This document shows positions 1-64,000 of a stretch of DNA of 64,000 nucleotides, piece by piece; the stretch's first letter is position 1, and each line of letters starts with the position of its first letter. Under the pieces are notes generated by a model. It was not told where the DNA came from. It made no database searches and saw only the letters and a program-made list of their open reading frames with translations. Made by a program: the position numbers and the translations under genes. Location of the stretch: positions 248,001-312,000 of the forward strand of contig NZ_FPEI01000006.1 in NCBI RefSeq assembly GCF_900117415.1. Direction: 5' to 3'. This stretch comes from Hyphomicrobium sp. CS1BSMeth3 (GTDB lineage: Bacteria; Pseudomonadota; Alphaproteobacteria; Rhizobiales; Hyphomicrobiaceae).

Positions 1-789
<789 letters not shown>

Positions 790-797
790 CTGAGGCC

Positions 798-837
798 GAA
801 TACCTAGGCCCCGAATACCCAGGCCAGAATACCCAGG
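798..837. repeat. Three tandem copies of an 11-bp repeat
   Basis: GAATACCTAGG (798-808), GAATACCCAGG (813-823) and GAATACCCAGG (827-837) fill the gap between the kinase and the acyl-CoA dehydrogenase. The last copy merges into the ribosome-binding site AGGAAGG of the dehydrogenase. Function unknown; slippage here would change the spacer length. Confidence 0.7.
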
Positions 838-847
838 AAGGAAGCCC

Positions 848-2029
848 ATGGATTTCACTATTCCGAAGCCGCTCGAGGAACTGCGCGACCGCGTGTCCGC
901 CTTCGTGCGCGAGAAGATCATTCCCTTCGAGAAGGATCCGCGCTGGGGCCATCACGGCATCCCGGAGGATCTGCGCCGCGATCTCAACAATGCGGCCAAG
1001 GAGGCGGGCCTCCTCGGCGTCAACAGCCCCGAGGAGTTCGGCGGCAAGGGATTCTCGCACTTCGAGCAGGCCGTGGTCTTCGAGGCGGCCGGCTACTCCA
1101 TCCTCGGGCCGATCGCGCTGCACTTCCATGCCCCCGACGAGGGCAACATCCACATGCTCGACGTCATCGCGACGCCGGCACAGCGCAAGAAGTATCTCTC
1201 GCGCCTCGCGACGGGCGAAGTGCGGTCATGCTTCGCGATGACCGAGCCCGATGGCGGCGCTGGCGCCGATCCGCTGCTCCTCAAGACCCGCGCCGTACCG
1301 GACGGCAACGGCTACGTCATCAATGGCCGCAAGTGGCTCATCACGGGCGCCGAGGGTGCCGCTTTCGCCATCATCATGGCGCGCACCGGCGACGGGCCGG
1401 CCGACTGCACCATGTTCCTCACCGAGCTGCCGAACCCGGCCTTCAAGATCAGCCGCGTGCTCGGGACGATGGACACGAGCTTCATGGGCGGCCACGCCGT
1501 CATCGACATCGAGAACCTGCGCGTGACGGGCGAGGATATTCTCGGCGAGGTCGGGCAGGGCTTCAAATATGCGCAGGTGCGCCTGGCGCCCGCGCGTCTT
1601 ACGCACTGCATGCGCTGGCTTGGCTCGGCGATCCGGGCGCATGACATCGCGACAGCCTACGCGCGCGAGCGCACCTCCTTCGGCAAGCCGCTCGGCGATC
1701 ACCAGGGCGTGTCGTTCATGCTCGCCGACAACGCGCTCGACATCCACACGAGCCGCCTCGCCATCTGGCACACGGCATGGCTGCTCGATCAGGGCGACAA
1801 GGCATCGACCGCGAGCTCGATGGCCAAGGTGATCTGCTCGGAGGCAATTTTCCGCGTCGTCGACCGCTCGCTGCAGATCCTCGGCGGCATGGGCGTCACC
1901 TCGGACACCGTCGTCGAGCGCATCTTCCGCGACGTGCGCGCCTTCCGCATCTACGACGGTCCGTCGGAGGTGCACCGGCACTCGCTCGGCCGCCGCATCG
2001 TGAAGGGCGATCGTCCCAAGGCGCACTGA
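848..2029 (+). CDS. Acyl-CoA dehydrogenase, ACAD10/11-like
   Basis: 393 residues, full ACAD length. The N-terminal helical domain (1-120) is followed by the FAD-binding signature CFAMTEPDGGAGADP, then the C-terminal helical domain with RTSFGKPLGDHQGV and QILGGMGVTSDT. The start is fixed by AGGAAGG six nt upstream. Canonical ACADs carry the catalytic Glu near the C-terminus in a YEGT-like motif. Here the corresponding stretch reads Y-D-G-P-S-E-V-H (Asp370), as in the ACAD10/11-type subgroup. Together with the upstream phosphotransferase this suggests a two-enzyme route for hydroxyacyl-CoA rather than ordinary beta-oxidation. The fold is certain; the substrate is inferred. Confidence 0.9.
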   Translation: MDFTIPKPLEELRDRVSAFVREKIIPFEKDPRWGHHGIPEDLRRDLNNAAKEAGLLGVNSPEEFGGKGFSHFEQAVVFEAAGYSILGPIALHFHAPDEGNIHMLDVIATPAQRKKYLSRLATGEVRSCFAMTEPDGGAGADPLLLKTRAVPDGNGYVINGRKWLITGAEGAAFAIIMARTGDGPADCTMFLTELPNPAFKISRVLGTMDTSFMGGHAVIDIENLRVTGEDILGEVGQGFKYAQVRLAPARLTHCMRWLGSAIRAHDIATAYARERTSFGKPLGDHQGVSFMLADNALDIHTSRLAIWHTAWLLDQGDKASTASSMAKVICSEAIFRVVDRSLQILGGMGVTSDTVVERIFRDVRAFRIYDGPSEVHRHSLGRRIVKGDRPKAH

Positions 2030-2057
2030 AGTAGTTCAATCAAGATCGAAGCGCGAT

Positions 2058-2152
2058 CCCCCTCCCCCTTGTGGGGAGGGGTTAGGGGTGGGGGGAATCC
2101 CAACGCCAATGTTCTGCAATCCCTCCCTAACCTCCCTCACAAGGGGGGAGGA
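2058..2152. repeat. Long imperfect inverted repeat between convergent genes
   Basis: A C-rich arm (about 2058-2090) and its near reverse complement (about 2121-2151) form a roughly 30-bp imperfect stem. Each arm contains CCTCCCC and TTGTG or CACAA cores. It lies between the convergent acyl-CoA dehydrogenase and mepA genes, so it probably works as a bidirectional terminator. The sequence style resembles dispersed intergenic repeats common in Hyphomicrobiales genomes. Confidence 0.6.
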
Positions 2153-2185
2153 ATAAGTATGGAGCGCATCCACGACGATCGCGCG

Positions 2186-3358
2186 CTACTTCTTGCTGCC
2201 GGCCACCGCGGGCTTTACCGGCTCGGCATTCTCCGCGTCGTCATCCGCCTTGGCTGCGGCTGGCTTTGCCGCGTCGGGCTTGGTGACATCGGCAACCGGC
2301 GACGGCCCCGGCGGTGACGTATCGCCGATCACCATTTTGCACTCGGCCGGCAGGTCGGCGAGCGTGATCTCGGGCGGCTTTGGCTTGGGTTTCGGCTTCG
2401 GCACCGCGATCTTCGGCTCAGGTGCCGGCGGGCGCGGCGCATAGATGCGCTTCATGCGCGCGATCCAGTCGTCGACCTCCTTCCCGCAGCCATCGTCCGT
2501 GCCGACAATGGGCTGTGGCGTGCACGCCGGGCTGTCCTTCGGACAGGCCATGCGAATGTGCATGTGATAGTAATGCCCCCAGTACGGGCGGATCTTGTTG
2601 AGATGCTCGCGTGGCAGCGTCTTGGTCTCGCAGATGGCCTTCTTGATGGCGGGATGCACGAGCACGCGCTCGACCTGCGGGTAGGAGGCGGCGCGCGTGA
2701 TGATGCGGCCGTGCGCCTCCGTCCAAACCTTCGGATTGATGCTCACCCTGTCATCGGCCAGCATCGAGGTCGCCGCGAGGTCCTCGCGCTCACGCGTGCT
2801 CAGTCGTTGATCCGGCATCGGCGTCAGCCAGATATCGGCATCGAGCCCGATCTGGTGGCTGGCGTGGCCGGTCAGCATGGGGCCGCCGCGCGGCTGTGAG
2901 ATGTCGCCGACGAGGAGGCCCGGCCAGCCGTCGTGCTCCTTGCCGTCCTTCGACAGCCGCTCGACGAGTGCGATCAGCGAGGGATGGCCCCACATGCGAT
3001 TGCGCGAGAGCCGCATCACCTGCCAGGTCGGCCCATCGACGGCGATGGCCTTGGCGCCGGCAAGGCAGCCCTTTGCATAAAAGCCGATCGCGCGCGCGGC
3101 GAGCGGCGCCGGGGCCTTGGCGGCCCCAAAGAGCACTTTGGCGGGCGTCGGCGGCGGGCCCTTTGGGGCTTGCGCCTTTTTCTTCACGAGCTTCCTTGCC
3201 GGCAGTGGCTTGGGTTTGGCCTTTGCAGCTCCGGTGTCGCCGGCCGCGGCGAGGCGCAGCTCGGCCTGGCTCTGGGCCACGGAGTCCGTGCTGGCGGGCA
3301 TCAGGGCGAGGGCGATCAGCAGCGCTGGCCATGCCAGATGCCGAGACGTCAATTTCAT
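2186..3358 (-). CDS. mepA: Penicillin-insensitive murein endopeptidase MepA
   Basis: 390 residues. A periplasmic M74 (LAS-type) zinc endopeptidase that cuts D-Ala-mDAP crosslinks in peptidoglycan. The zinc-binding motifs HASHQIGLDAD and HYYHMHIR are both present. Residues 1-29 form a signal peptide ending near S-V-A-Q. A basic Lys/Ala/Pro linker follows, then the catalytic domain. The C-terminus has a Pro/Lys-rich, low-complexity tail after the PIVGTDDGCG region, longer than in E. coli MepA (274 aa). The ATG at 3358 is preceded by AGAGGAG at good spacing. The open frame extends further upstream, but that part has no signal peptide and is not credible. Confidence 0.92.
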   Translation of the reverse strand: MKLTSRHLAWPALLIALALMPASTDSVAQSQAELRLAAAGDTGAAKAKPKPLPARKLVKKKAQAPKGPPPTPAKVLFGAAKAPAPLAARAIGFYAKGCLAGAKAIAVDGPTWQVMRLSRNRMWGHPSLIALVERLSKDGKEHDGWPGLLVGDISQPRGGPMLTGHASHQIGLDADIWLTPMPDQRLSTREREDLAATSMLADDRVSINPKVWTEAHGRIITRAASYPQVERVLVHPAIKKAICETKTLPREHLNKIRPYWGHYYHMHIRMACPKDSPACTPQPIVGTDDGCGKEVDDWIARMKRIYAPRPPAPEPKIAVPKPKPKPKPPEITLADLPAECKMVIGDTSPPGPSPVADVTKPDAAKPAAAKADDDAENAEPVKPAVAGSKK

Positions 3359-3566
3359 GCGCGCTCCTCTAAAGCTCGCCGTCGTGTCTACCATGGTCGG
3401 CGCGTGGCACCAACGCTCATGGCTTCCACGCGAGAGGGCGGGATGACAGGTGAACGGGAGATGAAGCGCGTCGCCGAAATCGGCGACGAGGGGACGCAGC
3501 TCTTCACGTGTGGTTGTTCGGCGCGTGAAGGCGGTGCGCATGACAGCACCGCCACAATGTCATTTG

Positions 3567-3764
3567 CTATTCGATGACGGCGCTGCGCGATCGCGCCTTG
3601 CGCGGGCGCTTGGACGCCACCGGAAGCTTGGCGGGCGGCGCGCTCGGAACGGGCATCGATACTCGCCCGCGCCAGCTCTGATCCTGCCACGTGTTGCCGA
3701 GGCGCGGCCGCACCTTCCGCGTCCTGCGCGGCTTCGCGTTCGATACGATTGCAGTGTTCAGCAT
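3567..3764 (-). CDS. Small basic protein, unknown
   Basis: A 65-residue, Arg/Lys/Pro-rich frame with no Cys and no membrane segment. The chosen ATG has a GGAAA element upstream. It lies alone between mepA and the PRC-barrel gene. No family is recognised. High-GC alphaproteobacterial DNA often contains spurious basic ORFs, so this call is tentative. Confidence 0.35.
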   Translation of the reverse strand: MLNTAIVSNAKPRRTRKVRPRLGNTWQDQSWRGRVSMPVPSAPPAKLPVASKRPRKARSRSAVIE

Positions 3765-3837
3765 GATGCTTTCCGATTTGGACGGACTGCCCCGGGAGGA
3801 TATCCCGGGGCAGTCCACTGGATCGTCGGATGATGGC

Positions 3838-4248
3838 CTACTTTTCGATCTTCGGCAGTTCCTTGGCCTGATCAGCGGTCAGCGTGAGCAGAATCTTGTT
3901 GTCTGCCGTCACGGTGAACTGCGAGGGCATGACCCGCACGCGCGTCTTGCCGATGCCGAGGAAGCCGCCGATATCGGCCTGCAGCTCGGTGACCTTGCCG
4001 TCGCTGTCGCGCTGGATGGCGGCGACATCGCCGACGTTCTTGTTGTCGCTGCTGACGACGGTCGCGCTGATCAGCGCCTTGGCTTGCGCCTCGGTGAGCA
4101 TGGGTGCCGATTGGGCTGGAGCCGGTTGCACGCTCGGTGCCGTCACCGCCGGCGGTGCGGGCTCCGTCGACGGCGTCGTCGTCTGAGCAAATGCACTCGT
4201 CGATGCGGCGATGGCCAGCGCTGCGGCGGTCGGGACAATCCACTTCAT
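3838..4248 (-). CDS. Exported PRC-barrel domain protein
   Basis: 136 residues. It has a signal peptide (MKWIVPTAAALAIAAS, cleavage near AFAQ), then a Thr/Pro/Ala-rich linker (24-50). A PRC-barrel-like domain follows, with V-V-S-S-D-N-K-N-V-G-D and GFLGIGKTRVRV. Such exported PRC proteins are common general stress genes in Hyphomicrobiales. The ATG at 4248 is preferred over a GTG one codon upstream because GGAGATGAC is well placed for it. An EcfG-type promoter sits 65 nt upstream on the minus strand, divergent from the csbD promoter. Confidence 0.8.
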   Translation of the reverse strand: MKWIVPTAAALAIAASTSAFAQTTTPSTEPAPPAVTAPSVQPAPAQSAPMLTEAQAKALISATVVSSDNKNVGDVAAIQRDSDGKVTELQADIGGFLGIGKTRVRVMPSQFTVTADNKILLTLTADQAKELPKIEK

Positions 4249-4312
4249 CACGTCATCTCCATGACCTGTTGGCGGTAATGTGCGTGCCTTGATGTGGGAG
4301 CACTGCTCGAAG

Positions 4313-4337
4313 AACTCTTAATGGTGCTGACGGTTCC
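4313..4337 (-). promoter_or_regulatory. EcfG-type promoter for the PRC-barrel gene
   Basis: Read on the minus strand: GGAAC (4337-4333), 17 nt, GTT (4315-4313). This matches the alphaproteobacterial general-stress consensus GGAAC-N16-17-CGTT except for A in place of C before GTT. It lies 65 nt upstream of the start codon at 4248. Confidence 0.6.
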
Positions 4338-4376
4338 GGCCCTTTCGGCGCCCGATATGACGGCGCACGCGCCCAA

Positions 4377-4401
4377 GGAACCATGGTTTCGCACGTGCGT
4401 T
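4377..4401 (+). promoter_or_regulatory. EcfG-type promoter for csbD
   Basis: GGAAC (4377-4381), 16 nt, CGTT (4398-4401): a perfect match to the EcfG consensus. It is 82 nt upstream of the csbD ATG and back-to-back with the divergent promoter of the PRC-barrel gene. Confidence 0.75.
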
Positions 4402-4482
4402 CTCAGCACATCGGTCTCCGGCGAGGTCACACCTCCCGCGACACGAATTGAACCTGCATAAAAATGTAGAGGAGTTCAGCCG

Positions 4483-4680
4483 ATGGATTGGAATCGGATC
4501 GAAGGCAACTGGAAGCAGTTCCGCGGTAAGGTCAAGGAGCACTGGGGCAAGCTCACCGACGACGAGCTCGACCAGATGGAGGGTCGTCGCGAGCAGCTCG
4601 AGGGCAAGATCCAGGAGCGCTACGGCTATGCCAAGGATCAGACCCGCAAGGAAGTCGACGAGTGGCTGAAGCGCATGTAA
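4483..4680 (+). CDS. CsbD family stress protein
   Basis: 65 residues, the usual CsbD length. It has the hallmark start MDWNRIEGNWKQFRGKVKEH and the DELDQMEGRREQLEGKIQERYG helical repeat. It is a small, highly charged, soluble protein of unknown molecular role, typically induced by general stress sigma factors. The ribosome-binding site is GAGGAG, nine nt before the ATG. Its perfect EcfG-type promoter and the nearby nepR-ecfG-phyR genes support general stress control. Confidence 0.93.
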   Translation: MDWNRIEGNWKQFRGKVKEHWGKLTDDELDQMEGRREQLEGKIQERYGYAKDQTRKEVDEWLKRM

Positions 4681-4717
4681 CGCGCAACGCTAGATCAAGT
4701 GATTGTCAGCAGTGCGC

Positions 4718-4745
4718 GCCCGGGTGGCCTCAGGTCTTCCCGGGC
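4718..4745 (+). terminator. Possible terminator hairpin after csbD
   Basis: GCCCGGG (4718-4724) and CCCGGGC (4739-4745) form a perfect 7-bp stem with a 14-nt loop. There is no T-tract, so intrinsic termination is uncertain. Confidence 0.3.
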
Positions 4746-4834
4746 CGCGTTGCGTCAGATGTGTTCATGCTACTAAAGTGTGCAATGCGGATCGTCCGTT
4801 TCCGGCGGTCCTTTATTTGCGTCGGGGTACCGTC

Positions 4835-5662
4835 ATGTCGTTCGATTTCTCCTCGCTCATCTGGATCGCCGTTCTCATCATGGTGCTTCAGCCGCTACTC
4901 ATGGGACGCTGGTTCGCCATGCAGCGGATGCGGCTCATTCGCGCCGTCGAGCAGGAGCACGGCTCGCGCGTCATCACGATGATCCACCGCCAGGAGCGCC
5001 GCAGCCTGCTCGGCTTCGCGGTCGCCCGGCACATCGACCTAGAGGACGCCCAGACGATCATCGCGGCGATCAAGGAAACGCCGCGCGACATGCCGATCGA
5101 CCTCGTGCTGCACACGCCGGGCGGCCTCGTCCTCGCCGCCATGCAGATCGCGCGCGCCGTCGAGGCTCATCCCGCGAAGGTGACGGTCTACGTGCCGGTC
5201 TATGCGATGTCCGGCGGCACGCTGATCGCCCTCGCGGCCGACGAGATCGTGATGGGGGAGTTCTCGGTGCTCGGCCCGATCGACCCGCAGATTGCCGGCT
5301 TTCCTGCGGCCAGCATCGCCAAAGTGCCGAAGATCAAGCCCATCGAGCAGGTCTTCGACCTGACCCTCGTTCTCGCTGACGTCAGCGAGAAGGCGCTCGA
5401 GCAGGTGAAGCGCGGGGCTGTCGAGCTGCTCACGCCGCAGATGGAGGAAGGGGCCGCGCGCGCCCTCGCCGAGAAGCTCGCCGGGGGGCACTGGACGCAC
5501 GACTATGCCCTGACCGCCGAGGAAGCCCGCTCGATCGGCCTGCCGGTCAAGGTCGCGATGCCGAGCCGCATCCTGGACCTCATGAAGCTCTACCCGCAGC
5601 CCGTTCAGCAGTCGGGGATCGACTTCCTCCCGATCGACCTGCCGCGCCGCCGGCAGACCTGA
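4835..5662 (+). CDS. Membrane-anchored Clp-fold serine protease (SDH family)
   Basis: 275 residues. A serine-dehydrogenase-proteinase family protein (ClpP/crotonase fold) related to membrane SppA/NfeD-type proteases. One N-terminal membrane segment covers about residues 3-22. The oxyanion and active-site regions are H-T-P-G-G (His93 onward) and M-S-G-G-T, with Ser126 the likely nucleophile. The ATG at 4835 directly precedes the membrane anchor. The open frame begins 44 codons earlier with a TTG, but that extension shows nothing protein-like. It sits inside the stress island, although no EcfG-type promoter is seen upstream. Confidence 0.85.
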   Translation: MSFDFSSLIWIAVLIMVLQPLLMGRWFAMQRMRLIRAVEQEHGSRVITMIHRQERRSLLGFAVARHIDLEDAQTIIAAIKETPRDMPIDLVLHTPGGLVLAAMQIARAVEAHPAKVTVYVPVYAMSGGTLIALAADEIVMGEFSVLGPIDPQIAGFPAASIAKVPKIKPIEQVFDLTLVLADVSEKALEQVKRGAVELLTPQMEEGAARALAEKLAGGHWTHDYALTAEEARSIGLPVKVAMPSRILDLMKLYPQPVQQSGIDFLPIDLPRRRQT

Positions 5663-5916
5663 TCGGCTTGTCACACTGGCGCCTTAACCATGATCGCTGC
5701 CGCGATCCGCGACAGCGGCTCCGCCAAGTGCTAAGGGCTGCAGTGGGACTGGCGGACCAGGTGCGCGCGCCGAGGCGTGGAGATCCGCCGAGCGGCGCGC
5801 GCTTCGAGGAGGGAGTGATGGGTGATTGTCGCAGAGCCTGTTGATCCGGCCCGGATGCTGGAATGGGGCGCATACTCTCGCGCAGCACACTACACTAGCC
5901 GCTCGCAGGGCCATTG

Positions 5917-7662
5917 ATGCGGTTCCGGGCCTATATCCCGACACTCCTGATCATGCTGTTGCTGCTCGGCGCAACCGCCGTTGCGTCGTGGCTGCTGTTT
6001 AGCGACGCCACCGACAAGGCGCGCCGCCAGTTCGAGGAGCAGGCGAACGCATTCGAAAATCTGATGATCGATGTCATGCGCTCCTATCAGCAGGTGCTGA
6101 GAGCGGGCGTTGCCGCCGTGAACGCCATGCCCGCGATCACGCGCGAGCAGTGGCGCTTCTTCATCAGGGATCTCGCCATCGACGACTTCTACCCCGGCAC
6201 CCAGGGTATCGGATACGTGAAGCGCCTCAGGTACGAGGAGATCGAGAGTTTCGTCGAGGAGCAGCGCCGCGCCGGGCGCCCGGACTACCGCTTCAATCCC
6301 GAGGGCAAGCGCGACGAGTACACCGCGATCGTCTACCTCGAGCCCGAGAACTGGCGCAACACGCGGGCGGTCGGCTACGACATGTTCTCCGAGCCCCGCC
6401 GCCGCGCCGCCATGGAACGCGCGCGCGATACGGGCAATGCCGCGCTGAGCCGCAGGGTCTCGCTCATGCAGGAGACGGGCGAGGACGTGCAGGCGGGCGC
6501 GCTCGTCTATATGCCCGTTTATGCCGATGGTCTCGTGCCCGATACCGTCGAGGCACGACGGCGCGCGCTGACGGGCTACGTCTACGGCGTTTTCCGCATG
6601 CAGGATTTCATCCCGCGGGTGATCGACAGAAACCTGCCCGGCACCCTCCAGCGTCTTCACGTCCAGATCTACGACGGTGCCAAGCCCACCGAAGCAGACC
6701 TGATGTTCGACGACAGGATGCTCACGCACGGCGGCATCTCGCCGCTCCCGCCACTGGGGCGTGTGCCTTTGTTCACCGATAGTCGGCCCATCACGGTCGC
6801 CGGGACGGACTGGACGATCGTGCTCGGCTCGAGACCTGTGCTCGAAGAGATGGTCGATCGCTCGAAGGCCTGGATGGCGCTGCTCGGCGGCACGCTCATC
6901 AGTCTTCTCATTGCGGGCATCGTCGGCTCGCTTGCCTATGCTGCGGAACGCAATGCGGCAGCCGAGCAGGAGCTCTCCGCCGAGGTCGCCGAGCGCAAGC
7001 GCGCGCAGGAGCAAGCGCAGCTCGCCAATCGTGAGCTGATCCACCGCGTCAAAAACATTCTGGCGATCGTTACGGCGATTGCATCCCAGACGGCGCGCTA
7101 CAGCCCGACGGTCGAGTCCTTCAACAAGGCCTTCCGCGAGCGCTTGTCCTCACTGGCGCGCGTGCATGATCTGCTGCGGCCTGATCCGGCTCACACGCCG
7201 GACCTCGGCTCGTTCGTCAATGAGATCCTCGCCCCGTACTGCCACTGGCAAGGGGCGCTCGTCACCAGCGGCCCTCCGGTGGAGGTGACGCAGAACGAGG
7301 CCGTGCTCCTCAGCCTCCTGTTCAACGAGCTTGCGACCAACGCGACCAAATACGGCGCGTGGTCCGTGCCGAGCGGTCAGGTCACGCTGTCGTGGCGGGA
7401 TGAGATCAACGGAGCCGAAAGCACCGTCTATATCGTCTGGCAGGAGCGTAACGGGCCCCCGGTGCTGGCGCCCTCGGCGAGCGGGTTCGGCACGAACGTC
7501 ATGAAATTCTCGATCGAGCGCGGCCTGCGCGGGCGCATCACGACCTCGTTCGATCCTTCCGGTGTGCGCCATGAAGTCGAGCTGCCGCGCACGAGCGGGG
7601 CGACACCTGCCGAACGCCATCCTTCTGCGAATGGCGAGGATCGGCAGAACCACCGCAACTGA
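5917..7662 (+). CDS. CHASE-domain HWE sensor histidine kinase
   Basis: 581 residues. TM1 spans about 6-28, a periplasmic CHASE sensor domain about 65-310, and TM2 319-342. A short coiled coil follows, then an HWE/HisKA_2 kinase core. The phospho-acceptor is His376 in LIHRVKN and the ATP domain carries the W-Q-E signature (Trp508). HWE kinases are the usual sensors feeding PhyR in alphaproteobacteria. Given the nepR-ecfG-phyR genes 5-8 kb downstream, this is a candidate membrane input to the general stress response. The ATG at 5917 is chosen over the adjacent TTG. Confidence 0.9.
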   Translation: MRFRAYIPTLLIMLLLLGATAVASWLLFSDATDKARRQFEEQANAFENLMIDVMRSYQQVLRAGVAAVNAMPAITREQWRFFIRDLAIDDFYPGTQGIGYVKRLRYEEIESFVEEQRRAGRPDYRFNPEGKRDEYTAIVYLEPENWRNTRAVGYDMFSEPRRRAAMERARDTGNAALSRRVSLMQETGEDVQAGALVYMPVYADGLVPDTVEARRRALTGYVYGVFRMQDFIPRVIDRNLPGTLQRLHVQIYDGAKPTEADLMFDDRMLTHGGISPLPPLGRVPLFTDSRPITVAGTDWTIVLGSRPVLEEMVDRSKAWMALLGGTLISLLIAGIVGSLAYAAERNAAAEQELSAEVAERKRAQEQAQLANRELIHRVKNILAIVTAIASQTARYSPTVESFNKAFRERLSSLARVHDLLRPDPAHTPDLGSFVNEILAPYCHWQGALVTSGPPVEVTQNEAVLLSLLFNELATNATKYGAWSVPSGQVTLSWRDEINGAESTVYIVWQERNGPPVLAPSASGFGTNVMKFSIERGLRGRITTSFDPSGVRHEVELPRTSGATPAERHPSANGEDRQNHRN

Positions 7663-7693
7663 CGTGCGCTTCGGTCGGTGCTCATGGCCGGCA

Positions 7694-7774
7694 TCAGATG
7701 ATGCCAAAGATGTTCAGCAGGATCAGAACCGAAATCGGCACGCCGAGCATCCAGAGAATGATGTTCTTGGTCAT
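7694..7774 (-). CDS. 26-residue hydrophobic membrane peptide
   Basis: A short gene encoding MTKNIILWMLGVPISVLILL plus a six-residue hydrophobic tail ending in isoleucines. It is a single predicted membrane helix with two N-terminal polar residues and one Lys. The ribosome-binding site AAGGAGGAAACAC before ATG is among the best in the window, which argues for real translation. It converges on the CHASE kinase gene, with 31 nt between the stops. A one-mismatch EcfG-like element (GCAAC-N17-CGTT on the minus strand, 7873-7848) lies upstream. Function unknown. Confidence 0.6.
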   Translation of the reverse strand: MTKNIILWMLGVPISVLILLNIFGII

Positions 7775-7883
7775 GTGTTTCCTCCTTGGATCGAAGGTGC
7801 GATTGCCGTGGCGACAGACCGCCGCCTGAGCTTGGATCTGCGTGCATAACGCTGCGGGTGTGCCGATCGTTGCTCGCCGTCGC

Positions 7884-9713
7884 TCAGGAAATAGGCTCTG
7901 CAACACGTGTGTCTTCGGCCGTTCGCGCTTCGTCGTCACTCTGGGTTTTGCGGCGCGGCGCGCAGTCGAGCTGGGCGACGATCGGCGCGATGGTCGTGTG
8001 CACGCGCACGTGCCCGTCATCGTCCCGCCGCTCCGATTGATCGTTGAGAGGTGACTGCGCAAGGCTCAGCACGAAGTGATGGGCCTCAGGGAATGCGCGG
8101 GTGGCGCGCCGCGCCATCAGCCTTATTTGCTTCTCGTCCACGCCGCCGACGGTCGCGATCACGATCGTATCCACCTCCTGATACTCCTCCATGGCCTGGA
8201 GATCGGCGATGGCGGTCAGGCCCGTCGAGCGCGTCGCAACGACGGCACGGCACGGTGTCTGGCGGCTCACGAGCAGCGCAATGTGCTCCGCCGCCGCGCG
8301 ATCGACGATGCCGCGCGCCGGAATGACACAGACAGTCGGTCGCGCTTTTTCCGCTGGCGCATCGCTCTTGTCCTCCGGCGCCTCGAAGAAGAGGTCGGAC
8401 GTATCGCCCATGGCTTCGCGCAAGCTCTCGGCCTTCTCGGCATCGATGCGCTGCGCGCGCTGATCGAAGGCCGCGAGCTGCAGCGCCGGCAGCACAATGC
8501 GGTCGCTGACCTCGACAGGGGAGAGGCCCTCCGCATCCTCCGCGAGCGTGGAAGCTGCAGCCACGGGATCACCGGCCAGCAGACGATGATAGAGCTCCTG
8601 CGCAGGGTCGAGCGCCGGCTCGTCACCAAAGAGCACCGATATGAACTCGAGCCCTCTGACGTGATGCCCGAAGACGACGATCGTCGTCGTCAGCGGTGCT
8701 GACAGAAGCAAGCCTATGGGGCCCCAGACGACCGTCCAGAAGCTCGCCGCAACAGCCATGCCGAACGCCGTGATGCCGGCCTTGCGCCCGAGCATGAAGG
8801 GCTCCACCACGTTGTTGACGATCGTCTCGCAGATGACGAAGAGGGCGACGGCCATGATCACCGTGCTCCAGCCGGGGTCGACTGCGGCGGCGAGCGCAAT
8901 GGGAGGAATTGCGGCCAGCAGCGGACCGGCGAACGGCACGAACCGCAGCAACCCGGCGAGGATGCCCCAAAGCAGCGGGTTCGGCACGCCGATGATCCAG
9001 AGCGATACGCCGATGACGAAGCCATAGCCGCCGTTCATCAAGGCGAGCGCGAGGAAGAGATCCGAGAGCTTGCCGCCGGCATCGCTGATCGCCGCCGCAG
9101 TGCCGCTCAGACGGTCGGTGCCGGCAATCTTTATGATGCGGTCGCGGATGTCGTGATGCTGCAGGAGCAGGAGCATCGCGAACAGGATGGTTATGCCGAG
9201 CTGTGCGAGCGGCTCGAGCAGGAGGCCGATGCCGCTCATGATCTCGAGTGGCGTACCCTGCTGCTGCTGCGCGACGACGACGGGCTCGTTCTGCCCGCTG
9301 AGGCCGCGTCCGAGCTCGCGCGCAATATCGGTGCCGAGGGCCTCTATGGCCGTCACAGCCCGTTTGATCAGGCCATCCGAGCGCCCCATGTCGGCGATCG
9401 CGCGCACCTTCTCGATGAGATTGTGCTGGTAGCCGCCGAGATCGGCCGTGAGCGACAAGAGCTGCGCGCTCACGGCAAACGAGAGCGCGACGATCAACAA
9501 GAGGGCGAGTAGCAGCACGCTGACGGCAGCCACGGGCTGCGGCACGCCGCGCGCCGCGAGCTGCCTGACGAGCGGCGCCAGGATGAACGCGATGATGATG
9601 GCGATCGCCAGCGGAATGAAGATCGCTTTGCCGAGCACCAGCGCCGTGACGACGAGCGCCATCACGATCAGCGATGCCGAGAGATTGCGCAGACTGTCGG
9701 CGAGCAATGGCAT
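7884..9713 (-). CDS. AI-2E family transporter with C-terminal extension
   Basis: 609 residues. Residues 1-350 form the AI-2E/PerM-type membrane domain with about eight segments, including IPLAIAIIIAFILAPLVRQL near the N-terminus and PNPLLWGILAGLLRFVPFAG in the middle. AI-2E transporters are usually about 350-400 residues. The remaining 250 residues are soluble: a helical stretch followed by an alpha/beta region (about 480-570, TVCVIPARG...TIVIATVG). Substrate unknown; most family members are not autoinducer carriers. The ATG at 9713 has AAGGA 11 nt upstream. Confidence 0.85.
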   Translation of the reverse strand: MPLLADSLRNLSASLIVMALVVTALVLGKAIFIPLAIAIIIAFILAPLVRQLAARGVPQPVAAVSVLLLALLLIVALSFAVSAQLLSLTADLGGYQHNLIEKVRAIADMGRSDGLIKRAVTAIEALGTDIARELGRGLSGQNEPVVVAQQQQGTPLEIMSGIGLLLEPLAQLGITILFAMLLLLQHHDIRDRIIKIAGTDRLSGTAAAISDAGGKLSDLFLALALMNGGYGFVIGVSLWIIGVPNPLLWGILAGLLRFVPFAGPLLAAIPPIALAAAVDPGWSTVIMAVALFVICETIVNNVVEPFMLGRKAGITAFGMAVAASFWTVVWGPIGLLLSAPLTTTIVVFGHHVRGLEFISVLFGDEPALDPAQELYHRLLAGDPVAAASTLAEDAEGLSPVEVSDRIVLPALQLAAFDQRAQRIDAEKAESLREAMGDTSDLFFEAPEDKSDAPAEKARPTVCVIPARGIVDRAAAEHIALLVSRQTPCRAVVATRSTGLTAIADLQAMEEYQEVDTIVIATVGGVDEKQIRLMARRATRAFPEAHHFVLSLAQSPLNDQSERRDDDGHVRVHTTIAPIVAQLDCAPRRKTQSDDEARTAEDTRVAEPIS

Positions 9714-9890
9714 GCTTGGAAGTTCCTTGAATGGACGATGTACGACGACATCGCGGTACCGACGAGGTGCGCGATCAGGTTTGCGAGCGAGCTGCGTGCC
9801 CGCCCATCACGACCGGCTTGGGAACGCAGCGCCGGGCTCTCGGGTTGCAGAAGAGAGCGCCACGAACGACGCGCAGAAATGCCGCCTGCA

Positions 9891-9915
9891 GGAACGAATT
9901 CGCCTGTGTGGCGTT
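9891..9915 (+). promoter_or_regulatory. EcfG-type promoter for the DUF1328 gene
   Basis: GGAAC (9891-9895), 16 nt, CGTT (9912-9915): a perfect match to the EcfG consensus, 53 nt upstream of the start codon at 9968. A second, weaker candidate (GGAAC at 9821, 18 nt, GTT at 9844) lies about 70 bp further upstream. Confidence 0.75.
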
Positions 9916-9967
9916 TTAAGGGGCATCTCTGACGAATTCGGAAGCTGAGACAATCAGGAGCTGAGAT

Positions 9968-10141
9968 ATGGGCAATCTGCTTCACTATGCCGTGGTCTTC
10001 CTCATCGTCGCGCTCGTTGCTGCTTTCCTCGGCTTCGGTGGCGTTGCGGGCACGGCCATGGAGGGCGCACGGATCCTGTTCTGGGTGGCGATCGTGCTGT
10101 TCGTGATCGCGCTGGTGGGTGGCTGGATAAGGCGCGCTTGA
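9968..10141 (+). CDS. DUF1328 (YtjA-like) small membrane protein
   Basis: 57 residues: two hydrophobic helices (about 5-24 and 35-53) joined by the conserved turn [17 protein letters not shown], the hallmark of DUF1328. It is an inner-membrane protein of unknown role, widespread among stress-induced genes. The ribosome-binding site is AGGAG, with the ATG seven nt later. A perfect EcfG-type promoter lies just upstream. Confidence 0.88.
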
Positions 10142-10218
10142 CGCCGTAGTCATTCCACCGCAGGTCTATCGGCCGGTGCTGCGGGAGGCATTTGCTTCCC
10201 ACGGTCACCGGCCGCATC

Positions 10219-11775
10219 ATGTCGCGGCCCACACCTTTGATGTTCGAGCTGGCGAGGTTCGAGTTGGCCATGGCGAAGAGCAATCCCGCGACCAGTGCCG
10301 CACGCTACATCCTCGTCGTAACAGCGCTGTTGTTGCCGACGCTGTCCCTCGTGCCGCTTGGCGGTCTTTATCTCTGGGAGAAGGGCTACATCCTCTATTG
10401 GGCCCTGGCGGCGCTCGTCTGCGTCGGCGTCGTCACTCTCGTGCAGCGGCTGCTGATCGCGGGCGCCGTGCGCAATGCGCCGCCCGAGGTGAAGCGCGTC
10501 GAGGGCCGCTCCGACGCCTCTGGTGAAGCCGCGGATGCCGGCCTCGTCGATCCGACCTGGAGCCCGCTCGAAGCCAAGGCCTGGGGCGATGTGAAGATGG
10601 TCGCGTCGCGCGTCGATCTCGAGCGCATGAACGATCTCGACGCCGTCATCACGCTCGGGCGCAACACCGTCGAGGTTGTCGCCCAGCGGCTGCATCCGAC
10701 GCGCGAGGATCCCATCTGGCAGTTCACATTGCCCGAGGCTCTCGCCATTACCGAGCGCGTCAGCCGGCGCCTCGGCCGCATGATCGAGACGAATGTCCCG
10801 TTTGGCGATCGCATGACCGTGTCGCAGTTCCTCAGCATCTACCGCTGGCGCCACATGCTCGATGCGGCAGAGCGCGCCTACGACGTCTGGCGGCTCGTGC
10901 GCCTCGTCAATCCGGCGACGGCCATCACCAACGAGGCGCGAGAACGCCTTTCCCGCGCCCTTTTCCAGTGGGGGCGCGAGCACGTCATGCGGCGGATGGT
11001 CGAGGCCTACGTGGAGGAAGTCGGCCGCGCCGCGATCGACCTCTATGGCGGCCGCTTGCGCATCCCCCGCACGCCTTCGGATGCATCACCGGACGCGCCC
11101 GACAGCGTCGCCGCACTGACGCGGTCGCCGATCTCGGTGCTCGTTGCGGGCGGCACGCGTGAATCGCGCGAGACCGCCGCGGCACTTTTGCGCATGATCG
11201 AGCAGGACGAGGCCCGCGCCATGCTCGCGAGCCTGGATCGCAAGGATCCCTCGGCGTCGACCTGGGATCTCGTCGGTCTCGAAGTCCGCCTCTCGGAAGC
11301 GGATATCGCCGCCGGCAAGCACGTGCGTCATCTCGTCGATGAGGTCGGCGGCGCTGATCTCGTGGTCTGGGTGCTTCCGGGCGGAGACGTGACGGACGCA
11401 CAGCGCGCCGCACTTGCGGCCATTGCTGAACACTTCAGAGCAGCGCCGAGCCTTCTCGCACCGGCCGTGCTTCCTGTTCAGCTCACGGCCGCATCGCCCG
11501 CGCCCATCGTCAAGGAGACGATTGCTGCGCTATCGGGCGAGGGGATCACCGTATTGGCGCCCGTCGTCATCGATCCGAAGTCGGCAAATCCGGAGGCGGA
11601 CGGCGTACGCATTGCCGATGCCCTTCGCCGTGCTCTCGCCCATGCGCGAAGGGTCAAGGCCGTGCGCTGGCTCGAGCGCATGAAGGCGCAGCGCGATTAC
11701 GTGGGCGCAGGTCGCCAGGCTGCCTCGGCGATCGGATCGGCCGTCCGCTCGATCTTTTCGCGCAAGGGCGCATAG
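10219..11775 (+). CDS. Membrane protein with GTPase-like C-terminal region
   Basis: About 518 residues. Two membrane segments lie near residues 32-54 and 60-82. A helical soluble region follows (about 110-290). The C-terminal alpha/beta domain (about 305-490) contains ISVLVAGGTRESRE, GADLVVWVLPGG and ITVLAPVVIDPKSANPE. These resemble the strand order of dynamin- or YcjF/YeeP-like GTPases, but a clean GxxxxGK[ST] P-loop is absent, so nucleotide binding is doubtful. Starts at 10219, 10240 and 10270 are all possible and none has a strong ribosome-binding site. No firm family assignment. Confidence 0.6.
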   Translation: MSRPTPLMFELARFELAMAKSNPATSAARYILVVTALLLPTLSLVPLGGLYLWEKGYILYWALAALVCVGVVTLVQRLLIAGAVRNAPPEVKRVEGRSDASGEAADAGLVDPTWSPLEAKAWGDVKMVASRVDLERMNDLDAVITLGRNTVEVVAQRLHPTREDPIWQFTLPEALAITERVSRRLGRMIETNVPFGDRMTVSQFLSIYRWRHMLDAAERAYDVWRLVRLVNPATAITNEARERLSRALFQWGREHVMRRMVEAYVEEVGRAAIDLYGGRLRIPRTPSDASPDAPDSVAALTRSPISVLVAGGTRESRETAAALLRMIEQDEARAMLASLDRKDPSASTWDLVGLEVRLSEADIAAGKHVRHLVDEVGGADLVVWVLPGGDVTDAQRAALAAIAEHFRAAPSLLAPAVLPVQLTAASPAPIVKETIAALSGEGITVLAPVVIDPKSANPEADGVRIADALRRALAHARRVKAVRWLERMKAQRDYVGAGRQAASAIGSAVRSIFSRKGA

Positions 11776-11841
11776 TGCGCACTGTCGGGCGCCTCAAGCC
11801 GCTTCACGCAAACTCTTACTCTTAAACTCCTTTTCCATGAT

Positions 11842-11867
11842 GGAACTCCGGCTTCGCGCGGAGCGTT
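11842..11867 (+). promoter_or_regulatory. EcfG-type promoter for the DUF883 operon
   Basis: GGAAC (11842-11846), 17 nt, CGTT (11864-11867). Located 72 nt upstream of the ATG at 11939. Confidence 0.7.
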
Positions 11868-11938
11868 TTCGCCACATGATCATAATGACCCGTGACGAAA
11901 TGCGATCGTCACCTCTGCGCGTCGAAGGAGCTCACCCT

Positions 11939-12265
11939 ATGCAGACATCCAAGACCTATCCGCACCACGAGAGCAGCAACGGGAAGCGGACGCAGTCCTC
12001 TGCCAGCGACATGGCGGAGCAGGTTGCCGACAAGGCCGCCGAGTATGCGGGCAAGGCCGGTGAGCAGTTCGACCGCGCCGTCGAAGGTGCGGATGCGACC
12101 ATCCGCTCGGTTGCCGAGCATGGCCGCGAAGCGGGCGAGCGCGTTCAGCAGGTCGCGGGCAACTTCAAGACGGCCATCGACAAGTCGGTGAAGGATCAGC
12201 CCATGGCGACCCTCGCCGTCGTCGGCGCGCTCGGCTTCGTCCTCGGGGCGCTCTGGAAGTCGTGA
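11939..12265 (+). CDS. DUF883/ElaB-like membrane-associated stress protein
   Basis: 108 residues. A long amphipathic helix rich in Ala/Glu/Gln (about 20-85, AEQVADKAAEYAGKAGEQFD) is followed by a C-terminal membrane segment (PMATLAVVGALGFVLGALWK). This is the DUF883/ElaB architecture, linked in enterobacteria to ribosome tethering at the membrane in stationary phase. The ATG at 11939 is chosen because AAGGAG precedes it by nine nt; the open frame starts 34 codons earlier without support. It has its own EcfG-type promoter and probably forms an operon with the next gene. Confidence 0.85.
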   Translation: MQTSKTYPHHESSNGKRTQSSASDMAEQVADKAAEYAGKAGEQFDRAVEGADATIRSVAEHGREAGERVQQVAGNFKTAIDKSVKDQPMATLAVVGALGFVLGALWKS

Positions 12266-12296
12266 GCCGTTGACTTGATGCTCGAAGGGGCTGGCC

Positions 12297-12800
12297 ATGT
12301 TCCGTATGCTTTTCCGGCGCGCGCAGGCGACTGTCGATCGAGCGATCGATGGCCTCATGCTCCGCGTCATCGTGGCAATTCCCTTCCTCATCGCCGCGGG
12401 CTTCGGCACGGCCGCTTTGGCCATCTGGCTCAATCGCGAGTACGGGCCGGAGACGGGCTCGCTCATACTGGCAGGTGGTTTCGCGGCACTCGGCGTCATC
12501 GTCGCGCTCATTGTACGGGCTCGCTCGGAAGTGCCTGCCGAGGGGCAGGGATCGCCCGACGCCGAGACGACCTCGGCGCCGGAGAGTGCCGAGGCTGCCG
12601 GGGCGCAAGATTTCTCGGGAGTCGACCGTGAGCTGATCATGGCGGCCCTGACGTCCGCGGCGCCGCTCGCCATTCCTGCGATCGTGCGCACCATCGGGCG
12701 CAATCTGCCGCTCGTCGCGGCCGTGGCCGCGGCGGTGCTCATAATTTCCCGCGACGACCAGGGCAGTAGCAGCAGCACTGCACTGGAGCCGGGCGAGTAG
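12297..12800 (+). CDS. Membrane protein of stress operon, unknown
   Basis: 167 residues with three hydrophobic segments: about 23-45 (LRVIVAIPFLIAAGFGTAAL), 55-74, and 112-147 (probably a hairpin). A Glu/Ala/Ser-rich loop (about 78-105) separates them. The layout resembles holin-like or phage-holin-superfamily proteins that accompany DUF883 genes, but no family is firmly recognised. AAGGGG precedes the ATG. It follows the DUF883 gene by 31 nt and is probably co-transcribed under EcfG. Confidence 0.7.
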   Translation: MFRMLFRRAQATVDRAIDGLMLRVIVAIPFLIAAGFGTAALAIWLNREYGPETGSLILAGGFAALGVIVALIVRARSEVPAEGQGSPDAETTSAPESAEAAGAQDFSGVDRELIMAALTSAAPLAIPAIVRTIGRNLPLVAAVAAAVLIISRDDQGSSSSTALEPGE

Positions 12801-12868
12801 CGAGTAAACGGCGTTAACTAATTGTGCAGGCTCTTTCGCTTCCGCGAGCGCAAATTGCGCCGGTAGCG

Positions 12869-12893
12869 GGAACCCGGAAGGCCTCTGCGTGTT
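12869..12893 (+). promoter_or_regulatory. EcfG-type promoter for nepR-ecfG
   Basis: GGAAC (12869-12873), 17 nt, GTT (12891-12893), or equivalently N16 followed by TGTT. It is 104 nt upstream of the nepR ATG. Autoregulation of nepR-ecfG by EcfG is established in several alphaproteobacteria. Confidence 0.6.
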
Positions 12894-12996
12894 ACAACCG
12901 CGTCGGCAGCGTCCGCGTGCGCGCCCAGGCGACCTTTGCGAATAGGGAAGGAAATGCGTCCTGGCCTCTCAAGAGCGTGGGGTAGTGGGGGGATGA

Positions 12997-13242
12997 ATGG
13001 CTGATGATCGGAAGCGAAGTGAAGAAGAGATGCGGCAAGAGGCCAGAATAGTGACATTGACACCGGAGTCTGCCCCCGAGGGAGGACTGCCGGCAGAGGC
13101 GCGGGGCCTCATCGGGCATCAGTTGCGCGAGGAATATCGGCGTGTTCTCGCCGAACCTCTCCCTGACAAGTTCACCAAGCTGCTCGAGGAGCTGGCGCGC
13201 ACTGAAGGCCAGTCGGAAAGCAAGCCGGAGAACGAGGAATGA
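12997..13242 (+). CDS. nepR: NepR anti-sigma factor
   Basis: 81 residues. The NepR core GLIGHQLREEYRRVLAEPLPDKFTKLLEEL (about 36-66) forms the two helices that clamp EcfG or PhyR. Both ends look disordered. In the family, NepR sequesters EcfG until phosphorylated PhyR removes it. GGGG lies before the ATG. The TGA overlaps the ecfG ATG by 4 nt (ATGA), giving translational coupling and matched stoichiometry. Part of the EcfG/PhyR general stress switch. Confidence 0.95.
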   Translation: MADDRKRSEEEMRQEARIVTLTPESAPEGGLPAEARGLIGHQLREEYRRVLAEPLPDKFTKLLEELARTEGQSESKPENEE

Positions 13243-13790
13243 CAGCAGGCAGCACGGGGGACCTGCAGGCCCAGTTGGCCGCGCTCGTCCCCAACTTGCG
13301 CGCCTTTGCGAGGTCGCTTTGCGGCGCTGCGGATCAGGCTGACGACCTGGTCCAGGAGACGCTCGTCAAGGCGTGGAAAAGCCGGGCAAGTTTCGATCCC
13401 GGGTCCAATCTGAAGGCGTGGCTGTTCACGATCCTGCGCAACACGTACCTCTCCGAGCTGCGCAAGCGCAAATACGAGGTCCAGGACCATGACGGCGAGC
13501 TCGCCCAGCAGCTCAGCGTCAAGGACGGCCAATCGAGCCACATGGACCTTCTCGATTTCACGAAGGCCTTTGCGCTTCTGTCTGCGGAGCAGCGCGAGGC
13601 GCTGATTCTGATCGGTGCCGAGGGCTTTTCCTATGACGAGGCCGCGCTGATGTGCGGATGTGCGGTCGGAACGATGAAGAGCAGGGTCAACCGGGCCCGT
13701 GGCAAGCTCTCTGAGCTCATGGGCGTCGACGGGGCCGAGGACTTCGGATCCGAGCACACGCCGCGCCCGCGCGGCATTGCGGTCGGATGA
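13239..13790 (+). CDS. ecfG: ECF sigma factor EcfG (general stress)
   Basis: 183 residues. The sigma2 region lies at about 12-85 (DQADDLVQETLVKAWKS is the region 2.2 core, ILRNTYLSELRKRKYEV region 2.4). The sigma4 region at about 105-165 carries LSAEQREALILIGAEGFSYD and GTMKSRVNRARGKL, the promoter-recognition helix. It directs transcription from GGAAC-N16-17-CGTT promoters, six candidates of which lie in this window. It is coupled to nepR by an ATGA overlap. The tail after about residue 168 is short and unlike that of other ECF groups. Confidence 0.95.
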   Translation: MTAGSTGDLQAQLAALVPNLRAFARSLCGAADQADDLVQETLVKAWKSRASFDPGSNLKAWLFTILRNTYLSELRKRKYEVQDHDGELAQQLSVKDGQSSHMDLLDFTKAFALLSAEQREALILIGAEGFSYDEAALMCGCAVGTMKSRVNRARGKLSELMGVDGAEDFGSEHTPRPRGIAVG

Positions 13791-13821
13791 GCGCGGAGCA
13801 TTTGTTCTCCGCGCGGCTGTC

Positions 13822-13847
13822 GGAACCAACCAGCCTGCCGGTGTGTT
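13822..13847 (+). promoter_or_regulatory. EcfG-type promoter for phyR
   Basis: GGAAC (13822-13826), 18 nt, GTT (13845-13847), or N17 followed by TGTT. The spacing is at the long end of the accepted range. It lies 108 nt upstream of the phyR ATG. Confidence 0.55.
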
Positions 13848-13954
13848 AATGAACCTAGCGGCCACGGCCGCATTGAGCGATCGTGGAATACCCGAGATCC
13901 AAGACTAGTCCCGAGCCTTGTGCCCGAGCCTTGTGAAAGGGGGAGTTGCTGCAG

Positions 13955-14770
13955 ATGACAAGCTCTGTTGCCGATCTGGTCGCGCCACAGATTCCCTATC
14001 TTCGTCGATTTGCCCGCGCTCTCACGGGCTCCCAGGACCGGGGCGATGCATATGTAGTGGCGACACTCGAGGCTTTGGTGGCGGACCAGCGGAGCTTCCG
14101 GCGCGATCTGCTGCCGCGCCCCGCGCTCTACCATACCTTCGTGAAGGTCTGGGGTGCGCTCCCGATCAACCAAGTGCCCGAGCCCGTCGAGGCCGGCCTC
14201 GGCGGCATTGTCGATCGCCGGATCGAAACACTGACGCCGCTGCCGCGGCAGGCTTTCCTTTTGGCCGCTCTCGAGGAATTCCCGACGAGCGAAATCGCCG
14301 AGATCCTCGGCACCAGCGAGGACGAGGTGCGCCGCCTCGTCGATGTTGCAGGCGCCGAGATTGCCGAGCAGATCACGGCCCAGGTGCTCATCATCGAGGA
14401 TGAGCCGCTGATCGCGCTCGATATCGAGGGCATCGTCAGCGATCTCGGTCACGACGTGGTCGGCATCGCGACGACGCGGACCGAAGCCGGCGACCTTGCG
14501 CGCCGCACCAATCCCGGCCTCGTGCTCGCGGACATTCAGCTCGCCGACGGCAGCTCGGGCATCGACGCCGTCAATGATATTCTCCAGGGCGCGGATATGC
14601 CGGTCATCTTCATCACGGCTTATCCCGAGCGTCTGCTGACAGGCGAGCGGGCCGAGCCGACCTTTCTCATCACCAAGCCGTTCAAGCCTGAAATGGTGAA
14701 GGCCGTGATCAGCCAGGCTTTGTTTTTCGATGTGCGCGCCGGTGGACGGCCGCGCGGAGCAGCCGCATGA
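13955..14770 (+). CDS. phyR: PhyR stress response regulator (sigma-like plus receiver)
   Basis: 271 residues with the PhyR domain order. An EcfG-mimic sigma-like domain spans about 1-135, with LRRFARALTGSQDRGDAYV as pseudo-region 2 and RQAFLLAALEEFPTSEIAEI as pseudo-region 4. The C-terminal receiver domain spans about 145-262, with phospho-acceptor Asp193 in L-A-D-I-Q-L and Lys in I-T-K-P-F-K-P. Once phosphorylated, it binds NepR and releases EcfG. The ATG at 13955 has GGGGAG 10 nt upstream; a TTG three codons earlier sits too close to it. Downstream of nepR-ecfG with its own EcfG-type promoter. Confidence 0.95.
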   Translation: MTSSVADLVAPQIPYLRRFARALTGSQDRGDAYVVATLEALVADQRSFRRDLLPRPALYHTFVKVWGALPINQVPEPVEAGLGGIVDRRIETLTPLPRQAFLLAALEEFPTSEIAEILGTSEDEVRRLVDVAGAEIAEQITAQVLIIEDEPLIALDIEGIVSDLGHDVVGIATTRTEAGDLARRTNPGLVLADIQLADGSSGIDAVNDILQGADMPVIFITAYPERLLTGERAEPTFLITKPFKPEMVKAVISQALFFDVRAGGRPRGAAA

Positions 14771-14822
14771 GGGTGATGCGGCGAGTGGCGAGGCCGATCG
14801 TCGATTTCATCCACAAGGAATG

Positions 14823-14836
14823 TGACCGGTCGGTCA
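14823..14836. promoter_or_regulatory. Inverted repeat TGACC-N4-GGTCA
   Basis: TGACCGGTCGGTCA sits in the 244-nt phyR-kinase spacer, about 180 nt upstream of the kinase start. It looks like a TetR-family-type operator. No regulator gene of that type is visible in the window. Confidence 0.3.
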
Positions 14837-15014
14837 AATCACTTCGGGGATCTGCAACTCGGAGCATAGAATAGGACGAGGTGGAGCCATACGAAGAGGC
14901 AACAAGGGTCGAGCGACGAGCAGCAATGCGTGGCGGCAAGTGCCACCACGCGGCGGCAAGGTCGGACCGGCGCCGGTTGCGTTCGCAGGGGTCGAGCGGG
15001 GTTCGGTGCAGGAT

Positions 15015-16874
15015 ATGACGTCGCCTAAGCAGCCGGATAAGGGCAAAGGGCCCATTGGCAATGCAGCCGATATTCGCGCTGGGATGGCGGCAACGGGTGA
15101 CGGGCCGTTCGAGCTTCCCGTCGGGCTCGCTGCCACGCTGCTGGAGGCGAGCCCTGATTGTGTGAAGCTCATCGATCGCCAGGGGGCTGTCCGCTATATC
15201 AATCCGGCGGGCCGCGCTCTCATGGAGATCGACGACGTCGGCATCGCTATGAACAAGCGCTGGGCTGGCCTTTGGCCCGAAGCCGCGCGCCAAACAGTCG
15301 AGAGCGCCGTCATCGATGGATTTCGCGGCGAGGTCGTTCGCTTCAGCGATGCCTGTCCGACCGCGAAGGGAACGTCGAAGTGGTGGGATGTGATCGTCAA
15401 CCCGGTGCGCGATGCCGGGGGGCGGATCGATCACCTTCTCTGCGTCTCCCGCGACGTGACGGCCCAGAAAATGGCGGAGGTTTCTCTCAAAGCCAGCGAG
15501 CAGCGCTTCCGCGCGCTTGCCGACAACATGGCGCAGTTCGCCTGGATGGCCTACCCCTCGGGCTATGTCTTCTGGCACAACCAGCGCTGGTTCGACTATG
15601 CCGGCATGGACCCCGTGGAATCCGCCGGAGAAGGCTGGCACGAGGTCATCCATCCCGACTTCGTCGAGCGCGTCGTTCGCCAACTGAAGCGTGCTTTCGA
15701 GAGCGGCGAGACGTGGGAAGACACCTTCCCCATGCGCGGCGCCGACGGCACGTACCGCTGGTTCCTGTCGCGCGCGATGCCGCTGCGCGATGATCAGGGG
15801 CGCGTCGTGCTCTGGTGCGGCACGGATACGGACATCACCGATCAGCGGCGCCTCAGCGAGCGCCTTCTCAAGCAACAGCGCGTGATCGAGCTTTCGCACG
15901 AGGCCATGCTCGTGTGGGAGCTCGGAGAAGGGATCATCCTCTTCAATCGCGGCTGCGAGGAGCTCTACGGCTACGGCAAGAGCGAGGCGCTCGGCGCTGT
16001 TCCGGCGGAGCTGCTCAACACGCGCTATCCGATGTCGCTCGACGCCCTGCTCGAGCATCTGGAGGCCGAAGGCAAGTGGAGCGGCGAGCTGCTGCAGCTC
16101 GCGAAGGATGGGGCCGAGATCTGGGTCGACAGCCGCCTCGAGCTGATCCGCACCGGCGGGCGCAGCCTCGTCGTCGAGACGAACCGCGACATCACCGAGC
16201 GGCGCAAGTCCGATGATGTGCGTAATCTCCTCGTGGGCGAGCTCAATCACCGGGTCAAGAACACCCTCGCGATCGTCCAGGCCATCGTGGCGCAGACCGC
16301 CCGCACCTCGACGACCATCGACCAGTTCGTTGCTGGCCTCAATGGCCGCATTCAGTCCATGTCGAGCGCCCATCATATGCTCACCGAGGCGCACTGGTCG
16401 GGTGCCTCGCTGCGGGAGATCGCGACCTCGCAGATCGAGGTGAGCGCCGGCGAGACGCGCAGCGTCGAGATCATCGGTGATGATGTCTTCGTGCCACCCC
16501 AGACTGCGCTTCAGCTCACGCTCATGCTGCACGAGCTTGCGACCAATGCCGTCAAGCACGGCTCGCTCTCGCGCCCGGAGGGCCGCGTCACCGTCTCGTG
16601 GACGACCGAGGGGCGCGAGCATCCGCGCATCATCTTGCTGTGGACCGAGCGCGGCGGGCCGCCCGTGACGCCGCCCGCCGCTCGTGGCTTTGGCACGCTG
16701 TTGCTCGAGCGCTCGGGCAAGCTGCCCCATCTCAAGGCCCGGCTCGAGTTCGACCCCAAAGGGGTCATCTGCCGTATAGAAGCCAGCCTCCTGGCCGGAG
16801 ACGAAGGCGAGCAGGCCTACTTCAATCCGCGCCGCCGCCAGCTTCTTCGTGCGTCCGGCACGACCGTCTCCTGA
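15015..16874 (+). CDS. Multi-PAS HWE histidine kinase
   Basis: 619 residues, no membrane segments. Three PAS domains lie at about 38-155, 160-285 and 290-400 (D-C-V-K-L-I-D-R, ALADNMAQFAWMAYPSGYVF, ELSHEAMLVWELGEGIILFN). The HWE core follows, with His412 in GELNHRVKNTLA and the signature W-T-E (Trp543). It lies directly downstream of phyR on the same strand, the typical place for the cognate soluble PhyR kinase or phosphatase. The ATG at 15015 is chosen; the open frame starts at a GTG 25 codons upstream with no clear ribosome-binding site. Confidence 0.9.
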   Translation: MTSPKQPDKGKGPIGNAADIRAGMAATGDGPFELPVGLAATLLEASPDCVKLIDRQGAVRYINPAGRALMEIDDVGIAMNKRWAGLWPEAARQTVESAVIDGFRGEVVRFSDACPTAKGTSKWWDVIVNPVRDAGGRIDHLLCVSRDVTAQKMAEVSLKASEQRFRALADNMAQFAWMAYPSGYVFWHNQRWFDYAGMDPVESAGEGWHEVIHPDFVERVVRQLKRAFESGETWEDTFPMRGADGTYRWFLSRAMPLRDDQGRVVLWCGTDTDITDQRRLSERLLKQQRVIELSHEAMLVWELGEGIILFNRGCEELYGYGKSEALGAVPAELLNTRYPMSLDALLEHLEAEGKWSGELLQLAKDGAEIWVDSRLELIRTGGRSLVVETNRDITERRKSDDVRNLLVGELNHRVKNTLAIVQAIVAQTARTSTTIDQFVAGLNGRIQSMSSAHHMLTEAHWSGASLREIATSQIEVSAGETRSVEIIGDDVFVPPQTALQLTLMLHELATNAVKHGSLSRPEGRVTVSWTTEGREHPRIILLWTERGGPPVTPPAARGFGTLLLERSGKLPHLKARLEFDPKGVICRIEASLLAGDEGEQAYFNPRRRQLLRASGTTVS

Positions 16875-16885
16875 CGGGCTAGGCG

Positions 16886-16911
16886 GGAACCTGCTCTCAA
16901 TCCTGCGCGTT
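16886..16911 (+). promoter_or_regulatory. EcfG-type promoter for the 93-residue gene
   Basis: GGAAC (16886-16890), 17 nt, CGTT (16908-16911). It is 78 nt upstream of the start codon at 16989 and only 12 nt after the kinase stop codon. Confidence 0.7.
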
Positions 16912-16988
16912 TATCCGGGGCGTTCGACGCCGCTTGCCGCGGCACAGACCGTGCTGCGCACGGCCCAAGAAAAACGGAGGACAGCAGA

Positions 16989-17270
16989 ATGTCTGAGATC
17001 ATGCGCATTGCGCCGGAGAGGGCTCGCCAGGATCCCGAGGCAGTCTTCAAACGGCCGGCGGACATCGAGAAGGAGGTTGGCCTCACGCGTGGTCAGAAGA
17101 TCGCGACGTTGAGGCGCTGGGAGGCGGACGTCACGCGCCGCCTCGAGTCGACGGACGAAGGCATGCCGTCCAACAACGAGAACTCCAACGACGCAGCGCT
17201 CCTGAAGGAGATCAAGGTGGTGATCGAAGCCATCAATGCCGGCGAGGAGCCCCGCCCCGACGCTCAGTAG
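16989..17270 (+). CDS. Small stress-regulon protein, unknown
   Basis: 93 residues, charged, no signal or membrane segment. A central segment IEKEVGLTRGQKIATLRRWE looks like a helix-turn or coiled region. A second helix near the C-terminus reads LLKEIKVVIEAINAGEE. CGGAGGA precedes the ATG. It has an EcfG-type promoter and a strong terminator, so it is a monocistronic member of the proposed EcfG regulon. Family not recognised by name. Confidence 0.8.
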   Translation: MSEIMRIAPERARQDPEAVFKRPADIEKEVGLTRGQKIATLRRWEADVTRRLESTDEGMPSNNENSNDAALLKEIKVVIEAINAGEEPRPDAQ

Positions 17271-17308
17271 CGCGGCGTGCGTTGAGTGATGCTGAAAAGT
17301 CGATCTGC

Positions 17309-17348
17309 GAATGGCCGGGTGGTGAGTCCACTCCCGGCCATTCTTTTT
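17309..17348 (+). terminator. Intrinsic terminator
   Basis: GAATGGCCGGG (17309-17319) pairs perfectly with CCCGGCCATTC (17333-17343), followed by TTTTT (17344-17348). It ends the general stress island on the plus strand and faces the convergent racemase gene. Confidence 0.9.
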
Positions 17349-17380
17349 GCCCGGGTCGATGGGGCGATCTCGCGGCCGCC

Positions 17381-18115
17381 TCAGCTCTTGTCGAGCAGGC
17401 TCGCGAGTGGCCCGGTAATGGTCTTCGGTGCGCCGGTCTCGTAGCCGCCCCGCTTCGACGTCTTGTGCCCGAGCGCGACGAGCATCTCGGCGAGCTTCAC
17501 GGCAGCGCCGACGCCATCGATGACCGGACAGCCGTGCTGATCGGAGAGATCGCGCGCGAGCTTGGCCATGCCGGCACAACCGAGCACGATGGCCTCGGCG
17601 CGATCCTCGGCGAGCGCGCGTGCGATCTCCGCGTTTATGCGCGCGCGGGCATCCGAGCCTTCGTCCTCCAGTGCCAGCACGGGCACCTCGGCGGCGCGGA
17701 TCGTAGCGCGGCGCTCGAAGCCGTACTTCATGAGATTGTGCTCGAGCGCGGGAATGGAGCGCGCGAGCGTCGTGATCACCGTGAAGCGGTTCGCGATCAG
17801 CGTCGCGGCATGGTAGGCGGCTTCGCCAATGCCGATGACGGGGCCTGCCGCGATCTGGCGCGCGGCATCGAGGCCCGTGTCGTCGAAGCAGGCAATGACG
17901 TGCGCGTTGGCGCCCGCAGCTTCGCCCTTCCGGACTTCGATCAGCAGGCCCGGTAGCGACATTGCCTCATCGAAGTATCCCTCGATCGAGACGGGGCCTG
18001 TCGGCGATGTGATGGCCTCGATGATCGTGCCCGTCGCGGCCGCTTCCTCGGCGGCACGCGCGATGGTGGCCGTCATCGCGGCGGTCGTATTCGGATTGAT
18101 GACGCGGATGCGCAT
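17381..18115 (-). CDS. Asp/Glu-hydantoin racemase family; probable allantoin racemase
   Basis: 244 residues. Two catalytic Cys residues are visible, in V-I-A-C-F-D-D-T-G and V-L-G-C-A-G-M, the paired acid/base of the Asp/Glu racemase superfamily. The N-terminus MRIRVINPNTTAAMTATI is typical of hydantoin and allantoin racemases (HpxA/HyuA type). It is the last gene of the ABC importer operon, starting five nt after the ATPase stop. With allantoinase and allantoate amidohydrolase genes nearby, interconversion of allantoin enantiomers is the best role. Hydantoin or another cyclic ureide is possible. The open frame extends 48 codons upstream into the ATPase gene, which is not credible. Confidence 0.82.
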   Translation of the reverse strand: MRIRVINPNTTAAMTATIARAAEEAAATGTIIEAITSPTGPVSIEGYFDEAMSLPGLLIEVRKGEAAGANAHVIACFDDTGLDAARQIAAGPVIGIGEAAYHAATLIANRFTVITTLARSIPALEHNLMKYGFERRATIRAAEVPVLALEDEGSDARARINAEIARALAEDRAEAIVLGCAGMAKLARDLSDQHGCPVIDGVGAAVKLAEMLVALGHKTSKRGGYETGAPKTITGPLASLLDKS

Positions 18116-18120
18116 GGCGA

Positions 18121-19143
18121 TCAGCTTGTCACAGCCGGCGCCAGAGCGGCAACCTTGTTCACTGTCTCCGCCGTTCTGAAGCAGCGCACACGATGCCCGC
18201 CACCGAGATCGACGGGCTCCGGCACGCTGGCGCGGCAGGCATCCGCTGCAATGGCACAACGCGGCGCGAAGGCACAGCCGGGTGGCAGGTTGGCCAGATC
18301 CGGCGGGCTGCCCGGGATTGCGGGCAGCCGGTGGCCTTCGAGACGCCCGCCATGGGCGCGCGTCGAGAGCAATCCGATCGTGTAGGGGTGGCGCGGCGTG
18401 CGAATGACATCGCGCACCGTGCCCGTCTCGACAATGCGCCCCGCGTACATGACGGCAATTCGGTCGGCCACTTCCACGGCGACCGAGATGTCGTGCGTGA
18501 CGAAGATCATCGACAGGCCGAGCTCGCGCTGCAGCTCGCGCAGCAAGAGCAGGATCTGCACCTGCACAGTCGCGTCGAGCGCCGTCGTCGGCTCGTCGGC
18601 GAGCAGGATGTGCGGCTTGCTCGCGAGCGCGAGGGCGATCATGGCGCGCTGGCGCATGCCGCCCGACATCTCGTGCGGGTAGGCCGCGAGCCGCCGCTCC
18701 GGGCTCGGAATGCGCACGAGCGTCAGCATTTCGAGCGCCCGCGCGCGGGCGTCGGCCGCCGAGATCTTCTCGTGATTGCGCACGGCCTCCGTGATCTGCT
18801 GGCCGACCGTGTAGACCGGATCCATGGCCAGCATGGGCTCCTGGAAGACCATCGACACGGTCTTGCCGCGGAAGCTTTCGAGCGCGCGGCCTTCGAGCGA
18901 CGTGACGTCGATGCCCTCGACCTTGATGCTGCCCTCGATGCGCGAGCGCTTCGGCGGATGCAGACGCAGGATCGAGCGCAGCGTCACGCTCTTGCCCGAG
19001 CCCGACTCGCCGAGCAGTGCGATGACCTCGCCGCGCCCGAGCGCGAGATCCACGCCGTCGAGCGCACGCACCGGCTTTGGGCCGCCTCCGAACGTGACGG
19101 TGAGCCCGCGGATGTCGAGGATCGGATCGCTCATCGTGTTCAT
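18121..19143 (-). CDS. ABC transporter ATP-binding protein (DppD/OppD type)
   Basis: 340 residues. Walker A is GESGSGKS, the ABC signature [16 protein letters not shown] and Walker [13 protein letters not shown]. The C-terminal oligopeptide-ATPase extension contains the Cys motif [16 protein letters not shown] that binds an Fe-S cluster in DppD-type proteins. GGAGGGAGCTCA lies right before the ATG. One of two ATPases powering the importer encoded in this operon. Confidence 0.93.
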
Positions 19144-19162
19144 TGAGCTCCCTCCGCGCGCA

Positions 19163-20218
19163 TCATGCCGCGGCCTTGCTGTGGCCGGACCCAGGATCGA
19201 CCATGTGGCAGGCCGTGAAGTGCCCGGTGCCGCTCACGGTGAGCGCCGGCGTCTTCGCCGAGCAGACGCTCTCGGCAAAGGAGCAGCGCGTGTGGAAGCG
19301 GCAGCCGGACGGCGGATCGATCGGATTCGGCGGATCTCCGGCGAGTGGTGCCTCCATGGTGCGCTCGTCCGGGTCCATGGAAAGCATCGAGCCGAGTAGC
19401 GCCGTCGTGTAGGGATGGCGCCCGCCGGTGTAGAGCGCATCCGTCGGCCCGATCTCGGCGACGCGGCCGAGGTACATAACCATCACGCGGTTGGCGATGA
19501 AGCGCACGACCTCGAGATCGTGGCTGATGAAGATGTACGTGAGGCCGATCTCCTCCTTGAGATCGAGCAGCAGGTTCAGCACCTGCGCCTCGACGGACTT
19601 GTCGAGCGCCGAGACGGCCTCGTCGAGGATGATCACCTTGGGCTCGAGCGCGAGGGCGCGCGCGATGTTCACGCGCTGGCGCTGGCCGCCGGAAAGCTCG
19701 TGCGGATAGCGGCCGGCAAAGCGGCGCGGATCGAGGCCGACGCGATCGAGCAGGCGGCGCGCGCGGCGCACGGCATCCGTCCCGGAGACACCATGCACGG
19801 TCGGCCCATAGGCGATCGAGTCCTCGACCGTCAGGCGCGGATTGAGCGAGGCATAGCTGTCCTGGAAGACCATCTGCACTTGCGAGCGGAAGGCTTTCAG
19901 CGACAACTCGGGCGTTCCCGGTGCGCGGCCGTTGAGCAGCACATTGCCGCTGTCCGGCTTGATCAAGTTCATGAGCACGCGCGCGGTCGTCGACTTTCCG
20001 CAGCCGGACTCGCCGACAATGCCGAGCGTCTCGCCGGGGTACAGCGAGAAGGTCACGCCATCGACCGCGCGCACCACGGCATTCGAGCGCCCGAGCAGCC
20101 CCGACTTGATGGGGAAGTGCTTCACGAGGTCGGCAGCCTCGAGCAGCGGCCGCACCGGCTCGCTGCCCGTCGCTTGTGCCGCTGCCGGCGCCCTCGTCAT
20201 GACCGTGTCGCTCGCCAT
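19163..20218 (-). CDS. ABC transporter ATP-binding protein (DppF/OppF type)
   Basis: 351 residues. Walker A is GESGCGKST, the signature LSGGQRQRVNIARALA and Walker B VIILDEAVSALDKS. The C-terminal RFHTRCSFAESVC motif is typical of OppF/DppF. The ATG at 20218 is one codon inside a GTG that abuts the stop of the upstream permease. It pairs with the DppD-type ATPase 19 nt downstream. Confidence 0.93.
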   Translation of the reverse strand: MASDTVMTRAPAAAQATGSEPVRPLLEAADLVKHFPIKSGLLGRSNAVVRAVDGVTFSLYPGETLGIVGESGCGKSTTARVLMNLIKPDSGNVLLNGRAPGTPELSLKAFRSQVQMVFQDSYASLNPRLTVEDSIAYGPTVHGVSGTDAVRRARRLLDRVGLDPRRFAGRYPHELSGGQRQRVNIARALALEPKVIILDEAVSALDKSVEAQVLNLLLDLKEEIGLTYIFISHDLEVVRFIANRVMVMYLGRVAEIGPTDALYTGGRHPYTTALLGSMLSMDPDERTMEAPLAGDPPNPIDPPSGCRFHTRCSFAESVCSAKTPALTVSGTGHFTACHMVDPGSGHSKAAA

Positions 20219-20221
20219 CAC

Positions 20222-21112
20222 TTAAGCCTTGATGTCCATGGCCGACCTCAGGCCGTCCGTCAGCAGGTTGAACGAGATCGAGGTGATGAAGATCATGATG
20301 CCGGGGAGCGCACACAACATGGGTTGCGTGTAGAGCGCCGTGCGCAGCGTGTTCAGCATGAGGCCCCACTCGGGCTCGGGTGGGCGCACGCCGAGGCCGA
20401 GGAACGAAAGGCCGGATGCCAGGATCATCGACACCGCAATGAGGCTCATGGCGTAGACGAAGATGGGGCCGAGCACATTGCCGAGTACGTGCTTGCGCAC
20501 GATGGAGAGCGCACCGGCCCCGCTCGCGCGCGCGGCCTCCACATAGTCGAGGCTTCTGACGCTCGTCGTCACGCTCTCCGCGATGCGCGCGATCGGCGGA
20601 ATGAAGACGATGGTGAGCGAGATGAGCCCATTGACGATGCCTGCGCCCATGGCGCCCGAGAGCGCGATCGCGAGCAGCACCGAGGGAAAGGCGAAGATGA
20701 TGTCGATCGTGCGCATGAGCAGGGTGTTCACGATCCCGCCGACATAGCCCGCAGTGACGCCGATCGCCGAGCCGATGAAGAGCGCGAGGAACACCGGCGT
20801 CACGCCCATGAAGAGTGAGAGCCGCGCGCCGTAAATGAGGCGCGAGAGCATGTCGCGGCCGAGCTCGTCCGTGCCGAGCAGGTAGCCCGGCGTTCCGGGC
20901 GGTCTCAACCGCCGCAGCGTTGCGCCGCGAAAGGGATCGTGCGGCGCGATGTACGGCGCGAGGATCGCGATCAGGATCAGCAGGACGATGACGCCGAGCG
21001 CGATCATTGCGACCGGATCGCGGCGAAAGCGCCGCCAGACCGTCGACCAATAGCCCGGCGAGCGCTCGATGGTCGCATCGTCGATCATTGCGGGGGCGAC
21101 GGCTTGGACCAT
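20222..21112 (-). CDS. ABC transporter permease (DppC type)
   Basis: 296 residues. OppC-N region, then about six membrane segments, with the EAA-type loop EAARASGAGALSIVRKHVLGN. The ATG at 21112 lies five nt past the stop of the upstream permease and is preceded by GGAGCTGACGAA. The frame is open for 18 more codons upstream, but these overlap the DppB-type gene. Forms the translocation pore with the DppB-type subunit. Confidence 0.92.
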   Translation of the reverse strand: MVQAVAPAMIDDATIERSPGYWSTVWRRFRRDPVAMIALGVIVLLILIAILAPYIAPHDPFRGATLRRLRPPGTPGYLLGTDELGRDMLSRLIYGARLSLFMGVTPVFLALFIGSAIGVTAGYVGGIVNTLLMRTIDIIFAFPSVLLAIALSGAMGAGIVNGLISLTIVFIPPIARIAESVTTSVRSLDYVEAARASGAGALSIVRKHVLGNVLGPIFVYAMSLIAVSMILASGLSFLGLGVRPPEPEWGLMLNTLRTALYTQPMLCALPGIMIFITSISFNLLTDGLRSAMDIKA

Positions 21113-21116
21113 TTCG

Positions 21117-22070
21117 TCAGCTCCGGGCAATGCGCGGGTCGATCGCGGTCTGCACCACGTCGACAATGAGGTTCAGGACGACGAAGAAACAGGCGAGCAC
21201 CAGGATCGTCCCCTGCAGCAGCGGCAGATCACGCTGGAAGATCGCATCATTGAGCAGGAGGCCCGTTCCCGGCCACGAGAACACGGTCTCGATCAGGATC
21301 GAGCCGCCGAGCAGATAGCCGAGCTGGATGCCCATGACGGCAAGCGCGGTGGGTGCTGCATTCTTCACGACATGGCGGAAAATGCCGAAGGCCGACATGC
21401 CCTTGGCCTTGAGGCCGGCAATGAACTCCTGCGAGAGGATCTCGGCGACGAGCGCGCGGACCGTGCGCGCGATGATGCCCATGGGGATCACCGACATGGT
21501 GACGGCGGGCAGGATCATGTGGCGGATGTGCGCCCAGTCCCAGACCCAGTTGTCGGAGCCGCCGGGGCCCGCGCCGGTCGGCGGCAGCCAGCCGAGCTGC
21601 GCGGAGAAGATGATGACGAGCACCATGCCGAGCCAGTAGTGCGGCACGGAAACGCCGGTGACCGAGATGGCGGAAGCCACCTTGTCGATCCAGGTATCGC
21701 GGAAGCTGCCCGCAACGAACCCGAAGAGAGAGCCGAGCACGAAGCCGATGACGGTCGCGAGCGCGGCGAGCATCAGCGTGTTGGAAACGGCCTTGCCCAC
21801 CTCGGCGACCACGGGGCGGTTCGTGCGGATGGAAGTGCCGAGATCGCCGCCGAGTGCGCGGCCGAGCCACTTGAGAAACTGCTCGGCATAAGGCCGGTCG
21901 AAACCGTAGAGCGCCATCATCTGCTGGCGAAGTTGCTCTGATGCGTCCGGCGGCAGCACCGAGACCAGCGGATCACCTGGTGCGATGTGTACGAGCAGAA
22001 AGCAGACGATCGCAACGCCCAGCATGATCGGCAGGGTATAGATCACCCGCTTGGCAATGTAGGTGAGCAT
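21117..22070 (-). CDS. ABC transporter permease (DppB type)
   Basis: 317 residues. N-terminal membrane segment YTLPIMLGVAIVCFLLVHIA, then the OppB-type P-G-D-P-L motif and five further segments. The cytoplasmic EAA loop reads IAGLKAKGMSAFGIFRHVVKN. Located between the binding protein and the DppC-type permease in a single minus-strand operon. Confidence 0.92.
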   Translation of the reverse strand: MLTYIAKRVIYTLPIMLGVAIVCFLLVHIAPGDPLVSVLPPDASEQLRQQMMALYGFDRPYAEQFLKWLGRALGGDLGTSIRTNRPVVAEVGKAVSNTLMLAALATVIGFVLGSLFGFVAGSFRDTWIDKVASAISVTGVSVPHYWLGMVLVIIFSAQLGWLPPTGAGPGGSDNWVWDWAHIRHMILPAVTMSVIPMGIIARTVRALVAEILSQEFIAGLKAKGMSAFGIFRHVVKNAAPTALAVMGIQLGYLLGGSILIETVFSWPGTGLLLNDAIFQRDLPLLQGTILVLACFFVVLNLIVDVVQTAIDPRIARS

Positions 22071-22081
22071 CGGGCCCCTCT

Positions 22082-22113
22082 GTGGAGCGGGCTTTCATGT
22101 GAGCCCGCTCCAC
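22082..22113 (-). terminator. Intra-operon hairpin after the binding-protein gene
   Basis: A perfect 12-bp stem (22082-22093 with 22102-22113, core TGGAGCGGGCT) with an 8-nt loop, between the binding-protein stop (22156) and the permease start (22070). No T-tract. Such hairpins often protect the upstream binding-protein mRNA or cause partial termination, giving more binding protein than permease. Confidence 0.6.
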
Positions 22114-22155
22114 GCTCGAGTAATAGCTCCAGTTTCGGTCCGCTTATGCGCGCAC

Positions 22156-23835
22156 CTACTCCATGCTGACCGTTGCGAGGTCGATGAACCAGCTCTTCGG
22201 CTGCACGACGCCCTTCAGCTTGGGGCTGATGGCACGGGGGCCGACGTCGTGGGCGACCCACAGGAACGGAGCTTCCTCGACGATGCGTGCGTGCAGGTTG
22301 GCGAGCGCCGCGTCGCGATCCTTGTCGGCGAACGAGGTGCGTGCCTTGGCGATCAGGTCGTCGAACTCGGGATTGACGAAGTAGCCCCAGTTGTTCGAGA
22401 CCGGCGGAACGGTCTTCGACGACGTGAAGCGGACCATGGCGAAGAACGGATCCATGGCAGCGAACGTCACGTTCGTCGCATGAGCGCCGCGCGAGCCGGG
22501 GTCCTTCGCACCCTGGCGCCAGTTCGTGAAGAGCGCGTTCCACTCGATCACGTCCAGCTCGACGTCGAAGAAGCATTCCTTCAGCGCCTGCTGCAGGAAC
22601 TCGTTCATCGGCACCGGCTGCATCTGGCCGGAGCCCGAAGCCGAGGTGATGGTCTTCACCTTGAGGCGCTTGTTCGGACCATAGCCGGCCTCGGTCATCA
22701 GCTTCTTCGCTGCTTCGAGGTCATACTTGATGTCGAACTTCGGATTGCCCCACCAGGGATGGCCTGGCGGCACCGTGCCCTTGGGAATTTCCATCAGGCC
22801 GTTGAGGGCTTCCTTCAGCTCCTCGCGGTTCACGCAGAGGTTCGCCGCGTGACGCACGCGCTTGTCGAGCCAGGGCGAGCCTTCGGCGAATGAGAACTGC
22901 CAGGGCCAGACGTGCGGCTGCGCGTTCGCCTTGATCACGAAGCCCTTGCCCTTGATGGCACTGAGCGCGTCCGGCGCGGGGTTCTCGATCCAGTCGACCT
23001 GGCCCGAGAGAAGGGCGGCCGTGCGTGCGTTCGCTTCCGGCATCGGGAGCAGCACGACGCGGTCGATCTTCGGCACGCGCTTCGCGTCCCAGTAGTCCTT
23101 GTTGGCGGCGTACTCGACGCGCTCACGCGCCGAGAAGCTCGCCATCTTGAACGGACCCGAGCCCGAGGCGTCCGTGGAGAAGGCGGCCCAGGCCTGCTTG
23201 GCGCGCTCGGCCGGATCGGAGACGCTTGCCAGCGCATCATACTTCTTCTGCCAGTGCGCGGGCGAGGCAATGAAGAGGTTGGTCAGGTTGATCGGGATGA
23301 AGCTGTCCGGCTCCTTGGTCGTCAGCTCGACCGTGTAGTCGTCGATGACGCGCGCCGAGACGAGGTTCGGCATGCGGCTGACCGTGACGCCGATCTGGTC
23401 GGGGGCGAAATGCGGTGCCGACTTGTCGAGCACCTTCTGCACGTTCCACACGATCGCCGCGGCCTTGAGGTCGCTGCCATCATGGAACTTCACGCCCTGG
23501 CGCAGCTTGAAGATCCACTTCGTCTTGTCGCTGTCGGAGACGGCCCATTCCGTCGCGAGGCCGGGAATGAGGACGCTCGGCTTGTCCTCCGACGAAAGAT
23601 CCCAGTGCGTGAGCGCATCGAAGAGCGGGATGCCGGTGAAGCGGTTGCCTTCGAAGCCCTGGTCGGGCTGGCCGTTCGTCTTGGGGATGTCTGCGGCCGT
23701 CATGGCAATGCGCAAGGTCTTGCCTTGGGCCATGACCGGCAGTGCTGGCATCGAGAGCAGCAGCACCGAGCCGGCCACAAGGCCTGCCCGCCGCCACGAA
23801 TACTGCAGTGGGGTCTTCTTCACTGGCGCCTCCAT
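22156..23835 (-). CDS. ABC transporter substrate-binding protein (SBP_bac_5)
   Basis: 559 residues. A signal peptide with twin Arg near the start (WRRAGLVAGSVLLLSMPALP, cleavage near VMAQ). The mature protein is of the DppA/OppA type, with PLFDALTHWD, FKLRQGVKFHDGSDLKA and the FDIKYDLEAAKKLMTEAGYG hallmark. The ligand cannot be read from sequence. The operon partners (ureide racemase) and the divergent ureide genes suggest allantoin, hydantoin or a related ureide rather than peptides. First gene of the minus-strand operon, facing two TTGTATACAGG sites. Confidence 0.9.
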   Translation of the reverse strand: MEAPVKKTPLQYSWRRAGLVAGSVLLLSMPALPVMAQGKTLRIAMTAADIPKTNGQPDQGFEGNRFTGIPLFDALTHWDLSSEDKPSVLIPGLATEWAVSDSDKTKWIFKLRQGVKFHDGSDLKAAAIVWNVQKVLDKSAPHFAPDQIGVTVSRMPNLVSARVIDDYTVELTTKEPDSFIPINLTNLFIASPAHWQKKYDALASVSDPAERAKQAWAAFSTDASGSGPFKMASFSARERVEYAANKDYWDAKRVPKIDRVVLLPMPEANARTAALLSGQVDWIENPAPDALSAIKGKGFVIKANAQPHVWPWQFSFAEGSPWLDKRVRHAANLCVNREELKEALNGLMEIPKGTVPPGHPWWGNPKFDIKYDLEAAKKLMTEAGYGPNKRLKVKTITSASGSGQMQPVPMNEFLQQALKECFFDVELDVIEWNALFTNWRQGAKDPGSRGAHATNVTFAAMDPFFAMVRFTSSKTVPPVSNNWGYFVNPEFDDLIAKARTSFADKDRDAALANLHARIVEEAPFLWVAHDVGPRAISPKLKGVVQPKSWFIDLATVSME

Positions 23836-24014
23836 CAACGCACTCTGCGGTTTTCTGAAATTCGCGGAGCTTCGGCCGCGGTCGCACGGCAGGGAGGAAT
23901 GCCTGCAGCATCAGGTGGCATGGTCGGAATTGCGCGCACCATGGATGCTCTTGCCTCTCCCCTTGCTCTCTTTTTGCGCTCGTTGAGAGCGCACTATCGC
24001 CTGGATGACACCGA

Positions 24015-24025
24015 TTGTATACAGG
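24015..24025. promoter_or_regulatory. Putative GntR operator, distal copy
   Basis: TTGTATACAGG, with the 8-bp palindrome TGTATACA as core. It is the same 11-mer as at 24116. TTGTATACA-type palindromes are typical operators for FCD-domain GntR regulators. Located between the divergent binding-protein gene and gntR. Confidence 0.6.
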
Positions 24026-24115
24026 CGCGAAAGCTTATCCAAGCACATGGAATAGGCACGCACTGCACAATAAGCCGCCATTGCGCCGCGAGAGCTTCCG
24101 GGCGCGCGTGAGTTC

Positions 24116-24126
24116 TTGTATACAGG
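24116..24126. promoter_or_regulatory. Putative GntR operator, proximal copy
   Basis: TTGTATACAGG, an exact duplicate of the site at 24015, with its start 101 bp away, about ten helical turns. It ends five nt before the gntR start codon, so binding here would repress the regulator's own gene. Confidence 0.6.
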
Positions 24127-24131
24127 ATGGG

Positions 24132-24920
24132 ATGAGCAGGTTGCGCAAAAGCCCGATGGAGAACGCTGGCGCCAGCACGGAGACGATCGTCGAGCGCATC
24201 ACCACGGCGGTGCTGGAACAGCGCCTGCCGCTCGGTGCCAAGCTCGGCGAGGAGAAGCTTTGCGCCGTCTTCGGCGTCTCGCGCACCAAGGTCCGCCAGG
24301 CACTCAATCGTCTCGCCCGCAGCAAGCTCGTTGTGCTGAAGCCGCGCCGCGGCGCCTTCCTTGCCGAGCCGACGCCGGAGGAGGCGCGTCAGATCTTCGA
24401 GGCGCGCCGGGTCATCGAGTGCGAGATTTTTGCGCAGTTCACGCGCACGGCGAGCGAAGCCGATCTCGCCGCGCTCGAGCGTCACGTCCAGGCCGAGCGC
24501 CGCGCCATCCGCCTGGATGATGTACCGCTGCGCAACCGCCTACTCGGGACATTCCACGTACGCATTGCCGAGATGGTGGGCAACAAGGTGCTGACCGAGA
24601 TCCTCGCCGATCTCGTCACGCGCTCGTCGCTCATTACGCTGCTCCTGCAGTCGACGCAGGCCGCATCCTGTTCGTCTGACGAGCACCGCGCCCTGATCGC
24701 CGCGATCCGTGCGCGAAAAGCGCCGCTCGTCCAGAAGCTGCTGCGCGAGCATCTCGACCATGTCGAGCGCGATCTCGCCGACATCGACGGCCGCGGCAGC
24801 GAGTTTGATCTTGCCGATGCCCTGGGGCCGGTCGCCGCCGAGCGTAAGGGCAAGGCGCCGGCCCGCCGTGTCCGCAATGGCAGCACGCCGAGCCGCGGGA
24901 GAGTACCGAGCCAGCCATGA
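24132..24920 (+). CDS. GntR family regulator (FCD domain)
   Basis: 262 residues. A winged helix at about 15-80 (LGEEKLCAVFGVSRTKVRQA, then ALNRLARSKLVVLKPRRGAF), followed by an all-helical FCD ligand domain (about 88-220). Metal-site residues appear in TFHVRIAEM and SDEHRALI. A basic tail follows (about 235-262). The ATG at 24132 has AGGA upstream. It is divergent from the importer operon, and its stop overlaps the puuE start by 4 nt. It is therefore the likely local regulator of uptake and breakdown of the same ureide. Confidence 0.88.
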   Translation: MSRLRKSPMENAGASTETIVERITTAVLEQRLPLGAKLGEEKLCAVFGVSRTKVRQALNRLARSKLVVLKPRRGAFLAEPTPEEARQIFEARRVIECEIFAQFTRTASEADLAALERHVQAERRAIRLDDVPLRNRLLGTFHVRIAEMVGNKVLTEILADLVTRSSLITLLLQSTQAASCSSDEHRALIAAIRARKAPLVQKLLREHLDHVERDLADIDGRGSEFDLADALGPVAAERKGKAPARRVRNGSTPSRGRVPSQP

Positions 24921-25837
24921 GCCAGACATCCGATTATCCGCGCGATCTCAAGGGCTATGGCCGCGAGCCGCCTCATGCGCGCTGGCCCGGCGACGCGCGC
25001 ATCGCCGTGCAGTTCGTCGTCAATTACGAAGAGGGCGGCGAGAACTGCATCCTGCACGGAGATGCAGCATCCGAGGCCTTTCTCTCGGAGGTCGTCGGCG
25101 CCGCGCCCTGGCCCGGCCAGCGGCACATGAATATGGAATCCATGTACGAGTACGGCGCGCGCGCAGGCTTCTGGCGTCTCTGGCGCGCCTTCACTTCGCG
25201 GCGGATGCCGGTGACCGCCTTCGCCGTCGCCCACGCCATGATGCGCGGGCGCGAGCAGGTCGCGGCCATGCGCGATGCCGGCTGGGAGCTCGCGAGCCAC
25301 GGCCTCAAATGGATCGAGTACAAGGATTTCTCCGAAGCCGACGAGCGTGCGCACATTCGCGAGGCCGTGCGCCTGCACACCGAGATCGCCGGCGAGCGGC
25401 CGCTCGGTTTCTACCAGGGCCGCTGCTCGGCGCACACGCTCAAGCTGACCATGGAGGAAGGTTTCCTCTATTCCGCCGACAGCTATGCCGATGATCTGCC
25501 GTACTGGGTGCAAGGCCCGCGCGCGCCCTTCCTGATCGTGCCGTACAGCCTCGATGCCAACGACATGCGCTTTGCGACCGCGCAGGGCTTCAACTCGGGC
25601 GATCAGTTCTTCACGTACCTGAAGGATACGTTCGACGTACTCTACCGCGAGGGCGAGATGGTGCCGCGCATGATGTCGATCGGCCTGCACTGCCGGCTCG
25701 CCGGCCGTCCCGGCCGCACCGCCGCGCTCGAGCGCTTCCTCGACTACATCGCCGCGCACGATCGCGTGTGGATCGCGCGGCGCATCGACATTGCGCGCCA
25801 CTGGGAGGCCGTCCATCCGCCCGAAGGCACGCGCTGA
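24917..25837 (+). CDS. puuE: PuuE-type allantoinase (polysaccharide deacetylase fold)
   Basis: 306 residues. A cofactor-light allantoinase of the polysaccharide-deacetylase fold. PuuE signatures are all present: YPRDLKGYGREPPHARWPGD at the N-terminus, then VNYEEGGENCILHGD, SMYEYGARAGFW and HGLKWIEY. It opens the allantoin ring to allantoate. The ATG overlaps the gntR stop (ATGA) and the stop overlaps the next start (TGATG), so three proteins are translationally coupled. The ABC importer and racemase lie on the divergent unit. Confidence 0.9.
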   Translation: MSQTSDYPRDLKGYGREPPHARWPGDARIAVQFVVNYEEGGENCILHGDAASEAFLSEVVGAAPWPGQRHMNMESMYEYGARAGFWRLWRAFTSRRMPVTAFAVAHAMMRGREQVAAMRDAGWELASHGLKWIEYKDFSEADERAHIREAVRLHTEIAGERPLGFYQGRCSAHTLKLTMEEGFLYSADSYADDLPYWVQGPRAPFLIVPYSLDANDMRFATAQGFNSGDQFFTYLKDTFDVLYREGEMVPRMMSIGLHCRLAGRPGRTAALERFLDYIAAHDRVWIARRIDIARHWEAVHPPEGTR

Positions 25838-27066
25838 TGGCCGACCTCGCGCTCGGCCGGCGTTTGATGGATCGTCTGGAGGCGCTCGCACGCTTCTCGG
25901 ATGACGCCGACGGCCTGACGCGCCTCTATCTCTCGCCCTCGCATAAGCAGGCTGCCGACGCGCTCGCCGGCTGGATGCGCGAAGCCGGCCTCGATGTACG
26001 CATCGATGCCGTTGGTACGCTCATCGGCCGCTACGAGGGCACGACACCTGGAATGCCCGCGCTCCTCGTTGGTTCGCACATCGATACCGTGCGTCAGGCC
26101 GGCAAATACGACGGTGCCCTCGGCGTGCTCGCCGCGCTCACGGCCGTGGAGGTGCTATCGCAAGCGGGCGAGCGCTTGCCCTTCGCGATCGAGGTCGTTG
26201 CTTTCGGCGATGAGGAAGGCGTGCGCTTTCCTTCGACTCTCCGCGGCTCGCGCGCGCTTGCCGGCACGCTCGACGCCGCGACGCTCGATGAATGCGATGC
26301 CGCGGGCACATCCGTGCGCGAGGGCCTCATTGCTTTCGGCGCGAATCCCGCTCAGCTCGCCGAGGCAGCTTATCCGCGCGGTGCCGCGCTCGGATTCGTC
26401 GAGCTGCACATCGAGCAGGGCCCTGTGCTCGAGCGCATGAGCCAGCCCGTAGGCGTCGTGACCGCAATCAACGGCGCGCGGCGCCTCAGCGTCGTCGTGC
26501 AGGGCACAGCAGGTCATGCCGGCACCTCGCCCATGAACATGCGCCTCGATAGCCTCGCGGGCGCAGCCGAGATGATCCTCTCCGTCGAGCGCATTGCCGC
26601 CGAGACGGGCGATGTCGTCGCGACGGTCGGCGTCATCGAGGCGCGACCCGGCGCTGTCAACGTCATTCCCGGCGAGACGCGCTTTACCATCGATGCTCGT
26701 GCGCCCGATGATGTCGCGCGCGATACAGTCGTCGAGCGCATCGGCGCCGCCATCGAAGGCATCGCCGCTCGCCGCGGACTCGCTGTGCGCATCACGCAAA
26801 CACATTCTGCGCCTGCCACCGTTTGCGACGCCAAACTGATCGCCGACCTCGACGACGCCGCGCGTGCCGCGGGCCATGAGCCCGTGCATCTTCCTTCGGG
26901 CGCCGGCCACGACGCCATGGCCATGGCCGCGTTGTGTCCGGTTGCGATGCTGTTCGTGCGCTGCGCGGGCGGCATCAGCCATCACCCAGCCGAATCCATC
27001 TCGCTCGAGGATGCGGACGCAGCCATGCGCGTCCTCCTGCACTTCCTGCGCACCTACCGCACCTGA
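25837..27066 (+). CDS. Allantoate amidohydrolase (M20, Zn-dependent)
   Basis: 409 residues. An M20-family binuclear zinc hydrolase of the allantoate amidohydrolase / N-carbamoyl amino acid hydrolase group. The metal motifs are GSHIDTVRQAGKYDGALG, EEGVRFPST and ELHIEQGPVLE. The dimer-lid substrate motif ATPxxxR-like region reads NGARRLSVVVQGTAGHAGTS. SGAGHDAMAMAALCP near the C-terminus completes the site. Next to PuuE it most likely cleaves allantoate to ureidoglycine, CO2 and ammonia. A carbamoylase role is the alternative. The start is coupled to puuE by TGATG. Confidence 0.88.
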   Translation: MADLALGRRLMDRLEALARFSDDADGLTRLYLSPSHKQAADALAGWMREAGLDVRIDAVGTLIGRYEGTTPGMPALLVGSHIDTVRQAGKYDGALGVLAALTAVEVLSQAGERLPFAIEVVAFGDEEGVRFPSTLRGSRALAGTLDAATLDECDAAGTSVREGLIAFGANPAQLAEAAYPRGAALGFVELHIEQGPVLERMSQPVGVVTAINGARRLSVVVQGTAGHAGTSPMNMRLDSLAGAAEMILSVERIAAETGDVVATVGVIEARPGAVNVIPGETRFTIDARAPDDVARDTVVERIGAAIEGIAARRGLAVRITQTHSAPATVCDAKLIADLDDAARAAGHEPVHLPSGAGHDAMAMAALCPVAMLFVRCAGGISHHPAESISLEDADAAMRVLLHFLRTYRT

Positions 27067-27085
27067 AATCCAACGGACAGTGAAC

Positions 27086-28321
27086 ATGAGCACAGCCATC
27101 GATCAGAAGGTGCGGGCGTTTCTCGAAGGCGAGCGCGATGCACAGGTCCGCTTCCTCGCCGAGATCGTGAAGATCCCGACCGACAATCCGCCGGGTGACT
27201 GCGGCCCCGCTGCCGAGCGCGCTGCGAAACTCATCGAGGCCTTCGGCTGGACCGTCGAGCGCCATCCCGTGCCCGACGACATCGTCAAAGCTGCGGGGAT
27301 GATCTCCTGCACGAACCTGATCGTGCGCCGCACGTTCGGGCCGGGGCCGACGATCGCCCTCAATGCGCACGGCGACGTGGTTCCGCCCGGCACAGGCTGG
27401 ACGTTCGATCCTTATGCCGCGACGATCAGCGACGGCTGGATGTACGGACGCGGCGCCGCGGTCTCGAAGTCCGACTTCGCGACGTACATCTGGGCCCTGC
27501 GTGCGCTCGAAGCGAGCGGCGCCAAGCTCGGCGGCACCATCGAGCTGCATCTCACCTACGATGAAGAAACGGGCGGCGAGATCGGCCCCGGCTATCTGCT
27601 GGCACAGGGCCTGAGCAAGCCCGATCTCGCGATCGGCGCCGGTTTCTCCTATGCCGTCGTCACCGAGCACAATGGCTGTCTGCATCTCGAAGTGGAGGTT
27701 GCGGGCCGCTCGGCGCACGCCGCCAAGCCGTGGACCGGCATCGACGCATTGCAGTCCGCGACCGCCATTCTCTCCGCGCTCTATGCCTGGCGGCCGACAC
27801 TCGCGACGCGCACGTCGAAGACGCCGGGTATCGGCGCACCGCAGCTCACCATTGGCCTCATCAGCGGCGGCATCAACACGAATGTCGTTCCTGATCGCGT
27901 CGTCTTCCGCCTCGATCGCCGCATTGTCCCTGAGGAAAATCCCGAGGTCGTCGAGGCCGAGCTGCGCGAGGTCATCGCCAAGGCCTCGTCCGCAGTCGAG
28001 GGGGGCGCGCGCGTGGACGTCCGTCGCATCCTGCTCGCCAAGCCGCTGCAACGCCTGCCAGCCGGCGATCGCATGATCGACGCGCTCTGCCGCCGCGCGA
28101 GCCAGATCATGGGCGAGCCGATCAGCGCGAGTGGCGTGCCGCTCTACACGGACGCCCGCCACTATACGGCCCACGGCGTGCCGATCGTGCTCTACGGTGC
28201 CGGTCCGCGCACGATCGAGGAGGCAAACGCGCATCGCGCGGATGAACGCCTTCCGCTCGCCGATCTCGCCAAGGCGACGGAGGTCGTCGCGCTCACGCTC
28301 GCCGATCTGATGGCGACCTGA
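27086..28321 (+). CDS. M20 family deacylase (ArgE/DapE type)
   Basis: 411 residues. A second M20 metallohydrolase in the operon, with NAHGDVVPPGTGW, the catalytic TYDEETGGEIGP and the dimerisation domain ELEVEVAGRSAHAAKPWTG. The usual GRGxxDMKG motif is altered to GRGAAVSKSDFA, where Ser/Lys/Ser stand around the normally bridging Asp; the Asp is still present in K-S-D. The ATG at 27086 follows the amidohydrolase by 19 nt. In a ureide operon it could hydrolyse a downstream N-acyl or carbamoyl product such as ureidoglycine or ureidoglycolate. The reaction is unknown. Confidence 0.82.
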   Translation: MSTAIDQKVRAFLEGERDAQVRFLAEIVKIPTDNPPGDCGPAAERAAKLIEAFGWTVERHPVPDDIVKAAGMISCTNLIVRRTFGPGPTIALNAHGDVVPPGTGWTFDPYAATISDGWMYGRGAAVSKSDFATYIWALRALEASGAKLGGTIELHLTYDEETGGEIGPGYLLAQGLSKPDLAIGAGFSYAVVTEHNGCLHLEVEVAGRSAHAAKPWTGIDALQSATAILSALYAWRPTLATRTSKTPGIGAPQLTIGLISGGINTNVVPDRVVFRLDRRIVPEENPEVVEAELREVIAKASSAVEGGARVDVRRILLAKPLQRLPAGDRMIDALCRRASQIMGEPISASGVPLYTDARHYTAHGVPIVLYGAGPRTIEEANAHRADERLPLADLAKATEVVALTLADLMAT

Positions 28322-28326
28322 GGCGC

Positions 28327-29235
28327 TCAGCCGGCGTTCTTCGCGCGCACTTTCGCGTCGCCGCCGGCCCATTCCTCGAAATACTTGATGATGTGCGCGT
28401 AATCGAGCGCGCCATCGCCCTGCTCCTTGGAGTAGGCGAGCACATCGCGCGCGCACTTCACGACCCACATGCGCGCGCCCATGGCCTCGGCTTCCTCGAT
28501 GCCGAGATTGACATCCTTGTGCAGCAGGTCTGTCGAGAAGCGCATGGGGAACGTGCCCGGCAGAATGCACTCGGGGATCTTCACCTCTGTGCCGAAGCAG
28601 CGACCCGACGAGCTGTTGATCACGTCGAGCATCTTCTGCGGATCGAGGCCGGCCTTGGCGCCCGCGACCAGCACTTCCATGGCCGCGAGCGTTCCCGCCG
28701 CTGTCAGCATGTTGTTGACGAGCTTCATGGACTGGCCGAGCCCAGGCTTGTTGCCCATGTGCATGACGTTCTTGCCGATGATCTCAAGGATCTGGCGCAC
28801 GCTCTCGAACGTTGCGGGGTCACCGCCGACCATCACCGTCAGCGTGCCGTTCGCCGCACCCGCAACGCCGCCGCTGACCGGCGCATCGAGCAGCGTCATG
28901 CCCTTCCCCGCGAGCTTCGGGGCAGTGCGAGTGATGACCTGGGAGCCGGTGGTCGACGTATCGATGATCGTCTTTGCCCGTGTGCCTTCGATCACGCCAC
29001 CCGGCCCTGTCAATACGGTCTCGACCACATCCGGCTTCGGCAAGCTGAGTAGCACCACATCACTCCGGCTCGCGACCTCGGCGGCCGAGCGCGCAGCCTT
29101 CGCACCCTTCTCCACGATTGCCGCGACCGCACCCTCGCTCACATCATGCACGACGAGCGTATGACCTGCCGCGAGGAGACGCGCCGCCATGCGCGATCCC
29201 ATGATGCCAAGCCCGATGAAGCCAATATCCGCCAT
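28327..29235 (-). CDS. NAD(P)-dependent beta-hydroxyacid dehydrogenase (tartronate semialdehyde reductase-like)
   Basis: 302 residues. A Rossmann motif GFIGLGIMGSRMAARLL at the N-terminus. The substrate-binding motif is DAPVSGGVAGAANGTLTVMV, and the catalytic Lys lies in GLGQSMKLVNNM. This is the 3-hydroxyisobutyrate / 2-hydroxy-3-oxopropionate reductase family. Glyoxylate released by allantoin breakdown is classically turned into tartronate semialdehyde and then glycerate by GlxR/GarR. That, and the six-nt convergent spacing with the ureide operon, favour this role. No glyoxylate carboligase gene is seen in the window. The ATG at 29235 starts the Rossmann strand directly. Confidence 0.85.
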   Translation of the reverse strand: MADIGFIGLGIMGSRMAARLLAAGHTLVVHDVSEGAVAAIVEKGAKAARSAAEVASRSDVVLLSLPKPDVVETVLTGPGGVIEGTRAKTIIDTSTTGSQVITRTAPKLAGKGMTLLDAPVSGGVAGAANGTLTVMVGGDPATFESVRQILEIIGKNVMHMGNKPGLGQSMKLVNNMLTAAGTLAAMEVLVAGAKAGLDPQKMLDVINSSSGRCFGTEVKIPECILPGTFPMRFSTDLLHKDVNLGIEEAEAMGARMWVVKCARDVLAYSKEQGDGALDYAHIIKYFEEWAGGDAKVRAKNAG

Positions 29236-29320
29236 TGTTGCGTCCTCGATCTGAAGTCGTTTCCCGCCCCAAATCTTGCCCAACGGCGCAGATTTGCCAA
29301 TCGGTACGTTGGGGCAAGCC

Positions 29321-30880
29321 TCAGGTGCGAGCGGGCGCGCCGGCGAGTGGCGCAGGCGCTGAGGCAGGCACCGCCTCACGGCGATGGCGGCGGCGCACGA
29401 CAGCAAGGATCGCGACCACGACGGCAATAGGAAGCAGTGCGACGGGGCTTTGCGCCACAGTCAGGACGATGGCCATGGCCCAGGAGATCGCGATGGCGTG
29501 CTCGACGAGCGCGATGAGCTTCGATTGCGAATGACGCCGCAGCATCCCACGGCGATTACCCGGCATGGGGTGCCAGAAGTTCAGCAGCGCCGTCGACGCG
29601 GCGCCTGCGGCAGCAAAGAGCGCGGCAAGGATCGCGATGCGCCACGAGGCGAGCGCGAGGCCTGCAAGCGGCAGCGCGACGATCGCCAGCACCGGCAAGC
29701 CGACGGCGGTCAGCTTCGCGCGGTCGATCTCGGCGGCGCTGACAGGCGCGGTCGCCATCAGCTCAGGGGCATCCTCGCCCGAGACCATGATCCACGAAAT
29801 GGAAGCAGAAACTTGCGCGGCAATGACGACGATGGTCGGCGCCAGCGCGAGTGCGGTCGGCAGCGCCTCGCTGCGCAGCAGGATGACGGCGATCGGGATG
29901 GTATAGATGATCTGCAGGCCGAGCTGCGCGAACAGGCTCGGATCGCGCGCGACGAGCCGCCACTCCTTCCGGCGAAGATTGCGGGCGAGGCCGCTGCGGA
30001 AGCGGATACCGCGTTGCGAGCTTGTCGCACGATCACGTCCGGAAGGCGCGCCCGTCGCAGCGAGCGTCGCAGCCGCAAAGCGGTTCGCGAGCACGTTTAT
30101 GGCGAGAGCAAACAACAGGACCGAGATCACAACGAGCACCGCCAGCGCCCGCGCATTCCCCTGCAGGGCGTGCACGGGCAGGAAGGCGATGTCGCTGAGA
30201 CCTGAGCCGGCAGCCGTGTGCTCCAAGGCACGCGTGATCCCCGCGCGCATTCCCTCTGGCAGCACGGCAATGGCCTGCGCCCCGAGCACGAACCCGCCCG
30301 CGATGAGAGCGCCCGTCATCTGCGTGAACGTACGCGCGCGGCGCGGTCCGACGAGGAAGAACAGGCCGATCGAGATCCCGAGACCGAGCGCCGTCGCCAT
30401 CAGCGCGAGAGAAATCAGCACCGGATAGGCGGCGAGCCAAACGGGCTCGCCGAGGATCGCGCTCATGTTGGCGAGCGGCAATACCAGCAGCGCAATCGAG
30501 CCGAGCGTGCTCGCGGCGATAGCGGTCGCCTTTGCCGCGAGGATGCGCGCGGCGGGGAGTGGCGCGCCGAGCAGGAGATCGAGATCGCCGCGATCGAAGA
30601 GCGTTCGCGTCGTCGCGAAGAGACCTTGCGCGATCATCCACGTGAAGATGCAGAGCATGGCGATCGCGAGCGGCATGAGGCTCGCATCGGCGCCCTGTAC
30701 ACGCGGCTTGACCAGCAGCACAGCCGGCCACGCAACGAGATGCAGCACCACGACACCACACGCGAGCAGCACGCCGAGATGGCTGATGCTCGTGCCGCCC
30801 ATCATATCGACGAACCGACGCCAGTTCAGGCGCATGTCGTGCGCGACAAGCCAGAGAAAGGAGCCGGGTGCCGGGTTCAT
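29321..30880 (-). CDS. ABC exporter membrane subunit
   Basis: 519 residues with about twelve membrane segments in two halves (for example HLGVLLACGVVVLHLVAWPA and PLALALAPTIVVIAAQVSAS-like stretches). A soluble loop with F-R-S-G-L-A-R-N-L-R-R-K-E-W-R lies between the halves. The design matches large ABC-2-type exporter permeases encoded next to a single ATPase. The ATG at 30880 lies seven nt after the ATPase stop. Substrate unknown. Confidence 0.75.
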   Translation of the reverse strand: MNPAPGSFLWLVAHDMRLNWRRFVDMMGGTSISHLGVLLACGVVVLHLVAWPAVLLVKPRVQGADASLMPLAIAMLCIFTWMIAQGLFATTRTLFDRGDLDLLLGAPLPAARILAAKATAIAASTLGSIALLVLPLANMSAILGEPVWLAAYPVLISLALMATALGLGISIGLFFLVGPRRARTFTQMTGALIAGGFVLGAQAIAVLPEGMRAGITRALEHTAAGSGLSDIAFLPVHALQGNARALAVLVVISVLLFALAINVLANRFAAATLAATGAPSGRDRATSSQRGIRFRSGLARNLRRKEWRLVARDPSLFAQLGLQIIYTIPIAVILLRSEALPTALALAPTIVVIAAQVSASISWIMVSGEDAPELMATAPVSAAEIDRAKLTAVGLPVLAIVALPLAGLALASWRIAILAALFAAAGAASTALLNFWHPMPGNRRGMLRRHSQSKLIALVEHAIAISWAMAIVLTVAQSPVALLPIAVVVAILAVVRRRHRREAVPASAPAPLAGAPART

Positions 30881-30887
30881 GACGCGC

Positions 30888-31697
30888 TCACGAAGCCAGT
30901 ACGGCGTGATCCGCATCGGATCGCATGAGCTGCAAGAACACATCCTCGAGCGTCGAGCTGCCGCGCCCGGCGGTGGCCTTGAGCTCGGCGAGCGTGCCAT
31001 CGGCAGCGAGGCGTCCGCGGTGCACGATGCCGATGCGGTCGGCGAGGCGCTCGGCGACCTCCAGAATGTGCGTCGTGAGGATGATCGTCGCGCCAGCGCG
31101 GACGCGGGCTGTGAGCAGGTCCTTCACCTGCCGCGCGATGGCCGCATCGATGCCGGTGAGCGGCTCGTCCAGCATGATGAGCTGCGGATCGTGGATCAGC
31201 GCGCCCGCGAGCGCGACCTTCTGTTTCATGCCGCGCGAGAAGCCTTCGCAGCGCTGATGTCGGTGAGGCCCGAGCTCGAGGACGTCGATCAGCTCGCCGG
31301 CGCGGCGCTCGGCAAGTGTTGTGGGTACGCCCCACAAGCCCGCGACCAGCTCCAGATATTCGAGCGGCGAGAGCTTGTCGTAGAGCATGGGCTCATCGGG
31401 GAGCCATGCCGTGATGCGTTTCGCTGCGGTCGGGTCCGCCAAGGCGTCGATGCCGAAAATGCGGATCGTGCCCGCATCGGGACGCAGCAGGCCTGCGATC
31501 ATGCGCAGTGTCGTCGTCTTGCCGGCACCATTGGGGCCGAGCAGGGCATAGAGCTCGCCCGGCCGGACGGCGAGGTCCATCCGGTCGACCGCGACAGCCG
31601 CGCCGAATGTCCGCCGGACGCCGCACAGCAGCACGGCCTCGGCAGCCGGCGCCGCGCCCGCGCGCCAATCCGGCACAAGGTTTAAGCCTGCCGTCAC
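30888..31697 (-). CDS. ABC transporter ATP-binding protein (exporter)
   Basis: 269 residues. Walker A is GPNGAGKTTTLRM, the signature FSRGMKQKVALAGALI and Walker B LIMLDEPLTGID. This is the CcmA/drug-exporter group. The start is set at GTG 31697, because AAGGAGTTGGAT sits directly before it. An ATG 16 codons upstream has no such site. It forms a two-gene operon with the exporter permease. Confidence 0.88.
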   Translation of the reverse strand: MTAGLNLVPDWRAGAAPAAEAVLLCGVRRTFGAAVAVDRMDLAVRPGELYALLGPNGAGKTTTLRMIAGLLRPDAGTIRIFGIDALADPTAAKRITAWLPDEPMLYDKLSPLEYLELVAGLWGVPTTLAERRAGELIDVLELGPHRHQRCEGFSRGMKQKVALAGALIHDPQLIMLDEPLTGIDAAIARQVKDLLTARVRAGATIILTTHILEVAERLADRIGIVHRGRLAADGTLAELKATAGRGSSTLEDVFLQLMRSDADHAVLAS

Positions 31698-31888
31698 ATC
31701 CAACTCCTTTGCGCAGGGCGCTGCGCGGGCAACTCCCACGCACACAGAAGGTGTCGGCAGCCTAGCCGGCCGGCGTTGCTGCCGTCTTAATTGCCCGCAT
31801 GGCGGTTGCGCGTTGCGGCCCCTGGACAGGGGCGCGGCGATACCCCTCTATGCTGGTGCAACACATGGGCATGACGGGAGAGGGTGGC

Positions 31889-33070
31889 ATGAGCGCTGCG
31901 GCGGGGAAGAGCGATCTCGAGAAGAAAATCTGCGCATGGCTCGCCGAGAGCCGTCAGGACATGCTGAGCCTCCTGGAAGAGGTCGTGAACATCGACAGCG
32001 GCAGCTATGACAAGGCCGGCGTCGATGCCGTCGGCGACCGTTTCGTGCGCCATTTCGAGCAGCGCGGGCTGCTGACGCGCGTCGAGCCGCACGAGACCTT
32101 CGGCAATGCCATTCACATCCGCCTCGACGACACGCCGACCAACGAGAAGCCGATCGTGCTCATGGGCCACCGCGACACGGTCTTCCCCAAGGGCGAGGCA
32201 GGGCGGCGGCGCTTCAAGATCGAGGGCGGGCGTGCCTACGGGCCCGGCGTCGCCGATATGAAGGCGGGCCTCGTCATGAATGCTTTCGTGCTCGAGGCCT
32301 TCAAGCGCCATGGTGGGGCGCCAGGGCCGCTCGCTGGTCTCATCACCTCGGATGAGGAGATCGGCTCGCCATCCTGCCGGCCCGTGATCGAGCGCGTGGC
32401 GCGTGAGGCGCGCGCCGTATTCAACTCCGAGCCAGGTCGGCCGACGGGCAATGTCGTGAGCGGTCGCAAGGGCGGCGTTTTCATGCGCTTCGAGGTTCTC
32501 GGCAAGGCGGCCCACTCGGGTGGCAATTTCGAGAAGGGCATTTCCGCGATCGGCGAGCTGGCGCACAAGATCGTCGCCCTCCACGCGCTGACGGACCTGC
32601 CGCGCGGTATCACGGTCAATGTCGGCCTCGTCTCCGGCGGACAGAGCGTCAACACCACGGCTCCCTCCGCCGAAGGGCGCATCGACCTGCGCTACGTGAA
32701 GCCGGCCGATCGGCAGTACGCCCTCTCGGCCATCCAGAAGATCATCGATGGCGCGACCGTGCCGGGCACCTCCGCCAAGCTCGAGATCCTCGGCGAGTTC
32801 CTGCCGCTCACGCAGTCGAGCGAGAGTGGGGCACTGCTCGACACCTATGCGGCCGCCTCGCAGGACCTCGGCATGAGCGTGAAGGGCGAATTCACGGGCG
32901 GTTGCGCCGATTCCGGTTTCACTGCCGGGGTCGGCTGTCCGACGCTCTGCGCCGTCGGTCCCGTCGGCGGCAATGCCCACACGCCGGAGGAATACCTCGA
33001 GGTCGACAGCATCGTGCCGCGCGCGCAGGCTCTCGCGCTCGCCATTCTGCGACTTCCGCCGCCCGGCTGA
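31889..33070 (+). CDS. M20 family peptidase, glutamate carboxypeptidase (CPG2) like
   Basis: 393 residues. The metal-site motifs G-H-R-D-T-V-F-P and YGPGVADMKAGLV and the catalytic SDEEIGSPSC match the CPG2 subgroup, which removes C-terminal Glu from folate-like or N-acyl substrates. There is no signal peptide, so it is cytoplasmic. The ATG at 31889 has an AGAGG element upstream; the frame runs 30 codons further with no support. Divergent from the ABC exporter. Confidence 0.88.
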   Translation: MSAAAGKSDLEKKICAWLAESRQDMLSLLEEVVNIDSGSYDKAGVDAVGDRFVRHFEQRGLLTRVEPHETFGNAIHIRLDDTPTNEKPIVLMGHRDTVFPKGEAGRRRFKIEGGRAYGPGVADMKAGLVMNAFVLEAFKRHGGAPGPLAGLITSDEEIGSPSCRPVIERVAREARAVFNSEPGRPTGNVVSGRKGGVFMRFEVLGKAAHSGGNFEKGISAIGELAHKIVALHALTDLPRGITVNVGLVSGGQSVNTTAPSAEGRIDLRYVKPADRQYALSAIQKIIDGATVPGTSAKLEILGEFLPLTQSSESGALLDTYAAASQDLGMSVKGEFTGGCADSGFTAGVGCPTLCAVGPVGGNAHTPEEYLEVDSIVPRAQALALAILRLPPPG

Positions 33071-33134
33071 GCAGCTTTTGCCGGATGACGGCAGAAAGTT
33101 GCCTCGCAGTGCTGATTCCGGTCGCGTTCGTATG

Positions 33135-33210
33135 CCAGTGTCCCAATTCCGAAGCTCGCCCCCCGGATGCTGGCGGTGCGAGCGAGCTTCGGAATTAAAA
33201 GGGACACTGG
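33135..33210. repeat. Long hairpin 1 (25-bp arms)
   Basis: Left arm 33135-33159 (begins CCAGTGTCCC) is the reverse complement of the right arm 33182-33210, except for a 4-nt AAAA insertion in the right arm (33197-33200). The loop is 22 nt. The outer CCAGTGTCCC / GGGACACTGG ends resemble terminal inverted repeats. Confidence 0.8.
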
Positions 33211-33223
33211 AATCATAATCTTG

Positions 33224-33299
33224 CTCGTGTGATTCAGATCGAGAAATTCGCTCCATACTGTGCCGCGAGATATGGCGAATTTCTCGATCTTCACACGAG
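33224..33299. repeat. Long hairpin 2 (25-bp arms)
   Basis: The inner 16 bp are perfect: AGATCGAGAAATTCGC (33236-33251) against 33275-33290. The pairing continues with CTCGTGTGA (33224-33232) against 33291-33299, after a 3-nt TTC bulge. It starts 14 nt after hairpin 1 and has the same total length (76 nt). Confidence 0.85.
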
Positions 33300-33440
33300 G
33301 GACCGGAATCATCCAATAAGGTCCGAAGAAATCGCGCCTTCTTGCGCCTTCTAGCGCCCTGGGCCCGCGTGCGCTGTTGCAATGCGGCCTTGGATCACGA
33401 AGATAGGATCGAGCCACAACGCAGGAGCCTCCAGTCCCGT

Positions 33441-35129
33441 ATGCCGCACGCCACGCCCCTGATCTCCACGATTGTAATAGGCCTGTCACTGGCCTTTCTA
33501 TTGGGGGCATTTGCGCAGAGGCTGCGTTTTTCACCGCTTATAGGCTACCTCCTCGCCGGCGTCGTTGCGGGACCTCATACGCCGGGATATGTCGCCGATC
33601 AGGCGCTCGCCAACGAGCTTGCCGAGATCGGCGTCATCCTGCTGATGTTCGGCGTCGGCCTTCATTTCTCGCTCAAGGATCTCTGGTCCGTACGGACGAT
33701 CGCCATTCCCGGCGCGCTCGGGCAGATGGCGGTGGCAACCATTCTCGGTATGGGCCTTGCCTATCTCATGGGCTGGTCGATCGGCGCCGGCCTGGTGTTC
33801 GGCGTCGCGCTCTCGGTCGCCAGTACCGTGGTGCTGCTGCGCGCCCTGCAGGAGCGCCGGCTGCTGACCACCGAAAGAGGCCGCATCGCGGTCGGCTGGC
33901 TGATTGTCGAAGACATCGCGATGGTCTTCGCCCTGGTGCTCATACCCGCGGTCGTGCCGCTGCTCGACGGCAGCATGGAGCGCAATGCCGCCTTCGGCTT
34001 CAGCTCCTCGCAAGTGCTCGGCACGATCGCGCTGACGATCCTCAAGGTCATGGCCTTCGTCGCCATGATGATGGTTGTCGGCCGCCGCCTCATACCGTGG
34101 GTGCTCCACTACATCGCACACACCGGCTCGCGCGAGCTCTTCCGGCTCGGCGTCCTGGCGATCGCGCTCGGCTTCGCGTTCGGTGCGGCAAATCTGTTCG
34201 GCGTCTCTTTCGCGCTCGGCGCGTTCTTTGCCGGCATGATCCTGAGCGAGTCGGAGCTCAGCCAAAGAGCCGCCGAGGAGACGCTGCCGCTCAGGGATGC
34301 ATTCGCGGTCCTGTTCTTCGTGTCCGTCGGGATGCTGTTCGATCCGACCATCATCATCCGCGATTTCTGGCCGGTGCTGGCAACGGTCGTGATCATCGTC
34401 ATCGGAAAATCTCTGGCCGCACTCGCCATCGTTCGGGCCTTTGGCCATCCCATGAGCACGGCGCTCACGATTTCGGCGAGCCTCGCGCAGATCGGCGAGT
34501 TCTCCTTCATCCTCGCCGGCCTCGGTGTCGCGCTCGGCGTGCTCGGGGCCGAGGCACGCGATCTCATTCTTGCCGGCGCGCTCATCTCCATTCTGCTCAA
34601 TCCGCTGATCTTCATCGGCCTCGATCGCATGAAGCCGTGGCTGGATCGGCTCGAAGGAAATGTCGACGCCGCCCAGCCGCGAGAGCCCGAGCCGGCCAAG
34701 ATCGAGGCGACCACGCTCGAGGATCACGCCGTGCTCATCGGTCACGGCCGCGTAGGGCATCGCATCGGCAAGGCACTCAGGGACAACGGCGTACCGCTCT
34801 TCGTGATGGACGAAAGCGAGGATGTGGTGAACGCGCTCAAGGAGGAGGGCATCGAGGCCGTCTCGACCAACGCCGTGACGAGCCTCGCCGCGGCGAACCT
34901 CGAAAAGGCCCGCTGCCTCCTCGTCGCGATCCATGAGAATTTCGAGGCCGGGCAGATCGTCGAGCAGGCGCGCGCCATCAATCCCAATCTCATCATCCTC
35001 GCGCGCGGCCATTCCGAGGCCGAGAAGCTGCACCTCGAGAGCTGCGGTGCCACGTCCGTGGTGCTCGGCGCGGAGGAGATCGCGGGCGCCATGCTAAGAT
35101 CCTATTGGACCATCTTGCCGAACGAGTAG
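33441..35129 (+). CDS. CPA2 family monovalent cation:proton antiporter with RCK domain (YbaL/KefB-like)
   Basis: 562 residues. About 12 membrane segments (8-390), with YLLAGVVAGPHTPGYVADQ and the LFGVSFALGAFFAGMILSES pore region. A cytoplasmic TrkA-N/RCK domain follows (about 425-545, VLIGHGRVGHRIGKALRDNG), the NAD-binding fold used to gate K+ efflux. The ATG at 33441 is chosen; the frame extends 33 codons upstream without support. Its stop is 14 nt before the next gene, which may be co-transcribed. Confidence 0.92.
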   Translation: MPHATPLISTIVIGLSLAFLLGAFAQRLRFSPLIGYLLAGVVAGPHTPGYVADQALANELAEIGVILLMFGVGLHFSLKDLWSVRTIAIPGALGQMAVATILGMGLAYLMGWSIGAGLVFGVALSVASTVVLLRALQERRLLTTERGRIAVGWLIVEDIAMVFALVLIPAVVPLLDGSMERNAAFGFSSSQVLGTIALTILKVMAFVAMMMVVGRRLIPWVLHYIAHTGSRELFRLGVLAIALGFAFGAANLFGVSFALGAFFAGMILSESELSQRAAEETLPLRDAFAVLFFVSVGMLFDPTIIIRDFWPVLATVVIIVIGKSLAALAIVRAFGHPMSTALTISASLAQIGEFSFILAGLGVALGVLGAEARDLILAGALISILLNPLIFIGLDRMKPWLDRLEGNVDAAQPREPEPAKIEATTLEDHAVLIGHGRVGHRIGKALRDNGVPLFVMDESEDVVNALKEEGIEAVSTNAVTSLAAANLEKARCLLVAIHENFEAGQIVEQARAINPNLIILARGHSEAEKLHLESCGATSVVLGAEEIAGAMLRSYWTILPNE

Positions 35130-35143
35130 CCTCGGAGGGCGAC

Positions 35144-35965
35144 ATGACCCTTACCGTTGAAGAAAAGTCGCGACGCTTCGTAGCCCTGCACGAGCGCGAT
35201 GGCACCTTCGTCATTCCCAATCCCTGGGACGCGGGCTCGGCGCGCATTCTCTCAGCTCTCGGCTTCGAGGCGCTCGCGACATCGAGCGGAGCGGCGGCCG
35301 GCGTGCTCGGCCGCACTGACGGCCGCATTTCCCGCGACGAGGCCATCGCGCACGCACGCATCATCGTCGAGGCGACCGATCTGCCCGTTGCAGCCGATCT
35401 CGAGAGCGGTTTCGGGGATAGCGTCGATGATGCCGCGGCGACGATCCGCGCGGCGGGCGCCGTCGGCCTCGTCGGCGGCTCGATCGAGGACTGCGCCGGC
35501 CCGGGCAAGCAGATCTACGAATTTGACCACGCCGTCCGCCGCGTCGAAGCGGCAATTGCTGCGGCGCGCGCGCTGCCTTTCCGCTTCATGTTCACGGCAC
35601 GCGCCGAAAACTTCATCCGCGGCAATCCCGATCTCGACGACACGATCCGCCGCCTCAAGGCCTACGAGCAGGCTGGCGCCGATGTCCTCTTCGCGCCGGG
35701 CCTGCCGGATATCGAGGCAGTGCGCAAAGTGTGCGCGAGCCTCGATCGCCCCTTCAACTTCATGGTCGGGATCAAGGGCCGCTCGTTTACCGTCGCGGAT
35801 TTGACTGCCGCCGGCGTGAAGCGGATCAGTCTCGCAGGCTCGCTCCACCGCGCCGCCATGACCGGCCTCATCGATGCGGCGCGCGAGGTTCGTGATCAGG
35901 GCACATTCGGCTATCTCGATCGCTCCGTGCCGGGGCCCGATCTCAACAAGATGCTCGACGGCTAA
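35144..35965 (+). CDS. Isocitrate lyase / PEP mutase family protein
   Basis: 273 residues of TIM-barrel type. The start motif FVIPNPWDAGSARIL, ADLESGFGDS and GLVGGSIEDCAG are family landmarks. The lyase catalytic loop K-K-C-G-H is absent, and E-D-C replaces E-D-K, so isocitrate or methylisocitrate cleavage is unlikely. Phosphonopyruvate- or oxaloacetate-type C-C or P-C chemistry is the family alternative, with the substrate unknown. GGAGGGCGAC precedes the ATG at 35144. Confidence 0.85.
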   Translation: MTLTVEEKSRRFVALHERDGTFVIPNPWDAGSARILSALGFEALATSSGAAAGVLGRTDGRISRDEAIAHARIIVEATDLPVAADLESGFGDSVDDAAATIRAAGAVGLVGGSIEDCAGPGKQIYEFDHAVRRVEAAIAAARALPFRFMFTARAENFIRGNPDLDDTIRRLKAYEQAGADVLFAPGLPDIEAVRKVCASLDRPFNFMVGIKGRSFTVADLTAAGVKRISLAGSLHRAAMTGLIDAAREVRDQGTFGYLDRSVPGPDLNKMLDG

Positions 35966-36159
35966 GCCACGCCGCGATCCCACGCACGCAGGTCATCGGC
36001 GCAGTTCGGCTCGCTGAAGTGCGGGCGGCTGCCGAAGCACCCACGTCCATGATCTTGGCATACCAGGCGCACCTTCGAGGCGGGCCGGCCGCAGGCGTAG
36101 TTCTTCGCCGTGAGCGCCGTACGGGGGCATCGGCGCGCCTCGCCGACCCGCAGAGCCAC
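35962..36159 (-). CDS. Small Cys-containing ORF, unknown
   Basis: A 65-residue GTG-start frame overlapping the end of the convergent PEP-mutase-family gene by 4 nt. It ends with a protein-like stretch G-R-G-C-F-G-S-R-P-H-F and D-D-L-R-A-W-D-R-G-V-A, with four Cys in total. An in-frame stop lies just upstream and no ribosome-binding site is seen. It may be a decayed gene end or a genuine small protein. Confidence 0.35.
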   Translation of the reverse strand: MALRVGEARRCPRTALTAKNYACGRPASKVRLVCQDHGRGCFGSRPHFSEPNCADDLRAWDRGVA

Positions 36160-36429
36160 TCGCGATTACAACTCACGATGGCGTGATTGTTCTGTTTGAT
36201 TAATAGCTTAGGCGGACTTGCGCTCTGTGCTCTGAGAGTCCTGCTGCAATGCAAAATATGTGTGCGTTTACAATGCGAAACGCAATGTGTAAGAGTTCTA
36301 ATATTCGAGGAGTCTCGCCCGGGCGGTGGTCGACTTCGAAGACGTTGGTCTTCTTTGTACGACACGCGCCGAGGCGGGACTGGCAATCTCCGCAACGTCG
36401 GCGCGATAGACAAGGCGGAGAGGAAACTA
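36160..36429. other. FDH operon leader region
   Basis: 270 nt of relatively AT-rich sequence upstream of the formate dehydrogenase operon. It contains a 7-bp inverted repeat (listed separately) and the ribosome-binding site GAGAGG. No gene or obvious sigma70/sigma54 promoter stands out. Confidence 0.5.
36263..36284. promoter_or_regulatory. Inverted repeat TGCGTTT-N8-AAACGCA
   Basis: A perfect 7-bp dyad in the FDH leader, about 145 nt upstream of the fdnG ATG. The 22-bp size is typical of a dimeric regulator site. The regulator is not identified. Confidence 0.45.
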
Positions 36430-39400
36430 ATGAACGTGCAATTCTCACGACGCCAGTTCCTTAAGGGGACGGGCGCGGGGGTTGCGGGTTCGGCGATCGG
36501 AGCCTTTGGCTTCGGGGGAGCTGAAGTAGCGCTCGCGCAGGCCGCGCACGCCTTCAAGCTTTCGAAAGCGACCGAGACCCGTAACACGTGCCCATACTGC
36601 TCAGTCAGCTGCGGCATGATTCTTTACAGCCGCGGTGATGTGAAGAAGGGCGAAAAGGCCGAGATCTTCCACATCGAAGGCGATGTCGATAACCCGGTGA
36701 ACCGCGGCACGCTGTGCCCGAAGGGCGCCGGCGCTCTCGACTTCATCCACTCGAAACAGCGCGTCACCCGGCCGATGCACAGGAAGCCGGGCAGCGACAA
36801 GTTCGAGCCGGTCACCTGGGATTTCGCGATGGAGCGCATCGCGAAGCTCATGAAGGAAGACCGCGACGCGAACTTCATCGAGAAGACGCGCGACGGCGTC
36901 ACGGTGAACCGCTGGCCCACCATGGGCTTCCTCGCCGGCTGTGCCACCTCGAACGAGGCGGGCTGGCTGACCTGGAAGGCCGTTCGTGGCCTCGGCATCG
37001 TGGCCGTCGACAACCAGGCACGTATCTGACACGCCCCGACGGTAGCCAGTCTGGCTCCGACATTTGGGCGTGGCGCGATGACGAACTCCTGGACCGACAT
37101 CAAGAACGCCGATGTCGTGCTCATCATGGGCGGCAACGCGGCCGAGGCGCATCCGTGCGGCTTCAAGTGGGTCACGGAAGCCAAGCACCATAACAAGGCG
37201 CGCCTCATCGTCGTCGATCCGCGGTTCACGCGCTCGGCCTCGGTCTCGGACTTCTACTGTCCGATCCGTGCCGGCACCGACACCGCGTATCTGCTCGGCG
37301 TGATCAACTACCTCATCACGAACGACAAGATCCATCGCGAGTACGTGGCGAACTACACCGACGTCTCGATGATCGTGAAGGAAGGCTTCTCGTTCGACGA
37401 GCAGGAGGGCGTGTTCTCCGGCTTCAACGCGAACAACCGGACGTACAATCGCGACACCTGGGACTACGAGATCGGCGCTGACGGCTTCGTCGTCAGGGAT
37501 ACGACGCTCGAGCATCCGCGCTCCGTCTACCAGCTCCTGAAGAAGCACGCTGCCCGGTACACGCCGGAGATGGTGGAGCGCGTCTGCGGCGCGCCGAAGG
37601 ACAAGTTCCTCAAGGTCTGCGAGATGATTTCATCGACCGCCAATGGCGAGAAGTCGATGACGATCATGTACGCGCTGGGCTGGACACAGCACAGCTACGG
37701 CTCGCAGACCATCCGCACGGCGGGCATGCTTCAGCTCCTGCTCGGCAACATCGGTGTTCCGGGCGGTGGCGTGAACGCGCTGCGCGGCCACTCGAACGTG
37801 CAGGGTCTGACCGACATCGGTCTGCTCTCGCAGTCGACGCCCGGTTATCTCGGCCAGCCCCGTGACAGCGAGCCGACGCTTGCTGCGCACATGGCGAACC
37901 GGAATTTCCGGCCGATGATGCAGAACTCGGTGAGCTTCTGGCAGAACTACAAGAAGTTCTACGTGAGCTTGCTGAAGTCCATGTACGGCGCGTCGGCGAC
38001 GGCCGAGAACGACTTCGGCTACGAGTGGCTGCCGAAGCTCGACAAGGTCTACGACACGCTGCAGATGTTCGAGCTCGTCCACCAGGGACAGGTGAACGGC
38101 TTTGTCTGCCAGGGCTTCAACCCGCTGCTCTCCGTGCCGAACAAGGGCAAGCTGATCGCGGGCCTCTCGAAGCTGAAGTTCCTGGTGTCGATCGACCCGC
38201 TCGAGACGGACACGGTGAAGTTCTGGGAGAACCACGGAGAGGCCAACCCGGTCGATCCGTCGAAGATCCAGACCGAAGTGTTCATGCTGCCGGCAACCTG
38301 CTTCGCCGAGGACGAGGGCTCGTTCACCAACTCCTCCCGCACCATCAACTGGCGCTGGAAGGCGGCGAACGGCCCGGGCGAAGCACGCAACGACATCGCG
38401 ATCATGGCGGAGCTCTTCCTCCGCATTCGCGAGCTCTACGAGAAGCAGGGTGGCAAGGCTGCAGATCCGATCCTCAAGGTCGACTGGAGCTATGCCAATC
38501 CGAAGCTGCCGACGGCCGATGAGCTCATGCGTGAGATCAACGGCAAGGCGCTTGTCGACATCCCGGATCCGGCGGACGCGACGAAGACCCTCTACAAGGC
38601 GGGTCAGCAGCTCGCGACCTTCGGTCATCTGAGAGACGACGGCACGACCACGTCGGGGTGCTGGATCTACACCGGCGCCTATACCGAGCGCGGCAACATG
38701 ACGGCGCGTCGGGACAACTCCGACCCGTCCGGCAGGTACGTGTACGGCAACTGGGGCTTCGCTTGGCCGGCCAACCGCCGCATTCTCTACAACCGCGCGT
38801 CGGCCGATCCTTCCGGCAAGCCGTGGAGCGAGCGGAAGTCCTACATCACGTGGAACGGTAAGGCGTGGGGCGGGGCGGATGTGCCTGACTATCCGCCGCC
38901 GCTTGCGCCGGACCGCAATGCCGGCCCCTACATCATGAACGCGGAAGGCGTTGCTCGCCTCTTCGCGCGCAAGATGATGAACGAGGGCCCGTTCCCCGAG
39001 CACTACGAGCCGTTCGAGAGTCCGGTTGCAAATGCCTTGCACCCGAAGATGTCCTCGAACCCCGCGGCGCGTGTATTCGGTGGCGACCGTGCGGCTTTCG
39101 GTACGTCGAAGGACTTCCCCTACGTGGCGACGACCTATCGGCTTACCGAGCACTTCCACTGGTGGACCAAGACCAACAAGCTCAACGCGATCACCCAGCC
39201 TGAATTCTTCGTCGAAATCTCTCCCGAGCTTGCGAAGGAGAAGAACATTTCGAACGGCCAGTGGGTGAAGGTCTCGTCCAACCGTGGCTCGGTCAAAGGC
39301 AAGGCGGTCATCACCAAGCGCATTCCGGCGCTCAAGATCGACGGCAAGACGGTGCATACCGTCGGCATGCCGATCCACTACGGGTTCATTGGCGAGACCA

Positions 39401-39519
39401 AGAAGGCGATCGGCGTGAACTCGCTGACGCCCTACGTCGGCGACGCCAACACCCAGACGCCGGAATACAAGGCGTTCCTTGTCAACATCGAGCCGCTCAG
39501 CGGCCCGGCCGTAAGCTGA
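36430..39519 (+). CDS. fdoG: Selenocysteine formate dehydrogenase alpha subunit (FdnG/FdoG type)
   Basis: 1029 residues when the in-frame TGA at 37027-37029 is read as selenocysteine (Sec200). Translation up to the TGA ends D-N-Q-A-R-I and resumes H-A-P-T-V-A-S-L-A-P-T-F-G-R-G-A-M-T-N, matching the Sec site of E. coli FdnG, which is followed by H-G-P-T-V. The Tat signal is S-R-R-Q-F-L-K (6-12). The N-terminal 4Fe-4S motif is C-P-Y-C-S-V-S-C with a distal Cys in G-T-L-C-P-K-G. A molybdo/tungsto-bis-MGD fold follows. It oxidises formate in the periplasm and passes electrons to the beta and gamma subunits. GAGAGG precedes the ATG. Confidence 0.96.
37027..37070 (+). promoter_or_regulatory. SECIS element for Sec200
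   Basis: Immediately after the TGA, an outer stem CGCCC (37032-37036) pairs with GGGCG (37066-37070). The apical hairpin GGTAGCCAGTCTGGCTCC (37041-37058) has GG:CC, a bulged T, AGCC:GGCT and a GT-containing loop. This is the bacterial SECIS layout recognised by SelB, and its apical sequence closely follows the one I recall for E. coli fdnG. Confidence 0.9.
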
Positions 39520-39531
39520 GGGAGGGCTGAC

Positions 39532-40437
39532 ATGTCTCAACTTCAACCGGCATTCGGCCTCGCGAAGCGCTCCGCGACCACCGGTGCACTGCCGCCCGCA
39601 AAGGCGGAGACGCCGGTCGCCAAGATGATCGATGTCTCGAAGTGCATCGGTTGCAAGGCGTGCCAGGTCGCCTGCATGGAGTGGAACGATCTGCGCCAGG
39701 ACATCGAGGAGAACGTGGGCGTTTACGAGAACCCCCACGATCTTACGCCGAACGCCTGGACGCTGATGCGCTTCGCCGAGTGGGAGAACCCTGAGCGCGG
39801 TCAGCTCGAGTGGCTCATCCGCAAGGACGGCTGCATGCACTGCCAGGATCCGGGCTGTCTCAAGGCCTGCCCGGCCCCCGGCGCGATCGTGCAGTACTCC
39901 AACGGCATCGTCGACTTCATCTCTGCGAACTGCATCGGCTGCGGGTACTGCGTGAAGGGCTGCCCCTTCAACATTCCCCGCATCTCGACGGCCGACAACA
40001 AGGCCTACAAGTGCACGCTGTGCTCGGACCGCGTCGCCGTCGGTCAGGGTCCGGCCTGCGCCAAGGCCTGCCCGACGAAGGCCATCACCTTCGGCACCAA
40101 GGACGACATGAAGAAGCTCGCCGCCGAGCGCGTCGCGGACCTCAAGGACCGCGGCTACTCCAAGGCTGGCCTCTACGACCCACCGGGCGTCCAGGGCACG
40201 CACGTGATGTACGTGCTGCACCACCTGGACAAGGCTCCGCTCTATGCGGGCCTTCCGCAGAATCCGCGGATCAGCCCGCTCGTCGAGCTGTGGAAGGGGG
40301 CCGGCAAGTATGCCGGCCTCGCCCTCCTCGGCGTCACGGCAGCCTTCGGCGTCGTTCACCATCTGCTCGCGGGCGCCAATCGCGTCACGCATGAAGATGA
40401 GGAGAACGCCGAGAAGCTTCGGGGAGGCGGGGCATGA
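39532..40437 (+). CDS. fdoH: Formate dehydrogenase beta subunit, 4Fe-4S
   Basis: 301 residues. Four [4Fe-4S] binding motifs are visible: [41 protein letters not shown] and [22 protein letters not shown]-terminal membrane anchor follows (about 259-281, [20 protein letters not shown]). It relays electrons from the Sec subunit to the cytochrome b subunit. GGAGGG precedes the ATG, 12 nt after the alpha subunit stop; the stop overlaps the gamma subunit start (ATGA). Confidence 0.95.
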
Positions 40438-41120
40438 GCCAGCACAGGGGAGAGGCACCGCTTCAGGTGCCTCGCTACTCCGGTAGCGCGCGCATCAACC
40501 ACTGGGTCGTCGCGATCAGCTTCGTGCTGCTGATGATCAGCGGGCTCGCGCTGTTCCACCCGAGCCTCTACTGGCTGACCGGCCTCTTCGGCGGCGGTCC
40601 GACGGCGCGCTGGCTCCATCCGTGGCTCGGCGTCGTGCTGGTCATCGGCTTCCTCGGACTGTTCCTCCGCTTTTTCGTGGCGAACCTGCCCGAGCGGACC
40701 GATTGGGTCTGGCTTGCCCGTCTGCGCCATGTTCTGGCGGGGCGGGAGGAGTATCTGCCCGAGGTCGGCAAGTACAACGCGGGCCAGAAGTTCGTCTTCT
40801 GGGCGCAGGCCTTCCTGGTGCTCGTCATGTTCGTGACCGGCATCGGCCTCTGGCCGGTGGGGCTTGCCTACTTCGAGCAGCTTCTCGGCTTCAAGGCCAC
40901 GATCGACCAGCGGCGCCTCGCCGCCGTTATCCATGCCGGGGCGGCCGTCCTCACGATCGCCATCTGGATCATCCATGTGTACGCGGCGATCTGGGTTCGT
41001 GGTACTATCAGTGCCATGACGCGCGGTACCGTGACCGGTGGCTGGGCCTGGCGCCATCACCGCAAGTGGCTGCGCAAGGAGATTGGCAAGGAGCCCGGCG
41101 GGCCCCAGCCTGCCGAGTAG
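40434..41120 (+). CDS. fdoI: Formate dehydrogenase gamma subunit, cytochrome b556
   Basis: 228 residues with four membrane segments (about 22-45, 58-80, 118-140, 157-180). Heme-ligand His residues lie in I-N-H-W-V-V near the N-terminus and in [20 protein letters not shown]. It anchors the complex and passes electrons to quinone. The start overlaps the beta subunit stop by 4 nt. Confidence 0.94.
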
Positions 41121-41155
41121 GCAGAGTAGTGTAGTGACAGAGATTCGAGGCTCGG

Positions 41156-42094
41156 ATGCCGCGTGACGGTTCCAGACGCCCGGCCGGCGATGCCGTGCCG
41201 TTGGCCCCCATGGACATCGGCGAAGTCGCAAACCCGCCCTTCGCCGTGCTCCCCGACCCTGGCCGCGTGTTTCTTGTGCGCAGCGAGCGCTTTGCCGCGC
41301 TCGCGCCGGGCCATCAGCTCGAGCCCTATCTGCACCTCCTGTCGCAGATCACGCGCGCCCAGCACGACATTCTTGGCGAGCTGCCGGAGCCGGTTCTGCC
41401 GTCGCCGGAGCGGCTCGCGCTCGCCCGCGACAACACCATGCCGCCGATCTCGACCGGGCAGATTGCGCTCGACGAGACCGCCGACCGCACATTCGACGCG
41501 CTGTTGAAGACGCTTGCCGCCGCCGACCTTGCGGAGACCTCGCGCACGGCCTTGGAGGCCGTCGAGAAAGCCGGGCCGGACGGTCGCCGCAATATGATGC
41601 AGGCCGTGATCCTGGACGAGATTCCCGGCGATGCCATTGCCGAGCACGTGCTTGCCGCTGCCGCCGTGCAGGTCCTCTTCACGCGCCTCGCAGCCCGCCT
41701 GGACGTCGAAAGCCTCAAGCGTGTTGCGGATGGCGCCTGCCCCTCGTGCGGCGGCGCGCCCGTCGCGAGCGCCGTCGTCGGCTGGGAGGGCGCTCACGGC
41801 ACGCGCTTCTGCACCTGCTCGATCTGCGCCACGCAGTGGAATGTCGTGCGCATCAAGTGCCTTGTGTGCAGTAGCGAGAAGGGGATTGCCTATCACTCCC
41901 TCGAGGGCGGCCAGGAGACCGTCATGGGCGAGACGTGCGAGGCCTGCGACTCCTATGTGAAGATGCTCCATCAGCACAAGGACCCGTCCCTGGAGCCGAT
42001 CGCCGACGACGTGGCCTCGCTGGCGCTGGACCTCACCCTCACAAAGGAGGGGTGGACACGCGCTTCAGTGAACCCATTCCTGATGGGGTATTAG
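41156..42094 (+). CDS. fdhE: Formate dehydrogenase accessory protein FdhE
   Basis: 312 residues, cytoplasmic. The rubredoxin-like C-terminal half has the paired Cys motifs C-P-S-C-G-G, C-T-C-S-I-C, C-L-V-C and C-E-A-C-D-S-Y, as in E. coli FdhE. It binds the Tat-exported catalytic subunit and is needed for its assembly. Follows fdoI by 35 nt in the same operon. Confidence 0.94.
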   Translation: MPRDGSRRPAGDAVPLAPMDIGEVANPPFAVLPDPGRVFLVRSERFAALAPGHQLEPYLHLLSQITRAQHDILGELPEPVLPSPERLALARDNTMPPISTGQIALDETADRTFDALLKTLAAADLAETSRTALEAVEKAGPDGRRNMMQAVILDEIPGDAIAEHVLAAAAVQVLFTRLAARLDVESLKRVADGACPSCGGAPVASAVVGWEGAHGTRFCTCSICATQWNVVRIKCLVCSSEKGIAYHSLEGGQETVMGETCEACDSYVKMLHQHKDPSLEPIADDVASLALDLTLTKEGWTRASVNPFLMGY

Positions 42095-42113
42095 ATCGGG
42101 GCTGGAGGCGGTC

Positions 42114-43547
42114 GTGACAAAGGCATCCGTACCAATACCCTCTGTCGACGAGGTGTTGCGGGGCGAGGCCGGCAAGGTCGTCGTCGCCCGTTTCGGCCAT
42201 GCGGCGACGCTTGGTGCCGTGCGCGCGGCCCTCGACGACCTGCGCGCGCTCAGCCGGCATTCGGCCCTCCCTCATGCGAGCCGCGAGGATACGGCCGCGA
42301 CGATTGCGGCGCGGGCCGCCGAGGTGCTCGAGGCCGAGGACGCGCCGCGCCTGCGCCGCGTGCTCAATCTCACGGGCACAGTCCTCCACACAAACCTCGG
42401 CCGCGCCGTCCTCGCCGAGGAGGCGGTTACGGCCGCGGCCGCCGCCATGCGTGCACCGGCAGCACTGGAGTTCGATCTCGAGAGCGGCAGCCGCGGCGAG
42501 CGCGACGACATCGTGCGCGGCCTCATCTGCGAGCTGACCGGCGCGGAGGACGCGGTCCTCGTCAACAACAATGCCTCTGCCATCCTGCTCGTGCTCAACA
42601 CGCTGGCGCTCGCCAAGGAGAGCATCGTCTCGCGTGGCGAGCTCATCGAGATCGGCGGCAGCTTCCGCATGCCGGACATCATGGCGCGCGCCGGCACGCG
42701 TCTCAGGGAGATCGGCACGACCAACCGCACGCACCTGCGCGATTACACCGACGCGATCGGCCCCGAAACCGCGATGCTGCTCAAGGTGCACACCTCCAAT
42801 TACCTCGTGCAGGGTTTCACCAAGGAGGTCGGCACGAACGAGCTTGCCGTCCTCGCGCGCGAGAAGAATCTGCCGCTCGTCGATGATCTCGGCTCGGGCA
42901 CGCTGATCGATCTCGCCAAGTACGGCCTGCGCCGCGAGCGTACCGTGCAGGATGCGCTCAAGGATGGCGCCGACCTCGTGACCTTCTCTGGTGACAAGCT
43001 GCTCGGCGGCCCGCAGGCCGGCTTTATCGTCGGCCGCCGCGATCTCGTGCGCGCCTGCGCGAAAAATCCGATCAAGCGCGCCGTGCGCCTCGACAAGATC
43101 CGCCTGGCTGCCCTCGAAGCCACGCTCAAACTTTACCGCGATCCGGATCGCCTGCCCGATCGCCTGCCGACACTCGGCTATCTGACGCGTCCGCTCGATG
43201 ATATCCGCGCTCAGGCAGAGCGCGTCGAGGGGCCGCTCGCGCGAACGATGGGTGATCTCTTCGACGTCGCCATCTGCGATTGCACGAGCCAGATCGGCTC
43301 GGGCGCGCTTCCCCTCGAGACCATCCCCAGTGCCGGTCTCGCCATGACGCCGCGTGCGAAGAAGCAGTCCGGCCGCCAGCTCGAGGCGCTCGCCGGTGCC
43401 TTCCGTCGCCTGCCCGTTCCGGTAATCGGGCATATCGAGAAGGGCGCGCTCGTCTTTGATCTGCGCTGCCTCGACGCCGAGACGCTCTTCGTCGAGCAAC
43501 TCGAGAAGCTGACGATCGTGCGCAGCGAAGCCGAGGCCGAGCCATGA
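42114..43547 (+). CDS. selA: L-seryl-tRNA(Sec) selenium transferase SelA
   Basis: 477 residues. A PLP enzyme that converts Ser-tRNA(Sec) to Sec-tRNA(Sec) using selenophosphate. The PLP Lys is K295 in F-S-G-D-K-L-L-G-G-P-Q, matching E. coli K295. The family block LNLTGTVLHTNLGRAVLAEE is clear. A GTG start at 42114 with GGAGG upstream. The stop overlaps the next start (ATGA). Directly follows fdhE, so selenoprotein and synthesis genes form one unit. Confidence 0.96.
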   Translation: MTKASVPIPSVDEVLRGEAGKVVVARFGHAATLGAVRAALDDLRALSRHSALPHASREDTAATIAARAAEVLEAEDAPRLRRVLNLTGTVLHTNLGRAVLAEEAVTAAAAAMRAPAALEFDLESGSRGERDDIVRGLICELTGAEDAVLVNNNASAILLVLNTLALAKESIVSRGELIEIGGSFRMPDIMARAGTRLREIGTTNRTHLRDYTDAIGPETAMLLKVHTSNYLVQGFTKEVGTNELAVLAREKNLPLVDDLGSGTLIDLAKYGLRRERTVQDALKDGADLVTFSGDKLLGGPQAGFIVGRRDLVRACAKNPIKRAVRLDKIRLAALEATLKLYRDPDRLPDRLPTLGYLTRPLDDIRAQAERVEGPLARTMGDLFDVAICDCTSQIGSGALPLETIPSAGLAMTPRAKKQSGRQLEALAGAFRRLPVPVIGHIEKGALVFDLRCLDAETLFVEQLEKLTIVRSEAEAEP

Positions 43548-44347
43548 AGCTCCTGGGCCTCAAATTCGGCCGCGACAAAGCTCCCGCTGCGCCGCCGCCA
43601 GCCGATACTCAGCTCCGCGAAGCCGGCGCGTTCTTCGCGGCAGAGGAGTACGAAGCGGCCATTGCGATCTGGCTGCCGCTCGCCCAGGGAGGCAACGCCG
43701 AAGCCCAGCATGGTGTTGCACTCTGCCTCATGCAGGGGCTCGGTACACCCGCGGATCAGCAGGCCGGCGCCAAGTGGCTCCTCGCTGCGGCCGTTGAGGG
43801 CCATGCGCAAGCACAGCGCAACCTCGCCGAGGCCTATCTCAAAGGCGAAGGCGTGCCGCAGAGCGACGTCGATGCCGAGCTCTGGTATCGCCGCGCCGCC
43901 GAGCAGGGTGATGCGGCCGCCCAGGATATGCTCTCGTGGCTGCTCGCCAATGAGGACGGCCGCACGCCCGACTATGCGGAGTCCCTGAAGTGGGCGCGCG
44001 CTGCCGCCGAGCAGGGCGTTGCGGCCTCCATGACGCGCATCGGCCTCTTTCATCACAACGCGCTCGGCGTCGCGCGCGATTCCGACGTCGCGATCACATG
44101 GTGGCGGAAGGCGGCTGCGCTCGGCGATCCCGACGGGCAGGCCATGCTCGGTGCAGCCCATCACATCGGCCAGGGCGTGCCGCAGGATCGCGTGAAGGCC
44201 TACGCCTGGCTCATGCGGGCGCGCTGGGGCGGCAGCAAGCTTGCCGAGCGGTTTCTGAGCCCGGTCTATGCGACGCTCTCGCCCGATGAGATCGAAGCGG
44301 GCAAGGATCTGGCGCGGCGACTTCCCGAGGCGGAGGTCGGGTCATGA
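43544..44347 (+). CDS. Sel1-repeat (TPR-like) protein between selA and selB
   Basis: 267 residues. About five Sel1-like repeats, for example [40 protein letters not shown] and [20 protein letters not shown], with the consensus A-x-x-x-L-G-x-x-Y-x-x-G-x-G-V. There is no signal peptide, so it is probably a cytoplasmic scaffold. It overlaps selA and selB by 4 nt at each end, so it is co-translated with both. This placement suggests a role in Sec insertion or FDH maturation, but none is established here. Confidence 0.85.
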
Positions 44348-46419
44348 TCATCGGCACGGCAGGCCATATCGACCACGGCAAGACGAGCCTCGTGCGCGCG
44401 CTCACCGGCGTCGAGACCGACCGCCTCAAGGAGGAGCAGCGCCGCGGCATCACCATCGAGCTGGGCTTTGCCTATCTGCCGCGTCCCTCCGGTGACATCA
44501 TCGGCTTTGTCGATGTGCCGGGCCACGAGCGTCTCGTGCACACCATGCTCGCCGGCGCCACCGGTATCGACTTCGCGCTGCTGGTCGTCGCGGCCGATGA
44601 CGGCGTCATGCCGCAGACGCGCGAGCATCTCGCGATCATCGATCTGCTCGGCATCCGCCGCGGCGCGGTGGCGCTCAGCAAGTGCGATCTTGCGACGCCC
44701 GAGCGCCTCGTCGAAGTGAGCGCACAGATTCGCGCGACGCTCGCCGGCACAGGCCTGGAAGAAGCGGAGATCGTGCCTGTCTCGACCGTGACGGACGAGG
44801 GCGTCGCCGATCTTCTGGCACTGCTCGACCGGGAAGCCATTGCGACTGGCCTCAGATCGGCCGACGGGCGCTTCCGTCTCGCCATAGACCGCAGTTTCTC
44901 TTTGCGCGGCGCGGGCACGGTCGTCACGGGAACGGTCCTCTCGGGCCGTGTTGCCGTTGGCGATCGGGTGCTGACCTCGCCCGGCGGCATCGAGGCGCGC
45001 GTGCGCTCTGTTCATGCGCAGAATGCGGCCGCCACTCTCGGCCTCGCCGGTCAGCGCTGCGCGCTCGCGCTTGCCGGTCCCAAGGTCGATCCCGAAAGTG
45101 TGTCGCGCGGCGAAGTCCTGCTTGAGCCGACGCTGCACAGTCCGACGAACCGCATCGACGTGACGCTCAAGCTGTTGCCGAGCGAGCGCAAAGCGCTCTC
45201 GCAGTGGCTTCCTGTGAAGTTCCATCACGGCTCGGCCGAGCGCAACGCCCGTGTGCTCGCGCTCAAGTCTGGCGGCATCGCGCCCGGCGATGGCGACTAC
45301 GCGCAGATCGTGCTCGACCGGCCGGCGGCCATGGCTGCGGGTGACCGCTTCGTGCTTCGCGACTCCGCGGCCTCGCGCACTATCGGCGGTGGCACCATCC
45401 TCGACCTGCGCCCGCCGGAGCGCCACCGCGGCACGCCGGCTCGTCGCGCCGAGCTCGAGATCCTCGCCGGACACGATGCGATGTCCATGCTGCGCCAGCT
45501 TCTCGAAAGTGGGCGCGGCTTCGTCGATATTGCTGCCTTCTTCCGCGACCGCGCCGCGGCGGAGCCCCTGGTCGAGGAGGCCATCCGGGCGCTCGATCTC
45601 GTGACTTTTGCCGATGGCGATCGCGTTATCGGCCTTACGCAATCGGCGTGGAGGGCTTATGCAACCGAAACGATCGCGACGCTCGACCGCTTCCATGCCG
45701 AGAAGCCCGATCTGCCGGGCCTTGGGCAGGAGCGCCTTCGGCTCGCGCTGAACCCGCGCCTTCCCGGCCCCGCGTTTGTCCGCGCGCTGCAGCAGCTCGT
45801 GGCCGAAGGTCAGCTCGTCCTCGACCGCTCCTGGGTGCGCCGGCCGGGCCACGAGGTTCGCCTCTCGGATGAGGAGGAGAAGCTCTGGTCGCGCATCTTC
45901 CCGCTCCTCGGCGGCGAGGCGCGCTTTCGTCCGCCGCGCGTGCGCGACATCGCCAAGGCACAGCGGATCGACGAGGGGTTCATTCGTCGCCTCTTCAAGC
46001 TGGCGGCCCGCCGCGGAGACGTAGACGAAATCGCCCAAGACCATTACTTTCTCGGGCAGACCGTGATCGAGATGGCGGACATGGCGCGCGAGCTCGCGGC
46101 CGCGGATCCCAATGGCGAGTTCACCGTCATTGCGTTTCGTGACCGCCTCGCCAATGGCCGCAAGGTCGCGATCCACATCCTGGAGTTCTTCGATCGCCAG
46201 GGACTGACAATGCGTCGCGGCGACATTCGCCGCATCAACCCGCACAAGCGGGATCTGTTTTCGCGCGGGCCGGTCGGGGCAGACCCGGCGGCGTCGCGCG
46301 ACGGAAGAGAAACGTCCCCGGTGGGGCGGCCGGACTTCAAATCCGGAGAGGGTCGCGAGACGGCTCTCGGTGGGTTCGACTCCTGCCTCTTCCGCCAAAA
46401 TTCCTCAAGAAGGCGTTGA
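44344..46419 (+). CDS. selB: Selenocysteine-specific elongation factor SelB
   Basis: 691 residues. The EF-Tu-like GTPase N-terminus has G1 [12 protein letters not shown] (2-13) and D-V-P-G-H-E. Domains II-III follow, then C-terminal winged helices (about 430-645) that bind the SECIS hairpin, ending in homology near [11 protein letters not shown]. The frame then continues through the selC tRNA gene: residues from 654 onward are encoded by tRNA sequence, so the last ~38 residues are probably a non-functional tail. The start overlaps the Sel1-repeat gene. Confidence 0.95.
46303..46397 (+). tRNA. selC: tRNA-Sec (anticodon TCA)
   Basis: 95 nt including the encoded CCA. The acceptor stem is GGAAGAG with CTCTTCC, and the anticodon loop CTTCAAA has TCA at 46337-46339. 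There is a long variable arm (GAGAG/CTCTC) and the T-loop is TTCGACT. It closely matches E. coli selC in the anticodon and T arms. It lies entirely inside the selB reading frame, ending 22 nt before the selB stop. Confidence 0.96.
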
Positions 46420-46627
46420 TGCTTTGCATGAATTTATATTGCTTAGCTCTATGATCCCACCATCCCTCGGCCATTGAGCGAAGCGGCGCCAAGCGCCTGC
46501 TCCGCTGCTCGCGACGCCGCACGTGGACGAAGAGACGCGAGGTGCAATGGCATTGCTCGCGGTCCCCAAATCACCAGAGAAAGTTCGCGCAGGGTGCAGG
46601 CGGCTTGAGTGTCATGGGCGAGCTCCA

Positions 46628-46831
46628 TCAGTGAAAGGCTTCGCCGGGCTTGATGCCGAGCTTCTTGAAGATAATCGCCGCCGGGCAGAAACCCGTGAAC
46701 GATGCTTGGATCAGGTTGAGGCCGACGAATGCGGTCAGCAGATACCAGTAGGGCGAGACATAGTACCCGAGCGCCAGCGACACGAGCACAATGAGGCCAG
46801 CAAACAACAGCACGGCACGATCGACAGTCAT
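46628..46831 (-). CDS. DUF2892 (YgaP-like) membrane protein
   Basis: 67 residues. The DUF2892 pattern is T-V-D-R-A-V-L-L-F-A-G followed by YWYLLTAFVGLNLIQASFTG and F-C-P-A-A-I-I-F-K-K-L-G. Two membrane helices. Family members often sit in operons for sulfide or persulfide metabolism, fused to or beside rhodanese domains. AAGGAG precedes the ATG; it begins 13 nt after the MFS stop, so both are co-transcribed from the ArsR-controlled region. Confidence 0.85.
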   Translation of the reverse strand: MTVDRAVLLFAGLIVLVSLALGYYVSPYWYLLTAFVGLNLIQASFTGFCPAAIIFKKLGIKPGEAFH

Positions 46832-46844
46832 GGCCTTTCTCCTT

Positions 46845-48065
46845 TCATGAAACACGGGTTTGAGGGTTCTCTTCCTTGGGCCCGCCTTCGCGTGCGGCAC
46901 GCCACACAAGGGGCACCAAAATGAACGCCACGACCGGAAAGATGAGCCAGTTGATCGTTGCCCATCCGGAGGCGTGCAGCAGACTGCCGGAGAAGAAGGA
47001 TGCGGCAGCGACTACGCCGAACACGAGAAAATCGTTGGTACCTTGAACTTTGCTGCGCTCGGCAGGCGTATGGCAATCCGCGACCATGGTGGTCGCGCCG
47101 ATGAAGCCGAAATTCCATCCGATGCCGAGAAGGACGAGCGACGTCCAGAAGTGAAAAAGGTCGAGGCCGGTGAGTGCGATCACAGCCGAGAATGCGATGA
47201 GCAGCAGCCCGACAGCGGTCACACGCTCCTTCCTGAATTTCGTGATCAGATGACCGGTGACGAAGCTCGGCGCGAACATGGCGAGTACGTGCCACTGAAT
47301 GCCGAGGGCCGCGTGGTCGACGGAGTGGCCCTGCCCAACCATGGCCATGGGCGCGGCCGTCATCACGAACGTCATCAGCCCGTAGGAAACAACGCCGGCG
47401 ATCACGGCGAGTACAAAGCGAGGATTGCGCAGGATCTCTCCCAGCGGCCGCCCGCTATCGGCGGTCGAGATGCTGAGCGTATCTGGCTTCGGTACTCGCA
47501 ACAGCATCAGCACGGGCATGGCGAGCAGGGCGAGCGCCGCCTGGCTGAGAAAGCTCCCGGCGAACGGCGTCGCAGGTAGAGCGTCACGCGTCCAGATCAC
47601 GAGCTGTGGGCCGATGACCGCCGCGACGAGACCGCCGACCATCACCCAGGAGATGGCCCTGGCCTTCATCGCGCCGGAGACGGTGTCGGCGGCAGCGAAG
47701 CGATAGCTCTGGACATACGCGGCATAAAAGCCGGCGGTAAAGGTGCCGAGGCAGAAGAGGACGAACGACGCGGCGGCGATGCCTGACGCCGCGATGAGGC
47801 CTGCTGAGAGCCCGAACATTGTCCCGATCAGATACCCACTACGTCGGCCGAGGCGACGCATGATGAAGGCGGCGGGCAGCGTGCCGAGGGCGAGGCCGAG
47901 ATTGAACAGGCTCACCGGCAGCGTCACCAGGGCCGGGTCGGACGAGAGCGACTGACCGACCAGCCCGCCGAGAGAAACGATGATGGGCGGGCTCGCTGCG
48001 CCGAGCGCCTGCGCCATGGCCAGGACAGCAATATTCCGCCAGGGATCGGTGGTGGTGCGCGTCAT
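46845..48065 (-). CDS. MFS transporter
   Basis: 406 residues with 12 predicted membrane segments. The MFS loop 2-3 motif reads F-I-M-R-R-L-G-R-R-S-G-Y-L-I-G. Substrate unknown. It is divergent from the SqrR/BigR-like regulator gene and shares a 389-nt spacer with two ATTC-N8-GAAT boxes. Forms an operon with the DUF2892 gene downstream. Confidence 0.85.
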   Translation of the reverse strand: MTRTTTDPWRNIAVLAMAQALGAASPPIIVSLGGLVGQSLSSDPALVTLPVSLFNLGLALGTLPAAFIMRRLGRRSGYLIGTMFGLSAGLIAASGIAAASFVLFCLGTFTAGFYAAYVQSYRFAAADTVSGAMKARAISWVMVGGLVAAVIGPQLVIWTRDALPATPFAGSFLSQAALALLAMPVLMLLRVPKPDTLSISTADSGRPLGEILRNPRFVLAVIAGVVSYGLMTFVMTAAPMAMVGQGHSVDHAALGIQWHVLAMFAPSFVTGHLITKFRKERVTAVGLLLIAFSAVIALTGLDLFHFWTSLVLLGIGWNFGFIGATTMVADCHTPAERSKVQGTNDFLVFGVVAAASFFSGSLLHASGWATINWLIFPVVAFILVPLVWRAAREGGPKEENPQTRVS

Positions 48066-48454
48066 GGGCGTGCCGCCGCGTTAGCCGCGGATCCCAGTGG
48101 CGCATCGTTGCGGGTTGGCGTGCCGGCGCGGGCAGGCTTGCGCCCGGGTCGCCGCCATTGCTCGTTGATCACGTGTATCCATGGCGCTTCGCGGCGCCAA
48201 GCCTCTATAACATTCGTTATATTGAATATTCGCAATAACGAATGTACGATGTCAAGAGAAAGGATGTGCAGTGCTCCGGACACAGGGTCCGCTTTGGTGA
48301 GCGGGGCAACATGCCGGCCGGAATATTGGCACGGCGCGGGTGGTCGCTCGCCTCGCTGGTTTTCATGCTGTCCGCCCGCCGCTCCCCAATCCGCAATAAC
48401 GTCGATCTTCGGGCATCGCTTGACATAGATCCGTTAATTCATATATTCGCATTT
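48066..48454. other. Divergent regulatory region
   Basis: 389 nt between the MFS gene and arsR. It holds two abutting ATTC-N8-GAAT boxes (listed). A degenerate copy lies at 48445-48460 (ATTC-N8-GAAA) over the arsR start codon. The open frame running through 48242-48454 in the arsR phase has no family resemblance and is taken as leader. Confidence 0.55.
48210..48245. promoter_or_regulatory. Two tandem SqrR-type operator boxes
   Basis: ATTCGTTATATTGAAT (48212-48227) and ATTCGCAATAACGAAT (48228-48243) abut exactly, both fitting ATTC-N8-GAAT, the consensus I recall for SqrR operators. The outer flanks form an 11-bp perfect inverted repeat (ACATTCGTTAT with ATAACGAATGT). The region is locally AT-rich. 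Confidence 0.7.
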
Positions 48455-48829
48455 ATGAAAATACAAATCGAACGCATGCAGGACGCTGCTGATCGGGCCT
48501 GTGAGCTATTGAAGGCGATGGCGAACCGCCATCGCCTTCTCATCCTCTGTCAGCTTGTCCAAGGAGAGCGGTCCGTCGGTGAGCTTGCCGAGTTCCTCGG
48601 TATCCGCGATTCCGCGGTCTCGCAGCACCTGACGCTTCTGCGCAAAGACGGCCTCGTGAGCGCGCGTCGTGATGGTCAGACGATCTGGTACTCGATCGCC
48701 AGCGCCGAGGCACGCGCCCTGCTTTCCACGCTCTACGACGTCTTCTGCGAGCCGGTGCCGAGACGTGGTGCAGCACCCAAAGGCAAGATCACGCCACGCT
48801 CACGCCGTCGTCTCGAACGCGATCGGTGA
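48455..48829 (+). CDS. ArsR-family regulator, SqrR/BigR-like persulfide sensor
   Basis: 124 residues. Winged helix at about 22-90 (NRHRLLILCQLVQGERSVGE, recognition helix DSAVSQHLTLLRKDG). Cys32 in helix alpha-2 (L-L-I-L-C) and Cys98 in helix alpha-5 (D-V-F-C-E-P) are 66 residues apart. That is the spacing and position of the dithiol pair in SqrR/BigR, which form a tetrasulfide bridge on exposure to reactive sulfur. The arsenic motif C-V-C is absent. The ATG at 48455 is inside an operator-like site; ATG 48476 is an alternative. Confidence 0.82.
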   Translation: MKIQIERMQDAADRACELLKAMANRHRLLILCQLVQGERSVGELAEFLGIRDSAVSQHLTLLRKDGLVSARRDGQTIWYSIASAEARALLSTLYDVFCEPVPRRGAAPKGKITPRSRRRLERDR

Positions 48830-48884
48830 GCCGGACGCTGCTGCGCCTGCAAAGGCAGATAAAATTCAGAACGGGTTATCCTCC

Positions 48885-49877
48885 ATGTGGTTTAGGCTGC
48901 TTGTCGCTCTGGCAACTTCCATTGCGCCGCTGCAGGCTCTTGATGCTGCAGACAGCTATTCCGTGTCGCTGAGAAACATCTCCGACGACAAAGCTGTGTT
49001 CGCGACCGTCGAAGCCCCAAAGCCCGTCCAAGCGAGGGTGCGCACGGGAGGAACGGTCGCCCAGCTCACGGTCAGGGAAGGCGATCGCGTCGAGACCGGG
49101 CAGGTGATCGCCACAGTGGGCGATGAAAAGCTCGCCCTGCAGATGAAGTCCCTCGACGCCCAGATCGCCGGACTCCAGGCGCAGCTAGCACAGGCCAAGA
49201 CGGATCTTACGCGCGCCGAAAGCCTGGCAGAGCGAGGTACCGTTCCAAGAGCGCGCCTCGACGAAGCGCGCACGGCCGTCGACGTCGCCGCGAATGCACT
49301 GCAAGCGCGCATCGCCGAGCGCTCGGTGGTCGAGCGGCAGCTTGCGGAAGGCGAAGTCCTGGCACCGACGGCAGGTCGCGTGCTGAGTGCCCCCTATACG
49401 GCTGGCGCCGTTGTTCTTCCCGGCGAGGTCATTGCCACAATTGCCGAGCAGAATTTCGTGCTCCGTTTGCGCGTGCCCGAGCGCCACGCTCAGTTTCTCA
49501 AGGTCGGCGATCGTGTCCGCGTCGACGGCGAGGAGATCGGACTTTCAGGTACGCGCTTCGGCACAATCAGGCTGATCTATCCGCGGATCGAGGACGGCCG
49601 GGTCGTCGCCGATGCGGTCATAGAGGGACTAGGCGACTATTTTGTCGCCCGGCGCATCCGCGTGTGGATCTCGGGCGGCACGCGGCAGGCCTTCATCGTG
49701 CCGGCCCCACTCGTCTCGACGCGGTTCGGTGTCGATTACGTCAGGGTCGCGCGCGATGGTGGGAAGTCCCTCGATGTACCTGTCCAGCGCGGGCGCTCGC
49801 ATCCCACGCCCGAAATGCCGGATGGCCTCGAGATCCTGTCCGGCATCAAGGCCGGCGACCGGCTGGTGCGGCCGTGA
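48885..49877 (+). CDS. RND efflux periplasmic adaptor (HlyD/MFP)
   Basis: 330 residues. Signal peptide 1-22 (F-R-L-L-V-A-L-A-T-S-I-A-P). A biotinyl-lipoyl hairpin (TGGTVAQLTVREGDRVETGQ) flanks an alpha-helical hairpin (about 85-140). The barrel and membrane-proximal domains follow. It links the RND pump to an outer-membrane channel; no outer-membrane gene is seen nearby. The stop overlaps the pump start (GTGA). Probably in one operon with the upstream regulator (56 nt gap). Confidence 0.88.
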   Translation: MWFRLLVALATSIAPLQALDAADSYSVSLRNISDDKAVFATVEAPKPVQARVRTGGTVAQLTVREGDRVETGQVIATVGDEKLALQMKSLDAQIAGLQAQLAQAKTDLTRAESLAERGTVPRARLDEARTAVDVAANALQARIAERSVVERQLAEGEVLAPTAGRVLSAPYTAGAVVLPGEVIATIAEQNFVLRLRVPERHAQFLKVGDRVRVDGEEIGLSGTRFGTIRLIYPRIEDGRVVADAVIEGLGDYFVARRIRVWISGGTRQAFIVPAPLVSTRFGVDYVRVARDGGKSLDVPVQRGRSHPTPEMPDGLEILSGIKAGDRLVRP

Positions 49878-52800
49878 ACCTCGGTCTCTCCGGGCGCCTG
49901 ACGCGCGCGACCATCCGTTCTCCTCTGACGCCTCTATTCCTGTTGGCAGCGATCGCCATGGGGCTGATCGCACTTCTCGTGATCCCGCGCGAGGAGGAGC
50001 CGCAGATCAGCGTCCCCATGGTCGATATCCGCGTCAATGCCGATGGCCTCAAGGCACCCAATGCCGTGGAGCTGGTGACCAAGCCGCTCGAGACCATCGT
50101 CAAGGCCATCGACGGGGTCGAGCACGTCTACAGCCAGAGCGAGGACGATCGCGTCATGGTGACGGCGCGCTTCCTCGTCGGCACCAAGGCGGAAGACGCG
50201 ATCCTGCGCGTGCACGAAAAGATTCGCGCCAATATGGATCGCATCCCCGTTGGGATTCCTGAGCCGCTGATCGTGGGCCGCGGCATCAACGACGTGGCCA
50301 TCCTCACGCTCACCCTGTCGCCAAAGCCCGAAGTGGCCGCCCGCTGGACCGACAAGGACCTTTATGAACTAGCCGACAAGTTGCGTGCCGAGCTGACGAA
50401 GGTCGAGAATGTCGGCCTCACATACATCTCCGGCGGCAGCCCCCAGCAGATCCGCGTCGAGCCGTCGCCGGAGAAGCTCGCTCTCTATGGCATCACGCTG
50501 CAGCAGCTCGTCGCCAAGGTGCGGGAGGCCAATCGCTCCTTCCTCGCCGGGCAGGTTCGCGATGGCGGCACAACAAGGACCGTCGCGGCAGGGCAGACAC
50601 TCTCGGGCGTGCCCGACATCGGCCTTCTGCTGATCACCGCCCGGGATGGACGGCCGGTCTATGTCAATGATGTCGCCTCGGTGGTGATAGGCCCAAGTCC
50701 CCAGGAGCATCGCGTATGGCACGATGCGCGCAGCGACGATGGCTCCTGGCATCGCACTCCTGCCGTTACCGTTGCGGTCGCCAAGCGGGCCGGTGCCAAT
50801 GCGGTTGTCGTTGCCGAGGAGCTCCTGCATCGACTGGATGTCGTCAGAGGCTCGCTGATCCCCGAAGACATCGGCGTGACGATCACGCGCGATTATGGCG
50901 AGACAGCCAACGAGAAGGCCAATGAGCTGCTCTTCCACCTCGGACTGGCGACCATCTCGATCGTTATCCTGATTGCTGTCGCCATCGGTTGGCGCGAGGC
51001 TGTCGTCACGCTCGTCGTCATTCCGACGACGATCCTGCTGACGCTGTTTGCGGCCAACCTGATGGGCTATACGATCAACCGCGTCAGCCTGTTCGCGCTC
51101 ATCTTTTCGATCGGGATCCTGGTCGACGACGCCATCGTGATCGTCGAGAACATCGCCCGCCACTGGGCCATGCGCGATGGGCGCTCGCGCCTGCAGGCGG
51201 CGATCGAGGCCGTGGCCGAGGTCGGCAATCCAACGATTGTGGCGACGCTGACGGTCGTTGCTGCGCTGCTGCCCATGCTGTTCGTCTCGGGCCTCATGGG
51301 GCCGTACATGGCGCCGATCCCGGCCAACGCGTCCGCGGCCATGCTGTTCTCGTTCTTCGTGGCGGTTGTCATTGCTCCGTGGCTGATGCTGCGATTGGCG
51401 CCTGCCAATGCTGGCGAGGCGGCAGCGCACGATCAGCATGGCGAAGGTCTGCTCGGCGGCCTTTACCGGCGTCTTGCCGAACCGGTGATCCGCAGTCGGC
51501 GAACGGCGTGGATCTTTCTGATCGGCGTCGGTGTTGCGACGCTCGCCGCATTGGCGCTGTTCGCGACTAAGTCCGTGACGGTGAAGCTGCTCCCCTTCGA
51601 CAACAAGTCGGAGCTGGCTGTGGTTCTGGATCTGCCCGAAGGCGCAAGCCTCGAGGATACTGAGCGGGCTCTGTTCACGATGACGGAAGTCGCGCGCGAC
51701 CTGCCCGAAGTGCGCTCGATCCAATCCTATGCCGGCACACCTGCTCCCTTCAATTTCAACGGCCTGGTGCGGCACTATTATCTGCGCCAATCCGTCGAGC
51801 TCGGCGAGCTACAGCTCAATCTTGCGCCGCGCGGCGAGCGCGCTCGCGCCAGCCACGCCATTGCCCTCGATCTCAGAGAGCGCTTGAAGCAGGTCAGCGT
51901 TCCCGCCGGCACGAGCGTCAAGGTCGTCGAGGTGCCGCCGGGGCCACCCGTGCTGGCGACGCTGCTCGCCGAAATTTACGGTCACGACTCCGAGACCCGG
52001 CGCGCTGTTGCACGTGAGGTAAAGAAGATCTTCGCCTCCGTGCCCTACATTGTCGACGTGGATGATTCCATCGGCGCGCCGCGGCCGCGCCTGCGCGTAT
52101 CCATCGACCAGGATCGTCTCGAGTTCTTCGGTGTGTCGCAGAGCGACGTCTACGACACCCTGCAGATGCTGCTGGGCGGCATATCGGTCGGCTATTCCCA
52201 TCGCGGAGAAGACCGCAATCCCATCGAGATCGCCGTTCGGCTGCCGAAGAGCGCGCTCGCCTGGTCGGAGGCCATGGCGTCGACGCCCGTGCCCGCCAAC
52301 GCCCTACCCGGCAACCGCAGCGTGGTCGAGCTGGGCGAGGTGGTGCGCGTGACCAGGGAGGAAGGCTCACCGGTCATCTTTCGGCGCGATGGTCGCTTCG
52401 CCGACATGGTGATGGCGGAGCTCGCAGGCGCCTACGAGGCGCCGATCTACGGCATGCTGGAGGTTGCACGGCTCATCGACGCGCACAACTGGGGCGCCTT
52501 GCCGAAGCCGGCGCTTAAGCTCCACGGCCAGCCGATCGATGAATCGAAACCCACACTGCTCTGGGATGGCGAATGGGAGATCACCTACGTCACCTTCCGT
52601 GACATGGGTGCCGCGTTCGCCGTCGCGATCCTTGGCATCTACGTGCTCGTTGTGGCGCAGTTCGGCAGCTTCCGCCTGCCGCTCGTCATCTTGACCCCAA
52701 TTCCGCTGACGCTGATCGGCATCATGCTCGGGCACTGGCTCTTTGGCGCCCCATTCACGGCAACGTCGATGATCGGCTTCATCGCGCTCGCCGGTATCAT

Positions 52801-53071
52801 CGTGCGCAACTCGATCCTACTCGTCGACTTCATTCGCCATGGGCGACAGCCGGGCAGATCGTTGCGCGAGGTCCTGCTTGAAGCGGGCGCCGTGCGCTTC
52901 AAGCCGATCATCCTGACGGCGCTTGCCGCCATGATCGGCGCCGCGACCATCCTGGTCGACCCGATCTTCCAGGGTCTCGCGATCTCGCTGCTGTTCGGGC
53001 TCGCGTCCTCGACGCTCCTGACCGTCCTGGTCATTCCCGCCATCTACGTCGTGCTGCGGGACAATCGGTGA
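49874..53071 (+). CDS. RND efflux pump inner-membrane subunit
   Basis: 1065 residues. 12 membrane segments and two large periplasmic loops. The TM4 proton-relay pair is D-D in GILVDDAIVIVENIARH. Overall closer to the hydrophobe/amphiphile or metal (HAE1/HME-like) pumps found in alphaproteobacteria than to AcrB itself. The GTG start at 49874 overlaps the adaptor stop, and the protein then begins N-L-G-L-S-G-R-L-T. The longer upstream frame lies inside the adaptor gene. Substrate not readable; the regulator suggests sulfur-related or thiol-reactive compounds. Confidence 0.9.
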   Translation: MNLGLSGRLTRATIRSPLTPLFLLAAIAMGLIALLVIPREEEPQISVPMVDIRVNADGLKAPNAVELVTKPLETIVKAIDGVEHVYSQSEDDRVMVTARFLVGTKAEDAILRVHEKIRANMDRIPVGIPEPLIVGRGINDVAILTLTLSPKPEVAARWTDKDLYELADKLRAELTKVENVGLTYISGGSPQQIRVEPSPEKLALYGITLQQLVAKVREANRSFLAGQVRDGGTTRTVAAGQTLSGVPDIGLLLITARDGRPVYVNDVASVVIGPSPQEHRVWHDARSDDGSWHRTPAVTVAVAKRAGANAVVVAEELLHRLDVVRGSLIPEDIGVTITRDYGETANEKANELLFHLGLATISIVILIAVAIGWREAVVTLVVIPTTILLTLFAANLMGYTINRVSLFALIFSIGILVDDAIVIVENIARHWAMRDGRSRLQAAIEAVAEVGNPTIVATLTVVAALLPMLFVSGLMGPYMAPIPANASAAMLFSFFVAVVIAPWLMLRLAPANAGEAAAHDQHGEGLLGGLYRRLAEPVIRSRRTAWIFLIGVGVATLAALALFATKSVTVKLLPFDNKSELAVVLDLPEGASLEDTERALFTMTEVARDLPEVRSIQSYAGTPAPFNFNGLVRHYYLRQSVELGELQLNLAPRGERARASHAIALDLRERLKQVSVPAGTSVKVVEVPPGPPVLATLLAEIYGHDSETRRAVAREVKKIFASVPYIVDVDDSIGAPRPRLRVSIDQDRLEFFGVSQSDVYDTLQMLLGGISVGYSHRGEDRNPIEIAVRLPKSALAWSEAMASTPVPANALPGNRSVVELGEVVRVTREEGSPVIFRRDGRFADMVMAELAGAYEAPIYGMLEVARLIDAHNWGALPKPALKLHGQPIDESKPTLLWDGEWEITYVTFRDMGAAFAVAILGIYVLVVAQFGSFRLPLVILTPIPLTLIGIMLGHWLFGAPFTATSMIGFIALAGIIVRNSILLVDFIRHGRQPGRSLREVLLEAGAVRFKPIILTALAAMIGAATILVDPIFQGLAISLLFGLASSTLLTVLVIPAIYVVLRDNR

Positions 53072-53326
53072 GTTGAGCCAGAAAGCACTCGACCGCTATC
53101 TGGTCCAGCATTGAGAGGCTGCCCCGGAAGGTACTGCTGCGCAGCGCGCTGGATGGCGCTGCCAATCCTGCGGCTTGCTGGCCTCCATTTAAAAGCAGAC
53201 ATTCGGTCGTATTGCGCGAAAGGTCGCGCTAGTCAGTGGGACCAGGGACAGCAGTTGAGCCCAACCATCTCGCGAAGGCGCGAAAGGCCGCAACGGGACT
53301 ACAGTGCGCGTAGATGATGTGGCCGG

Positions 53327-53575
53327 TCATATGCCGTGCCGCTGCAGGACCGCTTCGATATCACCGACCGTGCGCATTTCCATCATCTCGTCCAGAGAGA
53401 GATCGATGTCGAATGTGGTCTCGATTGCCCGAACCAGCGCAATGTGCTGGAGAGAGTCCCAGCGTGATACGTCATCCTTTGACGTGGCTGTGGTGAGCAG
53501 GTCCGTATGCTGGAACACGTCCTCGAAGATGGTTGCGAGTAAAGGATAGGAAAGGTCTGACTGCTGCGCGATCAT
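53327..53575 (-). CDS. Stand-alone acyl carrier protein
   Basis: 82 residues. The phosphopantetheine site is D-S-L in V-S-R-W-D-S-L-Q-H-I (Ser41). The acidic helix II reads I-E-T-T-F-D-I-D-L-S-L-D-E. It is not the housekeeping AcpP. It follows the FkbH-like gene by six nt, matching the FkbH-ACP pairs that make glyceryl-ACP in tetronate and methoxymalonyl pathways. Part of a three-gene minus-strand operon. Confidence 0.88.
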   Translation of the reverse strand: MIAQQSDLSYPLLATIFEDVFQHTDLLTTATSKDDVSRWDSLQHIALVRAIETTFDIDLSLDEMMEMRTVGDIEAVLQRHGI

Positions 53576-53581
53576 ACTCGC

Positions 53582-55780
53582 TCATGCCTCCAATATTGCC
53601 GCAACGAACTCGGACCGAGGCACGGACTGCGTGCTGAGATCAAACGCCCAGGAGGATGCACTGTCGTCACCTCCAATGAATGAGAAGCCATTCTCCCGAT
53701 AGAAGTTGCGGACCATGCCGTTCTTCTTTGTTGAGATAAACTGCGCCGTTACGCGCGCTATCCCGCGTTGGGCGAGAACAAGAAGCAGGCTGCCAAGAAA
53801 CGCTTTCTCTACTTCGCGGCCAATGACGCGGCAGCTCATCAGGAACGTCTCGATCGCAGCGTTCGAGCCTTCGAAGGATACGGTCGCAGTGATTGCGATG
53901 CCGTGATCGCCGAACTTGTCGGCAACGCGGCCGAGCAGCGCCAGGCCGCGCTCGGGATGATCGAGGTAGGCGGCAATATCGGCATCGCTCAGCCGTCGCG
54001 TGGTCAGATTGAACTGGTTGGTGCGTTGTTGCATCTGCGCAACTCGCACTACCGCTTCAGGGGCGACGTGTGAGACCGTGAGACGCTGCTGAAGTCCGCG
54101 AAGATATTCCTCCACGCTGGCCGCCGAGTTCTTGAGAGCACGGTTTTGGCGCTCCGCGGCATACATTTCCGTGCGGCGCTCATCTTCGTCGGTGAGCCGG
54201 ATCGGCCATGTGCGCGTAAGCTCGCGAATCCAGTTGGGGCGCCGAGCAGGATCAGTCGGAAGTTCTGCAACGGCAACCTCCGGGACCAGCCGGCGCATGG
54301 CCTCCCGTTCGTGGGGGCTGTCATCAATGAAGATGAAGCTATCGAGACCGAGGTTCAACTCGCTGGCAATCTGGCGAATGTTCTGAGGCTTGGATTGCCA
54401 GTTGATTGCCGTAGCTGCAAAATCGGATGGCTTCAGGATCATGCCCGGATGACGTTCGAAGACAGTAATGGCATCGGGATCGTTCTTGCTGAGTGCGACG
54501 AGTAGAAACCCCTGGCGCTTCAGGCGCAGGCACTCCTGCTGAAAGGCTTGGAAAGCATTGCCAGGATAGTCCTCGCCACAGGCAAGGCGCTCGATGCCAT
54601 CCTCACCGTAAGTGCCGCCCCAGAGCGTGTTGTCGAAATCGAGCGCAAGAACCTTGGCTGGCCCGCGCGTAAGAAGCGCCCAAGTCTGGGCGAAGGCGGA
54701 CGCGATCGCGCGGCTCGCATCGGCCGAGTAGGCTATGCGGCCGTAGAACCAGAGCTTGGGATCGTGATGTCTCGAAGACGGGATGTCGACAAGGGCACGA
54801 TCCGCATCGACGGCGATGATGTTTCCACTCTTCTCCGATGCCGCGAACAATCTCGCATTGATCAGATGCACGGCGTGGCGCAGGCCGGAATGGTGCCGGC
54901 TGTCCAGCAATCCGGCCGTCGGCGCGGAAGGGATAGGTATCGAGTTGATCAGCAATGGCGACGTCGAGCGGGACGCGAATGTGGAAAGTGCGCTACTGAG
55001 ATTGTCGGCTTGCTCGACCAATCGGCTATGGAGCGCTGTAGGATGTAGGCGCCAATCGCGGGCGGCCAAGCTGTCGAAATCGAGGAGAACAATATGCACA
55101 TCGGCTTCGGCATCCGGCTTCAGCAGTGTCGTGAGTGCGCCACCGAACTCGGCTTGAGAAATGTGTGCGTTGCGGCCGGCGCCGCCGAATGCGGGGCCTA
55201 GGTCGGCCGCCAGCATTTCGGTAGTCGAGAAGCCCGCGAGGCGGATCTGCAACGGCGACAAGGACGCAAGATGAGAAGCGAGCTTGGCGCGGACGGGAGA
55301 AAGAGCCTGCGGCATTGAGGGCCAGAGAGCCAGACCAAGGCTGCAAGCCTCGTCATCCGCCCCCAGGGACATGAGTCGGTCGACGATGGCGCCAGCAACC
55401 TCTGGTCTCATGTGCTCGTGCTCCGCAAGGCGCGACAGGTCCCCCGCTATAAGTGTCGGGGCGACCGCGCCGCGGTTCAGATCGTTGAGGGCGCGCTGTT
55501 GGAGGTCCCGTGCACAGTCGGTCGGCACCGCGTGACCCGCCACGAGCAACGCATCCACAAGATCGCGAGGTGGTGCCAGACTTCGCTCGGCAAGTGCTGC
55601 AAATATGCTGGCGACACGAGCAGGAGAAACGCCGGACCAATCCACGGAGCGTGGAGTCACCCGCCGATGCGCGGCTTCCGCCGCGTTACTGATGATCGTC
55701 TCGAGAATCTCCTCGCGTGAGGGGCGGACAGCGGGGTCGTCGGCAGCGTTTATCGGCGCAGGCTCCCTCGACAGTGCCAT
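53582..55780 (-). CDS. FkbH-like HAD-IIIC protein with GNAT-like C-terminus
   Basis: 732 residues. An N-terminal region (about 1-370) has a Rossmann/SGNH-like part (V-L-L-D-F-D-S-L-A-A-R-D-W). The HAD domain starts at V-L-A-L-D-F-D-N-T-L-W-G (Asp381, Asp383), with L-S-K-N-D and FIFIDDSPHEREAMRRLVP. The C-terminal GNAT-like region (about 565-732) carries Q-M-Q-Q-R-T-N-Q-F-N-L-T. In related pathways FkbH removes phosphate from 1,3-bisphosphoglycerate and loads glyceryl onto an ACP. The ATG at 55780 has GAGG upstream. Sits between the MaoC-SDR fusion and the ACP. Confidence 0.85.
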   Translation of the reverse strand: MALSREPAPINAADDPAVRPSREEILETIISNAAEAAHRRVTPRSVDWSGVSPARVASIFAALAERSLAPPRDLVDALLVAGHAVPTDCARDLQQRALNDLNRGAVAPTLIAGDLSRLAEHEHMRPEVAGAIVDRLMSLGADDEACSLGLALWPSMPQALSPVRAKLASHLASLSPLQIRLAGFSTTEMLAADLGPAFGGAGRNAHISQAEFGGALTTLLKPDAEADVHIVLLDFDSLAARDWRLHPTALHSRLVEQADNLSSALSTFASRSTSPLLINSIPIPSAPTAGLLDSRHHSGLRHAVHLINARLFAASEKSGNIIAVDADRALVDIPSSRHHDPKLWFYGRIAYSADASRAIASAFAQTWALLTRGPAKVLALDFDNTLWGGTYGEDGIERLACGEDYPGNAFQAFQQECLRLKRQGFLLVALSKNDPDAITVFERHPGMILKPSDFAATAINWQSKPQNIRQIASELNLGLDSFIFIDDSPHEREAMRRLVPEVAVAELPTDPARRPNWIRELTRTWPIRLTDEDERRTEMYAAERQNRALKNSAASVEEYLRGLQQRLTVSHVAPEAVVRVAQMQQRTNQFNLTTRRLSDADIAAYLDHPERGLALLGRVADKFGDHGIAITATVSFEGSNAAIETFLMSCRVIGREVEKAFLGSLLLVLAQRGIARVTAQFISTKKNGMVRNFYRENGFSFIGGDDSASSWAFDLSTQSVPRSEFVAAILEA

Positions 55781-55788
55781 GCCCAACC

Positions 55789-56994
55789 TCAGATCATTGT
55801 CTCGCCACCTGTCACCAGCAGATTCTCGCCGCTGATGAAGGAGGCATAAGGCGACGCGAGGAGGAGAACGGCGCCTGCGACATCCTCGGCTGTCGCAAGC
55901 CTGCGCAAGGGCGTGCGCGACACCATGGCTTGTCGCACACGATCGGGGATGTTGGCCGTGAGATCGGTATCGATCATCGAGGGCGATATCATATTGACTG
56001 TCACGCCCTGTGGCCCGAGCTCTTGTGCCAGGTTCTTGCCCATGGCGAGCAGCGCAGCCTTCGCCGCGACGTAGGGCAGCCAGTTGTGAGCCGTTCTGCC
56101 GAGTGAAGCAGATGTGAGGATGGTAATGATCTTGCCCTTGCTCTGCTTGAGTGCCGGCAGCAGCGCCTTCGTCACGCGAAAGGCACTCCCGACGATTTCT
56201 TCATGAGCTGTGCTCAGATCGCTCCATGAGAGATCACTGAAAGGCGCGGACCTGATGCGTGGTCCCGCATTGTGAACAAGAATGTCGAGACCGCCCTGGC
56301 CACCGATTTCCTCCGCGAGTCGGCGAACATCGGTCTCGTCCGTCACGTCGGCTCCGATCAGATGGCACCTCCCACCTCGGTCGATGATCTCTCTCTCCAA
56401 GCTCTCTGCTGCGGTCCTGCTGCGGCGGTAGTTGATCCAGACTGAGGCGCCTTGCGCGGCAAGTAGGCGGGCAATCGCGCGTCCTATGCCGCGGGAGCTT
56501 CCTGTCACGAGCGCGGTGCGGTCTTCCAGCAGACGGATCCTCGGCATCGCCGGAGCATCCTTCGGGACGGGCGCCGGTTCCGTCAGGCGCAGAACTTTGA
56601 CGAGAGCCGTGCCCCTCAGCACACAGGTGCCATCGGCTTTGTGGATCTGCGTTCCCAGGGTGACGAGACGGGTTTCCTCGTCGATCTTCTCGATTGTTGC
56701 GCGAGCTTCCACGATGTCACCAATAAAGACGGGACGCGTGAACTCGAGGGCCTGTGAAACGTAGAGCGCACCGCGGCCGGGGAGCCGGGTCCCGATCAAG
56801 GCGGACAATAGGCTCGCGTGCAGAAACCCATGGACGACTCGTTCCGAAAACTCCGTCCGCGCAGCGAACTCTTCGTCGATGTGAAGCTCGTTGTAGTCAC
56901 CCGACAGGCGCGCAAACGTCGCCACATCGTCGGCGTCGATACGCCGCGACAACATTTCGGTCTGGCCTATCCGGAGCTCGCGTAAACGATCCAT
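55789..56994 (-). CDS. MaoC-SDR fusion (dehydratase plus ketoreductase)
   Basis: 401 residues. The N-terminal hot-dog domain (about 10-140) carries the hydratase motif G-D-Y-N-E-L-H-I-D-E-E-F-A and V-V-H-G-F-L of MaoC/R-hydratases. The C-terminal SDR (about 155-401) has TGSSRGIG, N-A-G and Y-V-A-A-K after the catalytic Ser block T-S-A-S-L-G. Together they can carry out two steps of the fatty-acid cycle, the 3-keto reduction and the dehydration, in one chain. The ATG at 56994 is chosen; the frame runs 143 codons further upstream, antisense to acpXL, which is not credible. Confidence 0.88.
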   Translation of the reverse strand: MDRLRELRIGQTEMLSRRIDADDVATFARLSGDYNELHIDEEFAARTEFSERVVHGFLHASLLSALIGTRLPGRGALYVSQALEFTRPVFIGDIVEARATIEKIDEETRLVTLGTQIHKADGTCVLRGTALVKVLRLTEPAPVPKDAPAMPRIRLLEDRTALVTGSSRGIGRAIARLLAAQGASVWINYRRSRTAAESLEREIIDRGGRCHLIGADVTDETDVRRLAEEIGGQGGLDILVHNAGPRIRSAPFSDLSWSDLSTAHEEIVGSAFRVTKALLPALKQSKGKIITILTSASLGRTAHNWLPYVAAKAALLAMGKNLAQELGPQGVTVNMISPSMIDTDLTANIPDRVRQAMVSRTPLRRLATAEDVAGAVLLLASPYASFISGENLLVTGGETMI

Positions 56995-57208
56995 TGTCTC
57001 TTCTTGGCTCGGAGGTCCGGTCCCACTTGGCGCGTAGATCGATATCCAGCTCGTCGAGCCCATGTCTTGACTTTGGTTAAGTCGGATCGATCTGAGGCTT
57101 GCTAAGGGGAGGACAGAGATGTCGCGCGAAGCCGCTCTAGCTCTTGCGAAAAAGCGAGTGGAAATCGCTTCGCGATGCGTATCAGCCATCGAGACGTGGA
57201 CAGCAGCG

Positions 57209-57490
57209 ATGACTTCAACTTTCGAAACTGTCGCCAGGATCATCGCCAGCACGAGCGATGTTCCGCTCGAAAGTATCACTCCCGATAGCCATGTGATGAA
57301 GGATCTCGAGGTCGACAGCCTGGGCTTTCTCGATGTCGTCTTCGAGATCGACAAGACGTTCGACATCAGGTTGCCGGTGGAGGAATGGCTGCAGAACGTG
57401 CAGGGCGGGTACGACGGCGACACCTACTTCGTTCTTCGCAATCTCTGTGACTACATCGATCAGACGGCCGGCTCGGCGGCCGTGGCGTAA
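57209..57490 (+). CDS. acpXL: AcpXL-type acyl carrier protein
   Basis: 93 residues from ATG 57209. It matches the very-long-chain ACP AcpXL: M-T-S-T-F-E-T-V-A-R-I-I-A, D-S-L attachment (Ser37), F-E-I-D-K-T-F-D-I and T-Y-F-V-L-R-N-L-C near the C-terminus. AcpXL carries the 27-hydroxy-C28 chain for lipid A in rhizobia. An alternative ATG at 57119 has the strongest ribosome-binding site around (GGAGGA) and would add 30 residues. Family length favours 57209; the start is unresolved. First gene of the plus-strand operon. Confidence 0.82.
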   Translation: MTSTFETVARIIASTSDVPLESITPDSHVMKDLEVDSLGFLDVVFEIDKTFDIRLPVEEWLQNVQGGYDGDTYFVLRNLCDYIDQTAGSAAVA

Positions 57491-57502
57491 TCCTGTCTCA
57501 TC

Positions 57503-57970
57503 ATGCGCCTCGAATACTTCCAGATGCTCGACGGAGTGGAGAGGTTGGACCTCGACCTGCCAACTCTCGTGGCTTCTGCGCAGGTGCCCGAAACAAGTCC
57601 GGTGTTCGAGGGGCACTTTCCCGGCCACGCGGTGATGCCCGGCGTTCTCCTGCTGGAGACAATGGCGCAGGCGGCCGGCTACCTCATGCTCGCGAGCGAC
57701 GGGTTCTCGCGGATGCCATTCTTCGCAGGCGTGAAGAAGGCCAACTTTCGCGCCTTCGTGCCGCCCGGGGCGGATCTTCTGGTGCACGCTACGCGCGTTC
57801 ACGACGGCTCGGGTTACGCAGTTGTGGACACCAGCATACTCTATGGTGGGAAGAGTATGGCTGATGCGTGTCTGATCATGCGCAGCGTTGCCTTTCCCAA
57901 CACAGCGCTCGAGCAGCACGTGCGCAGTGAGGGAACCCGCCTCGGCCTGCTTAAGGAGACGCACGCCTGA
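57503..57970 (+). CDS. fabZXL: FabZ-type 3-hydroxyacyl-ACP dehydratase (XL locus)
   Basis: 155 residues, single hot-dog domain. The active site reads F-E-G-H-F-P-G-H-A-V-M-P-G (catalytic His42). The start MRLEYFQMLDGVERLDLD resembles the fabZ of acpXL loci rather than housekeeping FabZ. It dehydrates the hydroxyacyl chain on AcpXL. Follows acpXL by 12 nt; the next gene starts one nt after the stop. Confidence 0.88.
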   Translation: MRLEYFQMLDGVERLDLDLPTLVASAQVPETSPVFEGHFPGHAVMPGVLLLETMAQAAGYLMLASDGFSRMPFFAGVKKANFRAFVPPGADLLVHATRVHDGSGYAVVDTSILYGGKSMADACLIMRSVAFPNTALEQHVRSEGTRLGLLKETHA

Positions 57971-57971
57971 C

Positions 57972-59201
57972 ATGCTTCTCAAACGCACAGAGGCATGGAT
58001 CACCGGCATCGGGCTTGTCAGCTCGCTCGGTGAAGGTGTCGATGCGCATTGGCAGGAGCTAGGACCGCACGTCGCGCCAACTATCAACGTCGACGATGCC
58101 GGCTATGCGCCGTATTCTGTTCATCCGCTCGCTACGGTCGACTTTTCCAGGCAGATTCCCAGGATATCCGACCAACGTCAGATGGATCGCTGGCAACGGA
58201 TCGGCGTGCACGCCGCCGGTCTTGCGCTCGCTGACGCCGGCATCGCTGGAAAGCCTGAGCTCCTCGACAGGATCGATCTTTCGATCGCGGCCGGAAACGG
58301 CGAGCGGGACTTGGTGCTGGACGAACACGTTCTTGAGGCGATGGAGGGGCACAGAGATCTGGATGGAACGCTCAATCACCAGCTCGCAACTGGCCTGAGA
58401 CCGACGCTCTACCTTGGTCAGCTCTCGAACCTGCTCGCTGGAAACATCTCGATCGTGCACAAGGCGGCAGGATCCTCGCGTACCTTCAAGGGCGAAGAGA
58501 TGGCCGGCGTTGCAGCGCTCGAGGATGCCGTTCGACGTCTCGGCGCTGGCCAGAGCGAGCTGATGCTCGTCGGCGGGGCACTCAACGCCGAGCGCAAGGA
58601 TCTCCTGCTCAACCTCGAGCTTGGTGCTTCACTTCTGCACGGCGGCTATCGCAGCGTATGGGCGCGGAGGGAGGTGGGTGGTGGCATGGTACCGGGGAGT
58701 ATTGGCGTATTCCTCGTTCTCGAAGCTCCGGGACATGCCGCCGATCGCGGCGCAAAGCCCTATGCGCGCATCGCGGCCGTTGCGTCCGACCGGTCGGCGC
58801 GCGGCCCAGGTGAGGCCGCGGTTACGATGCGCTCGTTGCTTGAGGGGTTGGCTCCTGTTGTTGACGACGATCGTCCGCTTGCCGTTCTGAGTGGCGCCAG
58901 TGGCGTCGAACCCGCAACCAGCGAGGAACGCCAATTCCTGCAAGAGTTGAAAGACGCACTAGGGCCCACGCGCACTTACGGCAGCAGGTTGGGGCATGGC
59001 ATCGAGGCTCATTTCATCACCGGCGTGGCACTGGCAGCGTTGGCGTTATCGAAGCGGTCTTTCTACCCGCCCAGTGACCACACTGAGAGCGCGGCGGACA
59101 CTGGCTTCGCCTGTCGCCAGATCCTGGTGACGAGCCTCGGACACGATTGTGGTGAGGCCCTCGGCCTTGTCGAGGCAGTTGAGGAGAGACCTCGTGGCTA
59201 G
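57972..59201 (+). CDS. fabF2XL: Ketosynthase-fold, Cys-less (CLF-like) FabF2-XL, copy A
   Basis: 409 residues, thiolase/KAS fold (WITGIGLVSSLGEGVDAHW). The catalytic Cys is absent: the nucleophile block reads K-A-A-G-S-S-R-T-F-K-G-E-E-M-A-G. The first active-site His block is replaced by S-G-A-S-G-V-E-P-A-T, while a G-H-G-I-E-A-H remnant stays. This matches chain-length-factor partners, which pair with an active KS and set the chain length. Its stop overlaps the next (catalytic) KS start by 8 nt. Confidence 0.85.
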   Translation: MLLKRTEAWITGIGLVSSLGEGVDAHWQELGPHVAPTINVDDAGYAPYSVHPLATVDFSRQIPRISDQRQMDRWQRIGVHAAGLALADAGIAGKPELLDRIDLSIAAGNGERDLVLDEHVLEAMEGHRDLDGTLNHQLATGLRPTLYLGQLSNLLAGNISIVHKAAGSSRTFKGEEMAGVAALEDAVRRLGAGQSELMLVGGALNAERKDLLLNLELGASLLHGGYRSVWARREVGGGMVPGSIGVFLVLEAPGHAADRGAKPYARIAAVASDRSARGPGEAAVTMRSLLEGLAPVVDDDRPLAVLSGASGVEPATSEERQFLQELKDALGPTRTYGSRLGHGIEAHFITGVALAALALSKRSFYPPSDHTESAADTGFACRQILVTSLGHDCGEALGLVEAVEERPRG

Positions 59202-60477
59202 GGCGCACGGCGATCATAGGGGCCGCCCACTCGTCGCCATCACCGGCATCGGCGTCGTGACATGCCTGGGGCATGGCGTGCGCGATAACTGGTCCAAGCT
59301 GACGTCAGGACAATCGGGCATCCGGCCGATCACGCGTTTCTCCACCGAGGGGCTCAAGACAACCATTGCCGGCACGGTCGATGGACTGTGCGACGCGCCT
59401 TATTCTGCCGCCGATCTTTCGGCGGCCATGGCCGAGGCGGCGGCACATGAGGCTATCGCACAAGCTGCGATCGGTGAAAGCGGTGCATTTCCCGGCCGCC
59501 TCATTGTTGCAACGCCGCCTTCTGAGCTCGAATGGCCGCACTTGCGTGCTCTCTACGCTGCTGGGAGCGGTGAGCCGGAAGGCGGCTATGCGCGACTTCT
59601 TTCCGCCGCGCGCAGTGGAACGTTTGGTGACATGGCTCGGCATGTGCGTTTTGCCAGCATCGCCGGTCGGCTACAGGAGAGATTTGGCACGCGCGGCGCC
59701 CCCCTCTCTGTTTGCACGGCGTGCGCATCCGGGGCGACAACCATCCAGTTGGGGGCTGAAGCTATCCGCCGCGGCGATGTCGGTGCTGCGCTCTGCATCG
59801 GCACCGATGCCACCGTGCATCCGGAAGGTCTCATACGCTTTTCGCTGCTCTCCGCGCTCTCGACCAGAAACCATCCCGCCGAGTGTGCCTCAAAGCCATT
59901 CTCCAAGGACCGCGACGGCTTCGTTATGGCCGAAGGTGCCGGCGCACTCGTTCTGGAGGATTACGATCGCGCACGGGCGCGCGGGGTTCGCGTTCTCGGC
60001 ATTGTGCGAGGTTGCGGAGAAAAGGCGGACCACTATCACCGCACCCGCTCGGAGCCAAGCGGCGCGGCAATCATCGGTGCTATCCGCAAGACGCTCGACG
60101 ATGCTGGCCTTGCTCCTGAGGATATCGACTATATCAACGCTCACGGCACCAGCACGCCAGAGAACGACAAGATGGAGTATGTGTCCCTCAGGTCCGTACT
60201 CGGCGAACGTGTCAGCGAGGTTCCCATAAGCTCGAACAAGTCGATGATCGGGCACACGCTGATTGCGGCCGGCGCTGTCGAGGCCGTGTTCTCGGTAATG
60301 ACCATGCAGACGGGGACGCTGCCGCCTACGATCAACTACGACACTCCCGATCCGGAGCTTCCCCTCGATGTGGTCGCCAATGTCCGGCGCGATGCGACCG
60401 TGACGACGATGCTGTCGAACTCGTTCGGGTTCGGTGGCCAGAATGTCTGCCTGGCTCTATCTACGGAGCCCATCTGA
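59194..60477 (+). CDS. fabF1XL: Ketosynthase, catalytic FabF1-XL, copy A
   Basis: 427 residues. Catalytic triad: Cys177 in V-C-T-A-C-A-S-G-A, His in N-A-H-G-T-S-T-P-E-N-D-K and His in M-I-G-H-T-L-I-A-A-G-A-V-E-A. A beta-ketoacyl-ACP synthase II type enzyme that extends the chain. The GTG start at 59194 has GAGGAG upstream. Paired with copy A of the Cys-less subunit, as in KS/CLF heterodimers. The stop overlaps the next gene start (TGATG). Confidence 0.9.
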   Translation: MARAHGDHRGRPLVAITGIGVVTCLGHGVRDNWSKLTSGQSGIRPITRFSTEGLKTTIAGTVDGLCDAPYSAADLSAAMAEAAAHEAIAQAAIGESGAFPGRLIVATPPSELEWPHLRALYAAGSGEPEGGYARLLSAARSGTFGDMARHVRFASIAGRLQERFGTRGAPLSVCTACASGATTIQLGAEAIRRGDVGAALCIGTDATVHPEGLIRFSLLSALSTRNHPAECASKPFSKDRDGFVMAEGAGALVLEDYDRARARGVRVLGIVRGCGEKADHYHRTRSEPSGAAIIGAIRKTLDDAGLAPEDIDYINAHGTSTPENDKMEYVSLRSVLGERVSEVPISSNKSMIGHTLIAAGAVEAVFSVMTMQTGTLPPTINYDTPDPELPLDVVANVRRDATVTTMLSNSFGFGGQNVCLALSTEPI

Positions 60478-61712
60478 TGCGCGGGAACGATCACGAAAAC
60501 GAAGTCTGGATCACCGGTGTTGGACTTGTCAGTTCACTCGGTGAAGGCGTTGAAGCTCATGCACGCATTCTCTCGGGAGAGCAACCATGCGCCGCTTGCG
60601 TCGATGAGACGACATTCGCGCCATATCCCGTGCATCCTCTCGTACCGTTGACGCTCTCCAAGCAGATTCCCAAAAACAGCGACCAGCGACAGATGGAGGG
60701 GTGGCAGCGTCTCGGTGTGTATGCTGCTGGCCTCGCTCTGGAAGACGCGCAGATCAAGGGATGCGCCGACCTGCTCGATCGGATGGATCTCATCGTCGCC
60801 GCCGGCAGCGGCGAGCGCGATACCGCCGTCGACTGCAAGGTGCTCGAAATGAGCGGCGCGTCAGACAGTGCGCCGTTGCGCGCCAGTGAAATCCTGCCAA
60901 GCGCTCTTCGTCCTACCTTGTTTCTGGCTCAGCTCTCGAACCTCCTCGCCGGCAACATCTCGATCGTCCACCATGTCACAGGGTCGTCGCGCACCTTCAT
61001 GGGCGAGGAAATGGCGGGGCTTTCGGCGATCGACAATGCCTTCCAGAGGATTGCGGCGGGTCAATCGGAGATGTGCCTCGTCGGGGGCGCCGTCAATGCC
61101 GAGCGCGAGGATCTGCTTCTTGCTTATGAGCTCGGCCACAATCTCTGGCGTCACTCCTTCGAACGCATCGAGCAGCGGGCGCAGCGAGGCGGTGGCTTCG
61201 TCCCTGGCAGCGTCGGCGCATTTCTGGTGCTCGAGCAGCGGCGTCACGCCGAGAGACGATCGGCGCGTGCTTACGCGCGCGTAACGGCAGTCGGAACAGA
61301 TCGGATGCGTCGAACCAATGTCGAAGCGAATCCGTTCGCGTGTGTGTCCAATCTCATTGATGAGACAGTGGCCGGAAGTACGGGGGCAGTGTTCAGCGGT
61401 GCCAGTGGTGTAGCCCCCGTGACAGCAGCGGAATTCGCTTTCCTCGATGAGCTGAAGCGCCGCGCGCAGATCGAGTATGTGTGGCCGTATGGGAACATTC
61501 TGGGCCATGCGGTGGAAGCACATTTCCCGGCAGGGATCGCCCTTGCCGCCCTTGCCCAGCATTCAGGGCGTGTATCCCGCACTTTGCTCGGCGAATGCCC
61601 GGGCAGGTTCAGCTCTGTCGATCGCATTATCGTAACCGGCGTTGGGCATGAGCGCGGCGAGGGGGTGGCTGTCATCGACGGGATACCGACGCGAGGCGCC
61701 AATGGGATCTGA
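60477..61712 (+). CDS. Ketosynthase-fold, Cys-less (CLF-like), copy B
   Basis: 411 residues, clearly paralogous to copy A (EVWITGVGLVSSLGEGVEAH near the start). It also lacks the Cys: H-V-T-G-S-S-R-T-F-M-G-E-E-M-A-G. The first active-site His block again reads S-G-A-S-G-V. The start overlaps the copy A KS stop by 1 nt. The second half of a tandem duplication of the KS/CLF pair. Confidence 0.85.
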   Translation: MRGNDHENEVWITGVGLVSSLGEGVEAHARILSGEQPCAACVDETTFAPYPVHPLVPLTLSKQIPKNSDQRQMEGWQRLGVYAAGLALEDAQIKGCADLLDRMDLIVAAGSGERDTAVDCKVLEMSGASDSAPLRASEILPSALRPTLFLAQLSNLLAGNISIVHHVTGSSRTFMGEEMAGLSAIDNAFQRIAAGQSEMCLVGGAVNAEREDLLLAYELGHNLWRHSFERIEQRAQRGGGFVPGSVGAFLVLEQRRHAERRSARAYARVTAVGTDRMRRTNVEANPFACVSNLIDETVAGSTGAVFSGASGVAPVTAAEFAFLDELKRRAQIEYVWPYGNILGHAVEAHFPAGIALAALAQHSGRVSRTLLGECPGRFSSVDRIIVTGVGHERGEGVAVIDGIPTRGANGI

Positions 61713-62979
61713 GATCCACGACAAGTTCGGCCGCCCCTTGGTCGCTATTACGGGCTGCGGGCTCGTTACGTCGCTCGGCCTAGGCAAGGAAGCAAACTGG
61801 TCAGGGCTCACGCAGGGACGCTCGGGGATCCGAGGGATTGCGCGCTTTTCCACCGATGGCCTGCGCACGGCGATCGCTGGCACCGTCGATTTTCTGAGAC
61901 CTTCGCCCTTTTCGGCGCCGGCTCTGGCGATCGCCATGGCTATTGCTGCGGGCGAGGAAGCAGTGATCGAGGCCGATATCGCCCGCGTCGGCAGCTTTCC
62001 CGGTCCGCTCTACCTCGCCACACCTCCGGCGGAGCTCGAATGGCCACAACGCAAGTCACTGTGGGATGAAATCGGCGAGAGCGAGGCTGCCGGCTACCAG
62101 CGCCTGCTCGCCGCCGCACGTGGTCGCAAGCACGAGGATATGGCGAGCCTTTTCCAGTTCGGCAGCGTCGCCGATCATCTGGCGGACAGGTTCGGCACGC
62201 GCGGGCTGCCGATGTCCGTGTCGACCGCGTGTGCGTCCGGTGCGACAGCGATCCAACTCGGCGTCGAGGCCATTCGTCGAAGGCAGGCGAATGCGGTGTT
62301 GTGCATCGGCACGGACAGCTCGGTCCAGATCGAGGCGCTGATACGGTTCATTTTGCTGTCTGCCCTTTCCACGCGAAATGAAACTCCCGAGAAAGCCTCG
62401 CGACCATTCTCGAAGGATCGCGACGGCTTCGTCATGGCCGAGGGCGCCGGCGCTCTTGTCCTCGAGGAGTATGCGAGCGCAAAAGCGCGCGGGGCACGTG
62501 TTCTCGGTTTCGTGCGGGGCTGTGGCGAGAAGGCCGATGACTATCACCGCACACGCTCAAAGCCCGACGGCACGGCGATTATTGGCGCCATTCGCAAGGC
62601 TCTGCTGGACGCCGGCGTCGAGCCGGAAGAGATAGGATATGTGAATGCGCATGGGACCAGTACGCCCGAGAACGACAAGATGGAGTATCTCTCGCTCAAG
62701 GCTGTGCTGGGAGACCATCTGGCGCGCACACCCGTCAGCTCGAACAAATCCATGATCGGCCATACGCTGTCGGCAGCCGGGGCTATTGAAGCCGTGTTTT
62801 CGCTGATGACCATACGGACCGGAAAGCTACCGCCAACCATCAACTACGATGTGCCCGATCCGGAGATACCTCTTGATGTTGTGCCAAATGCAGCAAGGGA
62901 TGCAGCAATCACGACGGTTCTCTCGAATTCATTCGGGTTCGGTGGGCAGAATGTTTCGCTCGTTTTGTCCAGCCCGTGA
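61702..62979 (+). CDS. Ketosynthase, catalytic, copy B
   Basis: 425 residues, paralogous to copy A. Catalytic Cys177 in V-S-T-A-C-A-S-G-A, with both His blocks intact (N-A-H-G-T-S-T-P, G-H-T-L-S-A-A-G-A-I-E-A). The ATG at 61702 has GAGG upstream and overlaps the copy B CLF stop by 11 nt. Last gene of the six-gene operon. The adh2XL and lpxXL genes that follow in rhizobial acpXL loci are not here. Confidence 0.9.
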   Translation: MGSEIHDKFGRPLVAITGCGLVTSLGLGKEANWSGLTQGRSGIRGIARFSTDGLRTAIAGTVDFLRPSPFSAPALAIAMAIAAGEEAVIEADIARVGSFPGPLYLATPPAELEWPQRKSLWDEIGESEAAGYQRLLAAARGRKHEDMASLFQFGSVADHLADRFGTRGLPMSVSTACASGATAIQLGVEAIRRRQANAVLCIGTDSSVQIEALIRFILLSALSTRNETPEKASRPFSKDRDGFVMAEGAGALVLEEYASAKARGARVLGFVRGCGEKADDYHRTRSKPDGTAIIGAIRKALLDAGVEPEEIGYVNAHGTSTPENDKMEYLSLKAVLGDHLARTPVSSNKSMIGHTLSAAGAIEAVFSLMTIRTGKLPPTINYDVPDPEIPLDVVPNAARDAAITTVLSNSFGFGGQNVSLVLSSP

Positions 62980-63092
62980 GGTTGCCTACGGCCGGGTGTT
63001 CCTTGCGCTGTGAGCTTGGTACGCACTCCCGAGCACAAAAGCTTCACGATGCGAATTGCTGGAAGCCCAACCTGGAAGAAAGAGGAAAGAGC

Positions 63093-63587
63093 ATGTCCGC
63101 AAGACTGACCATTGCTGCGCTCTGCCTTTCTGGAATGGTGGCAGTGGGAGCTCCACCGTTGAGCGAGCTGGTTTCCAAACCCGCAGAGGCGCATACCGAG
63201 CACGTATTCGCCGCCGGAGAACCAGGCGACCCCAGGAAGGCGTCCCGCACGATCGAGATCGGGATGGCGGAAGGTCCCGGCTCCATGACCTACAGCCTCG
63301 ACAGCATCGCGGTGCGCCGAGGAGAGCAGATCAGGTTCGTGCTCAGGAATACAGGAGATCTTGCCCACGAGTTTCTGCTCGACTCCATGGAGAACAACGC
63401 CAAGCACAAGAGCGAAATGGAGCAGAACCCGGAGATGGCGCACGACGAGGCCAATGGAAAGCGGCTCGAGCCAAAGACATCCAGCGAAATTGCCTGGCGC
63501 TTTACGAAGGCCGGCGAGTTCGAGTTCGCCTGCCTCATTCCCGGACACTACGAGGCAGGAATGAAGGGCATCATCGTCGTCAAGTAG
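63093..63587 (+). CDS. Exported cupredoxin (type I copper)
   Basis: 164 residues. Signal peptide 1-24 (MSARLTIAALCLSGMVAVGA). The cupredoxin core has H in D-L-A-H-E-F-L-L and the loop C-L-I-P-G-H-Y-E-A-G-M-K-G, supplying Cys, His and Met. The insert E-N-N-A-K-H-K-S-E-M-E-Q-N-P-E-M is rich in Met and His, typical of periplasmic copper-handling proteins. GAGGAAAG precedes the ATG. Stand-alone gene. Confidence 0.88.
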   Translation: MSARLTIAALCLSGMVAVGAPPLSELVSKPAEAHTEHVFAAGEPGDPRKASRTIEIGMAEGPGSMTYSLDSIAVRRGEQIRFVLRNTGDLAHEFLLDSMENNAKHKSEMEQNPEMAHDEANGKRLEPKTSSEIAWRFTKAGEFEFACLIPGHYEAGMKGIIVVK

Positions 63588-63668
63588 GTCGCAGCGTCGG
63601 TGACGAGGGAGCCATCGAGGACGTGCCCAAGATTACGTCCCGTTGCGGCGCTTGGTCAGCCCGTTCGT

Positions 63669-63682
63669 TTGCGTTAGCACAA
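63669..63682. promoter_or_regulatory. FNR-like box upstream of hemN
   Basis: TTGCGTTAGCACAA keeps the TTG-N8-CAA core of FNR/FnrL sites (TTGAT-N4-ATCAA) but differs at the inner bases. It lies 65 nt before the hemN start. FnrL control of hemN is well known in alphaproteobacteria. Confidence 0.35.
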
Positions 63683-63690
63683 AGCCGCTC

Positions 63691-63720
63691 TGATAAAACG
63701 ATGACAAGGCTCGTTTATCA
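63691..63720. promoter_or_regulatory. Imperfect dyad TGATAAAACGA / TCGTTTATCA
   Basis: A 10-bp inverted repeat with one extra A in the left arm and a 9-nt spacer, between the FNR-like box and the hemN start. It could be an operator or a leader hairpin. Confidence 0.35.
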
Positions 63721-63746
63721 TTGCCGTGAGAATGGAAGCGGCTGCC

Positions 63747-64000
63747 ATGATCGATTACCAAGCGATGGCGCGGTATGCTGATGAGCGGCTGCCGCGCTAC
63801 ACAAGCTATCCGACAGCACCGCTGTTCTCTTCGGCGGTAGCAGCGCCAGACTATTGTCATTGGCTTGCAGCGCTGCCTCCTGCAACCGAGACATCGCTTT
63901 ACCTCCACATACCGTTCTGCCGATCGATGTGCTGGTATTGCGGTTGTCACACGACCATCACTCGGCGCAACGAACCGATCAGCAACTACGTCGATGTTCT
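63747..64000 (+). CDS. hemN: Oxygen-independent coproporphyrinogen III oxidase HemN, 3' truncated
   Basis: The first 84 codons are visible. R-Y-T-S-Y-P-T-A-P near the N-terminus is the HemN hallmark, and the radical SAM motif is C-R-S-M-C-W-Y-C-G-C-H. HemN makes protoporphyrinogen IX without oxygen. An in-frame ATG at 63732 is an alternative start. The upstream FNR-like box fits low-oxygen control. The rest of the gene lies beyond the window. Confidence 0.93.
   Translation, partial: MIDYQAMARYADERLPRYTSYPTAPLFSSAVAAPDYCHWLAALPPATETSLYLHIPFCRSMCWYCGCHTTITRRNEPISNYVDV

Follow-up and report, generated by a model that had tools for sequence, protein, structure and literature searches.

A conserved Hyphomicrobiaceae locus that may join an FkbH-derived starter unit to AcpXL-dependent acyl chain synthesis

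Known FkbH and acpXL systems and the gene content of the locus

Proteins of the FkbH family load the acyl group of 1,3-bisphosphoglycerate onto an acyl carrier protein (ACP) as glyceryl-ACP, and polyketide synthases of the bryostatin type employ FkbH in lactyl loading modules. A tabulated reaction has an FkbH loading module convert 1,3-bisphosphoglycerate and ACP into D-lactate-ACP and two Pi (PMC7901079), and FkbH with a free ACP is reported to open both the tetronate and the hydroxy-/methoxymalonyl routes (PMC7489565). In rhizobia and Agrobacterium, AcpXL is encoded in a locus of the order acpXL-fabZXL-fabF2XL-fabF1XL-adhA2XL-lpxXL (PMC11901934, PMC5613085). Our literature search found no paper combining acpXL and FkbH and, in the excerpts of the sources searched, no explanation for the origin of the (omega-1) hydroxyl group of AcpXL-dependent acids.

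The window analyzed here is a stretch of 64,000 nucleotides from Hyphomicrobium sp. CS1BSMeth3 (Hyphomicrobiaceae), in which nine genes at 53327-62979 form two divergent arms (Table 1). The minus-strand arm encodes a free ACP (ACPf), FkbH, and a MaoC-SDR fusion, and the plus-strand arm encodes AcpXL, FabZ, and two CLF/KS pairs in the order CLF1, KS1, CLF2, KS2. The positions given in the preliminary description hold for all nine genes, with some starts revised: AcpXL starts at 57209 and KS2 at about 61702, the MaoC-SDR start is probably 56994 and not 57423, and FkbH starts at either 55786 (TTG) or 55780 (ATG). FkbH, AcpXL, both CLF-type proteins, and both KSs exceed their NCBIfam cut-offs; the FabZ-type dehydratase scores under the NCBIfam FabZ cut-offs. 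AcpXL is the sole NF005079 match above cut-off in its own genome.

Table 1. Genes and spacer of the locus, with positions in the window.
Feature	Position	Strand	Length and model match
ACPf, free acyl carrier protein, FkbH partner	53327..53575	-	82 aa; PF00550 27.2 bits, cut-off 20.8
FkbH-type protein	53582..55786	-	734 aa; TIGR01686 269 bits, cut-off 146.65
MaoC-SDR fusion (hydratase/dehydratase and ketoreductase type)	55789..56994	-	401 aa; PF01575 and PF13561
Spacer between divergent arms	56995..57208	.	214 bp, from sequence
AcpXL	57209..57490	+	93 aa; NF005079 119.8 bits, cut-off 83
FabZ-type dehydratase	57503..57970	+	155 aa; PF07977 69.8 bits, cut-off 23
CLF1, KS-like partner without active Cys	57972..59201	+	NF005084 505.7 bits
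KS1, extra ketosynthase lineage of armed loci	59149..60477 (exact start unsure)	+	NF005076 686.3 bits
CLF2, KS-like partner without active Cys	60477..61712	+	NF005084 506.9 bits
KS2, groups with KSs of ordinary acpXL loci	61702..62979	+	NF005076 713.8 bits

The residues expected for catalysis are retained throughout. In FkbH, the HAD aspartates Asp383 and Asp385 and the candidate catalytic cysteine Cys652 are conserved in 28/28 and 81/81 aligned rows. Its partner ACPf has the phosphopantetheine-site serine of a WDSL motif in all 22 aligned rows, and the MaoC Asp/Asn/His and SDR Tyr/Lys residues are conserved in 27/27. Four ketosynthase-fold proteins had been described, and four are present, but the alignment separates them into two KSs with an intact Cys-His-Lys-His set and two partners in which the active Cys is missing. 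The structure model of FkbH (mean pLDDT 91.6) has 3slr as its top PDB match, followed by GNAT folds. The model suggests a helical N-terminal part, a middle part, a HAD phosphatase-like domain as in 3slr, and a GNAT-like fold, which by its position would be the C-terminal part.

The FkbH arm resembles the glyceryl-ACP synthases of the tetronate and methoxymalonate routes in an FkbH that scores over the curated cut-off, a free ACP of its own, and the conserved Asp and Cys residues. It differs from them in the long N-terminal part of FkbH and in its coupling to MaoC-SDR and AcpXL. The partner enzymes of those routes are also absent: among the nine proteins we found no FabH-like condensing enzyme (both KSs match FabF-type models, and the ACP_syn_III match of KS2, at 19.7 bits, is under the cut-off of 24) and neither the two dehydrogenases nor the O-methyltransferase of the methoxymalonyl-ACP pathway. 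We therefore rejected both routes as candidates. With the lactyl loading modules of polyketide synthases the locus shares FkbH and ACP together with dehydratase and ketoreductase type domains, a combination from which a lactyl product is predicted. Here, however, these are separate proteins and not one module, and they would feed a fatty-acid type KS/CLF.

Conservation of the two arms and departure from ordinary acpXL loci

The preliminary description treated the two arms as one locus and looked to synteny in relatives for confirmation, which the comparison provides. AcpXL, MaoC-SDR, and this type of FkbH occur in the same 23 of 103 Hyphomicrobiaceae genomes, that of the window included, and none of the other 80 has any of them; the divergent layout around the spacer is retained in the loci of relatives. 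Within the reach of the contigs, the gene set recurs in these 23 genomes and in four from a second family. Because the set recurs in this way in both families, its assembly at the locus is more than chance. Among 347 genomes of the order, all nine with an FkbH match above 580 bits fall within the 94 that have AcpXL. In one genome of a third family (G147), FkbH, ACPf, and AcpXL are present, not adjacent, with FkbH and AcpXL on different contigs, and MaoC-SDR and FabZ were not seen. That the FkbH and AcpXL arms are one conserved unit is thus well supported.

Relative to the rhizobial and Agrobacterium acpXL-lpxXL locus, AcpXL, FabZ, and a CLF/KS pair are kept in matching order. A second CLF/KS pair is present in addition, the FkbH-ACP-MaoC-SDR arm diverges from acpXL, and lpxXL is absent. 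As a reference we used 20 acpXL loci from other families of the order. Each of these has one KS/CLF pair and lacks an FkbH arm, and an LpxL-type acyltransferase is encoded in 17 of the 20. Neither the window's cluster nor the loci retrieved from 27 genomes with the FkbH arm (armed genomes) gave an LpxL-type match, so that the armed loci retrieved do lack the late acyltransferase, as noted early on. In armed loci, LpxXL is exchanged for the extra KS/CLF pair and the FkbH arm. Of the 14 complete armed loci, 12 encode a Zn-dependent alcohol dehydrogenase (Zn-ADH), as do 16 of the 20 ordinary loci. The window's cluster has none of the adh2XL type, and the own-genome search returned only distant Zn-ADHs (34% identity for the best match, at most 43% over any stretch); a Zn-ADH of the adhA2XL type is likewise absent in Bradyrhizobium, as described in PMC5613085.

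The duplication of KS/CLF pairs, also described before, proves to involve a KS of different ancestry. In the KS tree, a branch with support 100/99 separates 24 rows, KS1 among them, from 40 rows in which KS2 groups with the KSs from ordinary acpXL loci. At one alignment position, 23 of the 24 KS1 rows have Leu and 40/40 of the other KS rows have Arg. These data indicate that KS1 is a separate KS lineage, found only with the FkbH arm. The CLF tree, made by a quick method, gives a less distinct picture, as CLF1 and CLF2 sit next to each other for some genomes, and we draw no conclusion from it.

FkbH with MaoC and SDR outside acpXL loci

We also counted neighbors within 3 kb of 74 FkbH loci beyond the armed acpXL group. 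MaoC was found at 18, SDR at 21, both at 11, and a fusion of the two at seven. MaoC is concentrated near these FkbH genes, with 18 matches in 405 kb within 3 kb as against one in 631 kb at 4-10 kb. At the remaining 56 of the 74, MaoC is absent from the surrounding 3 kb, which indicates that FkbH often works independently of MaoC. Five of the 18 MaoC-bearing loci are archaeal (Nitroso- genera, marine group I) and contain FkbH, ACP, and MaoC; for archaeal fatty acid synthesis, the absence of ACP has been suggested (PMC3533463).

The outside sets (L068, L077, L107, and others) comprise the same four kinds of protein as the window's minus-strand arm. Unlike that arm they are not near AcpXL, and their FkbH is 30-40% identical to the window's. 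Because FkbH, ACP, MaoC, and SDR recur together outside acpXL loci, MaoC-SDR probably acts on the product of FkbH. Six outside loci that we checked have glycosyltransferase, deacetylase, or acyltransferase-like genes nearby.

A possible pathway and its alternatives

Each chemical step proposed here, and the destination of the product, is a prediction from the gene set, its strict co-occurrence, and the retained catalytic residues. FkbH would transfer the acyl group of 1,3-bisphosphoglycerate to ACPf, giving glyceryl-ACP, as expected from its family. The MaoC half may then strip the 3-hydroxyl group to yield enol-pyruvyl/pyruvyl-ACP, which the SDR half would reduce to lactyl-ACP. KS1/CLF1 would join this lactyl starter to malonyl-AcpXL, and the chain would be extended on AcpXL by KS2/CLF2, FabZ, a ketoreductase, and an enoyl reductase; the assignment of priming to one pair and extension to the other is a guess. 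This route would end in an odd-numbered very-long-chain acid that carries a hydroxyl group at (omega-1). With no LpxXL encoded in the locus, this acid would reach its lipid by a route that bypasses the enzyme dedicated to lipid A in rhizobia.

The preliminary description had a glycerate-derived unit either joined to the chain or priming it; we consider priming the more likely, and we prefer a lactyl to a glyceryl unit. We give a little less than an even chance to the proposal that the locus encodes a very-long-chain acyl synthase with an unusual lactyl starter of its own making. More tentative is the wider proposal that a fatty-acid type synthase of Hyphomicrobiaceae starts from 1,3-bisphosphoglycerate, via glyceryl- and lactyl-ACP, and not from acetyl-CoA, placing odd-chain (omega-1)-hydroxy acids in an undescribed envelope lipid other than lipid A. 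The locus may thus yield a lipid not yet described. If the lactyl-starter proposal is true, the starter-making arm answers, for one group, where the (omega-1) hydroxyl comes from, as it would arrive with the starter; a trick of polyketide type would be joined to bacterial lipid synthesis, and the predicted chain parity is easily measured.

Activities of the MaoC and SDR kind are normal in chain elongation, and the window's AcpXL arm has no separate ketoreductase. Both points fit an alternative in which the glyceryl group itself is the starter, and MaoC-SDR serves as elongation ketoreductase and dehydratase, yielding an (omega, omega-1)-dihydroxy acid of odd chain length. We consider this unlikely, since FabZ is already in the locus, since four genomes (G045, G195, G159, and G019) have a separate SDR inside the AcpXL arm and nonetheless retain MaoC-SDR with FkbH, and since MaoC and SDR are also found beside FkbH where neither AcpXL nor a KS was matched. 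The last two observations also weaken MaoC-SDR as a plain elongation enzyme. The arm could instead make a small hydroxyacyl cap, esterified to an otherwise ordinary very-long-chain acid at its (omega-1) hydroxyl. Such caps exist, as the 3-hydroxybutyrate on the very-long-chain fatty acid of A. fabrum (PMC11901934) and malic acid as a tertiary acyl substituent in Oligotropha (PMC7663294) illustrate, and the FkbH-ACP-MaoC-SDR sets beyond this group have acyltransferase-like and glycosyltransferase genes in their vicinity. No acyltransferase was found in the conserved core, however, and the accompanying extra ketosynthase points to carbon-carbon bond formation, making a cap improbable.

An ordinary lipid A very-long-chain locus, with a general LpxL-type enzyme elsewhere attaching the acid and the FkbH arm unrelated, would be compatible with the two LpxL-type genes on another contig of the same genome (G000:C3:645619-647473). 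Each of the 23 armed genomes encodes one or more such genes, and as a group they are slightly richer (29 genes in 23 genomes versus 81 in the 80 others of the family; Mann-Whitney p 0.05). Yet exactly one is present in 18/23 armed and likewise in 62/80 other genomes, a congener lacking AcpXL (G002) contains a tandem pair resembling the one in the window's genome (G000), and the strict co-occurrence of both arms speaks against unrelated jobs; we regard this explanation as quite unlikely. A hidden LpxXL for lipid A was rejected as a candidate, as the LpxL-type census clearly linked none of these genes to the locus, and the product is likely not on lipid A. A secreted polyketide-like metabolite, for instance a tetronate or one with a hydroxy-/methoxymalonyl unit, would share its opening FkbH and free ACP with the locus. 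This appears very improbable given a core of lipid-type AcpXL, KS, and CLF and nine proteins that include no FabH-like KS, acyl-CoA or 3-hydroxyacyl-CoA dehydrogenase, or O-methyltransferase.

We know of no KS of this family that accepts a 2-hydroxyacyl starter. Further points were counted against the lactyl-starter proposal: the window's cluster has no enoyl reductase and its genome only distant Zn-ADHs, 56 of the 74 outside FkbH loci have no nearby MaoC, the set is split in G147, and the polyketide loading module of oocydin A, with FkbH, dehydratase, and ACP, was judged non-functional by its authors (PMC4552970). No decisive evidence for or against the lactyl step was found in the consulted passages of that paper or of PMC4979870, PMC7600079, and PMC4768178. 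Our literature search found no lipid analysis of armed strains, and nothing usable on the bryostatin loader or Hyphomicrobium lipids.

In G019 and family f11, ACPf is closer to KS2 than to KS1, which was counted against a firm priming role for KS1. A comparison of flanking ORFs, which sought a further conserved core gene, gave porin, ABC, ApbE, NosL, and U32 peptidase genes and regulators, all of which look like ordinary neighbors. The proteins 3' of KS2 in L014 and L015 are mutually unrelated and have no Pfam match, and a MaoC-domain protein adjoins ACPf or KS2 in four genomes only.

Conservation of the two arms in Hyphomicrobiaceae

The locus lies in the window (G000:C2:248001-312000), part of a 6.02 Mb genome with a single FkbH match and a single AcpXL over its cut-off, and its divergent arms are 214 bp apart. 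The two-operon gene set of the preliminary description was recovered in full: all nine genes were found (see table), and FkbH, both KSs and both CLFs (KS-like partners without the active Cys) passed NCBIfam cut-offs, as did AcpXL.

Features of the locus, its surroundings and compared loci
Feature	Position	Arm	Length	Remark
Nine-gene locus	window 53327-62979	both
MaoC-SDR fusion		minus	401 aa
FkbH-type protein		minus	734 aa
Free ACP (ACPf)		minus	82 aa
AcpXL		plus	93 aa	above NCBIfam cut-off
FabZ, CLF1, KS1, CLF2, KS2		plus		after AcpXL
RND efflux adaptor and permease genes	window 48669-53071			adjoin ACP end, convergent with locus
Cupredoxin and HemN-like genes	window 62976-63998			after KS2; HemN-like judged by eye only
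Selenoprotein formate dehydrogenase-N operon	window 36187-46419			with FDH beta, FDH gamma, FdhE, SelA, SelB
SECIS_3 element	window 37024-37082			in formate dehydrogenase-N gene
tRNA-Sec	window 46302-46396			formate dehydrogenase-N region
Additional MaoC-domain protein	L031:13144-14412			by Pfam
Additional MaoC-domain protein	L033:3189-4298			by Pfam
Additional MaoC-domain protein	L138:3588-5411			by Pfam
Additional MaoC-domain protein	L147:918-2324			by similarity only
FkbH and CLF1 of G159	L155:8786-10902, 13553-14574			a stop interrupts the FkbH frame; CLF1 in two pieces

Among 103 Hyphomicrobiaceae genomes, AcpXL over its cut-off, a MaoC-SDR match above 500 bits and an FkbH match above 530 bits each occur in 23, and these are the identical 23 genomes; none of the other 80 has any of the three at those levels (Fisher p about 2e-23, kinship ignored, genome lists compiled by hand). 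The conserved synteny anticipated for relatives is therefore present, with the FkbH and AcpXL arms together in 23 of 23 genomes versus 0 of 80. Because nine of the 11 genus labels of these armed genomes also contain genomes without the locus (g16 only via one 69% complete genome), the arms seem to have been gained and lost as one set. Throughout the family the two arms stay together as a genuine unit, which is a variant of the AcpXL system. Hyphomicrobiaceae also yield seven FkbH matches of lower score (32-37% identity; G004:C5, G021, G090, G097, G104, G109, G118), which are other paralogues.

Gene maps show all nine genes in the same layout in 14 armed genomes. In 12 of these a Zn-ADH gene stands between KS1 and CLF2, which the window copy and G029 lack; the window's genome holds only distant Zn-ADHs, and the Bradyrhizobium acpXL system is likewise described without one (PMC5613085). 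G019 is complete, with ACPf relocated behind KS2. Contig ends interrupt the locus in eight armed genomes (G020, G060, G072, G073, G082, G105, G107, G116), and ACPf does not follow FkbH in G020, G072 and G082. Four armed genomes have an additional MaoC-domain protein adjoining ACPf or KS2.

Comparison with ordinary acpXL loci

All 20 AcpXL loci examined from other families carry AcpXL, FabZ, one CLF and one KS, accompanied by a ketoreductase match in 12, a Zn-ADH in 16 and an LpxL-type gene in 17; of the three loci lacking an LpxL-type gene, L125 and L128 stop at a contig edge, and L124 has no LpxL in the following 3.4 kb. Armed loci differ in having a second KS/CLF pair and the FkbH arm; the same queries gave zero LpxL-type matches in loci from 27 armed genomes, several of whose contigs break off within the cluster or shortly beyond it. 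The late acyltransferase, reported missing in the preliminary description, is absent from the armed loci as sampled. Both LpxL-type genes of the window's genome lie on a different contig from the locus.

In a KS tree of 64 rows, one branch (100/99) splits 24 KS1 sequences from 20 KS2-position and 20 ordinary KSs, so that, phylogenetically, KS2 falls with the KS of ordinary loci and KS1 forms an added, extra lineage. One alignment position is Arg in 40 of 40 KS2 and ordinary rows and Leu in 23 of 24 KS1 rows.

A general LpxL could still deliver the acid to lipid A. The 23 armed genomes together hold 29 PF03279 matches and the remaining 80 hold 81, with exactly one in 18 and 62 genomes, respectively; the count is slightly higher in armed genomes (Mann-Whitney p 0.05). 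This census of 103 genomes revealed no dedicated LpxXL clearly tied to the locus.

Proposed role of the FkbH arm

Catalytic residues are conserved: 65 of 66 KS rows have the Cys (the remaining row reads X), and all rows keep FkbH D383, D385 and C652 (28 rows), the MaoC Asp/Asn/His and SDR Tyr/Lys residues (27 rows) and the Ser of ACPf (22 rows). The SDR is looser at its Ser position, where 19 of 27 rows have Ser, 5 have Thr, 2 have Ala and 1 has Val. D383, D385 and C652 are also invariant among 81 FkbH proteins, of which eight, seven of them armed, have C403. An AlphaFold model of FkbH (45 rows; mean pLDDT 91.6) matches the fold of 3slr, then GNAT folds.

We compared the best 74 of more than 594 FkbH loci beyond the armed group. 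An ACP of the ACPf type lies within 1.5 kb of FkbH in 66, and within 3 kb lie a MaoC in 18, an SDR in 21, both in 11 and a fusion in seven. Matches concentrate near FkbH, with 18 MaoC and 22 SDR within 3 kb (405 kb) versus 1 and 3 at 4-10 kb (631 kb). MaoC-SDR forms a single open frame near FkbH in L068, L077, L078, L086, L088, L092 and L107, and farther off in L090 and L094; such fused loci, from Acidobacteria, Omnitrophota, Nitrospira and others, have no AcpXL match nearby. FkbH, ACP and MaoC stand side by side in archaeal loci L065, L067, L079, L100 and L106 (whose titles give marine group I or a Nitroso- genus or group) and in L098, a Micrarchaeota MAG, and absence of ACP has been suggested for archaeal fatty acid synthesis (PMC3533463). 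Because MaoC and SDR cluster near FkbH outside acpXL loci, the substrate of MaoC-SDR is more likely the FkbH product than a long chain. FkbH does not always require MaoC, since 56 of the 74 loci have none nearby. Among selected neighbours in six outside loci are GNAT, aminoglycoside-acetyltransferase-like, hexapeptide, deacetylase and glycosyltransferase proteins; L065 is set among sugar genes.

We propose that the MaoC half would dehydrate glyceryl-ACP, a 3-hydroxyacyl thioester, to pyruvyl-ACP, which the SDR half would reduce to lactyl-ACP; KS1/CLF1 may be the priming pair and KS2/CLF2 may serve extension on AcpXL. The rule that FkbH loading gives D-lactate-ACP comes from bryostatin. An FkbH loading module yielding D-lactate-ACP is a table entry in PMC7901079; against the lactyl step, the oocydin A FkbH loading module was deemed non-functional by its authors (PMC4552970). 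A lactyl starter would lead to odd chains with an omega-1 hydroxyl, whereas the acids described from Agrobacterium, 28:0(27-OH) and 30:0(29-OH), are even-numbered (PMC11901934), so chain parity should separate the two.

Occurrence beyond the family and neighbouring genes

AcpXL occurs in 94 of 347 genomes of the order, and FkbH above 580 bits in nine (four in Hyphomicrobiaceae, four in family f11 and one in family f46), all within those 94; some of the remaining 85 carry weaker FkbH paralogues (at most 267 bits). No FkbH score exceeded 262 bits in a class sample of 385 genomes, except in the window's own. Among the matches listed, the six nearest named FkbH records have 45-62% identity, five titled Hyphomicrobiaceae or Hyphomicrobium, and the other 74 at most 40%. 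The literature covered, with subscription journals mostly outside its scope, gave no paper with both acpXL and FkbH.

In f11 loci L017, L153, L154 and L155 the KS2/CLF2 pair is placed at the ACPf end. The broken FkbH and CLF1 of G159 reflect either decay or assembly error. The f46 genome G147 has FkbH and ACPf on one short contig and AcpXL on another (L156, L157), on which neither MaoC-SDR nor FabZ was seen. A patatin-like gene adjoins ACPf in L017, L153 and L155, and all four f11 loci have a group 1 glycosyltransferase close to CLF2 (Pfam on L017 only for both), a possible hint at a lipid carrier.

As in the window, where a HemN-like gene follows KS2, hemN is named among the genes that flank acpXL in Agrobacterium (PMC11901934). 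In the formate dehydrogenase-N gene of the window, an in-frame TGA is residue 281 of the frame read.
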